Origin: Liolophura sinensis
Lineage: Eukaryota > Mollusca > Polyplacophora > Chitonida > Chitonidae
Direction of reading: 5' to 3'
Assembly (NCBI RefSeq): GCF_032854445.1
Contig: NC_088301.1
Span: forward strand, 56,248,512 to 56,312,511
Length of the DNA: 64,000 bases
Shown: positions 1 to 64,000 of the stretch, piece after piece
How positions within the stretch are numbered: the stretch's first letter is position 1
How the letters are laid out: the number at the start of each line of letters is the position of its first letter
The notes under the pieces: generated by a model
Told to the model about the DNA's origin: nothing
What the model saw: the letters and a program-made list of their open reading frames with translations, nothing else
The model's database searches: none
Position numbers and translations under genes: made by a program

Positions 1-2566
1 CCAGACCACTTACTCTAGTGCTAGTTCCAGCTTATCTTATAATGGTGAAAAAAGACTGGGGCTTTACCTAAGGCACTCTGATTTCTTCCATCCACTGACT
101 GCCATCGTTAAAGTGAAATTTGAAGTCTTCACGCACTTTGGAAATTTATCAGTGAATTAAGACTCAATTCCCTTGAACTTGTACTGCATACAACATATAT
201 ATGGCATAGAAATTAAAACCAATTATATTTCAGATACCTCATGATAGTAATGCATTTTGAAATTGCCAAAACACATTTTAATGCTCAAAGTCAAGATGTT
301 AAGCCAATAGTTTAAGTATATTTGTTGACCTGTAGTTACCTACAGGGATTGTTTTTGGCTTGCCTGCTCCCAACTGTTTATCTGTTAGTTTGTCAATCTG
401 ATATTTGGTTTTCACATAACTTGCCTCAAATTATTTTGTCAGTGGATACCATGGGATCAAACCTTTGCTGTTTTTTTTGGCCTAAGATTCTTTATAGGGT
501 ATTGCACATAGGGTATAGGGTATGTACAAATGTGACGTGGTTGTGGAGGTGATAAGGTACATATGTGCATGTGCAGGCATGCTCCTTGTTTAGACCTGTC
601 ATTAAATGTCTACCTGAACATTTTTACTGTTCTCTTGTTTAATTTCTTCTCAGCTAACTGGAAAGTTGTTTTCCAGGATTGTCCCCCTTACTGTTATTCT
701 TCAGTCTTTTTGCATGTTTGTAATTTCTTTATTCAAGCATATTCTCAAGGCATCATCCTGTGTAGATTGATAAAATTATGCTTTTTGTGAAGCCCTGAAA
801 TCGGTCGATTCAACCACTTTAGTTTTATCTCCAACATCAAGTAATGAATGTGCATAAATTGCACTGAAATGTGCTATTTCATATGCGTAAAGATTGAGGA
901 ATTAAAGTAGTACCAACCTGATGAACCAAAACAAGGAAATAAAACCCTACAATTTCTCCGTTTTCAGTACAAGGCAGATATGGATGTGTTCACTGGCTGC
1001 AAAATCTTTTGAATATTTGTAAATATTGCCGGCTGAAAGTAAAGACCTCGCACCAGAATAACTATACAACACAACCAAGCAGGAGAAGCAGTGGTATTAC
1101 CCTTGAATATGACAGCATTAGCAGTGGCGTTCTCCAGCCCTCTAATAGGGGAGGCAAATCTTGTAACTCAAAGCAGCAATGGAATCCATCTAATAACAAT
1201 GCCAGCAATAATTATTTACGATAATTTACTGTTATTGACATCACTTGTACTGTTATTCATATGGGCAGAAGGCACTGCTGCTTTAGAAGTTGCAAGATTT
1301 ACTCCCCTTTGTAGAGGGCCAAAGTCTTTGAAAGCAGGATTTGTAACAGTGTTCCCACTGGTCCTTAATAGTACATAAGTTTTGTTTAAAGTCCCTGAAA
1401 AAAAAAAAGGGATAAGTCCTTAAATGTACTTGTTAATGCAATTTATCATCCTTCATTGTGTTCGAAATGGAATGATGATCTAAGCTACTAAAACATAATA
1501 CATCTATGTTACCGCCTGAAGGTTTGAACTTAAACGGAACGGTCCAGAAAACCTTTGAAAAGCATTTTCTTTTGTGGTTGAACGAAATACTGATGTAATG
1601 ATAATCCATAAAATTTTTGTGCAAGTCAATCAAATTTGAAAGGATCAACCATCGGTCTCAAAGAAATAGCACTTAAACAAAGGAGTTTCAGGTTGCTATG
1701 TTACAACATCATGGTGACGTCCCTTTCTGACAGCACAGTGGGGCAAATCACTGAATTATAACATACAAACAAGGGCAGGAATACAAAGTAGTACAAATTA
1801 TCCATGAAACCAGGCTTTAAATTATTATGGATATTTATTATTTTCCAGATAAATATCTACGCACATTAGCCAGGCGCATAGGTGAAAACCATGACAAGAA
1901 CTTTGATCGATGGACTGGACCATGAAAGTTTGTACACAGCATGAAATATTCCTTACACGCTTTATGCGTGATGAGCAGATCATCCATATAACAAGAGTTC
2001 AGGTGAACACAACATATGTCCAAAGAAATGCATTTGTTTGAAATGTATAAAAGAATACCAGCAGCACTCAAAGGGATATCACCATGCACTATGATGTCAC
2101 GTCATAACTTTTTAAGACGAATCAAGTTCAGATATTATAAAGTTTGACCAAATCCACCATTGGTAACACAAACAATCAGACATACACCTTGTTAAAAATT
2201 ACTAAATCCTTTATTTCATAAAAAAATAGTAATATCTTATAAAATATACATAAAAAGAATCTAACAGAAAACACAACTTCTGGAACATTCCTGATAAATC
2301 TAAATCTATTGAAGCCAACATAAAACAATACCTTAAAAAAATTAATTTGTATAAAATCTTTTTTTGCTGGTACAATACCTTGTCGATGAAATATATGAAC
2401 TATATATTTTCTCCAGTGTATTATAATTATGAAGCTTGCCATACAATCAGTGTGTACATTCTAAATCTGTTTATTGTCACCAGGATTTTGATACATGTGC
2501 AAATAGAAAACATCACAGTTTTGCAAATCTAATGTACTAAAAAAATAATAATAAAGAAATTGTTGT

Positions 2567-2597
<31 letters not shown>

Positions 2598-3077
2598 TAC
2601 ACACATACACTAATTACATATGCATACACATCATGTTAAAAAATTGCCAATAAATGTTACAAGTTAGTTATCAATATACAACTGCTGATATGTATTACAA
2701 TACAGAAGGATGTCCAACATTTCCAATATAACATATTCAAACGTGGGCATACAACTCAGAAAATATTCAATTTCGTATAGTTGTCATGACTTTTGAGTTG
2801 TGTAATCCTGCTCTGAGTAGTTTACAAATATAAGCCAATCGCAAAATGGCATATTTTGACAGATGGACAGAAACCACACACTGCAATCTGATAGACTATA
2901 TACATGCTAGTACGTAACTGAGGGTTAACCAAGAGCATCCTGCATATTTGATGAAGCCTATGAATTTCAAGATTTTTCCTCTAATTAGTTTTAAATATGA
3001 GCAAACGATGATGAATAATCATCACTTTCATGCAACAGCCACGACTGTTTTGCATAATTAAGTTAATGTAACCCATA
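1..3077. other. 3' flank of the IL-17R-like gene: no gene recognised
   Basis: AT-rich sequence with a degenerate MITE copy (690-909), a (TA)n microsatellite near 2573-2597 and a piece of the family-2 SINE core near 2025-2090. ORFs here are short, Lys/Ile/Phe-rich and unsupported. Confidence 0.6.
690..909 (+). repeat. MITE copy 1 (degenerate)
   Basis: The ends are diverged forms of the terminal inverted repeat CTGTAATTCTTCAACCTTTT / AAAAGGTTGAAGAATTACAG. The interior shares the GCCCTGAAA(T/C)CGG, CAACCA and TGCATAAATT(G/A)CACTGAA blocks with the copy at 21544. Confidence 0.6.
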
Positions 3078-3425
3078 GTGAGTGAGTGAGTGCTTGAAAA
3101 ATCAACAATTTTTTCAGTCATATGACGACGAAGGAATCATTAGGGTGCATGTACGTGTAATGTGCCTCCTTGTTGCAGGACGGATTTCCACCGCTCTTTT
3201 ATTTAGTGCTGCTTCACTGAGACGACTTATCGAAGGCAAGTAAGCCGCCCCGCCCGAGCCATTATACTGATACGGGTCAACCAGTCGTTGCACTATCCCC
3301 TTCATGCTGAACAAGCGAGGAAGTTACAACTTCCTCTTTTAAAGTCTTAGGTGTGACTCGATCAAGGATTGATCCTGGATCTACCGGTCCCGAAGCGGAC
3401 GCTCTACCAACTGTGCTATCCGGGA
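3078..3425 (-). mobile_element. Family-2 tRNA-derived SINE
   Basis: On the minus strand it begins with a tRNA-like head (3361-3425; A-box-like TAGCACAGTTGG, B-box-like GATCAATCC). Then come a body shared with 28441-28780 (GCTGCTTCACTGAGACGAC, GGCAAGTAAGC) and a tail region TCAGTCATATGACGACGAAGG ending in GTGAGTGAGTG. It is a SINE, not a functional tRNA, because the cloverleaf is degenerate. Confidence 0.75.
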
Positions 3426-3559
3426 CGGTAATGTAACCCGTAAGTTTCACAATTCTGAAAATATGAGCAAATTAAAAGACCTGGCCCACAGTGAAAAATG
3501 AATGCACAGACTTCTGAACATCAATCTGGCAGGTAAAAAATACACACTCACCAAGTGTT

Positions 3560-4010
3560 GTCAATATGATGATTCTCTAAAATACCAGCAGCACTTTGGT
3601 GAGTATAACCCCTGAGGGGAGTCTTCAAGGGAGCATGACGTTAAACCCCAATCACTCACTCACTCAAGGGTGTTGCTAATAAGAATGTGGTTGCCATGAC
3701 AACTGCGTAAATGGACAAAAATGAAACTTTATGCGGAAAACAGTTGGAGTTGTAGCCCGGACACGAAATCATATCTATTTGTATAGTATACATTGGGAAA
3801 TGGCAATCTGGTAACCATGACAACCGCGGAAATGGACAAATATGTGTGTCACAACACATTGTCACCTGTGTAATGTATGTATCCAAGAAAAATTAAAACT
3901 ACATAAAAAACAACCAGAGGTATAGCCCAGACACAAATATGAACAGACAGACGGACAAAATCTCTATAACATAACGCGCTCCACCTTATAGCAGGAGCGT
4001 ATATAAAGTA
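3560..4010 (+). repeat. SINE-2 core fragment plus interspersed repeat R, copy 1
   Basis: 3560-3665 is a family-2 core (AATACCAGCAGCACT through TCACTCACTCAC). 3675-4010 is a repeat with two internal sub-copies of a block containing ACCATGACAAC(T/C)GCG and GTATCCA, ending near CGCTCCACCT. It recurs in the same orientation at 27840-28240. Confidence 0.65.
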
Positions 4011-4261
4011 CATGAATTTACATTACGGCCAATGCACTATTTCAACTTGATCTAATTGTATGATTGAAATAACCAAATTATCAAATCCAAAGTCATAAAT
4101 GACAGAAAAATTGATATGAGCCAGAATGAGAAAACCTATGGATTTACAAATATGAATCAAACAAATAAGGGAGAATTTATCTACAATTATTTAAAGTAAA
4201 ATGAATTATTATTTTAAAATTTCAATATTTAATACACAAAATAATTTATATTTTCAAAAAT

Positions 4262-4521
4262 ATATTTATTTCTTTATTTGATTGGAGTTTTATGCCCTAC
4301 TCAAAAATACTTCACTTTAACAACAACAGTGGCCAGCATTATGGTGAGAGGAAAACTGGCACAGTCTCCAGGAAGCCATGGAAAACCTGGAGGTTACTGG
4401 AAGACCTTCACACATACAACCAGAAGGGGAAGCCAGCATGAATTTGAACTCGCCACGATTACACTGATGAGAGGCTCCTGGGTCACTGTGCTGCACTCAC
4501 ATGTTAACCACAAGGCCACCT
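4262..4521 (-). mobile_element. Family-1 tRNA-derived SINE, copy 1
   Basis: It is recognised by its 3' tail (TTTATTTGATTGG-type at the left end), the conserved CAGCATTATGGTG core and a decayed tRNA-like head at the right. It lies just downstream of the gene end. Confidence 0.75.
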
Positions 4522-5170
4522 AACTACATGTGTAATGGTCATGTGAAATCAAGCTATTTCTACCCATGTTAGCTGTGCACACATATTTTTTTCACCTTGC
4601 ATGTATGTTTTCAACTGATGTTGGCAGTATTTGTAAGTCAGTGTCAATAAGAGAAAGCATAAGCACAAGGGACTGGATATTTTTCGTAAAAGAACTAAGA
4701 AAAATAATTCTGTACACCTGTTGGAAACCAGTTGGCAATAAAGAAGATATACTAAATGCTTTCCATACAATCTTATATTACTGTAATTGATGAAAATAAA
4801 ACTTCAACCAATACATCAAAAACTCAGTACAATAAGTGAACATCCATAACTGTAATAAAAAGTACTGATCCAGGTTTTCAAACAGACTCTACTACATGTA
4901 CTATATTAATCTAAATGAGGTTGATCCAAAATTTAGCATGAGTTCACAAGAGAACACAGACATCAGAAGGCCAGTTAAACATAACTAAAAATGGAAAATT
5001 AAATTCTTACTTGTCTTTTTAGAAAAAAAAGAGGTTTGGGACAAAAAATCTGCAAATACATGAAAATGAAAAAATATAGGAAATATAACAGTTACTTGAA
5101 TGCCTGATAGCCAATGCTGCTTCCTACTGGGAGATTTCGGCTATTGGAATCTGAGCTTTAAGAGCACCTT
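4522..5170. other. Probable 3' UTR or flank of the IL-17R-like gene
   Basis: AT-rich with no coding signal. I found no convincing AATAAA on the minus strand close to the stop, so the cleavage site is undefined. Confidence 0.4.
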
Positions 5171-6174
5171 CTACACATGACTATCTTCATCAAGAAGTCG
5201 TGGCGCCACCGGGTCCCAATCATCTGGGAAGCCTGGCTTTGTGCTGTCGGCTGGAAGTAAACCATTATCTTTATCAGTTTGCTCACATGGTGGGTAAACA
5301 GACAGCAGGCATTGGTTGTTGAGACGGTGTTCATGCAGCAGGTTATGAGACTGGCCTTGTAGGTGACTGGGCTGGCTGACAGTCACATAGTCAGTATATT
5401 GGTCTCCATATGATGCTGTACCAAATCCACTGCTGCTTTGTTCTTGGGGACCTATGTCGCTTGCACTCGCATCTGAACTTGAAGAATACCGTTTTTCCAC
5501 ACCAACTTCACTAGACCTCTTCTGGGGGTTTCCATATCTTTTTCTGAACCATTTTGAGTCTTTCTCCACTGATAACATTTCTTCCACTGCTCTTTCCAGG
5601 GGTCCTGTGTCTATCCTCTTCAGGGCTTCTTTTGGTGCCGCTATACCAAGAGATTCTAGAAACTCACACATCTCCAGCATGTTTACAGACACTCTCCCAG
5701 AGTTATCAGACAACAACATTGGCTTATATCCACTAAAATTGGCCAGTGACCTGGCCACAACTATTGCATTTGTGTACTTTGACCCCAGACTAATAACACG
5801 CTCCTTGCCGCGATGGCTGTTGTAAGTCAACAAGTCATCTCTGATCCTTTTGAAAAAACTGATAACATATTCCCCATTATGCTCCTTGTTCATATAACCA
5901 GGATAACACATGCCATCATTTTCTGCCTCAAACAGATGCACCAGGCCAGACGAATAAATCACCAGTAAATGGCATCCCCTCTCATCTATCTTCCCCACAA
6001 GATTTGTAATCCAACTGCCTGTGTTAATGTCAATCTCATCTTGATTTACAAAATCAATAAACTCAATAGGCCTGTCTTCCCCACACGCCAGCTTCAGAAA
6101 CTTTTCAAACTCCTGGACACACTTTTTACTTTCTCGAGACAGGCAGTAAAAGAACACAAGTTTTCTTATTTCAT
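5171..6174 (-). CDS. IL-17R-like exon 11 (SEFIR domain and C-terminal tail)
   Basis: The terminal exon starts at 6174 after a TTTCTTTACAG acceptor in phase 1 and ends with TAG at 5171-5173. SEFIR features in order: box-1-like RKLVFFYCLS, helix EFEKFLKLACG, IDFVNQDEID, GSWITNLVGKIDE, and box-2-like HLLVIYSSGL. A second half follows with YVISFFKRIRDDLL and ANAIVVARSL-type segments (here TNAIVVARSL). This is the TIR-related fold used for homotypic SEFIR-SEFIR signalling to Act1-type adaptors. The last 150 residues are Ser/Gln/Asp-rich and probably disordered. The upstream in-frame ATG at 6220 lies in intron sequence and is not the start. Confidence 0.92.
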
Positions 6175-9100
6175 CTGTAAAGAAACCAAAGTCAAAATTA
6201 AATGTAGCTCTCAAGGACACTGATTCTAGGAATCAGCTCTGTATGCTCTGCATAAATTATACTGGTAATAGTAATGATAACTAGGAGAAGAAACATTTTA
6301 AAAAACGACAAGGGATGTCTTGGATTTGAACCAGGTGCTGCATACAATGGGACTTGTTCTCCTACAGGCCAGCAAACAGATTTTGTGGTTTTGATCTTCA
6401 GCTCATAGCCCAGTACAAAAGACAGAAAAAATACACTATTGTTGTTAACTTCATTCCCTCTGTAAACTGCAGTACCATAATTAATTTCATGCAGTCTTTC
6501 ATGAACCCCACAGGTTAAATAGCTGAGACTTTCAAACTGCTTTGACAGCTTTTGTTGCTAATTTCATGAAAACTATACTGAACCCAACAAAGGAAAAGCT
6601 AAGAAACAAAATGAAAAATTCAGTGCAAATTCAGTGGCCTGAATGACATCAGAATACGTCAGGGTTATACAGAAATTTCAGAACTTTTTGTGAGGTCATA
6701 TTTTCAATTAATAGTGAGCTTTTCTCAACCAAATGTACCTAGGGTCAGTCTACAAGAAGATAAAATTTTATAACAACTGGTTTATCAGTTATTAAAAGGA
6801 GACATTTCATACAGTTTCACACAAAGCCTAAATATTAAATTTTGAAAGCTTTTCTGCAATTACGTCAAAACCAGAACTTGAACAAGAATAATTCTTTGCA
6901 ATTCATAATCCTGAGGTCAAGGAGGTCTCAGAAATGTTTTTGTTTGATCCAATTGCACAGTTTTTAGTTTCTACTTTTCCGCTATTTTCACTGACCAGAA
7001 CAAGCCTATTTTACATATGAAAAGGATTCATATTATGAAGTTTTAATTTCCACCCAACTAGAGTCACATGTGGCAAATTTGAGGAAAATCGTTTTGGTGA
7101 TTGATGAAGATTCTTTAAGGGTTTCATACAAATCCAATATGGCCACCAAATTATGTGACCAAGGGTGACACTTGTTTAGTATGTGTTACTTGCAAAGCAC
7201 TGTGTAAAGATTCAGTAGATTTGGTCTGGCGGTTTTCTCTGAAGCTTGCACACGAAATACTAGATATTTCTCTAAACAATTTATTCTTTGACAATGAAAA
7301 CTGAAACCTTTGTTTGCTTCCAACTTATAAGTTATTTTACTGGATGTCTGTCATAGCACTCTGATAATATGTCTTTTTGAATCATGATAATATGCTTTTG
7401 GGGTTTGTTAGGAATCATTTACTGTTTTACTTCTGTTATAAAATGACATGCCTTAGCTAACCAAAGTTACGGCTAAAGAACTGTATATGATGCAAACAGT
7501 ATTAGTCATTTAAAACTTATGGGGCTTTTCACAACGTTTGTTAAAAACAACAAAACAAAAAACACTGTATACAACTGTTATTTTACAACCTTTTGAAAGT
7601 AATTCCTTCCATCATCAGGTAAGTGGCACCTGCACAGTGGTACATGATATGAAGGGCTATACACAAATTGAGGGTACATAAAGACACAAATTTGTGAACA
7701 CAATACATTGATACATAAAACAGTACAGGTATTTACAAGAGTAAAACCGCTAAGTATTGAATAAGAAAAATAGTGCTGAAAAATCATGTCATCGAGAGAG
7801 GACTTGTGCTTGGCAATAACTTGAGGACTCTTTTATTCCGACTTAGCGGAAATGTAAGCAAGAATTTCATATGCAAGACTCAGAGGACTGAACTCCATAC
7901 CCACCGTATCTACTCAATTACTGAGGTTTAGATGATCTACTTGTATGCCTTACCATGTCTGTAGTCTGTAGGTATGGGTATTTCTTCTTCAATGTCTACA
8001 ATAATAAACATACCTACATCCATGACATAATACAAACATGGTTTAAATGATCAAGTAAAGCACTAAAATCAAATCTCTGACTTACCGTAACATGTTACTA
8101 AGAAGAAACTAAATGAACGCTGAGCAATTTTCGAACATAACATAACTAATAATCTGCAAACGTAGGACTTCTAGAATAATGACAGTGCTCAAAAATCAGC
8201 CATCAATTTGACACCACTCACACAAGTTACTGTCTGAAAAGGAATAATGTAGGCTTTACAATGACAAAGGCATTGTAATATTTATATGTGAGACACTGGT
8301 TAGAAAGGGAGACACTAGAATGTGGTGCTCTTAAAGCAAACACTTACATCTATCTTCCCCACTTTTTACCTTCCTCACCTGCCAATAAACTTCAAAAATA
8401 GACAAATCTATTATCTAGAATATATTATCAATATATAAAGTACTTTTTTGAGATACATGTATCACCCTTGTTATTTACTTTACATGAATTCTAATACACA
8501 AGAGACTACCAAGAATTTTGTAATCTACAATAATTAGAATGCTCAAAGAGCATTACCAATGGAACATGCCCCTCAATTAAGTAATTTACAATAGCTGAAA
8601 TGAACACATATTATTGTGCTCCAACTGGAGCTGAATACTTACAGTAATTTTTGAGTTACACTGTACCATCCTAAAGATTTACCTTAACATTGGTTTAACT
8701 ATTACAGGATGCCAATGTCAACGTTCACAGTAGGCAAAATAATAAAAAAATAGTATTGCCACCAAGTTCCGATTTATAAGAAGATTGTGGCTTTAATGAG
8801 TAGAATAAGGGACCAAATTTGGAAGCCCAATCTCAATTCAGTTCGATTTCATGGCGGGGATTGGGGGGATAAAAATACATGATATAATGGGGGCCAAAGA
8901 GATCAGCTCTGGTATGCAAATACTTTGGCAACAGAATGATAACTGGACAAAACATTGATACATTGACATTAGAGAACTATCTGTTTTAGGTGCATCAGCT
9001 CATTATTAAAGATGTTTACAGAGTTAAATTCAAAATATGCCTCTCCTTGTTAACTATGATGGGTGATGCACAAAACCTGAGAATGAATCAACAAGAATGT

Positions 9101-10946
9101 TGGAGTGAAATACCCTTAAAAGAAAAAAAACACATCTGCTAAACCTATCTCTCAAATGGCAGAGCTTTTAACTTGATATCAAATAAAATACATAATTCTA
9201 TCACCTTTTGACACTGCTCAGTTTAGAGAAATGTATCTGTGGTAAAGGACTGATTCCACAAAAAAGGCTTTCTGACTTAAATCAAAATCTAAAACCTCAC
9301 AATGCTTCGTGTTTGGTACTGGGAAATGAAATTTATACACATTTGTCCTTCAATCACATTTATCAGGTTTCAAATTTTAATATATATTGCCCAAAAATAA
9401 GCTCCAAAATTTCATTTCAAAATTGTGGAATCGGCCCCAGGACATAACTCTTCATGGGTTTACACACACAAAAAAAAAAAATTAAGGACACACTTGATTT
9501 TATTTGGTAACTCATGTTCTTTTGTTTTTGTTCAGTAACAATTTTTCAGTATTTTTGGACCTAGCACAGATAACTGGCTACAGTACCTTTAGCTAATCAT
9601 AAAACCCACAATTACTGTGATAATTCTGTAATATCACATTATTACTAGTTTTGGTCTGTTTCATCCTTTTCAGCATAATTATGGCTGTTTTGGGTCTGTT
9701 GTGAATGTTGACTTAGTTATTATTATGACACCTCAAAACAACTTAACAAACTTTGCACTTTCCAACGTCCTTCCATGTTTACTTTAAGGACTGACCAATG
9801 AGAAAACTCCAACTCCATAAACATCTGCTGTGACATCAGCTTGCTTAAAGCGATACAGAATCGATGCTGATTGGTTGACTGTGGAGATAGGGTTTCCTGG
9901 GTTAAATCTTGCAGCCTTGGTCACTTATGAATAAATGTACCATACCTAAAATTCAGGTCAGGCAAGGCATAGCCTGGACTTGCCAATCTCTCACACTAGC
10001 CAATCTGCAACGATTCTGTATCCCTTTAAGTACTGTGGTTCACAACATTTGTAAGGTGCATTTTGGGTAGTAGATTATTTTAATAACAAATTAACAAGAG
10101 TACTTCCTCTCCGCCGAAAACTTGATCTGTAACTTTTCTTGGTGAAGTCATGTAGTAAGTTTCAATAAAGAGTATAAACCAACCATATTAAAAAGAAGTC
10201 TGGAAAACTGTGCAAGGACTAAAATACCCATAACTTTGTTAGAAATGTATGAAAAGACCCCAAAATCAAGCTTGATCTGTAAGTCGTCATGGTTAAGTTA
10301 CATACCAAGTTTCAGATCAATATGAAGAATTCTGAACAAATGTCTGCAAAAAAGCCCAAATTTGGACAAAAAAGCCATATGTTTTTCTAAATTCACACAT
10401 AGATGTCCAAGAATCTGATCTGTAACTTGTTATGGTAAAGCCATGAACCATGTTTCAATTCTAAACAATAAACCATTTTCTAAAAAATCCAGAAAACTTT
10501 AATGAAGAAGAACATGGTGCAAACCTATAGTCTCCCCACAAACTATAACATTTTAAATTACTGAAATTAAAAAAAAAAAAAACCTGAGTGTTACAAGTGA
10601 GGTAAAAATCTATATATGTGAGATATAGTATAGTTACATATACTGTAGTAGTGAAAGGACAAAAAGCACCAATCTGAAGGGATTTTACATTCTCAGTGGA
10701 TAAACAAAGTATTTTGGTGATCCTGTTTTTGATTTGGCGTTACTTTGTTCCCAAATAATAAATATATCACCTGATAAATTGTTTAAAAAATCTGAGTGTA
10801 CTGTTAATAGCTACCTTTAACAATCTTTGTCTTTATTTGCATGCATACACTTGGCCAAATTCATAATATTCTCCCAATCCCAACATTATACAATTAATGG
10901 TGCATGTCAAAGAAAAAAAATAGGCATGGACCAGCATGTATGCTTA

Positions 10947-11215
10947 GGGTTTTCCGCTGTACTCAATAATATTTCAGTCATATAAAGACGACAAGTCATT
11001 AGGTAGGTGCACATATGCTGTGTTTTCCTGTAGCAAGGTGAGTCCATGCCGCCAAAGTTCTGCCACCACTGAAGCTTCACACTGAAGACACCAGACATGA
11101 CACCCCAACCAGTCACACTATAATGACACCAGGCCAAACAGTTCTGTTTCCCTGCTCTTACCATTCAGTGCTTAGCGCCAAGCAAGGCAGGAACAAGTAC
11201 TATACTATAATGCCA
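10947..11215 (-). mobile_element. Family-2-related SINE remnant
   Basis: It shares TTTCAGTCATATAAAGACGAC with the tail of the 3078 copy. The middle (GAAGCTTCACACTGAAGACACC) and head (GACACCCCAACCAGTCACAC) are a diverged variant. ORFs inside are non-coding. Confidence 0.5.
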
Positions 11216-11403
11216 ATTTGAAGCTCTATACTCAATAAATCAATATAATTATCACATGCCTACAATGGGAGTTTGAGCATTCATCATACCACTAGACATA
11301 CTAAAATGCAAAGCTGTTAATTGTTTTGCAATTGCACAGTTGGCAGAGATGTGCAGGATCAATCAGCTTCCAAATGCCCAATGATCTTTCAAGGCATTGG
11401 TAA

Positions 11404-11750
11404 TAGAAAATAAAACACCAACACAACATAAAAGCAGAAAGAGGGCTACAGAAAATAATACAAGTAGACCATACAAAAGCAGAATAATTGCTACAAAAAA
11501 TAAGACAAGCACACCACATAAGTACGGAATGAGTGCTGCCAAAAAAAAGACAAGCACACCACACAAACTAAGGAAGAGCAGTACCAAAAACAAGACAAGC
11601 ACACCACACAAAAGCAGACAGAGTGGTACAGAAAATAGATCAGCACATCACACAGCTCTATAGACGATGAGACCAGCACAAAAATGGAAAGAGCTCTACA
11701 GAAAAAGGACCAGCACATCACACAAAAAAAGGTCAGCTCTACAGGTAAAA
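11404..11750. repeat. 45-bp imperfect tandem repeat
   Basis: About 7-8 units built on GCAGAAAGAG, GCTACAGAAAATAA and ACAAGCACACCACACAAAA. Since 45 is a multiple of three, both strands stay open for 80-110 codons (minus-strand Leu/Cys/Val-rich ORFs), which is a repeat artefact. Confidence 0.8.
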
Positions 11751-12759
11751 AAGAAACACAGCACACACCTGGAGGAGAATCATTAATCCCAGCGTAGGGG
11801 GTGGGACACACTGCAACCAAGCAAGGTCAAAAGCTTTAGTATTCCTTAGGTTAGTAGCAAGTTTGTCCATAAATCTTTATATTTACATTCTTTTATAGAA
11901 GTGTACTTAACATGGTTTAAAAGTCAGTTTTACAGAGCTATATGTACTGTGTTCCAGAAATATTATATGATAATAGAATTATCATTTGTTGTCCAAAATT
12001 ATGACAAAACGCAGGATATAATTACTTTTGGTGAGTGGAGGACTGTACCTGTAACTTTGACTTTTGTCATGAAATATTACTACAAAGCTACCCTTTACCC
12101 ACTTCAGGAATTCACCTGAATTTCCCTGATTTAATCATCCTGCATATATCACTGAATGGAATTCAAAGTGAGGACGTCCTTACATGTAGTTCACATTAAG
12201 CAACTGGTAGAGACAGTGCAATTTTTGTTAAATATTCCATTTCAGTATTTAATAAAGTGAAGATGGCAATTATTATTTAACCAATCCACTACAGAGAATG
12301 GAAATAAACAAATCCAATTTAAGAGCTTGCACAATATTTATAGCTGTAGAAAATATCTCTTTAACATTACGATATTAAACTATATACTATTATTATAGTT
12401 ACAATAATATTCTTTAAACCAGTTAGCGACATGAATATTCAATGGATTATTTCATCTACCATTATTGATAAGCAACAGTTGAAAAGGTTCAGTTGAAAAA
12501 TCCACTGATTTTAATACTGGTAACCACAGTAGATATAACAGAATATTAATTTTAAACGATACCCTTATATAAAAATTAAATACTTTTTCAATCTAAAATC
12601 TTTCCTCTTGCTCTTCAAAGAATTATTATATATATACAGTGACTTGTCCATGCAAGAACATTTCTCCCAAACTATCTTAGCACTGTGTAGTATCAAATGA
12701 GGTTTATAATCTGAGCTATCAAGACAATGAAAAAGTTAAAATCAATGAACCACAGCTGG

Positions 12760-13715
12760 CCAGTAAATAAATAAGATACAGTGGTTACAAACCTTAAAGC
12801 ACAGTTCACCATTAAGTCAATGAGAAAGTTACAAACCTTAAGCCACAGCTGACCAACAAGTCATTGAGAAAGTTACAAACCTTAAGTCATAGCTGACCAG
12901 TAAGTAATAGTCACAAACCTTAAACCACAGCTGACCAGTAAGTCAAAGTTACAAACCTTAAAACACAGCTGACCAGTAAGTCACTTAGACAGTTACAGAC
13001 CTTAAGCCATAGCTGACCAGTAAGTCACTGAGATAGTTACAAACCTTAAGCCACAGCTGACCAGTAAGTCATTGAGAAAGTTACAAATCTTAAGCCACAG
13101 CTGACAAATAAGTGACTGTGATAGTTACAAAATTTAAGCCACAACTGACCAGTAAGTTACAAACCTTAAACCATAGCTGACCAGTAAGTGACCATGATAG
13201 TAACAAACCTACTAGTAAGACATTGAGATAGTTACAAACCTTAAGCCACAGCTGACCAGTAAGTCAAAGTTACAAACCTCAAACCACAGTTGACCAGTAA
13301 GTCACTTAGATAGTTACAAACCTTAAGCAATAGCTGACCAGTAAGTCACTGAGACAGTTACAAACCTTATGCCACATCTTACCAGTAAGTTACTGAGAAA
13401 GTTACAAATCTTAAGCCACAGCTGACAAATAAGTGACTGTGATAGTTACAAAATTTAAGCCACAACTGACCAGTAAGTTAAAAACCTTAAACCATAGCTG
13501 ACCAGTAAGTGACCGTGATAGTTACAAACCTTAACCCACACCTTTACCAGTACGACATTGAGATAGTTACAAACCTTAAGCCATAGTTGACCAGTAAGTC
13601 AATGAGAAAGTTACAAACCTTAAGCCATAGCTGACCAATAAGACACAGAGAAATTTACAAACCTTAAGCCACAGCTTACCAGTAAGTCATCGAGGAATTT
13701 ACAAACCTTACGGGG
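12760..13715. repeat. 44-bp tandem repeat (about 20 copies)
   Basis: Unit GTTACAAACCTTAAGCCACA + GCTGACCAGTAAGTCATTGA + GAAA with frequent substitutions and some shortened units. A further isolated unit lies at about 14060-14115, separated by about 350 bp of unrelated sequence. It lies within intron 10. Confidence 0.88.
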
Positions 13716-14203
13716 ACATACCACCAAAAGAAATTAAGAATTTCTGAGTTGGTTCAGCTAAATACAGAAAGGAGTTGCATTTGACTCCTAACTAATCGTG
13801 CTGGGCATATATCTTATGAAGAAGGCCAATTAAGAGAACTCTGCCACTGGTCTAAAATGTCTGCCCAATGTCTGCCCCATGAGAGTGCAAAAATTCCACA
13901 AAGCCTCGGATATAATTGAACATTCTATCGTTCACTCAAAGTCAGATACCTATTAGTAGACATCTGAAAGTCTCAACTTTACTTAGATGACGTCTCAAAA
14001 AAAAAAACAGCACAATTTTTTCTACGTCGGTGGAATGTCCCTTTAAACCATCGTGGTCAGTAATTCAAGGAGAGAGTTACCAAACTTAAGCCATGGCTGA
14101 ACAGTAAGTCACCTTAATGTTCATCTGTTCTTGAATATGACTGAGAACACTAAAATATGCTAAGTCTGAGCTTTAATGATAGTATCAATTTAGTATCACT
14201 TAC

Positions 14204-14332
14204 CTCGGATCCGTCTGTACACAGCAATGAAAACCAGGCAGAGGATTAACACGATAATTATCACAAGAACAGCCACAACAGTAACAGAGAGTCCAGAAGG
14301 TGGTGGCTCAGGGCTACTAACAGGTATTGTCT
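14204..14332 (-). CDS. IL-17R-like exon 10 (transmembrane helix)
   Basis: A 129-nt exon, acceptor TGTTGACAG, donor GTAAGT, phase 1 in and out. A Pro-rich juxtamembrane segment (PVSSPEPPPSG) is followed by a 24-residue hydrophobic run beginning LSVTVVAVLVIIIVLILCLV, then the stop-transfer basic cluster YRRIR. This gives type I topology: ectodomain outside and SEFIR inside. Confidence 0.9.
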
Positions 14333-15145
14333 CTGTCAACAGCAAAGACACAAGAAGCCATGTCAGTACAGACTTGTGAATGTAAATGAACATGCATAAA
14401 ATTAAAGTATATACATGGACGCAAGTACATATGTACAAAATAAAATGTAGCATTGGATTTGCAGGCTTAATTTACAGACGCAAACATAAGATATTTATGA
14501 TAGTTTTCCCTTTATAAAAAAATTCTGACCACCACGAACAGATGAACATCTTGTAATGCTACAGAATTTCAACAGATTTATGGAACACACTGAAAAAAAG
14601 TATATATGTACTGCAACTATTTCTGTACTTTTCAAGATCAACACGAAAACCGAAGAAAAGACCAATCAATAAATGATTTATTTAGTTGATTGTTGTTCAA
14701 TTTCACAGTCAAGAATTTTTATTATTCTACAAAGGTTCAAAAACCGTACTTCCTAGGTAAACCAACAACTTCTGGCAAGTTTACATACTGACAAACTTTT
14801 TTCACATGTCATGTACAGATAAGCACACCATACCTGTATTAGGGAAAAGGAAACAAAATCAAAGTAAACATCATACAAATAGCTCATTGTACCTTTATCT
14901 ATTTGATTGGTGTTTTACACTGTACTCAAGAATATTTCCTTGCAAAAAACTTGCACAGGCCTAGGGAATGTAAGATTATTTATAAATAATTAAAATTATT
15001 ACTAATCTTCTAACAGAATAAACAATTTGGGTTTTGCGTTGTTATGATAGTATAAGTTTTCATACATTTCAATGTAGAAAAAAAAGCAAGATCAAATTAA
15101 TGCAAGACTGAGCAGATAACTGGATGACAATGAAACAAGACTAAC
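14333..15145. other. Intron 9
   Basis: Holds only a 44-bp tail fragment of a family-1 SINE (14897-14940, TTTGATTGGTGTTTTACACT) and AT-rich sequence. Confidence 0.6.
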
Positions 15146-15248
15146 CTGTAAAGATCACGGGTGGGGTGATTGGGGAGGGTGTTTCAGGAATGCAGTGGCT
15201 GTTTTTCAGCGAAGATACCCAGGTGGTTTCACAAGATTCCATGTTTAC
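15146..15248 (-). CDS. IL-17R-like exon 9 (domain 2 end and stalk)
   Basis: A 103-nt exon, acceptor TTTGTGCAG, donor GTTAGT, phase 0 in and phase 1 out. It encodes VNMESCETTWVSSLKNSHCI followed by a Pro/Thr-rich stretch. The C-x-many-C-x-P-E pattern mirrors the Cys-rich end of IL17RA domain 2 and its Pro-rich stalk just before the membrane helix. It is separated from exon 8 by an intron holding the Ngaro/DIRS element. Confidence 0.8.
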
Positions 15249-16011
15249 CTGCACAAACCACAGTACGTACATGCAGACACATGAATCTCATTGCGTAAGT
15301 CTACAATGTTCAGGAGTACAATGTACCCAGTCACTGCTTTTATTCACTAACCCTTACTATCAAAACAATCTTCCCCATACTTCCTCAGAAACATTAGTAA
15401 AAGGTGTCCATCAAAAGGTAATCTAATGTGACAACTTTTATCTCAGCAATTTATACTGAAATCTATTTTAAAGCAGAGACTTCATGGACTTCAATTCAAA
15501 TGTAAAACATATCCACAGGTAAATATTACCGTAGCTATTTGGCGTAATCCAAAATAGCTTATGTTATCGAAGGGAGGTAACTGTTGTATCTGAATGAAAT
15601 TAGAGTTACTCCCCTTGTTCCGTAGCAAAACTGAGAGTTATGACCCTTGTCAATATACCGAAAGGCTTTCAATGCGCAAGTCCTTTTCTAAATGAACGAA
15701 CAGGGATAGGTTTATGTGATTAAATTAGGGTATATTATCTCCAGAAATATGACACTGTTTACCAAAAATTTCCAAATAATAAAGTATTGTTTACAAAGCA
15801 TGGTTACCGTTCTGTTGTTGTAAGAGAAAAAATTCAACGGATGGGTTCAAAGGTTACGAATTTGGTGGATAAGTTTTGATTCATGTCATATCTTGCAGTT
15901 CAGCAAAATGTTAAGCAAAATGGCGGACCGCGTTTTCACGTACTCTTTCTGTGTGTGAGAAGTTGTAAATTGTTAACTCTGAGGTATAAAATTGCATGTT
16001 GGGTCAGGAAA

Positions 16012-16995
16012 ATGCCGAAGTCCAAAAGCAAATCGAAGAGTGCAGCTCCCTTGGATTCTGGTGCGTCCAAAAGACGTAAAGTGCCCCCCCCCCAGTGTGA
16101 AGAAAGTCAAGATGATGTAGGCCTAGTGGATCATGGACAGGAAATGATGGAATGGTCCAGAGGGATATGTCAAAGTTTATGCCAAACTGCCAGTCCCAGC
16201 CAGGCCCCTGACCTTGAAACAGGCGATACAAACAACCCTGTTAGTGTCATGTCCTGTAACGCACCTAGTTTGTCGAATCAAACTAGACAAAAAATCATTG
16301 AGGGTCAATTTGTAGATTTGGTCTCTCTACTTTCGTCCGGCACGGACACACAAAATAAGAGGCATTTGTCTTTAAATGATAATGGTGAAATTGTCTCCAG
16401 GGAAGTCCAGTCAAAATCTATCGACACATTAGACAAATGGGTAGATGCTTTTCTCGTTTACCTGGATATTTATATCAGTGCGCACCCAATAGCTGCACGT
16501 AGTATGCTGAAATACATTTACATAATTCGATTAGGTGCAAAGAGGGGAGCTATAGGATGGAAAGAGTATGATGTACAATACAGGCTAAGAAAGGGAGGTA
16601 ACCCATTCGCTTCGTGGGGAGAGGTTGACACTGAGCTGTGGCTTCTTTACATGGGTTCTAACAACAGCGGAAGAGCTGTTTCTCATACTTACAAACAGGA
16701 CAGCAGTCAGGGCAAATGCTATGACTACAACTTTAAGGGCATGTGTTTTAAGCATCCTTGTCAATATTTGCATTTGTGCATGCACTGTGGAGGTGACCAT
16801 CCCATTTCAATGTCCAACATGCAAAAATCATTTCTCCCTCAGCAACAGCCCTTTCTTGGCCAAAGAAGGACTTCACTCCAGTTTCTCGCTAATACTAGAC
16901 AAATATTCAACACAAACCAGTACACATATACCAACCCCAGAGCACGAAACTTCGCCTTTAGGCCGAACCCCAATCAACCTGGAGGCTTTAGATAA
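16012..16995 (+). CDS. Gag-like ORF of the Ngaro/DIRS element
   Basis: The longest intact piece of the element. Translation likely starts at MPKSKSKSKS (16012) rather than the upstream in-frame ATG at 15883. The N-terminus is Lys/Ser-rich and basic. Near residues 235-265 of that start is a Cys/His cluster, CYDYNFKGMCFKHPCQYLH, followed by CMHCGGDHP. This is the characteristic zinc-binding pattern of DIRS-like Gag proteins, presumed to bind RNA. The C-terminus is Asn/Pro/Gln-rich. Confidence 0.75.
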   Translation: MPKSKSKSKSAAPLDSGASKRRKVPPPQCEESQDDVGLVDHGQEMMEWSRGICQSLCQTASPSQAPDLETGDTNNPVSVMSCNAPSLSNQTRQKIIEGQFVDLVSLLSSGTDTQNKRHLSLNDNGEIVSREVQSKSIDTLDKWVDAFLVYLDIYISAHPIAARSMLKYIYIIRLGAKRGAIGWKEYDVQYRLRKGGNPFASWGEVDTELWLLYMGSNNSGRAVSHTYKQDSSQGKCYDYNFKGMCFKHPCQYLHLCMHCGGDHPISMSNMQKSFLPQQQPFLGQRRTSLQFLANTRQIFNTNQYTYTNPRARNFAFRPNPNQPGGFR

Positions 16996-17189
16996 ACATC
17001 TAGCATCGTATCCTGATAGAGAAGCAGCTTGATCACTTTCTGAGGGGTTTTGTTTCAGCTTTCGTTTACATTATCATGGCCCTCGGCTTTTTAAAGAATC
17101 GAAAAATCTCATTTCAGCTCTTGAACACGAGTCTGAATTATGGGAAAAGACACAAAATGAGGTAAACTTGGGTAGAATATCTGGGCCTT

Positions 17190-17810
17190 TGTCGCAGCAT
17201 CCGATATCAATCTTGAGAGTGTCTCCAATTGGGTTGGTTCCTAAATTGGACGGGGGCCTGGAGGCTCATTACTCACCTTTCATTTCCATCTTCAGACAGT
17301 GTTAATGATTTTATAGATCCAGAAATGTGTTCTGTAAATTACACTTCATTTGACAAGGTTTTAGAAATGATAGCTGGGTTAGGTTGTGGGGCACTTATTG
17401 GTAAAATGGATGTCAAATCTGCCTTTAGGTTACTACCCGTTTGTCCAGGAGATTTTGATTTACTCGGCACGAAGTTCCAGGGTAACTATTTCATCGACAA
17501 ATGTTTGCCAATGGGTTGTGCCATTTCGTGTCGGGTTTTTGAAACATTTTTGTCTTTCTTACACTGGCTAACGGTACATACCACAAATGAAAACACCATG
17601 GATCACTACCTAGATGACTTTATTTTTGCTGAAGCTGCAGGTACAAATATATGTGAAAATATCATGTCAACATCTGAAAGACTGTTTTGAATTAGGAGTC
17701 CCTTTAGCTTCCGAAAAGACAGTTAGTCCTTCAACGACCCTCACATTCCTGGGGTTCGAAATTGATACTGTTAACGTGAGGAATTGTCAAGCCGTTTGGG
17801 TGAATTTTTA
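17190..17810 (+). pseudogene. Reverse transcriptase remnant (Ngaro/DIRS)
   Basis: Motifs in order: SPIGLVPKL at the N-terminus, KMDVKSAFRLLPV (catalytic Asp block A), LPMGCAIS, and YLDDFIFA (the YxDD active site). The reading continues into TFLGFEID in another frame, so there is at least one frameshift near 17690. The catalytic residues survive, but the frame does not. Confidence 0.85.
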
Positions 17811-18480
17811 ACTCGTAAGCAAGTAACCTTACGGGAAATGCAATCGTTGACGGGCAAACTAAATGTCTTTTGCAAAGCCATTCAGCCAGGTAGAGCATTC
17901 AGTAGACGTTTTCATGACACCACAAGTCGAGTGAGTAAACCGTACCATTTTATTCGAACTGGCGAAGAGCTTCGTTCCGACACGCAGATGTCGTCACATT
18001 TTCTGGACAACTTTAATAGAACAGTGTATTTTTCGAGTGATGTTTGGTCGTCTGAATCGGTTTTGAAATTGTATACTGACAGTGCCAGGTCTACTGAATT
18101 AGGATGTGGGGCAATTTTTCAGGAAGGGTGGGTATTTTACCCATGGCCAGCTGCTTGGGCTGAGATGGAAGTTATGTGTGATATAACTTTTCGTCCCAGT
18201 CATTTTAGCTATTATGATATCGGGTAGCAAGTTATCAAACAAGAGGGTGCTGCTAAATATCGATAACGAAGCCCTGGTTGCAATCCTGAACAGACAAACA
18301 TCTAAATCTAGATGTGTCATGGGGCTAGTAAGGCCCTTTGTTCTGAATACAATGCTTCACAACATAACATTTAAAGCAGTACATATTGCTGGTCACGTTA
18401 ATTTAACGGCCTATGCAAATTCGCGTAAACAGTGGGACAGATTCAGAGAAGTGTTCACATCAGCCAATGTATCACCAGAA
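17784..18480 (+). pseudogene. RNase H remnant (Ngaro/DIRS)
   Basis: TDSARSTELGCGAIFQ carries the first acidic block, LLNIDNEALVAILNRQTSKS the later D-N-x-A block, and HIAGHVNLTAYANS the terminal H-x-x-G-x-x-N-x-x-A motif. A stop and frame change separate the halves near 18225. It degrades the RNA strand during reverse transcription in active relatives. Confidence 0.75.
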
Positions 18481-18519
18481 CCGGTCCCAATCGAGTTCCA
18501 TACTCTGATCTCCAGCCTG

Positions 18520-19330
18520 AAGTTGACAAGACTCCTCCGAGCAGCACTCTCAGAAAATTCACACGCAACCCAAAGAACTGGTTTAGCTTCTTATTTTCAA
18601 TTTTGTGCAGAAATAGACATGCAAAATGCTTGGCCTCCTCAGCTGCAGTTCACTGTTTCATACATAGCTCATTTTACAATACAAGGTCTAACTTACTCTT
18701 AAGGCAAGGTCGTACTTATCTGCGATCTTGTAGAGATGCAAGTTAGATGAGCAAGTGGATTACACATCAGATTTTGTGGACTCTTATTCACAGCTGCTTT
18801 TTCTTTGGCGTATTTTGCCTTTCTTAGGATCGGAGAGTTTGCGGTATCTAGGGGAAAACCTGATTATCAGGATATTTGCCGGGCTGATATTCATTTGGAC
18901 ACAAAGGCAGATACTCTAACCCTAAATATCTGCTATTCTAAGACTGATCAAACAGGCAAAGGTGTAACAATCAAAGTTGACGAGCAAGCGGGAAATCCCC
19001 GTATTTGTCCCTACACAAGCATGGGAACATATCTTTCACACCGATCACACATCAAGGGCCGTTTGTTTTGTCACTTCAGTGGTTCCTCACTCACTCGGTA
19101 TCAGTTTTCTGCAATACTTCAGAAATGATTAAAGGTTTTAAACACGCAGAATTTGAAATACAGAGGTCACTCCCTGCGAATTGGTGCAGCCACAGACCTG
19201 GCATTGGCTGGCGGGACAGCAAAAATGATTAAAAGAGCAGGCTGGTCGCGGTCTATATCAATCATATATACGTGTACCAATGTTAAAATGACTGATAAAT
19301 CTAAAAGAATGATATCAGTTAGGTCTTGCA
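18520..19330 (+). pseudogene. Tyrosine recombinase remnant (Ngaro/DIRS)
   Basis: An N-terminal helical region (TGLASYFQFCAEI) is followed by the catalytic domain. FLRIGEF supplies the first Arg, HSLRIGAATDLALAGG supplies the H-x-x-R pair, and WSRSISIIYT supplies the Tyr. All four key residues are recognisable, but stops or frame changes occur near 18700-18800 and 19125. This enzyme inserts circular DNA intermediates in active elements. Confidence 0.82.
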
Positions 19331-19334
19331 GAGT

Positions 19335-19600
19335 GCATCTGGGTTATAGGCTCCTCCATAGTCAAAAGAGCTTTCACTGCAGCAGTCATAAGACCTGGTG
19401 GCCCTGATTTGGGATTGTCAAGAATAGGGTACACATTGTGGTGGCAGGGATACAGTGGGATGAGTTTGCTGCAGGTCAGAAACAAAATAGGGTTCTTGAA
19501 ACATACTGGCTCCATTTCTTGACTGATGGAGTACATTTGTCTCCAGTTGGAAATCATATATTTCTGAACACGTTGCATGGTGGGCTACAGTTTTTCAAAG
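19335..19600 (+). pseudogene. SGNH hydrolase-like remnant (Ngaro)
   Basis: One frame reads IWVIGSSIVKRA (nucleophile block), then LGLSRIGYTLWWQGYSGM. A second frame supplies DGVHLSPVGNHIF (the D-x-x-H block). The SGNH-hydrolase block order is intact across a frameshift near 19440-19490. Its role in the element life cycle is unknown. Confidence 0.7.
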
Positions 19601-19610
19601 TGTTGAAATT

Positions 19611-19965
19611 TGACCTCTGCACCGCCCAGGGTCAATTAGTGAATACTGATGATGAGAATAACTTTGATTTTGTTGATGTGAATTTCAAATTGAAAATGTT
19701 GAAATTGGACCTCTGCACCGCCCAGGGTCAATACCGGTACTATTACTGATTATGAGCTTAACTTTGATTTTGTCGATTTTTAAAGTTTTAAAGTTTTCAC
19801 CGCCCAGGGTCAATACTGATGATGAGATAACTTTGACTTTGTTGATGATGTGAACTTTGATATTGAACTGTTGTTTGAATGCTTGATTTGAGGGCTTGTC
19901 ATTGTCTTGTCGACAGCCCGACTTAAAATGATTTGACCTCTGCACCGCCCAGGGCCAAGACTCGT
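19611..19965 (+). repeat. Internal direct repeats at the 3' end of the Ngaro element
   Basis: CTCTGCACCGCCCAGGGTCA recurs at about 19616, 19712 and 19938, with a shorter CACCGCCCAGGGTCAAT near 19799. Each is followed or preceded by a GATGATGAGAATAACTTTGA-like block. The spacing is about 95-125 bp. Confidence 0.75.
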
Positions 19966-20111
19966 AACAACCCGCCGTGGACATATCATGCCAATTTTTA
20001 AAATAAAAAAAAAGTAAAATTTAAACATATTTATTGTTTTTGTCTTTATCTGTTCTGAGATAAATAATAATATATTAGTATATATCAATGTAGAGTATAA
20101 ATTTAGTACAG

Positions 20112-21341
20112 CTGTAAACTTAGGATTAGTGTCCAGATTTACCTACCGGCTCAAATCATAAGCCCAGGAGGGCTTCCAAGAAATGTAATAATGTCTTAAA
20201 ATCCACCGAAAACAATATATTTACTGCCTTCGCCAATCTCCAGCCGGTCGCCTAGTACCACTGTGCACCTTAGCAGGTGACAGCACAGATGGCAAAACCA
20301 TGTCTAGCTGGCCTAAACCTGAGAATTCTTATCAAAACCATGTCATTTTCAAGATGGACTCTTGTAAATATACAGCCATATCAATCTGAACCAAAAGTTA
20401 ATGACACTGACGTTCCGATTTATGACACATACATGTCTGGTCAGACTTCAGATTCCGAGTTTTCAGACTCTGAATGTGATCTTTGTCCAGGCATTTCCCA
20501 CCCTACTGGCAATACTTACTGGTAAGCTATACCTTTATCCTGTGTTACATTGTACATTTCCTGTGTGCATCTTAAGATTTAATATTTATATCCTATTCTT
20601 TCCCTCTGTCCAATTCACAAATAAATACCATTCGATTCCCAGAGGGATTCTAAATTCATACCTATATCCGAGGACAACAACCAGTACATATTATTTTCGG
20701 ATTTCCGAATAGCCTATGCCTATAGGGGGATATAATCGCAAACAATACTAAATACCTGCACAATGTGGACATTAGAGTTAGTGTACAGAGATATAATATC
20801 TATCAGTTTTCAGTTCAGTTAATAAGATTTTATAACTACTCTGTGCAGGTCCTGTTGAGGAAATTCAGATGTATTTCTTTCACAGCTTTTAGCTGTAAAG
20901 TGACAAGTCTCAGAACAGATATGGCTGTTTATGGTGGGCACAAAATCCTTCTGTCTTGTGCAGTAAATCCACGCCTTCCTGTCAAATCATCTGGAAACTT
21001 TAAAAAACAAACTCCAGGGCTCTTCGACAACCTCTTTTTACATTGAGTAGAACATTGTGCAGAACAGCAACCCATTTCGTGGAGAGATGCAATATTCTTG
21101 TTGTCACTCTTGTATTTTTTTTAACACTGAACTCTGGCAAAGCTCTGACAGAGCATAAAAGTTGAACTTGTATGACGTAATTCAGCGGAGACTACCAAGT
21201 GTTGGCGGAAAAAATACATAAAGTCAGTCTCATTATCTAGTGATTTGAACAGCCATATTACTCACATTAATGTACATTTTTTCCATATTTTTTTACACTC
21301 AATTTAACAATATATACAGGGGGAGATAACAAACTAATCCT
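20112..21341 (+). mobile_element. TTAA-type DNA element A (piggyBac-like, non-autonomous)
   Basis: It starts GGATTAGTGTCCAGATTTA and ends in ACTAATCC followed by TTAA. The family is defined by copy B (26222-27058), which it matches in inverted orientation. Shared inner blocks encode VPIYDT-x-x-SGQTSDSE and, further right, TCAACTTGT-like and TGACGTAATTC-like sequences. No complete transposase is present. The right end is about 30 bp from the exon 8 donor. Confidence 0.6.
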
Positions 21342-21370
21342 TAAAAGAAACACAGCCAAACAGTTGTTAC

Positions 21371-21448
21371 CCAAATGTTGTAACACTCTCCTGGTTGAAT
21401 GTTCTTTGGATCCCCAAATGTTGCCTGTTGTATTCCAGACCCATTTCC
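21371..21448 (-). CDS. IL-17R-like exon 8 (domain 2)
   Basis: A 78-nt exon, acceptor TTGTATAG, donor GTAACA, phase 0 in and out. It encodes GNGSGIQQATFGDPKNIQPG and ECYNIW. The NIQPGECYNIWV pattern, running into exon 9, corresponds to the NLKGCCRHQVQI strand of IL17RA domain 2. A transposable element (20112-21341) ends about 30 bp downstream of the donor. The other open frame of this stretch has no family resemblance. Confidence 0.75.
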
Positions 21449-21543
21449 CTATACAATGAAAAACAAATAAAAAAAGAGTTGAAAAAAATAAAATACCAAA
21501 TAGATGATTAAACAATTCAAACAATAAAAATTCAAATACTACT

Positions 21544-21758
21544 TACTGTAATTCTTCAACCTTTTCGCATGTTCGAAAGGTGTTCATTCAAACATATTCT
21601 GAAGGCATTATTTTATGTTTAAATTCATACTTTTTTTGAAGCCCTGAAACCGGGCATTCCAACCAATGTAGTTTTGTGTCCAAAATAAAATCAAAAATGT
21701 GCATAAATTACACTGAATGTTTCTCTTTCATATCAGAAAAGGTTGAGGAATCAGGGTA
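21544..21758 (+). repeat. MITE copy 2
   Basis: The left terminal repeat CTGTAATTCTTCAACCTTTT is intact. The right end AAAAGGTTGAGGAATCAGGG is slightly diverged. It lies in intron 7. Confidence 0.75.
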
Positions 21759-22113
21759 CTGATGTTATCGTTATTTCAAACTAAAAAAATGAAACGACTG
21801 AAAAAAAAAGCTGTTTATATCCTGAACAAATCAGGAGGTGTACTTCAAATCCAATGGGAAGTAAAAAGGAAGTTTCAGAAGAATTCAACCTTCCAAATAA
21901 ACCACCTCAAAACACCTCTGTAAGACCAACTGAATTCTCAAAGTTAATCGTCAGATATTAATTATTATGTAAGAATAATACTAAGTCAATGATCAAATAC
22001 TAATTATTCTATAAGAATAATGCAAAGCTAACAATCAATTATGAAATATTTTTATTAAAAGCATGTATCACATGATCCGTATCTCTTGTATATGTCTCAG
22101 CAGAATGCCTTAC

Positions 22114-22292
22114 CGGTTGTATAGTTTGTTGATTCAAACTCATAGCTGCCTTTCATTAGCCGTATGATATACTTGCTGAGCCCTTGCCAGTTTCTCAGTT
22201 TCACTATAATCTGGGCCTGATAGCGGTCCAACACTGGCTTTAAATTTGTGGGTCTGCATCACAAGGATTGGGTGAAGCAGTTGCTCTCATAG
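22114..22292 (-). pseudogene. IL-17R-like exon 7 (domain 2), frame-broken
   Basis: A 179-nt exon, acceptor TTATATAG, donor GTAAGG. In the entering frame it reads AMRATASPNPCDADPQI and then meets TAA at 22240-22242. One frame over it continues as KPVLDRYQAQIIVKLRNWQG and SKYIIRL. The two halves together match the IL17RA order PC, DPNI, LRVSFTLW, YQILL. By raw count the exon still exits in phase 0, as exon 8 needs, so a second compensating shift must lie near the 3' end of this exon or the start of exon 8. Typed as pseudogene only for this break, which may be a sequencing or assembly indel. The neighbouring exons look intact. Confidence 0.7.
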
Positions 22293-22643
22293 CTATATAA
22301 TAGAAGGTAAAACTATTAACTAATGATACATGTATATCATATCCTTAAACAAATGTACTTTCACGTCATGATTCTATTAGCTGTTCACCGATCGCTTGCT
22401 TTTGGACAAGTTTCTAAGAAGACGTTGAAAAAACACATCGTTGCCCATCCAGATATAATACCTAGACACACTTCTCTTCACAACTGCTTTTAGTGTTCAA
22501 GTTTTTGGAGGTATTTTAGAATCAGTAAAACTTTGTTTAGATGCTCGCCTTTTCATGAACAATGTAATTGTATGTTCACAATTTTAACATGCATATTAAA
22601 CATATCCATCAATAATTAATGTACAGAATTGAAAATTACTTAC

Positions 22644-22773
22644 CTTCGAACTTGAAGTATTTATACACCCTTTTCTGTAAGAGTTTCTTTTTAGGCTTTG
22701 GGAGACTGTACAGTTGAGTGAAGATACCTTCTGCTTTTGCAGGTACTTGGCACTGGAGAGTGAAGACACTGTC
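22644..22773 (-). CDS. IL-17R-like exon 6 (domain 1-2 linker)
   Basis: A 130-nt exon, acceptor TTGTTCCAG, donor GTAAGT, phase 0 in and phase 1 out. It encodes DSVFTLQCQVPAKAEGIFTQ followed by LYSLPKPKKK. The string hydrophobic-x-SLPKP corresponds to the HHLPKP block at the end of the first domain of vertebrate IL17RA, at the equivalent position before the DP-(N/Q)-I motif. This is one of the strongest family markers in the ectodomain. Confidence 0.85.
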
Positions 22774-23394
22774 CTGGAACAAAAACCTACGAACTTTATA
22801 CTATTGCTGTCTTGAGCAATTCACTTCAAGGCGCCAAGTTGAAATGTAATCTATTCCAAGAGGTAAATGCAGGGTGAGTCTTCAATTCATGGTGCATATT
22901 TCAGCCCTAAGTTAAATCAAATGATCTGCAATGCAATTGCCTGCAATGCGTTATCAGCCCTTCAATACAGTGCACAAACATACTGCAACCAGACAGTGAC
23001 TTCATCAACACAATCAAGCTACGCACAAATCATTATATCCTTTCCCAACACCCACTTCATGGGTCAAACTTTTTTGAAGGTAAAAACACTACAAACACAA
23101 AACACATTTTCAAAAAATAATAAAACATCTCATTCAAGCAACATACATGAATACATTCTTATCACTGATAAATGTCTACATGCAAGTCTTCACTTCATGT
23201 ATTAAACTAATCAAATCTGTTTGAAAAATATTTGTGTTTATTCAACATACAAATTCTTTTAAACTCAACATTTTTCAGGTCTTATTTTTCATTGCCAATA
23301 ACTCCAGAAGTATAACACTAATCGATATTCATGAAAATTTCCCAGGTATTAAGAAAAACATCAATTTGCTGACTAACTGAACTATTCACATTTG

Positions 23395-23550
23395 CCTCCG
23401 GCAGTACGCGGGAAGGTCTGACAGCAACCTGTGGATGGTCATGAGCTTCTGCCCAGTTTTCTCTCGCCATAAAGCTGGTCGCCGTCATAAAATTGAAATA
23501 TTCTTGAGTACCATGTAAAACATCAATCAAATACATAAATAAATAATATT
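23395..23550 (+). mobile_element. Family-1 SINE, 3' part
   Basis: Contains GGGAAGGTCTG-(A/C)CAGCAACCTG, the CATGAGCTTCTGCC variant, a degenerate core and the ATATTCTTGAGTACC / ATCAATCAAATA tail. The tRNA head is missing. Confidence 0.65.
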
Positions 23551-23605
23551 CACATATGCAAATTTTCATAATACCACCAGAAAATACAAAATTAAGGTTA
23601 CTTGC

Positions 23606-23742
23606 CACTAGTTCTTGTAAAATGACCCTGGATGTGTTGGTCGCTCTGGTTAAGTTGAAAACATAGCAGGTTCTTACACCAAATACATTAGAGCCGATAA
23701 GATTTAAGCTTACTTCAAAGCCTGTGACATAAGTGGCAGAAA
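23606..23742 (-). CDS. IL-17R-like exon 5 (fibronectin-III-like domain 1, cont.)
   Basis: A 137-nt exon, acceptor CATTTTCAG, phase 1 in and phase 0 out. It encodes VSATYVTGFEVSLNLIGSN, then a Cys and two N-glycosylation sequons (NLT, NTS). TGFEVSL is the expected fibronectin-III strand following the W-x-x-P strand of exon 4. The best donor is GCAAGT (a GC-AG intron). A GT three nt earlier would drop one codon and keep the same phase. Confidence 0.82.
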
Positions 23743-25507
23743 CTGAAAATGAAAAGATATACGAGGTAAATTACATGTATATGCATATTGTTTGCATAAT
23801 CGTCTACATTACAAGAGGAGATGTAATACAGATAGGAAATATTCAGTATGTTTATATCATATTTACAGAATAATTTGTACTAGTGTTTATTATCCTTTGT
23901 CAGTTACGGGACGTATTCAAATATACATGTTAAATAAAGATGACCTTTCAAACAACATCGAGTGTGTCACACAACACTGGTACATTTACATCCCTGAGTA
24001 ATATCATTTCATGCTGTTTATGTCTACAAATAAAAGAATTTGAGTTTGCTTGTTAGATTTGCTTTTATGGTTTATGTAAAGGTGAACTACACGAATTTCC
24101 TTCAGTGATAAAAGTGTTAATTATTTTGCATAGTTTATAGATATCACTTTTGTTTTTTACATTTTTGATGTTTTATACCCAGGTGCCATATGTGAATAAA
24201 TATTTGTTTTATGACGTTCCAATCTGAGATCAGTAGTATTATCGTTGATTGGTCTACATGTAGGACCCTTGCAGAGGGAGTAAAAGAGAATGGCATTATA
24301 AGATATGTGTTTTTTTTTTTCATCTTCTGGGGTAGAATAGACTTTAACACCTTGGTCCTGATGTTTATTGTGTTACCCGATAGCGCATATTCTCCGGATT
24401 TGACTTGGTGCGAAACAAGGTTCAGCGGTACTGGGTTACACAAGAAATAAGGCGGTGTTAAACATTTAATTAAGACTTTATTTACTTTAATTAGCATACA
24501 CATGTAAAGCTACATTTACTTTCTGACATACACACTTCAACAATCTTCTTATACATGAATGCATCATGATGGTTGGCTGAAGGCAACTTTGGCAATATTG
24601 CAGCCATTTAGGGGCAAACAATTTTTTGCCCATTTTTTTTTGCCCAGGTCAACATTTTTGCCCACAACTAATACTGATCTGTAACTAAACTCAGGAGCAA
24701 CTAGCTCCTCGGATAAAGTCTACTATGTTTCAATGATTAGCACTTACAGTAAAAGCCCTAAAATTTTCCCACCCTGATTTCTGAAGAGGCAATGAAATAC
24801 AAACAAACCTCAAAACAACTTTCAATTGTGTAAAGCACGAAACTTAGTCAAGGGAGAAATTTTAGGTCATTCACCATGTGAGAGACGGTGCATAAGCTGC
24901 TCAGTGCCTTGGTTATGGTCACATCTGAATGTCCCAAAACAACTTTCTTTGGAAAATACTTTCTTAAATAGCATATTTATTTATTTATTTGATTGGTGTT
25001 TTATGATGTACTCAAGAATATTTCACTTATACGATGGCAGCCAGCATTATGGTGGGAGGATCTTCGCACATACGGCCGGCTTAAATAATGTAAGTACATG
25101 GTCAAGATATTGGAAATTGATGAAATCAAATGCAAGGACAGAGAGCTTTATTTAAATAAAGAGTATGATATTCTTATATTCCCATATTTGACTGACACCC
25201 AACTGGATTCATTATCACCCCCAGCCAACAGTACAAGTCTGTCAAATATTTCTTCAAGACTGTTAACATGTATGAACAGTGATTTACTCATACACATAAA
25301 TGAGTTTATATAAGCCTTGACTAGTATTATTTCTTAAAGCATGAATGTCACCATTCTTCACAAATGAACAAAGGCTTTGGTTAGTATAACTTCAGGTAGA
25401 GTAAGCAGACGATTCAGAACAACGTTTCACAATAGGCCTACAGTATAACTTTACATGTACATCTACCGTACACATCCCCTAACACTACCTGACTGACATA
25501 TACTTAC
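23743..25507. other. Intron 4
   Basis: No supported exon. It contains a truncated family-1 SINE at 24969-25081 (minus), with TTTATTTGATTGGTGTTTTA at its left end and ACATACGGCCGG at its right. Confidence 0.6.
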
Positions 25508-25648
25508 CATCACTAGGTGTCCTCCACGTGATGTTCACACCCACAAAACCACGATTGTCTGTTTTTGAGACAGAATGTGATTGAATATTCAGATGCTCAG
25601 GCTTCCCTGGCCAATTATGGCTGTCAGAGAATGCTGTAGACAGGCAGT
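25508..25648 (-). CDS. IL-17R-like exon 4 (fibronectin-III-like domain 1)
   Basis: A 141-nt exon with a TGATTTCAG acceptor and a GTAAGT donor, phase 1 in and out. It contains a Cys, a WPGKPEHLNIQS block and VNITWRTPSD. The latter is a typical fibronectin-III C-strand (hydrophobic-x-W followed by Pro-x-Asp) with an N-linked glycosylation sequon, NIT. This supports a cell-surface cytokine-receptor module. Confidence 0.85.
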
Positions 25649-26221
25649 CTGAAATCAAAGTAATGCAATATGAGATCAAGTCTACATGATACCCACTGTA
25701 CTGTGTACCTGTGTATATAATATAGCTGAATTTCAAAGAGAAATGGCAACTTGATACACCTTTTGTAAACAATTCCAGAAAATGGATACATCACACGTTA
25801 CACCTTGAGCAGGTATGCATCTTGCCAAACCGGTTTGTTACATCATCAAAGACACGTTTCAGTTCAATAACTTTTATACCCTTATGGTTACATGTATTTG
25901 TTACCAGTTTACTTGTCACTGACTTATTTGTTAAGAGGGACAGACTAACCTGACCCAGTTTGTACTTTTGTATTTTTACCATAATTTGAAATTACAGTAA
26001 GGAAGCTTTCAGTCAGTGCACAAATGTTTCTCTAATTCAGCCCATGCACAGCCCATTTTCGCAACCTCCGTTTACCTGAAAATGTACATCTATACCATCT
26101 TAAAAATGTACACTGATTGGCAGCCTGAAAATACCGCTTGGTGTGCAGTGTTAACACAATATTAAAATACTTAGCTTAAGGATACATGAAACGGTACTAC
26201 ATAACGAAGAGTATATTTTAA

Positions 26222-27058
26222 AGGATTAGCGTCCAGATTTATTATTTATTCATAGTTAGCTACCTCTTTATATATTGTTAAACTGAGTGCAACGAAATAT
26301 TGAAAAGGGAACATTAATCTGAGTAATGTGGCAATGAATATGACTTGAAAATGAGGCAGGTTTTATGCATTTTTTTTCCAACACTTGACAGTCTCTGCCG
26401 AATTACGTTACACAAGCTCAACCTTTTCGAGTTGTCAGAGCTTCGCCATTTAGTTCAGTCCTCAGGAAGGTGTGGGTCTACAGCGCAAGAAGGAGGAAGG
26501 ATTTTGTACCCATGGTAAACAGCTGTATTTGCTCTCGCCATATTACAGCTGAAAGCTGCGACAGCTGAATTTTCATGCAGCTGAAATACAGCTGAATTTC
26601 CACCACACACTTGCACACTTATGCACACTAGTACTTATAAAATACTATTAACTGAAATTAAAATTTCTGGATAGTAAATCTTTGTACACTCTAACACCGA
26701 CGTCCACATCCTACATATATTTATACTGTACACATCTCTTATGAATTTAGAATACCACAGGGAATAGAATGCTACTTGTTGTGAAGCGGACAGATCAAAA
26801 AAAATAGTAAATAAATATTAAATCATAAGACAATCACACGAAATGTACAGTGTAGCATGGGGTAAAGCTATAGCAAAATTCTACTTTAACATCTGAAGAC
26901 TCGGAGTCTGAAGTCTGGCCAGAGATGCCAGTGTCATAAATTGGAACTTCAACATCATCCACTATGGGTTCAAATTGATTGAGCAACATATTTTCTGCTG
27001 TGTAGATAGAATCCATTAGATTAGATTAGGACCAGTAGCTAATCTGGAGACTAATCCT
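26222..27058 (-). mobile_element. TTAA-type DNA element B (piggyBac-like, non-autonomous)
   Basis: 837 bp flanked on both sides by TTAA (26218-26221 and 27059-27062), the target site of the piggyBac superfamily. Inverted termini are AGGATTAGCGTCCAGATTTA at the left and the inverse of TAATCTGGAGACTAATCCT at the right. The minus strand encodes VPIYDTGISGQTSDSESSD, matching element A. No catalytic DDD domain is visible, so it would need a transposase supplied from elsewhere. Confidence 0.75.
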
Positions 27059-27839
27059 TTAAGGAACATGAATTAAGAGACATGTTTGCAAAAAAATTAG
27101 AAAAAAAAACTTAAGCCCAGCGCAAACAAACAACATATGTTGTCGAAAACGAGAATTGTTGCAGACAACTAAAATTCCCCCAAAGTTACTTGTGTGCACT
27201 TAACAACAAGAAGAATTCCTCAATGTGGAACATTTGATCCAAAGATTTAGCTTTTTAATTTTGGGCAATCCAGAAACAAATGAGCCAGCCGGGCACAAGA
27301 TTTCGCTTGTCTGCGGGCAATTTGGATCTTGTGAGATCGTTATCATCAACATCATCCAATCAGCGTCTATGGAAATGTCATGTAAGTACATACAAATGGA
27401 AGCTTTGACTCAACTTTTTGGGGTCACACAATCTTGAATGTATCACATGACCGTCTTTCGCCACTGGAATATTCAAAAATGGACAACAGATGTTGCTCGT
27501 GCTCGAGGGTAACTGATATTCCGAATCATCTGACACAGAGATCTGAAAATCTGATTTTTCACAAAAAATATTGTTCAAGTACGCTAGACTTAAGGACCCC
27601 TATTTGCACTCTCCCTGCAAACAAACTTGTTTTGACAGCTGTCACTGTCAACGTCACCATAGCAGGCTACTTCATTTCCAGACTGACTGATGCAGCCTTA
27701 CAGAACATTCCAAGAAGAAAACTGTTAAGATCTTTTGCAGTATTGCAGTACCCCGACAAATGCATTTGTTTGAAATGTGTAACACCATCAGCACTGTGGT
27801 GAGTGTAACCCGAGGGAAATCTTCATGGGTTTTGATGAT

Positions 27840-28240
27840 CGGCATGTGGTTACCATGACAAAGGTGCAAGTGGACAAATGTGTCCACCACAAATGAAACC
27901 TTTATGCGGAACACAGTTGGAGTTGTTTCATTTCACACTGTCATCTTTTTATGTATGCATCCACCAAAAATTAAAACTCTACACAGAAAACAGTTATAGA
28001 GTTATAGCCCAAAATCATGTCATTTATATAGTATATATAAGGAAAATGGTTACCATGACAACTGCGAAAATAGACAATTGTGAGTCACGACACATTGTCA
28101 TCTGTAAATCTATGTATCCACCAAAAAATAAAAATTTATATTAAAAACTGTTGGAGATATAGCCTTGACAGGAATACGGACAAACGGACAAAGTCGATAT
28201 AATATAATACGCTCCACCTATTGAGGGGTCGTATAAAAAC
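27840..28240 (+). repeat. Interspersed repeat R, copy 2
   Basis: Same layout as 3675-4010: GGTTACCATGACAA blocks, AACAGTTGGAGTTGTT, TGTATCCACCAAAAAATAAA, and the ending ACGCTCCACCTATTGAGG. In both copies it lies near a family-2 SINE. Confidence 0.65.
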
Positions 28241-28440
28241 CAAACGTTTCATGGACCCTTGATGTGTAACCTTTTGTTCCCAAGTCGTGTGACACTGCGA
28301 GAAATCAGTCAATCAGTGGAAGTGAAATTAACACATGAATGCTGAGATGCGCCTATGCCCAGGAACCAATAACTGGGAATGTCAACCCTTGTGTGCAGAT
28401 ATTCATTGTTCATCTACAGCTGTTTGCCCCATCGTACTTT

Positions 28441-28780
28441 GAGTGAGTGAGTGCTCGGGGTTTAACATCGTACGTAACAATTTTTCAGTCATATCACTTA
28501 GAGTACATGTAATGTGCGTTCTTTTTCCAAGACCGTTTTCGACCACTAGTGCATTATCTAATGCTGCTTCACTGAGACGACTCACCGAAGGCAAGTAAGC
28601 TGTCCTACCCGAGCCATCATACTGATACGGTCAACCAGCCGTTGCACTTCAATTCGTGCTGAATGTCAAGCGAGGAAGCTACAATTTCCTTGTTTCCGTT
28701 CGTAGGTGTGATCGTACCCAGGATTGACCCTCGATCTACCACCCCCAGGGGACGCCCTACCAATTGAGCCATCAGGACCC
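28441..28780 (-). mobile_element. Family-2 tRNA-derived SINE, copy 2
   Basis: Matches 3078-3425 across tail, body (GCTGCTTCACTGAGACGACT, GAGCCATCATACTGATACGG) and a tRNA-like head with TCAATTGG-type A-box remnants near 28760. Confidence 0.72.
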
Positions 28781-29867
28781 ATTCACATTGTGCTTTGAAG
28801 GGAACACTTAAGTTTCAGAATGACTTGATTTTACAATAAATGTCATACTATTTTCACTTAGAACAGTATGCTGCTTGCTCTTTCAACAATTTAAGAATTA
28901 CAGTATGCGCCCTATCTAGATCTCTACCTGGATGTACATGGCCACCAGCACTGATCAAATGACCTCACCGCTGTAGTTAAAGTGAACATAAAGTCAGCCA
29001 CTAAAGCTGAATTAATTAATAAAGTAGTACTGTAGAAATGTTCTAAAAATATTTTTAAAAATTCTACACCGCTTATCAACAAAATAAATAGCAAACAATT
29101 GTCACTACATAGCCACTCATTTGGCGATGCCAGTTTGCCATGTTATAGCAATCTAGAGTGACGTCACAAAACCTTGGAGCTCTCTCGTACCGAATGTATA
29201 AACAATGTGACAATGAGAAAATAGGAACAAAAACGCCTGATACACAGCCAAAGAGTATCAGTTCTGTTCCGTGTTCAAAGGGCCAATGTTTCCTTTAGTT
29301 TGGCGCTCGGTCAGGGCCATGTTCGTGAACACAAGCGTCGTGTTTTAATGGTCCTGCTAATCCTTGTCCTACCTTGGGTGTAAGCATTTGGCCTCGCTGG
29401 CTGTACTGACTTCAGTGAATTCATCGAACATAGCAGGACCTTCTGATTGATAACAGACCCTTTCATTCTGATTTTGGGAAGATATTTTCGAAATAAAGCT
29501 GACTCACTATTTTTTTTTTCAAGCAATGATTCTCACCAGCTTATCCTGACAAGTTACTGCTGCCTCCTCCACAGTATGTACGCATTGTGACACAGGTAGT
29601 CGTTCTCAGTACCCTGCCCATAAATGTTGGGTTCAAAATACATCAGTTTGACACTTAAACTAACTCTAAAATCTAACTTAGTGCAGTAATACCTGTCTAT
29701 CCACTATAAGAAACCACAGCGCCAATTGAGAGCTATTGGCTTTTTTGACGTGACAGTCAATTTTCATGTGACCCTTTCAGCACTAGTGACTGTCCCAGTT
29801 CATAAGGGCTTCTACAACCTGGCCTCTCAGAGTGAATTGTTCATCTGTGCCATATCTCCAATGCTGA

Positions 29868-30032
29868 TTTATTTATTTATTTGATTGGTGTTTTACGCCG
29901 TACTCAGAATATTTCACTTATACAACAGCGGCCAGCATTATGGCAGGTGGAAACCGGGCACAGCCCGGGGGAAACCTACGACCATCCGCAGGTTGGTGGC
30001 AGACCTTCCCACTTATGGCCGGAGGGTCCCCA
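29868..30032 (-). mobile_element. Family-1 SINE, truncated
   Basis: The tail TTATTTATTTGATTGGTGTT, the core CCAGCATTATGGC and CGACCATCCGCAGGTTGG are present. It breaks off before the tRNA head, after GGCCGGAGG. Confidence 0.75.
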
Positions 30033-30485
30033 ATGTTGAAGTTCCTCTTCTCAGCTTTCAAAACCTTATAGAATTTTTTACATATTTTCTATGATAACTG
30101 TGTCCTATATCATTTTTTCCATGTGTATAAAGTGGCAGACTTTCTGTTCACTTTACATAATGTTACAACTATAGGTATTTTGTGCAAGGAGGCCCTGAAA
30201 CCTCGCAGAATCCGAGGGGGGGGGGGGGTATTTTTTTTTATTGGTTTTCAAGCTGAAAGGGGGAAACCTTTTGTCCTTGACTGAATGATTAAAAGAATTA
30301 TGTTAAAACTGTCATCTATGTCATATATCTAGAAAACTGCCTACACAGCTGTTTGAAAATACCGGGGGCGTTATCTTGTTTCTAATTCTTTTTCTTCTAG
30401 GTCAGTTAGTTTGGCAGCTACAGTACATGTACATTGAATCCATATATATTGAACACTGTAATGTTCTTCTCAAGAATCAATTATA

Positions 30486-30706
30486 ATACCCTAACCCCTC
30501 CACCTTTTCGCATAGGAAAGAGCAACCTTCGTGCAATTTATGCACCCTTTTAATTTGACTTTGTAGACAAAATTGCAGTGGTTGGCATGGCCAATTTCAG
30601 GGATTCAGGAAAGTATAATTTTTTTAGTTAGCTCACAATATTGCCCTCACAATATGCTTAAATAAATATCTTGCAAACATGAGAAAAGGTTGGAGACTTA
30701 CAGTAC
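30486..30706 (-). repeat. MITE copy 3
   Basis: Inverted relative to copies 1 and 2: CCACCTTTTCGCATAGG at the left and AAAAGGTTGGAGACTTACAG at the right, with the GCAGTGGTTGGCATGGCC interior. Confidence 0.7.
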
Positions 30707-31000
30707 TAGTCATATTCAGTTTGAAACAATATCAAAATGTTTAAATCTTTTGAAACTCCCAATTAATTTGATTTACAAACCATAGAAAGTTTTGAATTTT
30801 GATATACAAGATATGCTCCTTTTGTAGGGGTTGAATCATTTTAATCTTACAACAATACTTTCTACTCTCTACAATTGTTTAAAACGTATTACACGATTTC
30901 AGAAATGGAATTTTAGCCCATTCATTTTACTAAGACTTAGAAGGTTTCAAAAAACATGCTATATATCTTAATATACCAGCATTGCTGTGCTGCTGGTCAC

Positions 31001-31108
31001 CTGTTACAACATTATCATGTTGAAAACTGCTCTGTATTGAAGCAGAGGGTCCCAACCATTTAATATGAAGACTGTTTGGAAGAGCCAGCCGTGCATCTGC
31101 AAGCAGTT
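31001..31108 (-). CDS. IL-17R-like exon 3 (ectodomain)
   Basis: A 108-nt exon, phase 1 in and phase 1 out, with a GTGACC donor. The acceptor chosen is TATGTATAG, because the nearby ATTCAG acceptor gives the wrong phase. It encodes roughly LLADARLALPNSLHIKWLGP and about 15 further residues, a beta-rich stretch of the first extracellular domain. There is no close family motif here. It is placed by reading frame and by the phase match on both sides. Confidence 0.65.
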
Positions 31109-32478
31109 CTATACATACACTGAATGGTAAAATAAATGAAATGAAATTAACACACACATACCATATTTTATAAAGGATAGGTCTATGGGGTTAAGAAGGT
31201 AATTAAGATTCTAAACATGCCCTAAAGGATTATTTTTCACTTCTTCACGACCCAGAACTTGTACATCCTAAGAAAATTGTTTGTTGTGGAAAAAGGCAAT
31301 ATCAAGCCTATGAAAGCCCAGCTTTTAATGTGTGACATTCTGGTTACTCCCAACATGAGCATATTTATATTCATGGCCCTGCATCACATTGAGTAATAAA
31401 TCGCCCAAAGGCACCTTTGTTTACACATGCGTAAATATCAAGAAATAATCAAAGCCTAATAAGATGTTGTGTCATCACCCCTGGTCAAAGGTATTTTTTT
31501 AAAACATTGTGAAGACATATACTTGTTAAAGTAGAGGGTATCAACGGTGGGTGGTTAACTTAAAATGAATATCTCTATCACAATAGTAATAATTGGTACT
31601 GAATGTATATACACACATGTATAAATACATATATATGTATAAATACATGCATATATATATATATATATCTAAAAGAAAAAGTTGATTGTTCTAATGTGGA
31701 GAATAAGTATAAGAAATAACAAGGGAAACCTTCTCAAATTTCTACATTGTTTTATTCCAACTGCAGTTTCGAACTTTCATTCTCATCAGGGATACTGAGT
31801 GTTAGCATTGCAAAGTCAGGATTATATACAGTATATGGTCAGTGTACACCAGTATAGTGACAACAGTGGTCGCTCAACAACAGGATACCAGAAAGGTGAG
31901 TACTGACTTGAATTTAACACTTCACGCTTAACATAATTGAGAAATCAAACAGGACAATTCTAGTACAATACAATACAAAGACAGCTGTTAAGCCTGTCAT
32001 GATAAGTCCAAGATACAGTTTAATATGTTAAAAATGAATTAGGGATGGTGATTTTCATGATATAAAGGGAAGACAGTAAATAGTGGTAAAGAGAAACATT
32101 CGGTGCACATTCTGAATAGGTTTTAGCACTGGCATTAGCATTTAACATCTGTCAGGTAAAATGATGATGTGTCTAAATGTCACGTACGCCAGTATACTCT
32201 TAACTGAGTACTGTGTTTGGCATACATTTGTTGTGTAAATCTGTGACCCTAAAGGTTGCATGTTGTTATGTTCTGTAATTCTGTATTACAACAGGCTGAC
32301 TAGATGGCTATGATAGTGCGAAACTGAATGCGCCTAGATCAAGGACCTACATAACCACGGTGTGGAGTCGTTTATGTACTAGTGTAAATCTAACTAGATT
32401 CTCAGAGAGCTAATATGGTGTTGTTGTTGGATAATGATATGGAATAGGATTATCTCATGGCAGTTGATGTGTATATAT

Positions 32479-32551
32479 TGTCGTTAGGCGAAGCTGGAGT
32501 GCACACGCGCTCAACATTTATTACATACAGCAATCAATGACGTACATCACA
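32479..32551 (-). repeat. 3' LTR (73 bp, deleted) and polypurine tract
   Basis: On the minus strand it begins TGTGATGTACGTCATTG right after the polypurine tract AAAAAGGGGGA (32552-32562), and ends CGCCTAACGACA. It lacks about 30 bp in each of two places relative to the 5' LTR. Confidence 0.7.
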
Positions 32552-32843
32552 TCCCCCTTTTTATAAAAACATCAGAAATAAGAATGCAGTATTTAACACA
32601 TTACTGTCAATCAACTTCAACCAATTACATTTAAAGCATTATTGTCATAAAAGCAGCACAAATAAGACATTTCAGTTAATACATGATCAATCACAATTCT
32701 GTTTTCTCCCATCCAATTGTATAATCAATTCAATATGTAAACTAAAACATAATAAAGCACACATACATATACACAGTTGTAATCAATCTCAATCTGATTT
32801 GATAAACATCAACATTTATCAAATTACAGTACATCAGTATTTA

Positions 32844-33970
32844 TCAACACATCAATAACATCAGTTCATGTATCTCTCTAACGCATTGGTATTCTGACTT
32901 GACGACCGCTGCGTTTGTCATTTCTGATTTGGATACACATTTGCTATCTTGTACCTGGACTTGTTTACTTTGAACCTGAGTTCTTATTGGTCTAGGTATT
33001 TTGCTTGGTGTTTTAACACTTCTATTTACAGGAATGCACATGTCCTCTATTAGTTCAAAATACTCATCAGGATTGTGTGCACTTGTCAAATACTCAGATG
33101 CCACTTCTGGTGATTCTCTAACTACCTGGTGGTTTCGCCTTAGCTCTGAACATGATTCTACTTTCACAACATAAGACCTTGGCTTTTCAGATTCTGTTTG
33201 AACAATACCAGGTTGCCATTTTCTTGTTCTTTTCTTGACTCTAACACTATCTCCCTTTGCTAAATTAGTCATTTGCCTTATATCTTTATCAAAGTAGCTT
33301 TTCTGAGATTGTTGGTTCTCATTTGAAGACATTTTAGTAGACCTGTCTACTATCTGGTGTTCTTGGCTTTAACATTGAGGATTTCATTGGCAACTTTGTG
33401 TTTAACCTGCGGCCCATTAACTGCAAAGGCGAATAACCTATCCCGTTTAGCAGCATGTTCTGTACACTAACAAAGCGTACATGGATCATCTGACTTTTTG
33501 ATCAAGTTTTTTAGTGTCTTAACCATGCGATCAGCTTGACCGTTTGAGTGAGGATATCTGGGGCTGCTTGTTGTGTGCGTAAATTCCCAAGTCGTGGAAA
33601 ACTTTCTAAACTCTGCGCTTGCGTATTGTGAACCATTGTCCGAAACAACTTTTCTAGGTATCCCGTGTCGTGAAAAGATCGACTTACGCGCGTTAATAAC
33701 TGTTTGCGCTCGTCTGTCTTTTCTCAAACCATACACCTCTGGAAATTTTGAATAGTAATCTACTACTATAAGGTATGACCTTGATATTCAACAAGATCTG
33801 AGGCCAGTTTTACCCATGGAGCATCTGGAATATCATGACTTATCATCGGCTCCCTATTTTGCTGTTTACACTTTCGTTGCACTTTCTACACTTTTGAACT
33901 ACTTCCTCAATTGATCTGTTAATTCGTGGCCAAAATATCGCTTCTCTTGCTTTGTTTTTACATTTTACCA
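32844..33970 (-). pseudogene. Integrase remnant (Ty3-like)
   Basis: HHCC region with CRKCN near 33870. The catalytic core has HGIPRKVVSDNGSQYASAEF (central Asp block) and SPRYPHSNGQADRMVKTLKN (the Glu position has become Asp in QAD). The C-terminal region (32844-33332) has LAKGDSVRVKKRTRKWQPGI, a known C-terminal fold of these integrases. Interrupted by stops near 33340-33460 and 33760. Confidence 0.85.
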
Positions 33971-34329
33971 CCTCCAAGTATGATTCATGATCTTTCTTTA
34001 ACATTTTCTTCCTCATTTTTGTCAGAATAACAACTTGCTCACATTTGAAAAGTACTCGGTCAACTACTCCTAATTCATCTTTAATGTTTCAGTATTCTCA
34101 CCACTCATGTGGGCAATCTTTTATCTCGATTGGCTATCCCTCTCGAGCAAGCGAAACTACTTTTGACAACGTTTTGTCATGCTGCGTTTCGTGTTTTAAC
34201 TTTTCAAACTATTCTGGGGAAAATGGGGTTGTTCCCTGACCAAAAATACTTTACGGGGTGCTTCTAACCGGCTACCTGCTTTCGGTAAGTAAGCTCTACT
34301 CAATGCATCTGTTAACCAGAGTTCTTTCC

Positions 34330-35310
34330 CTTTTTTTTACTTCACCTCTAACAGGTAAGGCGGTTTTCCGTCTTGTATCAACACGGAACCTAAGCCTTTT
34401 GAACTGGCGTCCACTGACAATGTGAGGGGTTTGTCTACATCGTAAAATGCTAACACTGGAGCTGTCGTGAGAAGCTCACATAACTTTGTGTAACATTTCT
34501 CATGTTTATCTGTCCATTCCCATTCTACTCCTTTCATTAACAGTTCTCTCAATGGGGCGTTTGCTCAGATAGATGGGGTATGAATTTGTGAATATATGTC
34601 AACATGCCTAGAAATCTCTGTAAGCTTTGTTTATCAGTCGGCCTTGGCATTTCTAACCCTGCCTTGACTTTTTCCGGATCTATTTTTAGACCGCTGTCTG
34701 TGTCCTAGATAAGCTCTCTCTGATTTTTTGAAGTCTAACTTGTCTTTGATCAGTTTCAGATTTCCTTTTCTCGCTATTTCTAGCACATGCTTTACTCTGC
34801 TTTCATGTTCTACATCCGTCTGTTCCCAAAACCAGAATATCGTCCATTACGACATCTACTCCTTCTAGGTCTTCAAAAAGTTCTGACATTCTAGCCTGGA
34901 AAATTTCTGGAATGCTGTTTATTCCAAATGGGGCTCCCAAAAATCTGTACCTTGCGAAAAGTACAGTATTCTGAACTTTTCTCATCTAATTTCATTGGCC
35001 AGTAGCCACTTTTGGCATCAAATTTAGAGAAATATCTACTCCCTGTAAGTTTTGTCCCCTCCTTCTCTATGATATTCATGAGATCTTTGTATTGCTTCAT
35101 TTAAATCTCTGAGTTCTAAGCATACTCTGAGGTCACCATTGGGTTTGACTACAGTTACAAAACTATTAACCCATTCTGTTGGTTCACTATGTTTTGTGAT
35201 CGCAATCAAGCTTTCCATTCTGTCTAGTTCAGCTTTTAGTTTGTCTTTCAGAGCTAGTGGTACAGATCTAGGTGGGTGTACTACTGGAGTAACATTTTCT
35301 TTCAACCTGT
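34330..35310 (-). pseudogene. Reverse transcriptase and RNase H remnants (Ty3-like)
   Basis: Pieces in order: TEWVNSFVTVVKPNGDLRVC, FSKFDAKSGYW, FLGAPFGINSIPEIFQ, VVMDDILV (the active-site block with Met-Asp-Asp). Then comes an RNase H start with LSVDASSKGLGSVLIQDGKP. At least four frame changes separate them. Confidence 0.85.
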
Positions 35311-35659
35311 CCCTGATTCCTCATGTTTCTCTACTTTTTCTTTCACTTTCTCTTGTTTACCTTGTTTTGCTTTTTGTGCACCTTTCTTTTCTATTGGTAC
35401 CCTTTCATGCTGATTTTTCTCTGTGATTACCGTGTTTACCCTCTTAATTATCTTTAACTCTTTTTCACAAAGGTTTGCACTCAAAACTGTTGGAGAATTA
35501 CCTTCTACCATGTGAAAAGTTATCGGGTGTAGCTCTTGTTTTCATACAAGATTTTCCTTGCCTTCTCTTTTCATTGTGTCTCCTTCCTCCACCACGCCAA
35601 CCGCTGTTAAATCGTCCTTTGTATTGTCCTCAACCTGGTGGATTTCTCTGCTGATTTTT

Positions 35660-36300
35660 GTTTGGACAGGACACAGAAAAATGTCCAAAGTTGGAACACG
35701 AAATATACCATTTTCCTTGCGCTGGACAATGTTTGTTTACATATACATGCCCACAGCTGTTACAATTGCCCTTGTTGGTTCCCATGGCTACCACGTGCAC
35801 TGGCTACTTCGGCTGACCTACTTCTGCATTGTTCATCACTTGCCTATGTCTGACTGTTGTCTTGTATGCACGACAAATGTTTATCGTTGCAGACAAATTC
35901 AAATCTGGCGTTCTCAACAGTCAAAGTCGAAATTTATCACTTCGGATACCACTGACAATTCTGCTGCTTATAAGCGTGTCTTTTAAGTCACCAAAATTAT
36001 AATCTTTGGCCATATATGTTAGCTGAGTCAAATATTTATCAAAAGTCTCATGTGGTTCTTGGGCTCCCGTCAAAAAGATGTGGTGATAGTAACTCAAATT
36101 CTGTGCTTGTGGTTGACAATACCTTTCAAATTTCTGTACGACTTTTCCATACCTCTCAAGATCTCCATCAGCATCTCCCGGTTCATCCCATTTCAGTCCA
36201 CTGAGCACTGTTATCGCTTCTTCCCCAGCAACATGTAGGAACCTGGCGATGCACGCTTTATCCGGTTTCTCAGCGATGCGGTCAAATACAGCTCAAATGT
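35660..36300 (-). pseudogene. Gag remnant of the Ty3-like element
   Basis: Capsid-like segment with KFERYCQPQAQNLSYYHHIF and FDKYLTQLTYMAKDYNFGD, typical of Ty3 Gag. A decayed zinc-knuckle region follows near 35670-35780 (CNSCGH, then CSNFGHFSVSCP, one Cys of the CCHC pattern replaced by Phe). Plus-strand ORFs over this region are antisense shadows. Confidence 0.7.
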
Positions 36301-36381
36301 CTGCTTGAAACGTTTCCAATTTAGTTGATTCATTGTGGTGACGGAAAATTTCTACCGAAAACCCACTAAATTCTGACACCA

Positions 36382-36510
36382 TGTCATGTACTAACATCAA
36401 ACCACAAGGTAGGCGAAGCTGGAGTGTACTTGCGCTCAGCATTTATTACATAAGGAGTGCGTACTGTATCATGTGACCAGCTATGACGACAATCTATGAT
36501 GTACATCACA
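36382..36510 (-). repeat. 5' LTR (129 bp) and adjacent primer-binding site
   Basis: On the minus strand it begins TGTGATGTACATCATAG and ends ATGACA. It contains AATAAA within TGTAATAAATGCTGAGCG and the shared block CTCCAGCTTCGCCTA. Immediately after it, TGGTGTCAGAA (36371-36381) has the TGG start of a tRNA-primer site. Confidence 0.7.
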
Positions 36511-37055
36511 TATATAATGATGTTCACATGTCTTTACCCTATAATGATATCTGTTACTATGGTGAATGAAGTAGTAAAAGTATGTGTATTGGTGCTGTTC
36601 TGATAACACTATAGGAGTGTATAATTAAAAGACAAAGATACAACATGAAGGCAAGAAGACAGTGATGTGATATTTTTCACCTTATGTCTGTGGTATGTTA
36701 CACTTTTAGGTTTTGCTACACTGTAAATATTCGCATACACTGTAAGACATATTACAGTGTAACATGGCGATACACAGTACAAATATACTGTAAATAGTGT
36801 GTACATAACCAGGACTGACACTTGTGTTTTATGCAGTGACATTAAAGCATGAAGACACAGTTTTCTGATCACAATAATTTTCCTTGAATACACCAACTCA
36901 AATGGAGAATGGACTTAATGGCACCCATGGTGTTTAATGTAACATCAGCCTGGTTACACGTATACCTTATCACCAAGCCCAGAACCTCATATCTTTAATT
37001 AAATGTCTTACATTATATGAGTTATCCCACGATACTGTAAAATAAGGTAACTCAC

Positions 37056-37092
37056 CTATGTTTGTTGCCTGGACAGAGCAATGAAGATCAGC
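37056..37092 (-). CDS. IL-17R-like exon 2 (short, x-L-x-C motif)
   Basis: A 37-nt exon between a TTGTTGTAG acceptor and a GTGAGT donor. It enters in phase 0, matching exon 1, and leaves in phase 1, matching exon 3. It encodes ADLHCSVQATNI. The L-x-C-x-V pattern matches the start of the first extracellular domain of vertebrate IL17RA (GLNCTV). The plus-strand paralogue has an equally short exon with the same phases and pattern at 62337-62364. Because it is so small, the support is the phase chain and the motif rather than length. Confidence 0.75.
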
Positions 37093-38817
37093 CTACAACA
37101 ACAACAACCAAGAATTAAACTGACAACCGATTCAAGCCTTTAAATATGTCCTTTGACCATTCTATAAAGTGAACTACATGTAGCTCTACCATATGCAACG
37201 TATAATGCAATGGCATAGCGCCTGACATAGTCATGTAGGTGTACATGTTGGGTAATAATAGAACTTCTTAAGAGGACTATGACATTCACGTGGACTGCCT
37301 GTCTACTGAAAAGAATCCCTGCCCACGTCATACACACAATGAAGCATGCTTGCATTAAGATGTCCGCAGTCTCCTTTAGGATCACGGTTTACACAACATT
37401 TGTTTGCTGAAAAGCAATATGGAAAAACAAGTGCATGTACACGAAGATCAAATGTCATACGTAACAGATGACGCAATACACTTTTTTTCAAACTGTTGAA
37501 GAAATATGCATTTAAGTTTTCGCTGGCTTTGGCTATGTGCACATTACACCATGAAAAAAACATTAAAAGTAAAAACATCATAATGCTACAAAGTACATGC
37601 AGAGGTTAATTAATTGTAAATACTGAACTGATTAATGTGAAAACGCTAAATCACTAAATCTGTAATCTGTATAGCCGTATCATGCTAAGCCAGGCTTACG
37701 TGCGCGCTCTGAATTGCAGTATCGCACATTGAACATGAAAGGCTGTCTGGCGGCAGTTAGGCTTATTCAGTTTACAAAAGCACAGCGAGTATGTCTGGTC
37801 ACCTCCCTGGGTTCACTGGGCAAGTTGTTTCTCCTTACCTTCCTCCTCAATGCTCGCACGCAAACCATTCACAGTCCTCACTTGTTTAGTTTCTCAGCAA
37901 ACTTAAGAACTTCTGCCTTTATGGTTATAGAATGCAAATAACGTATATACATGTATATACGTCATGGTAGAAGGCACCTGTTAAATACTTTACAAATCCG
38001 TGTCAAGCCACCGAGTTATTTTTATATGACGGCATGCACATCTCCATGGCCTTCTCAGAACTGTACACAGGAGTCCACCAACAGGTCTACATGTACATGA
38101 AGTGTGCTGGTTGTTTTGTAATACGATAAATCCTTCAAGCTTTTCACATGTTTACACATGGAGCTTGTCTAGTCTTCTTTTCACACCACATCTCAGCATT
38201 TAAGGCATGGTTTCAGACACCCAGTTCAAATATGCCAGAGTCACTGATCACTATCACTAGGTAAAACACATTCTGGTTACATGTAGATCACAGCACTGAT
38301 TTTGCTTTAGCGCACATGAATTATGTGCAAAATCAAAATCTATGAAGTTACTACATCTTGAGCTCACTTTCCTTTCAATTCAGACAGTCTAATTTAGTGA
38401 CACATCGCCTTATGACGAGGTGTCGACACGGTCAAAGGTTTTTATGATTAAAGTCATGAGAAATATCACTTTAATATGAAGTTTTGTGCAAGTGAGCTAA
38501 GGATGCTACTGTCACAAAGATGATGAAACACATTTGATGACGATTTTCCAAAATATGAAATTTACCTTTCTAGGTTATAGATATCAGCCCCGTTCATATA
38601 ATTTTATTTTCTAAACCATAATATTAAACTATTATTTTACTATAAATGACTATTACACCTAGGAACTAATAATTTTATATATGTGTATCCACACTTAAAA
38701 GACTAAAGTGTACATTTAAACAAGACTGACATGTCAATCATTTTTAGAAAACACCACAATGAAACAAAACGTGAATCAAAATTAGGTTTACAAAACCTTT
38801 CAGGCTGATCAAATTTT

Positions 38818-38945
38818 GCATATTTATTTGTTTGTTTGATTGGTGTTTTACATCAAACTCTTGAATGATTATTTCACTTATACTTCGCAGAGAAACTTCG
38901 CAGAGCCCGGAGGAAACCCACAACCATTGGTTTCTGACTGATCTT
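38818..38945 (-). mobile_element. Family-1 SINE fragment
   Basis: Tail TTTGATTGGTGTTTTACATC and the GAGCCCGGAGGAAACCCACA / ACCATTGGTTTC middle remain. About half of the core is deleted. Confidence 0.65.
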
Positions 38946-40421
38946 TCCACAGGCTAAAACAAGGAAATTAGTGTACACATATGGAAGGACGCTGACTAGG
39001 TATAACAATCATATGTTACAGCCCATAACTATGCAAGCATACCAGATGAACCCACTATGTACTTAGCACGTGCAGATACAGGCTGTATAGCAATCTTTCT
39101 TTATGGTTGGTTAACCCTTTCACATAAATCCAATAAATTACACTACGAACTTCCTGTTTCTTTCCTTGGCCCCTGACAAGATCACTTCCTGCATTCAAAT
39201 TCTCCTGAATCGAACAAACCACACCAGTAACAAAACAAAAAAAAAACAAAAAAACAAACCCTTATCATCACTTCTTTGAGGAGTTCTGGGACCACTGATA
39301 CAGTATATATTACATATATATAATATCTGTCTATTTCATAAGTCTTCAGAGAATTGGAACTAATCTGACAAATCCTCTCAAGGCAAAACTCTCCGTACTC
39401 AAGTACCATGATGCTAATTAAGTTTAATAGTCAGGTTTAAATGATCAGGTTCAGGTTAGTGAACGTCATTTTAGAAGTAGCCATGCTGTCATTGTGTTGG
39501 CATTTATACACTTTTTGTGTAGAGCACAGATTCTATTCCTGAAAAATGTTTCAACATCTCTACAATGCAATGAACAGTTATGGCAAAACAGTCGTGTTTC
39601 TTTTGGTTTTGTTTTTTTTTTTTTCAAGATTTCTCTATTTATCTCTATTTTCAAAATATTTACGTTTTATATGTAATTTATAAGGTATACAACAATTTCT
39701 GACTTATTAACGAATAGCCTACTTTACATTTCCTCAGGCTTTTTTTAACATCTCCACAATTTTGTTAAAATAAAAGAACAGTGGGGTTCACATTCACATG
39801 CATATATGTTGATTGTAAATTTTGATTTGCTATTCTATTTTGAATGATCAGTAGAAACCATGCGATGTACATGTAGGCTAGTCTATGGTTTGCCTCTGGG
39901 ACCATGAGAATTGTCTCATACCTGAGAATGCAGGATAGTTCTGATAAGGCTATGAAATCCAACTTTATCAAGTACAAACTATACGGTGCATGACAACTTC
40001 AGATTTAGAAAACATAGGGAATCTTCACAACACTTGACTATTATTATACAGAACGGACTTTATCAGCGAAACTCAAAAAAGTTATTTGCAGGTCTATACA
40101 TAAACACTCCAGATACATAAAGTTATGCAACATACATCAATTCATGGTTTATAAAGAATCCATAAATGCAAGTGATAACCAAAATAATTATGTCTGTATT
40201 AGTACAAATAATGACATCTATATTATTAAAAATAAAGACGAAATTAATCAGGATTTTCATCACACTGATGTCAATATTGTAGTTTATATATAATTTTATA
40301 AAACTCCATAATATCTCACACTGCTGCTGTAACATGTTGACGGCCCTACTGAGTTGGTGTTCAGGGTCCCTAAATTGTCATCTCATATGAAGAGCAATCT
40401 GAATGCTCTTCCCAGAATGAT

Positions 40422-40690
40422 TTATTTTATTTATTTATTTGATTGGCGTTTTTCGCCGTACTCAAGAATATTTCACTTATACGGCGGCGGCCAGCATTAT
40501 GGTGGGTGGAAACCGGGCAGAGCCCAGGGGAAACTCACGACCATCCGCAGGTTGGTGGCAGTCCTTCCCACTTACGGCCGGAGAGGAAGCCTACATGAGC
40601 TGGACTTGAACTCACAGCAACTGCATTGGTGAGAGACTCACGGGTCATTACGCTGCGCTAGCATGCTAACCAACTGAGCCACAGAGGCCC
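40422..40690 (-). mobile_element. Family-1 SINE, near full length
   Basis: All parts are present: TTTATTTATTTGATTGGCGT tail, GGCGGCCAGCATTATGGTGG core, ACCATCCGCAGGTTGGTGGC and the tRNA head (TTGAACTCACAGC, CTAACCAACTGAGCCACAGA). Confidence 0.88.
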
Positions 40691-41473
40691 CCTCCCAGAA
40701 TGAAGTTAAAGATGCACTTATGTGTTACAGATTGGCAAGTCACATAGAGAATAACACATACCATGGTAGTTTAGAAAACTTACAAGTTCTGCTAAGTCGG
40801 GCAGTAGTTCTTCACCCTAACAGGAGAGCTGGCTGACACAGAGCAAGGTCTTATGCAGCTACCTAAGCTTGACAACTGGACCAGTTTTATGGTGGGGTGT
40901 GTCATAATTTGGCCACATGCAATACACATAGTTACTGAAGCAAATTTACAAAGACAGGGATGAGAGACATACATAGACAGGAATATTATTTTCAAGCACT
41001 GTACAGAGAGCTATACGATGAGGCACAATATGTATAGATATTTTAATCTTCAATGTTTGATATTCTCGCATCTGTTGATGTGATTAGTTTAAGGAAAAAA
41101 TTTACAAAGGAAATAAGAAATAACATTCACACAATTAACTGAACAAAATGCAGACATAAATCCGCATACAGAATAATGTCACTTAAATGTACAAGCCAAA
41201 AACATGAATTCAAGAATGAAAGCATGTATGTCTTGAGGTGTGTACATGATATCACTTGGTCCACTGAAATTATACTGCCAATGGAAAGCCTTAATATATA
41301 CATGTACAGTAGAATACATATGGCTTGAGATCAGATTAACTTAAAATGACTATTTGTTTTCTCTTGCTTTAGATGAATTAACTACAGCCCTTAGAACACA
41401 TCATTCACTAGAATAAACAGGCATCCACTATGGCTCAATTTTGCTAAACCATTTATAACATCCATATCAAGCC

Positions 41474-41990
41474 ATCAATCTTCCCATTCTGCGTTTATCT
41501 TCTCATTCTGTGTCTATCTTCGCATTCTGCGTCTATCTTCTCATTCTGCGTCTATCTTCTCATTCTGTGTCTATCTTCGCATTCTGCGTCTATCTTCTCA
41601 TTCTGCGTCTATCTTCTCATTCTGTGTCTATCTTCTCATTCTGTGTCTATCTTCTCATTCTGCGTCTATCTTCTCATTCTGCGTCTATCTTCTCATTCTG
41701 CGTCCATCTTCGCATTCTGTGTCTATCTTCGCATTCTGCGTCTATCTTCTCATTCTGTGTCTATCTTCGCATTCTGTGTCTATCCTCTCATTCTGTGTCT
41801 ATCTTATCATTCTGCGTCTATCTTCTCATTCTGTGTCTATCTTATCATTCTGCGTCTATCTTCTCATTCTGTGTCTATCTTCGCATTCTGCGTCTATCTT
41901 CTCATTCTGTGTCTATCTTCTCATTCTGCGTCTATCTTCTCATTCTGTGTCTATCTTATCATTCTGCGTCTATCTTCTAATTCTGCGCTA
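41474..41990. repeat. 19-bp tandem repeat (about 26 copies)
   Basis: Unit TCTATCTTCTCATTCTGCG, with C/T variation at the CG/TG end and TC/GC/TA variation mid-unit. Because 19 is not divisible by three, all three plus-strand frames cycle through the same 19-residue Ser/Leu/Cys pattern and stay open for up to 156 codons. It is not a gene. Confidence 0.92.
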
Positions 41991-42659
41991 GAGGACTTCC
42001 AACTAATGTTTCATTATTCTTTGCATACAATCTGCTGTATTTGATTGACTTCCTCTGTAGTACTCAGTAGTTAATGTACCTGAGTATCCATCTCTGACTT
42101 TTGCAACAGAGGCTATACAAATAAAACAATGGAACAAAACAAGGTGCTAAATTCCACAGAATTCAGTACACATCTAAATTAACTAACAATGACTGTAAAT
42201 CAAAAATGATCAAAAATATTAACCAAATGTAGCAATTTTACGAGCCATATAACTGCCATATTATAAACTTACATTTTCCCAGTAGTATATCATCCAATAC
42301 GTAACTTCTTAACAAACCTCAAAACACAAAATTAAAACATTATTAGAGCTCTCAAAATGAGGGGGAAAAGAGCGCTTCAGACATGGATGAAACGTTACAT
42401 CGTTTACAGTTACACCAAAACATGTGTTTAACAGATTTAAAACATAGTTCATTAGGATTTCAGAAAGAGCCTCATGCTGATGTTAGTTATGATCAAAAAG
42501 TTTGAAAATGGTTTAATACCAGTTTCAAGCATATATATGGCTACATCTATGATACACACCACAAAGGCATTTTATTTATTTGATTGGTTTTTAGAATTAT
42601 ATTGGTAGGAGATGAAGAACTGACTATTCTAATACAGACAATATCTTCTGCTAAGAGCC

Positions 42660-42812
42660 TCAGCACTTCACTCCAATCATAGAACAGGCAGCTCTGCGAT
42701 TTGACTTTATTCCTGTATCAAATTTGAAGTGATTTGGGTGATATTCTGGGTGCGTACAGTTGTTGTTGACAGCACAGGCGCTCTTAATGATCCTACAGTC
42801 CAAGTCATAGTA
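42660..42812 (-). CDS. Candidate alternative exon 2 with stop (Cys-rich)
   Basis: After a CACATACAG acceptor, 50 phase-0 codons run to TGA at 42660-42662. They begin YYDLDCRIIKSACAVNNNCT and end in IGVKC, with five Cys. The opening D-L-x-C resembles exon 2 (ADLHC), the paralogue's exon (PNLQC) and the start of the vertebrate IL17RA ectodomain. Spliced to exon 1 it would give an 82-residue secreted Cys-rich protein. An AATAAA, supplied by a SINE tail at about 42570, lies about 85 nt past the stop. It could also be an independent small gene or a dead exon. Confidence 0.4.
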   Translation of the reverse strand, partial: YYDLDCRIIKSACAVNNNCTHPEYHPNHFKFDTGIKSNRRAACSMIGVKC

Positions 42813-43500
42813 CTGTATGTGTATGCGCATGTATAACCTTTGTTTCCCTCGTTGTCCTGCTTCATATATACAGTGCATTACAGTAATATGTTCTGGCCTT
42901 TTGAAACAATATAATTGGGCCTGTGTTGAGACCTTGGCAATGGTAATCTTGAAATAGCTTACGCTCGGTTTCCGAACGTTAGCAAATTATGTGACTGTCA
43001 AGTCAGAACTACCAAAACATAAAAAGTCATAACCATGTAGCTCTAAACTTTTAGTCATGAAGGCATGACATGCTCTTGCCATTTCCACCTACAAGCACAA
43101 GAGCAAAACAAGACGAACTGTCACTGTTACATGTCTAAAAGTCACATTATTCTTTAAGATTACGTCTTATAGGAGTTTTGTTTCAATCCTGCAGTGCACC
43201 CATAAAACTGACAGACATGGTATCATGGGTATATAGCATAGTGGAAACAGATAAACAAACAAGATGTCCCTTGTCAATTAATTATAGAGATATGAATTTG
43301 AACCATGAGTCTACAAGCACTAAATACCAAGCATAAACCAAGAGTCCAGATGTCCAACGGGGGTGAGGCCCCCTCATCTTTGCCTTCCCACCCTCCCCCC
43401 AATATCCAGCCTTCAAAAGGTATAAACACAAATAAAAATAACAAAAAGACGGTGTAAAAATATCACTATAGATGGAGTTAGAGTTACGTGAGCTCTCCGA

Positions 43501-43683
43501 TCAGATTCTATCGTGTACAAGTACCATGTGGAGATTAGGTGAAATAACCCCAGAAATACCGCAAATTGGAGACTCCTCTAAAGTTTTTGTAGTGCATTTT
43601 TGTGTTACTATATCCCCAACCTCATCAACATGCCGCAGACGATTTCCCACTGTGGCGGCCATCTCATTTTGATAGTCATGCAT
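43501..43683 (-). other. Short ORF below the paired E-boxes
   Basis: A sixty-codon minus-strand ORF. From its internal Met it reads MAATVGNRLRHVDEVGDIVT, and the ATGGCCGCC context and nearby CACGTG sites resemble a housekeeping-type 5' end. No domain is recognised, and it may be chance. Confidence 0.25.
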
Positions 43684-43689
43684 ACGTGA

Positions 43690-43730
43690 TCGTCACGTGA
43701 TTAATAGTCATCACGTGATTAATGTGAGCG
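43690..43730. promoter_or_regulatory. Paired CACGTG E-boxes inside intron 1
   Basis: Two copies of TCACGTGATTAAT occur about 18 bp apart (43695-43723). CACGTG is the core for USF, MYC/MAX and TFEB-type bHLH factors. They sit just upstream, on the minus strand, of an ATGGCGGCC-like start (minus-strand ORF 43501-43683, with MAATVGNRLRHVDEV from its internal Met). Together these look like an internal promoter for a transcript in exon-poor intron 1, but no product is recognisable. Confidence 0.3.
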
Positions 43731-44760
43731 CAGAAAAAAAAAAGGTCGTTTAAGGGAGATAAATATGGCAATCATTATAGTAACACTAGTCAAGTCCAGT
43801 TTCCCATTTAGCTGGTTTCCCCTCCTGACGTTAGATGGTGCAAATCGCTCGTAAGTAATGAAAATGGTGACAGACAGCTTACGGCAACAGTGGTGTAGTG
43901 TCTGAAAATGTGTTCATTTTGTGAATTTGTGCAGTTATCATGGAGGCTCAGAATTGGTTAGCTGATTATGGGCATCACTCGGCTGACATCAGATTTACGC
44001 TAGGGAATTTTCAATGCGCATGTGAAGACATGTTAACTGTTCTTTACTGTTAACTGGAAACATTAGAAGCAATTTCTCTCTGTAACTCTCCCACACTTTG
44101 TGTTGCTTGTTCTGAGAGTTACATTCCGCAACTGGAGATTGCACAGTTATGTCAAACAGAAATAAGGCTTTGCTTCCTAGAGGTGGAAATCCAGAAGTGA
44201 ATGAATTTACTGTATATATTGACTGTAACCTACAAATCGAAAAAGCAGAAATGCTCAAATCGGTTTCATCTCGTCTTTGACATATGAATATACCAGATCA
44301 GTCCTTAATTGTTAGAATGCATTTCCAAAGATTTCTGTCAGGAAGCAAGCCTTTCTCCTTCCAACACCCGCAATTTCACCTGAAGAGTGGGTGAAGCTGA
44401 CCTGCTCGGTACGTTTGTACATTGTTACGTCTGGTGTGTGTTTCATTCGTGGTCCTACTATCACAGTACTATGACTGACGATAAAGACCCTTCCATTTGA
44501 AACAGTTGATTTTTCGCAGAATCTCCCAAATGTCTTTTCAGTCACATGGAGTGACACTTCACACAATGTCAAAAGTAAAGACTACTCAGACGAGTGCCAC
44601 TTTAAAAAGTTGAACAATTAATTAAGTTGGATAAGTTAGGCTTACAGGCTACATGTCTACAGACTACCATTTGTTTATGATCCAGATTGTAGGCAGTGGT
44701 TATCAGTTCAATCGTTGATAGAAGCAACTGTTTGCCATATATTCCACCAGAACTACTTAC

Positions 44761-44856
44761 CCCAACATTACAATGAGATGAACAGTGGAAATTTGCGGAT
44801 GACAACGCGCAACAGGTGGCCGCCAACACCAAGGATACCCATGCACCCCCAGCCAT
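44761..44856 (-). CDS. IL-17R-like exon 1 (signal peptide)
   Basis: Thirty-two codons, from the ATG at 44856 to a clean GTAAGT donor directly after 44761, ending in phase 0. The peptide begins MAGGAWVSLVLAATCCALSS, a typical signal peptide with a hydrophobic core and a likely cleavage after SSA, followed by a short Cys-bearing stretch. The ATG follows purines (gggagATGG), a good Kozak context. About 70 nt upstream lies AAGATGGCGCT, a YY1-like motif that also opens an eight-codon upstream ORF, so some translational damping is possible. An alternative first exon may exist at 45141-45176. Confidence 0.8.
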
Positions 44857-45140
44857 CTCCCTCGATCGTTTACACCGCCACTGACGCTGTCTGCTGCACT
44901 ATCATTCATTCACGTAGGACAGCGCCATCTTGAGGTGGATACAAACACAACCGGATGTCCACTTAGGGGGGCGTCTTATAGTGACATAGAAGTGCTCGCA
45001 TATTGCTAAACGCTAAAGTGAAGCGGAATGCCTGGACACAACTATACCGAAACACCTTGAAAACATAGAAGGTGGTAAAATTTTACCTTAATTCAGGTCA
45101 AATAATACACAAGAAAATACTGATATAATAAAAGACTTAC

Positions 45141-45176
45141 AGCACATAGAGAGCAAAAGCAGAGCAGCGATGACAT
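45141..45176 (-). CDS. Candidate alternative first exon of the IL-17R-like gene
   Basis: ATG at 45176 opens twelve codons, MSSLLCFCSLCA, followed at once by a perfect GTAAGT donor in phase 0, the same exit phase as exon 1. Joined to exon 2 it would give a short hydrophobic leader upstream of ADLHC. It lies 285 bp upstream of exon 1, so it could come from an upstream promoter or be a chance ORF. No transcript evidence is available. Confidence 0.35.
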
Positions 45177-45287
45177 TGTGATTATCGGCAAATGGTCTTA
45201 CGAAATAAAGTTTGAAATATACCTTCGGCAGGGTTTATTCTAGCTGTTCGTGTAAATGTTCAAACTCGCTCTCAACATCATGTCTTA

Positions 45288-45937
45288 AGCTGAGATTCCA
45301 TATACGCGGTATGCGGTTTGCGGTATACCGCACGCGGTACGCGGATACTTCATACGGTATGCGCTTTCTCTGATTCCATTTATGCGGTAACGTGTGCGTT
45401 TTCTTTCTTTCATGGTGCGTTTTTATCAGAGCAAACATGTCGCATTCCTCCATTTCACGACGTGTGGCTTTAGAGCAAGATTCAGACCTTGCCATAATAG
45501 CAATGTCATATAAGTTGTTGCAACTAAAGAAGCGTAAAAAGAGAAAACACCGATGGTGGGTCCACAGTATTTTGCGGCAAAGAGCTCAGCAGGGAGCTTC
45601 CCATAACGTGGTCTCGGAATTGCAGCTGGATGGAGAAAAATTCCAACAGTACTTTCGTCTAACCAGAGAACAATTTAAACAAGTTCCGACCACGTGTCGG
45701 GGAAACACCCCACCAGTGACGTCATTTCTTGGGATACCCTGTCCGGTTTTGAAAACGCATACCGCACCGATCGCTACATGGTGCGATTGATTTTGCCGTA
45801 TACGTTTCCGCATGAAAAAAACGGATCCGCAGCCGTACCTATGGAATCATTGCAACTTATTTTAACTATTTCGATTTTTTGCCGCGTACCGCATACCGTG
45901 TACCGTATACCGCTACCGCATGTAAGGAATCTCAGCT
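45288..45937 (+). mobile_element. PIF/Harbinger-type element with partial transposase
   Basis: 650 bp flanked by TTA on both sides (45285-45287 and 45938-45940), the three-base target duplication of PIF/Harbinger. Terminal inverted repeats of about 55 bp begin AGCTGAGATTCC and are themselves made of CGCGGTATGCGGT-like palindromes. The interior keeps an ORF fragment resembling the start of a Harbinger transposase. It lies about 0.4 kb upstream of exon 1. Confidence 0.82.
45437..45790 (+). pseudogene. Truncated Harbinger transposase N-terminus
   Basis: From MSHSSISRRVALEQD the ORF reads a Lys/Arg-rich stretch, then RWWVHSILRQRAQQGASHN and LDGEKFQQYFRLTREQFKQV. This is the W-x-R plus F-x-x-(Y/F)-F-R-(L/M)-x-x-x-x-F pattern at the start of HARBI1-like DDE transposases. 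The catalytic domain is absent and the ORF runs into the right terminal region. Confidence 0.7.
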
Positions 45938-47271
45938 TTAAACAAAATTGCGAAAAGCCTGCAACAATAAACAGTTTAGTTGTGCGTGTCTTGTTCATGT
46001 CGTGTATGGCTGTGGCGTCACAATCACAGCGTCATCAACCTGAATTGTTGGCAAAGTAGCCTTTGTTTGAGTGGCGCTGGTACAACTCGACGTCTTGATG
46101 GGAGTGAACGTGTTCATGGTAAGGTTAACCACACGGATAAGTATTTACCTGTAAGTGTAGTAGCTGACTTTAAGAAATGTTTGTTCTCCCGCGAAAATCA
46201 AAAACGTCCTTTTGTTGAAACAGACTCGTAACATATAATATCTAAGTAGTATGCACCTAACAAATATGCCATAACAAAGATGTCAGTGAATTGTTTTATT
46301 ATTACTGTATTATCGATATGTATATTTTGTTCGGTTCCCTAACCATACTTCAAAGAAAAGCTGGAAAAACCGAGAAATACACTTTTGTGTGTGCGTTCTT
46401 CTGCATTCACCAACATGTGGAAAAAATTTGTGTTTCTAGAAACTATCATAAGCTTGTGAGTGTTAATATGTTCGATACATAAAACATGCAGCTTTGAAAA
46501 CATACAGAAACCCATTACATGCCTACATGCAGATAAAATACAGAGAACGATACATCGTTTTGTATTTTTCCTGAGATATTAGAGTATATATATTTGTGTC
46601 TGTCTCACGTCCAAGACTGAAGGATATTATATAACGAAAAGGTTCACAATTGAAAATATCATTGACGTAAATAATTATTTGCCAGCCCCTCTGGTATGCA
46701 CGGAACTTGACCGATAGGCCTATGCATACGCCTACCCTTTCAGATTTTAAGATCTTTACTTTAGTGACACTATTATAGACAAATAATATAGATATGTTAA
46801 AGTGCTAAGACCATTGAACAAGGTAAAGATAAAGTCATCACGGAATTCCAACTATATTTTAAAAAAGATTTGTTTTGATTAAAAGTTTCTTTGTGTTTCT
46901 TTGAGCATTAAGCATGAATGAAGAGATTTTCGGTTCACTATTTTATTTGTCAGCAGCAACACAACGTCATCTTAATTAACACAGTATACATAGGAAAAGC
47001 ATCATTTTAAATCTTTGTCTTGACGAAGACTCACCAGCGATCGAGCAATTGTTGATATGTCAAGTTCATCCATGTAAGAATACAGGTTTATAAATACATC
47101 TAATTTTTACCTTGGACATTGTTAATCCCACAATACAAAATATTACAACTTTATAAAAAAAAATTATACAGGAAGAATAATATGTGTTATCCGGCATGCA
47201 TTTATACGGTAAAACTGGAGTGGGGAAAAGGGGGCTCTGTGACCGAGGAGGTTTGCGTGCCATTTGAAATT

Positions 47272-47475
47272 GCGACGCATTGATCAGGACTCTCACCACT
47301 GCTGTCGCTATGACTTCCAGTCCAACTCATGCAGGCATCCTCTCCGGTCTTACGTGGGACGGTCTGTCGGCAACCTGGTGGAGGGTTTCCCACGGGTCCT
47401 TCCCACCATAATACTGCCCGCCGTGAAATTAAATATTGTTGAGTATGGCGTAAAACACCAAGGAAATAAATCATA
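47272..47475 (+). mobile_element. Family-1 SINE (diverged)
   Basis: Contains ACTCTCACCACTGCTGTCGC, CATGCAGGCATCCTCTCCGG, CCCACCATAATACTGCCCGC and the AAAACACCAAGGAAATAAAT tail. The tRNA head start is missing. Confidence 0.72.
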
Positions 47476-48572
47476 AATCAGTAGAGCCATTTTGGTATAC
47501 TCTTTTATTTATCTTCAATAGCTTATCTCCCATTAAAGGACAGTTAGAAAACCTCTTCCTAAAGCGGTTTTAGCGAGAAAATTAATATCAGCCGACTGAG
47601 CTTTATTATCATATAGCCCATACATCCCACCATGTTCAACGCCAGGCGCTGTACAGCCAAAATGCTATGATCTTCCTTCCGTCAATAGGAAGCTTGAAAG
47701 TTATGTCAAGACTACGATGTTGTTACTTTGAAGTAATATATGTAACAATTGATAATGCAGTTGTAGGGGCCTACTGTGAACCACGGAGGTTATTCTACAA
47801 CCGTGAGTGGGCGCATGCAACTTAATCACCGATGAAATGTTTTACATAAGCATTTGTCACTCTGAGCAGAAGTCCTCCAGTATAGCCACACAAGGGCTGT
47901 GTACAGAGCATGTCACACATGACCTCCATCTCCCTATACTCCACAAAGTCAGAGCGAAAAGCGCTCTGCTTCATGGTTGTGTCTAATTCCGCTTATCCCG
48001 GGGCGAGGGGTTTATATTCATCGTGTTGAATTAGATCGCTACTTTGGATATAAGAACACTTGCAATTAAATGGTAACTGCGATACATACTTTATTATTGA
48101 CAACTTGTATCGTAGCATGGTACACTGCTTGAATATTGATTTCACACATTCGTCTAGAGCATACCTTGCGTCTTTCCATGCGACATCATATGAACACTGT
48201 TGACTGCTTCTCTTCACATGATTCCGTCCTAATTTAATGCTGTATATACCTTCTTAGTTTTTTGGTGGTCTTTGTTAAACGTCATCTTGGGAATTGGCCT
48301 TGAGTGTATTCACCAAGCTATCTTAGCACTGAGTCAAAATTTTAATCATTATCTTTGAATGTTCCTTCCCGTTATTTTAGCTGAAATTTGTCTGGCAATT
48401 TATAACGTTGTCAAACAATGTTTTGACCTTGTTACGTTTATTTACGAGCCACGTCTTTAAATATTGTATTATATTTTTTTATTTTGTCAATGCCTGACCT
48501 GTATTTTCCCATTGTGTACGGTATGGCCTGCACTGGATCCTATATTGTTATGAACCGACTCTCCTTTGGAAG

Positions 48573-48842
48573 CGGGGACCTCCGTGGCTCAGTTGGTTAG
48601 CGCGCTAGCACAGCGTAATGATCCAGGAGTCTCTCACCAATGCGGTCGCTGTGAGTTCAAGTCCAGCTCATGCTGGCTTCCTCTCCGACCGTACGTGGGA
48701 AGGTCTGCCAACAACCTGCGGATGGTCGTGGGTTTCCTCCGAGCTCAGCCCCGTTTCCTCCCACCATAATGCTGACCGCCGTCGTATAAGTGAAATATTC
48801 TTGAGTACGGCGTAAAACACCAATCAAATAAATAAATAAATC
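48573..48842 (+). mobile_element. Family-1 SINE, full length with intact tRNA head
   Basis: Best copy on the plus strand. The A-box TGGCTCAGTTGG lies at about 48585, the B-box-like GAGTTCAAGTCC at about 48653, then the core and a tail ending AATCAAATAAATAAATAAAT. The polymerase III boxes remain recognisable. Confidence 0.9.
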
Positions 48843-49086
48843 CTTTGGAAGCCGGAATGTACCATCCGGATTAAGGCGCTATCTTCAGGAAGAGACCATA
48901 TCTTTGTCATTAGTTGTATTGTTTTGTATATTATTGTCAGTTGTATTATTTGTATATTTTGTTAGAATATATGTGTTGAACTTATTCAAGTGTCTTCGTG
49001 TTACTTTGTTTCATCTTGTGTAAGGCTTGTCTCTGATCTGAGAGTTAAACAAGCCAATTGTTTTTCATCTTTACTCTGCGATAGTG

Positions 49087-49560
49087 GTACCCTTAGATCA
49101 AACTTTCGAATCGGACAACTCAAGTCAATGTCTACCATGTTTGGAATTTTTTTTTCAACCTCGGGCATGGTGATGGGCCGCGAAAATGTTATCCTACCCA
49201 ACATTCTGTTTGAGAATTGCATGCCCTAGTAAACTGAATGTTCTGTGGCATGAAATTTTCGCGGCCCACCACCCTACCCGAAGATGAGAAAAAAATTCCA
49301 GTCATGTCAGACACTGATTGGAGTTGTCCGGATAGAAAGTTTAAACGGCTGGATCAATGTTGAAAGATGGTTTACCAATGCTGGCTTTGACATATTACAT
49401 TCCGGGCTTTTTAAGGAATCGGTGGATAGCAAAAATAAGCTAGGATTCAAACCGGGGTTTTTTTTAGTGAAATTGTCCGCGTTGATGTCTATGTGATTAA
49501 AGCTGGGTGTTACGGTAGGAACGTCCAGCTTAGCTTTGGGCTACCCTAACATTACATTAG
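49087..49560. repeat. Foldback-family repeat, copy 1 (rearranged)
   Basis: The left part is inverted relative to the right. CCAAACATGGTAGACATTGA is found on the minus strand near 49130, and the right part reads GGAGTTGTCCGGATAGAAAG onward. The plus-strand ORF GFDILHSGLFKESVDSKNKL is shared with both arms of the copy at 58436. Confidence 0.6.
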
Positions 49561-51096
49561 ATATAACAGTTTTAAAGCGATTTGAAATATTGACCTAAAT
49601 CTAAGATGTCTTCGTGATCCCGGGGCATGGAACGTCCTTTCAGCTGGTAGATGAGTGTCTGTTTCGACGCACAGTTTGTATTTGTTAGAAAGTGCAACTC
49701 CATCTATTAAATGAGGATTTCTTTTTTCTGGAATAAGTGAACTAGCATCCATACAAGAATGCCTCAAGAGCACGGAGCCTTCGTCGAGCGGATGGCAGTA
49801 CATGGAACATTCTCGGTAGGACACCTAGACGCTTTTTGCCGGTTTGTAAAGATGGAACTAACTTCACACATTACATAACTGCAACGAACATGCTGGTCCT
49901 ACCTAGTTGTCGTATACTGAGTTAATTCACTGTCAAAGTTTTATAAAGCGTATCTTTATCCTGCAGCCGATTCTATACACTTGATTGGCTGAAAGGGGTC
50001 ATGTGATATCCGTTTAGATGTCAATAAATCTGAGAGCCAGTGGGGAATTATTCGGTGGACGTTTTGCTGCTAACGCCTCCTGAAACGTATATAAATAGGC
50101 CCTCTTTTTGCCTCCCGTTCACCTTGATTGGTCTCATGTTTGTGGCAAGTGCGATGTGATTTGGGTATTAATAATATTATGACAATTAATAACAGGAAAG
50201 TATATAAGTGAACACCAATGCCTTTCTCTGCACGTCTTAATGTCTTAATGTCAGCATTTCCTGTAAGTGCCAAATTGCTGCAACATGCGAGAGTCAACAT
50301 CTTAAAATACTGTACGACATAAAATGCTAGTAGTTGTTTGTAGGTTGAACATATTATTAGACTACAATATTTAACATTTATAACGCGTTAAACAACGACT
50401 ATAGAAGTATTAATTTGGCACAAGATATTGTTAGATTACAACATTTTCTCTGCATATTGCAAATAAGACTTTACAAAGTGTTAACTGTCAGTGTCAACAC
50501 TGTCAATGTTTGACTTAACATTATAAAGGTTATATATAACAATTTACCCTATATTACATTAATTCCTGTAAATGAGTTTTACCTTTAGTTAAATACTAGG
50601 GAGAAATAACCTGGATTTCAACAGAATGAAACACACTATATCTTACTTTGAAATTGGCTAAAGCATCTCGTTGAACTCCGTCCTTCGCGGAATTCCAGAA
50701 TGTTTGGGGAGTATATTTCATTGGGGCTGTAGGGACCGTATACTAAGGTTGAATTATATTTCTATACGTTGGATATAGGAAGATCTACATTCAAAGCATG
50801 CGATACATGTACATGATTTGATTATTGACCACTTATCTATCACCATGGTGCACGATTTGGTTACTGATCATTGAAAGCTGTTGACTGCTTTAATTCTGTT
50901 TGCATGCATGCATCCTTCATTATTTATTAATTGAAAAACACGTTTTTAGTTCTTTGGTGGTTTGCGTTGAACATTATTCTGGAAATTGATCTTGCGATTA
51001 CTGATCTGGAATGTTCATTTTTGTTTACGGCTGGTATACGGATATCGGATTTGGTACCTACATTTTAAGAATTAATGAACAACAATTACAGCATTG

Positions 51097-51855
51097 TGCG
51101 GACCCGTAAAAGTCACATGGTGAAAATAAAATTTTTGGAGTAGAAAAAAAATTTTTTGGAAGACAAAAAAAAAAGACATGGTGAAAATAACTTTTTGGGA
51201 AAAGAAAATCTTCTTTTCATACCCCGAGTTTATAATGTACGAATTTGGTTGACGGGCACGACTATGTGTACGCAGAAACAGAGACCTACTGAAAAAATAA
51301 AAGAGTAGGCCTACACCGCTTTAGACCCACTTGTGATAGGCGGACAATGCATTTCCATATATCAACGAGGCAGCTTATTTAATGAATAGTTTCCAAAGAG
51401 ACATATATGGACTAAATAAAAATAAAATACAAAATATAGTGTGCAGCCCCGCCATTATATAGGACCAAAAGCCTTAGCTTGATGTCACATTCATATCCGA
51501 GGACGGCAGTGATAAGTTTTAACCTTATCTTATTATTTGCTTGAATGTTTACTGTATTAAATAATAGTCCCAGATTGCCAGAGGTTATACTATGAATCGT
51601 GTTGGCGTTCCTCGTCGTCTAAAAGAACATCTTGGGACTGAGAAAGTATAATTTGCAAGCGACAAAAGTTAATTTGTAAAAATATTATGGCATGCAGTAG
51701 ACCCCGATATATAGCGTAACTCTTATGATTGGTCAATTATGTCGGTGCCCCGACTTTCAAAAGACAGGGGTTAAAAAAGGACAATTTATTTTTCACCATG
51801 TAATTTTATTTTCTCTTCCAACATTTTTTTCACAATGTCACTTTTACGGCTGCGT
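51097..51855. mobile_element. hAT-like non-autonomous DNA element
   Basis: Flanked by CAGCATTG on the left and TAGCATTG on the right, seven of eight bases equal. Inverted ends are TGCGGACCCGTAAAAGTCAC and, at the right, the inverse of GTCACTTTTACGGCTGCGT, both followed inward by ATGGTGAAAA / ATTGTGAAAA. No ORF of note. The 8-bp duplication points to hAT, but the termini are diverged. Confidence 0.55.
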
Positions 51856-53284
51856 AGCATTGCGGCATATCCAAGGATATATTTACCGACTACAGATATA
51901 CTGAATAAATTGATGGCATCTATATAGTTGAGGATCGTTGTGTGTGTGTATTTACTACAAATGGTGGATTACACAGGCCAGCACCTTTGCTAAATACAGA
52001 TCAGTTTTATATAACCGAGGCGTTGGCTTCGTAGTATTTATGGGTTTAATTTGCTTATTAGCACATGTATATACTGCGCGTAACTGATGATTATGTAGAT
52101 AAAGGCATACAGACTATTTAGCATCATGTCCCAATATCGCTGTGAAAACGTTGGCTCCGCATAAGTTCCTTAATAATTCGTTCTTTGAGAAAGGTACAAA
52201 ACAAACTGAAAGGACTCAAATTTTAGCCCTATTTTAAAATGTAACGCACCTTAAACACAGTATCGAAGTCAGGAGATCTGCATGCGATCAAACTCGCGTG
52301 GGGTAATAGCAAAGACTTCTAAAAATGGTAGTTCTTGCCTCGCTTAGCGCTCAGTACTGAGGGATTACAGCCAGGAAAGGGGACAACGGCATGGACTCAC
52401 CCTGTCACTATAGAAGACACACTATCTATAAACACACACAACGAAAGACTCCTCCTCATGATATACGACTGACATGAAAAGTTGTTATGCATGACGTAAA
52501 AACCAAATCATACATACATTCCTTTACAAATTGGTCGCCCTTGAATGTGACTAAGCTGACTAAGGGAGGTTATCTCCGTAGGTGTCGCTTTGGACTGTTT
52601 GAACGTGGAAATATTAGACACAAACATGGCGAATCCCTGGCATAGACAGCGTGAAAACGGAAGAATGTAGTGAAGCCCCAAAAAACGATATGCAGTTTAT
52701 TATTGTCTTAATGTAACATGCAAATATTTACATTTATATCTCTCTGTATAAGCCGCATATATTTTGTGACTGTGAGTGGCGTAACTTTCCTGGGTTAAAG
52801 TAAATAGTTTTCTTCGTTGACACGGCTTGCTCTCGAGTCATTCTTTCAATATGCTTTCTTCGTTTTTACTTTATCTGTTTTGTTCTAATTTATTTAACTA
52901 ATCATGTATTTGATTAACATATATGTGCTAGCACAAATTGTACTGTCTCTTGCTTGTCATAACGGAGAATGTGTGATGTAAAGCTGACATGTAAAATGTT
53001 GTCGTTTTATTTTGTTTTCAGTCAATCACGTACAGAAAGTATCACGTACTGACCGTATCACGTACTAAACGCAGAGCATTGACGGACAGAATGTAGCCCA
53101 AAGTATATCAGTAAATGCCAAGAAATCGAACTAAGTGCACTGAGTTCTTTATTACCAACCATTACACTACGTGTATAAATGAAACCCACCTTGAAAACGG
53201 GCTGTTTCATAAAAATGCTGCAAAAAGCACAATCATCTCCAAGGAATGCAGGCAATGGCAACAATCCATAATATTCCAAAAAGA

Positions 53285-53515
53285 TCCAGGAACCTTTCAC
53301 CAGTTGATGCGGTTCAAGTCCAAGTCATGCTGGGTTCCTCTCAAGTCGTATACGTGAGAAGGTCTGCTATTATCTACGGAGGGTCGTGGTTTTGTCCCGG
53401 ATTCTGCCCGGTTTCCTCTCACCATATATAAGCCTGATATGGGGCGCAGCCGTGTTATTGAAACATTTTTGGGTACGATCTTTGAAAACCACCAACTAAA
53501 GTAGATCTGTTACAG
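53285..53515 (+). mobile_element. Family-1 SINE (strongly degenerate)
   Basis: CCAGTTGATGCGGTTCAAGT, TCATGCTGGGTTCCTCTCAA and CGGTTTCCTCTCACCATA are recognisable. The tail is decayed. Confidence 0.6.
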
Positions 53516-54122
53516 GGCTACCAAGCAGTATGCACGAATGGTTTTCAGCTTCTTCAGTATGGAGAAATTTGCGACATGACAATGTGTCGTTCAGCAAAAC
53601 GTGCAGCGAAGCACATTCAGCTTTGGGAAATCATAGACAGTTCACTATGGGTGGTTCCAGAGCATCTAATTGTCTAGTTACCTCTGAGTCTATGTAGGTA
53701 AAATCTGTTGACTTAAATTTCTATTTCTGAAATAGCCGGTAATGTCATTTAAATATTTCTAGCGAGAAAACTATTAACTGCATGTAACTCAGCCGTGTGG
53801 TACATGTCATGGAAAGTGCATACAGTTTGGTAAGATTGATTTAGCTTTCAGTTTTTAGCTTTCATAGTTTTACCCATGGATTAGTTTATTTCACAAAATC
53901 TCTAAAAGTTACAAACACAGACAAAAAACAAAACATATTCGGAATAATCGGCCTGAAATACATCACAGTTATATCAAAATTCGAAACTTTATGACGTCGT
54001 ATATTGCACAATCGCGAGCCTCCAAAGTTTTTCACGGATTTTAATATCCTTTCAAACGTTATGTATGCATATAAAATTTCAGAAGGGCCCGTCATTGGAT
54101 CTTGAGAAAATGTATAATATAA

Positions 54123-55885
54123 TTAAGATAGACGTAGAGAATAGACAGAGAAACCGGCGACAGTGGGATAGACGTACAGCACAGCGAGAGAAACCGACCA
54201 CAGTACAATACCCCTACAGCACAGAGAGAAAAACCGATGACAGTGCGATAGACGTGTAGCACATAAAGACAAGCCGACGACAGTGTGATAGGCGTACAGC
54301 ATATAGAGAGAAACTGACGAGAGTGTGATAGACGTACAGCATAGAGTGAGAAACCGACGACAGTGTGATAGGCGTACAGCACAGACAGAGAAACTGACGA
54401 CAGTGTGATAGACGTACAGCACAGAGACAAACCGACGACAGTGTGATAGACGTACAGCACAGATAGAGAAACCGACGACAGGGTGATAGACGTACAGCAT
54501 AGAGAGAAAAAACCGACGGCAGTGTGACAGAGGTACAGCACAGAGAGAGAAACCGAAGACGGTGTGATAGACGTACAGAATAGAAAGAGAAATCAGAGCA
54601 ACGACAACAGTGTGACAGACGTACAGCACAGAGAGAAAAACCGACGACAGTGTTACAAACGTACAGCACAAAGAGAAAAACCGACGACAGTGTGACAGAC
54701 GTACAGCACAGAGGGAGAAACCAGAGCAGCAACGACAGTGTGACAGACGTACAACATAGAGAGACAAACCAGAGTATCAATGATAGTGTGACAGACGTAC
54801 AACATAGAAAGAGAAACCAGAGTAGCAACGACAGTGTGATAGATGTACAGGATAGAGAGTAAAACCAGAGCAGCGACGACAGTGTGATAGACGTACAGCA
54901 TAGAGAGAGAAAGCAGAGTAGCAACGACAGGGTGATAGATGTACAGCATAGAGAGAGAAATCAGAGCAGCAACGACAGTGTGACGAACGTACAGCATAGA
55001 GAGAGAAACCAGAGCAGTGGCGACATGTAGTGTGATAGACGTACAACTTAGAGAGAGAAACCAGAGCAGCGACGACAGTGTGACAGACGTACAGCATAGA
55101 AAGAGGAACCAGAGCAACGACGACATGCAGTGTGATAGACTCACAGCATAGAGAGAGAAAGCAGGCCAGCGATGACCGTGTGACAGACGTAAGGAGAAAA
55201 ACCAGAGCAGCAACGACAGTGTGACAGACGTACAGCAAAGAGAGAGAAACCAGAGCAGCGATGGCAGTGTGATAGACGTAGAGAGAGAAACCAGAGTAGC
55301 GACGGCAGTGTGACAGACGTACAGCAAAGAGAGAGAAACAAGAGCAGCGATGGCAGTGTGATAGACGTAGAGAGAGAAACCAGATTAGCGACGGCAGTGT
55401 GACAGACGTACAGCACAGAGAGAGAAACCAGAGCAGCGACGGCAGTGTGACAGACGTACAACATAGAGAGAGAAATCAGAGCAGCAACGGCAGTGTGGTG
55501 GATGTACAGCATAGAAAGAGGAACCAGAGCAGCGACGACATGCAGTGTGATAGACGTACAACATAGAGAGAGAAACAAAAGCAGCAACGACAGTGTGACA
55601 GACGTACAGTATAGAGAGAGAAACCAGAGCAGCGACGGCAGTGTGATAGATGTACAGAGAGAAACCAGAGCAGCGACGGCAGTGTGATAGACGTACAACA
55701 TAGAGAGAGAAACCAGAGCAGCGACGACAGTGTGATAGATGTACAACATAGAAAAAGAAATCAGAGCAGCAACGACAGTGTGACGGACGTACAGCATAGA
55801 GAGAGAAACCAGAGCAGCGATGACATGCAGTGTGATAGACGTACAGCACAGAGAGAGAAACCAGAGCAGCGGCGACAGTGTGATA
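54123..55885. repeat. Minisatellite with 39- and 48-bp units
   Basis: About 40 units. The left third uses a unit of about 39-41 bp (AGAGAGAAACCGACGACAGTG + TGATAGACGTACAGCACAG, approximate). The rest uses a unit about 9 bp longer with an extra CAGAGCAGC after AAACC. Some units carry an added ATGCAG. Both unit lengths are multiples of three, so long open frames (up to 236 codons, minus strand, Cys/Leu/Ser-rich) arise on both strands. These are repeat artefacts. Confidence 0.9.
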
Positions 55886-56349
55886 TAGCTGGCAAATGGT
55901 CACGCGTAAAGGGTGAAACAGAGCCCCTTGTCAATTTACCTCATTTAAGGTTTTTTTCTAACTGTATATGCATAAACATTAGCAAAGTACGTGCCCCCTA
56001 GCACTATAGTTTGAGCGGAATTAGGTAAACATTATTTAGTCATAACAGGACACAATAGGTGATTTGCAGATCTGCTGAATCCGTTCTACCGAGGTTAAAC
56101 TCATTTGCGTGTAGAGAATATACATGACTTATGCCTGTGCATATTTATGCACACCCTATATACGCGTATTTGTATTCAAGTAAATACGTGTACTCTCAAA
56201 AAAATACTTTGTTAAGTTTAACAGAACTATAAAAAAAAACTATAAAAAAAACACCTCTCTACACAGATAGGTCTACACTTTGTAATGTTTAGTAATATGC
56301 CATACAAAGTTTGGTATTGCATTTTGAAAAAAGGTACCGTATATATAGA

Positions 56350-56622
56350 TTTTTTTTTTTTTTTTTTTTTTTGATTGGTGTTTTAAGCCGTACTCAAGAA
56401 TATTTCACTTATACGACGGCGGCCAGCATTATGGTGGGTGGAAACCGGGCAGAGCCCGGCGGAAACCCACGACCATCCGCAGGTTGCTGGCAGACCTTCC
56501 CACGTACGGCCGGAGAGGAAGCCAGCATGAGCTGGTCTTGAACTCACAGCGAAAGCATTGGTGAGAGGCTTCTGGGTCACTACGCTGCGCTAGCGCGCTA
56601 ACCGACTGAGCCACGGAGGCCC
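56350..56622 (-). mobile_element. Family-1 SINE, full length, oligo-T left edge
   Basis: A young-looking copy: a run of about 23 T (56350-56372), then GATTGGTGTTTTAAGCCGTA, the intact GACGGCGGCCAGCATTATGG core and a full tRNA head (GCGCGCTAACCGACTGAGCC). The long homopolymer and close match to 40422 and 48573 suggest recent insertion. Confidence 0.9.
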
Positions 56623-56803
56623 CCGCCGTATATATAGAAGACCACATTTGTTGGAAGAAAGGTTATCTTGGGAAAATGGTGTTATAACTTGGCAAATTAT
56701 TTCCTTTCGTCTTTGGAGACTACCCATTATGTCAAACTGGTATCTGGGATTAGGAGATACGTCTATCTTAACAATCCCAGGTGCAAACTATATAAACTTT
56801 ATA

Positions 56804-56806
<3 letters not shown>

Positions 56807-56870
<64 letters not shown>
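56807..56870. repeat. (TA)n microsatellite
   Basis: About 31 uninterrupted TA pairs. The Tyr-Ile ORFs running through it are artefacts. Confidence 0.95.
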
Positions 56871-56874
<4 letters not shown>

Positions 56875-57040
56875 CATCAAGAAAGACTTATATGCATGAA
56901 TACAGTATATATTTGTAGTTACATGTTAACAGACGCTTTTACAGTAGCAAATTTCGTCTGAGACACCTGTGTGGCACGCGATCTGAAGAAATGATGTCAA
57001 AATATATCCTCTAAGCCAGTAGTTCACCACCTGAAACTTT

Positions 57041-57231
57041 TATACGCCCCCTTATTGATGTGACGTCAACGTGACGTCTCAAGAGGGCCATATGATTGGT
57101 GAAGTCCAAGATACTCGCCGAATGGCTTCGAAGAGGACTAGGCTGTGGTAGGGATAAATGGTGTGACGGGTTTCATAGCTGTTTACACTTGAACCACTTT
57201 CATCACTAGCGTAAGTCTGACAGCGGCACAA
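57041..57231 (+). promoter_or_regulatory. Putative promoter of the plus-strand paralogue with tandem CRE motifs
   Basis: A full palindromic cAMP-response element, TGACGTCA, lies at 57061-57068 and a near copy, TGACGTCT, at 57072-57079, about 11 bp apart (one helical turn) and about 160 bp upstream of the start codon. This fits CREB/ATF-type binding. No TATA box is evident. The transcription start was not located. Confidence 0.4.
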
Positions 57232-57360
57232 ATGGCGGGTCGCTGGGCCAGTGATGGCTACTCGTTGACATGGACACTGGTGTTAGGGCTGACAGTCATT
57301 AACTCTGTATGCCCTGCTAAGGACGAAGCAGTGCTTACAAATTGCACCGCCAAATACCAG
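57232..57360 (+). CDS. IL-17R-like paralogue, exon 1 (signal peptide)
   Basis: Forty-three codons from ATG (context acaaATGG) to a GTAAGT donor at 57361, ending in phase 0. The peptide starts MAGRWASDGYSLTWTLVLGL and continues through a hydrophobic core to NSVCPAKD, then Cys-bearing NCTAKYQ. This is a signal peptide plus the first mature residues with one glycosylation sequon. The start MAG, the phase and the placement mirror exon 1 of the minus-strand gene, and the two are transcribed away from each other. Assignment to the IL-17R family is by homology of exon structure, since its SEFIR region lies outside the window. Confidence 0.75.
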
Positions 57361-58435
57361 GTAAGTGGAAACTACATGTACTAAAGTCAGTCCTCGTGGA
57401 TGCTTGGTACAGCTTAAACACTACCACATCCGGGTTATGTGACCCAGATTTGAAGCACTTCGTACCATTTCTAGTAGTTTTATGGCATTTTATGATGACG
57501 CGCAATCTGTAATATGTGAAGAGCATGGGTGTTACAACTTGGTTTTGGCATCGTTCATAAAATATGTGCTCAATCTTAACAAAGTGCCCAAAACGGGTGA
57601 CAGCTTGAAAATAAAGTAAAGCAACTTAACACAAGCATGGTAGCATAAGATAGGCCAATATGAGAACATCAATAATGACCGCAAGAGGCAATCAAATCCA
57701 GTGAATCAGACTTTTAATACTGTCAAGTAATAAGCTTCCCTTCAATGTTGAAGACTTCCAGCTCTTATATACAGTGTATCACAGGCCTGATCAACTATAT
57801 GATGGCCTTATAGGTTTGGACTGATTGCATTCAAACATAGCATTTTAAACCTCGGGCATGACAACTTAAATTTAGAATGTTAAGTTGATGAATCGATTTT
57901 TATTATCGCATCGGCATATTATCGCATCGGCATATTATGCCCAAGAGATTCTGATTATGCCAGCCATTTCTGGTTTCCATGGCAAAAAAACCTAAAGTTT
58001 TAAATTACAGAATGTGATCAGAAATTCAACTGCTTCAGACTCTTCCAGTTTAGGCTGAAGCTGTTGAAAAACAATTTCTGGTTTACATGGCAACATTGAA
58101 AATAGCAAGTTTCAACAAGGTGATTTGCAAAAAATACATCGTATTAGGCTTTCAAATTTGATATGTAGGTTTACATTGAACTCCTATTTAAACTGGGGCT
58201 GGTTAAATCAAGTTTATAGATATATTACTAAAAAATTATCATGGAAGTAATTATGATGAGTATAAATTTGAAAATTCTAGAGTGCCTTGTTATAGTAAAT
58301 GGGATAAAAATGGTTAAATATTCAAATTGTCACATGATTCAGTACGATTTCAAATCGAAACTCCCCTGTTATTTTTCGAAGGCTTTATTCCAGATCATGC
58401 CCTGATGCAACACTGTCAGGCTCTGTGGTTGTATT

Positions 58436-58935
58436 AGCCTAAAGCTAAGCTGGACGTTCCTACCGTAACACCCAACTTTGCTCATATAGACTTCCACGCG
58501 GACAATTTCAATTCCAGAAAAAAATGGCTCAAACACTACTTTAGTTATGCTATCAACTGATTCCCTAAAATGCTGGAAATGTAATATGTCAAAGCCAGTA
58601 TTGGTACCCAACCCACCCAACATTCTGTTTACAGGGCATGCAATCCTTAAAGAGAATGTTGGGTAGGATAACATTTCAGGGAACATCACCAGGGGAGGAA
58701 CTTGAATTCCAAACATGGCAGACGTTCGTTTGAGTTGTCCAATTCAAAGTTTAAGCGGCTGGATTACTGTGGAAAAGTGGTGTACTAATATTAACTTTGA
58801 CATATTACATTGCGGGCGTTTTAGGGAATCAGTGGATAGCAAAACTAAAGTAGTGTTTGAGCCATTTTTTTTTAAAGTGAAATTGTCCGCGTGGAAGTCT
58901 ATATGAGGGAAGCTGGCCATTATTGTAAGAACGTA
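58436..58935. repeat. Foldback-family repeat, copy 2 (palindromic)
   Basis: The left arm (58436-58620) is the inverted copy of the right arm (58770-58935). Both carry TTTAGGGAATCAGT(T/G)GATAGC, TAAAGTAGTGTTTGAGCCAT and AATTGTCCGCGTGGAAGTCT. Each arm encodes the same peptide core, FRESVDS-x-TKVVFEPFF. It is separated by about 150 bp containing CCCAACATTCTGTTT and its inverse. Confidence 0.75.
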
Positions 58936-61914
58936 TTGTAAGACAAGTATTTGAAGTTAAAGGCTGCATGCGTGACCATGACCCCAAGAAGTTAGGTCTG
59001 CCCATTATCAGAGCGTAATGTCTGTGAGGGCAAAGGACATTGACTAGGATATATGCTGGCAGTGGCAGAATGTTGCAATCACAAGACAAACCAAGTTGGC
59101 TTTTACAGCGTGCCTGCCATCCTCAGACAAGCAGTAGGGCGTCGGATTCTTGATTCACCTCAATATAGCTGCCTACACAATAAACCCACCTGATACCATA
59201 ATTGATTTTTATTTTTAAGGTTTTCTCCACTGATAAAACTGACAAATGTCTTATAAGAAAAGATTTCTTGAGTACAGTGTGGAACACAAATCAAGTATGT
59301 CTGCATCAATAAAACACTGTTTATTTTGCAACGTCCTGACAATAAAAATTTGTTTTCACTACTTTTTATTGGACTCTTTGACAGTTCAGTGACTGTTTTG
59401 CCCTTAAAGTTTGGTGTGTAAAAGTGCACTTTCTGAAGCACACACTTTTGAGGTCAACAGCTAATTTTTTTTTAATTAAAAATTAATAAAACTCTTAAAT
59501 AGGCGTATAAGGTAGGTGAATCAATCAGAATCAAGACAAAATGCTTAACTTCGGTTGAAATACTGTAAATATACTTGTCCAGTGAAGGACAACTTTTCAT
59601 GTATACCGGTAATTTGAAACAGAAAACAGATAACTCATACATTTTAATATTAGTCTGCACATAGTATTTTTATATGTGATGTGGTCACATTAGTTGTGTT
59701 TAATGATTTTTTCTAGACACATATGACATATAAGAACATATAGGCTTCCAAAGGTTTTATCTGCTTGACCAGTATATGAAACTTTATTCTGTGCTAAAAA
59801 GTTAAATAACTATTATAATAAGTCTATTATTTTATAAAATGTTTCACATTAAGCCTGTTGTAGTGTGTACGTAGTTCCAAGATCCAATAAAACAACGCTG
59901 TCCAGGAGTTGCCATCCAAATTGTCTACAGTCTAAAATGAATGTCCTGTTAATGTTAAGTTGACAGCCTATTAACTGGGAAACATTTTGTTAGATTGTTA
60001 TCTGTTTTTCTCTGTTTTTGTAAGACAGGGCTGTGTGTAATTGACTCAGCAGACACTATTGATTGCCTGTCTGGTTATAATAAATTAACATGGCGATATT
60101 TGGTGTCTATGATCTCTGTGATAATGTTCTTTACTGCTAGCGGTTGACATTAAAACAGTACAGCTCATATGTTACAGTCTCTTTCCATTGGATTTCCTTG
60201 GTGATAGATGATCAAACCTTATAATGAAGTAAGAGCATTAGCCAGAAAACCACCAGGAAATGATTTCGTTAGTACATAGCACCGTTGAATAATAAGAGAT
60301 ATGGTCATAGCCTGGGGGAAATAGGAAAGATTGACATCCTGTTGTCTTCCTCTGTTTTACCCGTCCAGTTTATGCAGGATGTGCCATTAAGCCTTTTGGT
60401 ACAGTTCCGAAGTTGTCTCAATTCTTGGTCCGAAAAAAGGAAATAAATACATTGTGTCATTATGAGAAGCCTAAGGGAGGAATAGGGTAACCAGGAACAT
60501 AGCTTCAGGGTACATGAACATGTCCTGTACAGTTCCTCCCTTTTCTAATGGCAACCTCTAAAGTCCTGCTGGAATACTTAGGTGTTTTATTTTTCAGGCC
60601 TAGTATTCTTATCAGCATAAGCCAGTCCAGAAAGAAATGGATATAGGTTTTTTCACATATTGAATGATATTCCAAGTAACCATTGTGTCTGTATCACACA
60701 AGAGTAATACAGGTCCTGTTTGATGTCAGTTTTTTTTTAGATATTATAACCTGTCTTAACCAAGTCTCTGCGTTTCGTGTAGCCCAACACTGTTGATCGA
60801 ATAGTCATAAGTAATTATGTATATTCTGAAAGGTAAAGGACATGTACAAAATACATTTAAAATTTATTTGACTTGCGTGTTAGTGAAAATAAGGAGCAGA
60901 TTGACAAAAATCAATTGTTTTTCAAAATGTCATTTTCTATCTGTAAAATTTGAAAACATACACAATTTTTGATCTGCTTCCACAAAACCTTGCCGGTCTT
61001 ATTTTGCAGTATTTTTCATAAAAGACATTCTCTAGGTTTTAAACCCATAAAGTGATGTCATGTATGAGAAGCATGTTGAAAAATTGACTTACAGAGATTT
61101 GTGGAAGTTCATCCTGGTTTCAGCTACAAATGTATCAAATTGTAGGCATTATTTTGAAAAATATGTGAGGAATAAAAAGTATCTCAGGGAAATGGAGAAA
61201 TTGACCAAAATATCTTGACAGATCTGGTAATTAATTAATTTGCAAATTCATCTTGAACAGGTCAGCCTACTTTTTTTTTACAGTTATATTGCTCTATATG
61301 AAAGCGTAAATAGGTGTTTTACATTGATCGTTTTGAGTAAAACTTGCTTGTCGCCATTGGCACCCCTGTGGGGTAATCAGGCTGTTGTTTTTTAGAACAC
61401 GTATAAGGCCTACACTGCTTGCTTGGGCAGAGGTTTGCACAAGCAGTGATTCACAGTTAATAGATATATGCTAGCAGGAAACAGCATTTACCAGAGGCAC
61501 GTCTTTTTACAGCAGTTAATCTTCACCAAGGGTTTAAAGCCTTGGTTCACAAGAAGTTCTGCTTTTTGTCAAATTTAATGTATTGAAATTTGCGTATTAA
61601 TGTATTCAAATTTGGGTTTATCCCTAAGTGAGAGGAGAGGTATAAGACAAAGGAGAATAAAAAATTAAAGATAAGGAAAATGTGAAGAGGAAATGCGACA
61701 TGAAACAAAGAAAAAAAGCTGATTTTTAGGACTAGTATTTTTAAAACCCAACACAAATTCCACTTCATGAACATGCAGGATTGAATACAAGAGTGGCATT
61801 TCAGACAAGTGTACAAGGACTGTAGCTGTGTAACCATTCCCAAACTGATATGGATGACAAGATATGGATATTCAAACTTTACACATGTACTTTTACATGC
61901 CATCAAAAATACCT

Positions 61915-62105
61915 ACATGTAATTCTTCAACCTTTTTAACCGTCTCTCCAACCAATATTTTGAAAAATATGGAGAGAACTGGGGTACAGAGAAATAATTT
62001 ATGCTGTTTAATGAAGCCAGCATCTTTAGTTTCACTTTCATACTAATTGTATGCATAAATTTCTCTGAAAAAAAGTGTTTTAGTGGTTGAAAAGGCTGAA
62101 GATTT
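61915..62105. repeat. MITE copy 4 (degenerate)
   Basis: Left end TGTAATTCTTCAACCTTTTT. Right end GTTGAAAAGGCTGAAGATTT. The interior is largely replaced. It lies about 230 bp upstream of exon 2 of the paralogue. Confidence 0.6.
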
Positions 62106-62336
62106 ACACTACGTAAATGAGTATTGTTAGTTATTTTAATATTTTGAGAACACCAGGTTCAACAGGACTTCCGGTGTGAATTCTTGTAGAATTTGATATA
62201 TTTTTTTCTGCTTGAGTTGACATTTGAAAATATACCAGGAGCAAACACAAAGTCCAGTTTTATTGTGGAAAGTTAAAACACAAGCACTTCTTACTTTGTT
62301 CATACATGTGTAATGTACTTTTTTTTTTCTTTTCAG

Positions 62337-62364
62337 CCTAACCTGCAGTGTGAAGTGTTAGAGA
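62337..62364 (+). CDS. IL-17R-like paralogue, exon 2 (partial gene, continues right)
   Basis: A 28-nt exon after a long pyrimidine tract and TTTTCAG, with a GTAAGT donor. It enters in phase 0 and leaves in phase 1. It encodes PNLQCEVLE. With the last residues of exon 1 this reads YQPNLQCEV, close to the SQPGLNCTV start of the vertebrate IL17RA ectodomain and parallel to ADLHCSV in the minus-strand gene. The third exon is not visible before the window ends. Confidence 0.65.
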
Positions 62365-64000
62365 GTAAGTACATATAGATTTGTAGATGTATGTAGCATG
62401 TCTGTATGAATGGCTATTTAGATATCAAAATGAACTCATATAAGGAGTTAGTTTCAAATTACCTTATTTTCTTCATACTACAAACATGTTGTGTCACTAA
62501 TCAGCATTTTACAAAGCAGTGCAATATTTCCTGACAAAAGCGTTTGTTTTTGGTGATACAGTGGTGCAAAGCTACATGTAAAAGCCATATGGCTTATAGC
62601 TTAACATATCATATAACTTCACTGCCCTGTAGCCCTATTGTTGCTGTAATGTATGCTGCATCAGGTTATACAGTAAATAGGAACTGTGAATGTATGTACC
62701 CTCAACCTTTTCGCATATCAAAGAACAAATTTTAGTTCAATTTATGCACATTTTTAATGTGATTTTGGAGACAAAACTGCATTGGTTGGCTTGGCTAGTT
62801 TCAGGGTTTGACAAAAAGTATAGTAGTATCAATCAACACAAAATAATGCCAAAATATACTTAATTCAGAATATACTTAAATAAACGCCTTATAAACATGT
62901 GAAAAGGTTGAAGAATTACAGTATGTGCATGTTTCTTCTTGTGAGTAGTTTTTAATCTTAGAAGTCCCCAAGTTGTGGTATATGTGATTGAAGCAGGCAT
63001 TTTTCTTTGTTAGTCCAAAATGTAGCGCTGAAATGAAAGCACTGAAAACATTGTTGCGGAATCAAGGTCCTTGTATCAGAGAACAGTTTTAGGCTTTGCA
63101 CAGGGTCAGCTTTTAATTTCATTGGTGCTCAGAGGAGTAAGCTTGTGTGTTAGGTACACCTTTCAATCATTGTCTTGCATATTTAATTACAAATCTGTTT
63201 TAATGTGCCAGAAATAGAGAAGTTTGCCTTTCACTTCCCTTGACCCTGCTTGCCATACCCAATTGCCCACCACCCCCAACTCCACCCCTTACTTTCCTTC
63301 AACCCTTCCCCAACCATCACAACACAGTTACCCCCACACACAGGCATACACTCATCCACACATTGTGTTTTCGTCATTATCATCTCATGTCTTGGACAGC
63401 CTGGATGTAACTGCACTCTATATTCATTCCCATTTTTTACATAAGTGTTTTTGAGAAGGACGAGCATTAAGTGGAATATCCTATAAATCAGAAATTATAT
63501 GATGTAGTTTTGTTTTTTCTTCTTGTCAAGCAAGATTAGGTCACGAATTCAATAAGAACAAGTTTAGACTGAACTGACATGGAATGTAGGCCACTATGTG
63601 TTTACTGGGAGGCTAAAATGGTGTGAATAATATAACCCTTGACGTTGCCCTGAGCGAGGTTTATGTACATATACAAGTTTTATAAAGTATATGATAAATT
63701 ATGTAAATGTACAAATGTGACCAGTGTGGGCATTCTGGTACATCAGTTGGAGCTAATTCAAACAATTTACAACCCGGTATTCAGTTTACTCATAACTGAG
63801 CCCTTATACAGCTTTGTAGGCAGTAGGACTTTGTTATGAGAAATGTAAGAAAAGAAGACATATATAAAGGAGCCCAAAGTGTTTAGGCGTGTTTTGTTAG
63901 GTTCTGTCAACAGCTGAATAAGGGGCGTTGTACATGTGCGAGGAAAACCCATGGGGATAAACATTTTTTATGTTACCTGGTAATTTAAAATTTCATACAA
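62365..64000. other. Intron 2 of the paralogue (to window edge)
   Basis: Contains MITE copy 5 and a C-rich, CCCCAACTCCACCCC-type low-complexity tract near 63250-63360. No further exon could be supported. Confidence 0.5.
62695..62923 (-). repeat. MITE copy 5
   Basis: CCTCAACCTTTTCGCATATC at the left and AAAAGGTTGAAGAATTACAG at the right, with the GCATTGGTTGGCTTGGC interior. It is the same orientation as copy 3. Confidence 0.75.

Follow-up and report, generated by a model that had tools for sequence, protein, structure and literature searches.

Two divergent genes and their exons

The window (the whole stretch of 64,000 nucleotides that was analysed) holds a pair of divergently transcribed genes whose start codons lie 12,375 nt apart, in keeping with the spacer of about 12.4 kb given by the initial annotation. 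Both genes open with a phase-0 signal-peptide exon, which is followed by a very short exon of phase 0 to 1 carrying the motif xLxCxV (37 nt in the minus-strand gene, 28 nt in the plus-strand gene); the coordinates and splice sites of these exons were likewise confirmed. The plus gene extends past the window to 88078 when the window numbering is carried on. The exons, as they are predicted to be spliced, and the elements of the spacer are as follows.

44856-44761, minus strand: exon 1 of the minus gene, signal peptide, 96 nt, ATG at 44856, ends in phase 0, sequence MAGGAWVSLVLAATCCALSSANFHCSSHCNVG, donor GTAAGTAG
37092-37056, minus strand: exon 2, 37 nt, phase 0 to 1, ADLHCSVQATNI, donor GTGAGT
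25508..25648, minus strand: exon 3, phase 1 to 1, placed by splice sites and phase; first half of a fibronectin-III-like domain D1 (NWPGKPEHL...VNITWRTPSD)
23627..23742, minus strand: exon 4, 116 nt, phase 1 to 0 (TGFEVSLNLIG...CYVFNLT); end picked for the best alignment to the plus gene, with a weak donor (AGG/GTCATT)
22644..22773, minus strand: exon 5, phase 0 to 1 (DSVFTLQCQVPAKAEGIFTQLYSLPKPKK)
15146..15248, minus strand: candidate last ectodomain exon, phase 0 to 1, known from its splice sites and coding score, without homology support
14204..14332, minus strand: transmembrane exon, phase 1 to 1 (GLSVTVVAVLVIIIVLILCLVFIAVYRRIR), donor GTAAGTGA
5171..6174, minus strand: last exon, starts in phase 1, stop included, acceptor score 6.6
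44857..57231, no strand: spacer between both start codons, 12,375 nt
45281-45944: inverted-repeat element in the spacer
54127-55885: minisatellites in the spacer
57232-57360, plus strand: exon 1 of the plus gene, signal peptide, 129 nt, ATG at 57232, MAG..., ends in phase 0, donor GTAAGTGG
62337-62364, plus strand: exon 2, 28 nt, phase 0 to 1, PNLQCEVLE, acceptor cttttcag, donor GTAAGTAC
83870-84076 (carried-on window numbering), plus strand: transmembrane exon, phase 1 to 1, VIGSVTGVLAAVLLIIVLVFIVQKY

Exon 5 of the minus gene was the top-ranked candidate in the minus-strand exon scan and lay outside its training set. The coding score had been trained in part on both last exons, on exons 3 and 4 and the transmembrane exon of the plus gene, and on minus exon 3, so that the scan scores of these exons are inflated. 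A search for second-domain exons in the minus gene found none. Splicing plus exon 5 straight to 77988 would create a stop, and the plus model therefore lacks at least one exon.

Homology of the ectodomains

Exons 1-5 of the two genes occur in the same order and in the same phases (0; 0 to 1; 1 to 1; 1 to 0; 0 to 1), exon 4 measures 116 nt in both, both transmembrane exons are of phase 1 to 1, and both last exons start in phase 1. Local alignment of exons 2-5, as spliced, between the minus and the plus gene scored 145, and none of 2000 shuffles exceeded 55; the homology of the two genes is thus independent of the short exon. Over exons 1-5 the identity in a MAFFT alignment is 38%, and YSLPKP of minus exon 5 is also present in plus exon 5. 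That the first two exons of unrelated genes match by chance is exceedingly improbable, since three further exons agree in phase and sequence. Several points do speak for coincidence in those two exons: xLxCxV is short, and the shared MAG start is by itself too short to serve as evidence. When the minus strand downstream of exon 1 was scanned for open stretches of 22-69 nt, bounded by AG and GT, that contain LxCxV when read from phase 0, 34 candidates turned up irrespective of splice quality. Of these, 37092-37056 alone has a GT[A/G]AGT donor; another, 11117-11081, is also 37 nt long and has the donor GTGAAG. MAFFT, moreover, leaves the short exons unpaired, setting LHC of the minus gene against LMC of plus exon 3, and the xLxCxV match is therefore aligner-dependent. 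In a blind blastp between the ORFs of both regions the exon-4 pair ranked eighth (41% over 41 aa, E 3.6e-6). Seven rows ranked higher, six of them copies of a single interspersed element and the other an unassigned intron match.

The ectodomain of the minus gene resembles known receptors. Searched against the PDB, minus exons 1-5 returned eight rows at E up to 10, seven of which are IL-17RA (E 0.0018-0.0033; closely similar chains, hence not independent) and one unrelated (E 0.76). On the solved IL-17RA the minus product spans from DLHCSV on GLNCTV, within the short exon, to YSLPKP on HHLPKP. Pfam matches were obtained to ILCR1_N (E 1e-5, 25.9 bits, just below the cut-off of 27) and to IL17R_fnIII_D1 (E 2e-4, 21.5 bits, below the cut-off of 26). 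The PDB and the two sub-cut-off Pfam matches agree, with no cut-off passed, and by these comparisons the predicted first domain is fibronectin-III-like and of the IL-17R type. Searched against the whole genome, IL17R_fnIII_D1 gave no match, a result that does not show absence. Exons 1-5 of the plus gene taken alone matched no Pfam family at E up to 1, and the four PDB rows at E up to 1 include no receptor. The plus ectodomain, with no Pfam or PDB match of its own, is homologous to the minus ectodomain, which matches IL-17RA. Of the fibronectin-III, transmembrane and SEFIR exons for which the initial annotation would look to the right of the window, the latter two were found, while the plus ectodomain yielded no fibronectin-III match of its own. 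It is highly probable that both genes are of the IL-17-receptor type.

Transmembrane segments and cytoplasmic exons

Each gene has a single transmembrane segment, read by eye from its hydrophobic run in the minus gene (exon 14332-14204) and likewise by eye between ectodomain and SEFIR in the plus gene, where the exon lies 21.5 kb beyond exon 2. The plus SEFIR (C7:56335315-56335755, plus strand) is the top SEFIR match of the genome search; it lies on the same strand 24.4 kb beyond exon 2 and 22.8 kb right of the window end, and transmembrane and juxtamembrane exons of fitting phase lie ahead of it. The last exon of the plus gene matches Pfam SEFIR at E 2.3e-20 (73.8 bits, cut-off 23), IL-17RA 4nux at E 9.4e-11 and IL-17RB 3vbc at 6.9e-5 in the PDB, and an IL-17RB/IL-17RA chain at 1.2e-18. 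The SEFIR exon whose absence downstream of 62364 would have refuted the initial annotation is thus present, and the plus receptor that the annotation inferred is real.

The last exon of the minus gene is more difficult to classify. Pfam recognised no SEFIR in it, and the PDB gave no IL-17 receptor match. In an end-to-end SEFIR profile test it reached a z of 6.5, with none of 1000 shuffles as good (the segment end being set by eye at its WF motif), whereas three true SEFIRs, each left out once, reached 13.9, 13.5 and 16.0 and 26 negative controls at most 3.66, the ORF with that value also having beaten all its 200 shuffles. A local HMM of four sequences gave 3.9 bits, a score exceeded by 4 of 2000 shuffles, by one unrelated ORF and by the SEFIR fragment on C6. 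By blastp the minus exon and the plus SEFIR are 20% identical over 120 aa (E 0.009 for that single comparison), and hhalign of a two-row SEFIR alignment against the minus exon found the right register at a probability of 1.1. Single-sequence AlphaFold2 models of the whole exon and of its SEFIR part (pLDDT 35.5 and 38.2) were too poor to use. Behind its SEFIR-like layout the minus exon carries a WF motif, KWFRKRY beside NWFEDMY. The profile test suggests that the exon encodes a highly diverged SEFIR-like domain followed by a tail. The initial annotation's assumption of a SEFIR in both genes is firmly borne out for the plus gene; for the minus gene the profile test suggests a SEFIR, and Pfam and the local HMM do not.

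The failure of Pfam to detect a minus SEFIR could also mean that this gene encodes a decoy or dead receptor, in which the ectodomain binds ligand and the cytoplasmic exon no longer signals. We consider this rather improbable: the ORF of the last exon is open for 353 codons, and the end-to-end SEFIR-like layout and the WF motif have been kept, which suggests constraint. The motif PxExx[aromatic/acidic], which we take to be of the TRAF6 type, occurs once in the minus tail (PCEQTD) and not at all in the plus tail.

Origin of the pair and comparison with known receptors

On balance we favour the reading that the locus is a divergent IL-17-type receptor pair which arose by an old local inverted duplication and now comprises one canonical and one diverged chain. 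One ancestral receptor gene would have given rise to two divergently transcribed genes for single-pass receptors. The plus product is the canonical chain, with ectodomain, transmembrane segment, IL-17RA-type SEFIR and a stretch behind the SEFIR; judging from known IL-17 receptors, it may bind dimers of secreted IL-17 and engage an adaptor with a SEFIR domain. The minus product shares the first region of the ectodomain and also has a transmembrane segment, but its putative SEFIR has diverged so far that the family model no longer recognises it; most likely it would form the second chain in a heteromeric receptor, a co-receptor role that we put forward tentatively. A bolder proposal, that both genes together make up a dedicated unit of two receptor chains in which the drifted SEFIR of the minus partner uses another adaptor or restrains its neighbour, seems quite unlikely. 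If it were true, surveys with SEFIR models would overlook a whole class of invertebrate partner chains.

Local duplication, as the initial annotation proposed, is a reasonably probable origin. It is made likelier by a third receptor-like SEFIR locus (C7:47.37 Mb): over the 33.6 kb upstream of the SEFIR ORF there, no ectodomain match was better than E 0.30; the ectodomain of this locus may sit further off or be too diverged. The duplication fits the phases of exons 1-5 and the ectodomain homology, but not a five-sequence SEFIR tree, which does not make the two sisters: the minus sequence (branch 2.15), only 15% identical to the plus SEFIR, joins the IL-17RA/IL-17RB chains at a support of 0.86, apart from plus. 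Both the tree and the low identity would suit a pair of far older receptor types, neighbours now or kept so, that were not duplicated in this lineage. Such an origin is somewhat unlikely, since exons 1-5 agree in phase and exon 4 in length, exons 2-5 align far above shuffles, the third locus gave no such ectodomain match in the 33.6 kb searched, and a tree built from five short, diverged sequences carries little weight (RA joins RB at only 0.52).

The expansion of IL-17 signalling invoked by the initial annotation holds for the ligand, with 13 of 15 matches in the genome over the cut-off, and not for the Pfam-visible receptors. The genome search also returned a split SEFIR locus on C6, which could be an adaptor. 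The pair itself is real but fairly ordinary. What it offers is a pair of animal receptors alike in exon anatomy, an ectodomain traceable to IL-17RA and one chain that is invisible to a standard SEFIR search; if such chains are common, invertebrate IL-17 receptor counts would be too low relative to the many ligand genes. We found no published head-to-head arrangement of invertebrate IL-17 receptors in a search outside which most subscription literature lies, and nothing about the printed record follows from this.

Among known systems, IL-17RA (PDB 7uwm_C, 4nux_A, 9ot1_B and others, presumably mammalian) has the same xLxCxV start and LPKP end as the first domain of the minus gene, and resembles the plus gene in the SEFIR and the stretch behind it. 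It differs in its low identity, in that Pfam misses the minus SEFIR, and in the head-to-head arrangement found here. The ILCR-1 type (Pfam ILCR1_N, to which the minus ectodomain has its best Pfam match, under cut-off), which we take to be of nematode origin, is alike in the ectodomain, the part compared here. In mussels, the IL17R isoforms A-F have, as here, a SEFIR and a transmembrane region, with up to 11 exons, and the reference genome holds eight IL17R genes on five scaffolds, gene orientation not being given in the parts of the paper cited (PMC8353272). That survey gathered its sequences by BLAST and PF08357, the latter of which would overlook genes such as the minus one here (PMC8353272). 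In the sea urchin there are likewise two SEFIR receptors, IL17R1 and IL17R2, beside 35 IL-17 ligand genes, the cited parts of the paper describing no pair arrangement (PMC5457136). Unlike the echinoderms, in which Act1 was not detected by the authors according to the same parts (PMC5457136), this genome does contain a separate split SEFIR locus.

Exon structure of the two genes

Two genes diverge from a 12.4-kb spacer, as the initial annotation proposed, their exons lying on opposite strands. Each starts with a signal-peptide exon that opens with MAG, followed by a tiny exon 2 carrying xLxCxV, and here too coordinates and phases (start > end) agree. The donors after exons 1 and 2 of both genes are GTAAGT or GTGAGT. 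Positions beyond 64000 carry on the window numbering.

Plus gene
57232-57360, plus: exon 1, MAG signal peptide, ends in phase 0
62337-62364, plus: exon 2, xLxCxV, phase 0>1
74041-74211, plus: exon 3, phase 1>1
75526-75641, plus: exon 4, 116 nt, phase 1>0
76532-76670, plus: exon 5, phase 0>1
near 77988-78067, 79136-79189 and 79731-79839, plus: later ectodomain exons
83870-84076, plus: transmembrane exon
84922-85017, plus: juxtamembrane exon
86775-88078, plus: last exon, Pfam SEFIR

Minus gene
44856-44761, minus: exon 1, MAG signal peptide, ends in phase 0
37092-37056, minus: exon 2, xLxCxV, phase 0>1
25648-25508, minus: exon 3, phase 1>1, as plus exon 3
23742-23627, minus: exon 4, 116 nt, phase 1>0, length and phase as plus exon 4
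22773-22644, minus: exon 5, phase 0>1, as plus exon 5
6174-5171, minus: last exon, SEFIR-like by end-to-end profile alignment

The surmise that the plus gene is a full receptor was borne out in the 30 kb examined right of the window, which hold a transmembrane exon and a last exon with a Pfam SEFIR, the cytoplasmic signalling domain of IL-17 receptors (73.8 bits). The worry that no SEFIR exon might follow 62364 thus falls away: one lies on the plus strand, 24.4 kb right of exon 2. In PDB the last exon matches IL-17RA (4nux, E 9.4e-11, query residues 9-211), IL-17RB (3vbc, E 6.9e-5) and a 9ot1 chain named for both (E 1.2e-18). Plus exons 1-5 alone matched nothing relevant in Pfam or PDB, and the model has a gap after exon 5, since joining that exon directly to the one at 77988 gives a stop. 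A partial tandem copy of the second-domain exon at about 78249-78326, within 77988-78420 (L002:3988-4420, in the stretch right of the window), looks like a dead exon copy because, by eye, its acceptor AG is lost and a stop lies just upstream.

The minus gene as a probable diverged receptor

Among 34 loose short LxCxV exon candidates on the minus strand, only 37092-37056 has a GTAAGT/GTGAGT-type donor. Spliced minus exons 1-5 gave eight PDB rows at E up to 10, seven of them IL-17RA chains (E 0.0018-0.0033; closely alike, hence not independent matches) and one an unrelated protein (E 0.76). Because the tiny exon's DLHCSV aligns with GLNCTV in IL-17RA, and YSLPKP with HHLPKP in the same alignment, the minus-side motif is the predicted beginning of the first receptor domain. 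Pfam ILCR1_N and IL17R_fnIII_D1 scored 25.9 and 21.5 bits, under their curated cut-offs of 27 and 26.

The weak point of the pair's reading as receptors is the minus last exon. A Pfam search of it found no SEFIR; blastp against the plus SEFIR gave 20% identity (E 0.009), hhalign the right register at probability 1.1, and a local HMM built on four SEFIRs scored it at 3.9 bits, below 4 of 2000 shuffles, an unrelated ORF and a C6 SEFIR fragment. End-to-end profile alignment is more telling than these four methods. Its z value was 6.8 with 300 shuffles and 6.5 with 1000, no shuffle of the latter set scoring as well, although the segment's end was placed by eye at the WF motif, which may flatter the score. 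Three true SEFIRs, each left out in turn, reached z 13.5-16.0, and 26 negative controls (15 ORFs, 7 pieces taken from tails and from a C6 ORF, 4 reversed sequences) at most 3.66, the ORF with that value likewise beating all its 200 shuffles. The segment ends KWFRKRY, with NWFEDMY, DWFECENLY and EWIYKLL as counterparts in other SEFIRs. Structures predicted from the single sequence were of too low a quality to settle the fold. We keep the receptor reading for both genes, with one correction: Pfam sees the SEFIR of the plus gene, whereas the minus last exon we take to be a putative, far-diverged SEFIR.

Origin of the pair and its spacer

Judged from sequence, an old local inverted duplication is the likely origin, since the ectodomains are alike and have exon boundaries in common. 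In a blind blastp of ORFs from the two regions the exon-4 pair ranked eighth (E 3.6e-6), behind six copies of an interspersed element and one unassigned intron match. Exons 2-5 aligned locally with a score of 145 (best of 2000 shuffles, 55); five open phase-0 ends lying 60 nt or more inside minus exon 4 were compared, and the one that aligned best, with a weak donor GTCATT, was picked; the other four scored 98-138, each above its own shuffles. Exons 1-5 are 38% identical by MAFFT, which pairs the short exons differently from the local alignment, so the xLxCxV match by itself is not solid. Local duplication is also favoured because 33.6 kb of sequence upstream of the SEFIR ORF at the other receptor-like locus (C7, 47.37 Mb) yielded no ectodomain match with E below 0.30. 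Against it stand the low SEFIR identities (plus-minus 15%, plus-IL-17RA 24%, minus-IL-17RA 22%, plus-L004, another SEFIR, 18%) and the tree proposed earlier for both SEFIRs, which, with five sequences, does not join plus and minus but groups minus with IL-17RA and IL-17RB (0.86; branch 2.15). Local duplication, as first suggested, thus fits the ectodomains and exon boundaries and not the SEFIR tree.

45281-45944, within the spacer, close to where the minus gene starts: 0.66-kb element, imperfect inverted ends (31 nt, 84%)
54127-55885 and 41478-41987: minisatellites, units 40-89 nt and 19 nt
40430-40690, 56350-56625, 29907-30088 and, beyond the window, 79243-79478: interspersed short element, apparently one kind
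15880-19128, plus: retroelement-like ORFs in a large minus-gene intron
33467-36292, minus: retroelement-like ORFs inside the minus gene

Because the spacer is 12.4 kb long and holds minisatellites and the inverted-repeat element, a simple promoter common to both genes seems unlikely. The 54127-55885 minisatellite occupies 1.8 kb of it. The inverted-repeat element contains an ORF with RWWVHSILRQR and is, we presume, reminiscent of PIF/Harbinger-type elements; a Pfam scan of it found no family. One of three ORFs scanned at 15880-19128 weakly matches reverse transcriptase (E 1.8e-4, below cut-off) and two nothing; of two at 33467-36292, one matches the integrase core (53.1 bits) and the other nothing.

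Genomic setting

The window corresponds to C7:56248512-56312511. A SEFIR search of the genome (609 Mb, 632 contigs) returned four places in three loci.

C7:56335315-56335755, plus: E 7.8e-19, 24.4 kb right of plus exon 2, 22.8 kb past the window
C7:47370675-47371088: SEFIR match
C6: two adjoining pieces, one below cut-off

The split C6 locus, judged by its sequence, is possibly an Act1-type adaptor. An IL-17 ligand model found at least 15 matches with E no higher than 1; at least 13 of the matches pass the cut-off, and at least 11 of the matches are on C10. Set beside these are two receptor SEFIRs that Pfam sees, the split C6 locus and the minus gene with its diverged last exon. Clusters of four ligand matches each, in mixed orientations, lie at C10:19314886-19342827 and C10:34741850-34803736. 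The pair adds new members to the known IL-17 receptor kind. In mussel, 8 receptor genes have been described from 5 scaffolds; their exons number up to 11, and the ligands are greatly expanded (PMC8353272). Sea urchin has two receptors and 35 ligands (PMC5457136).
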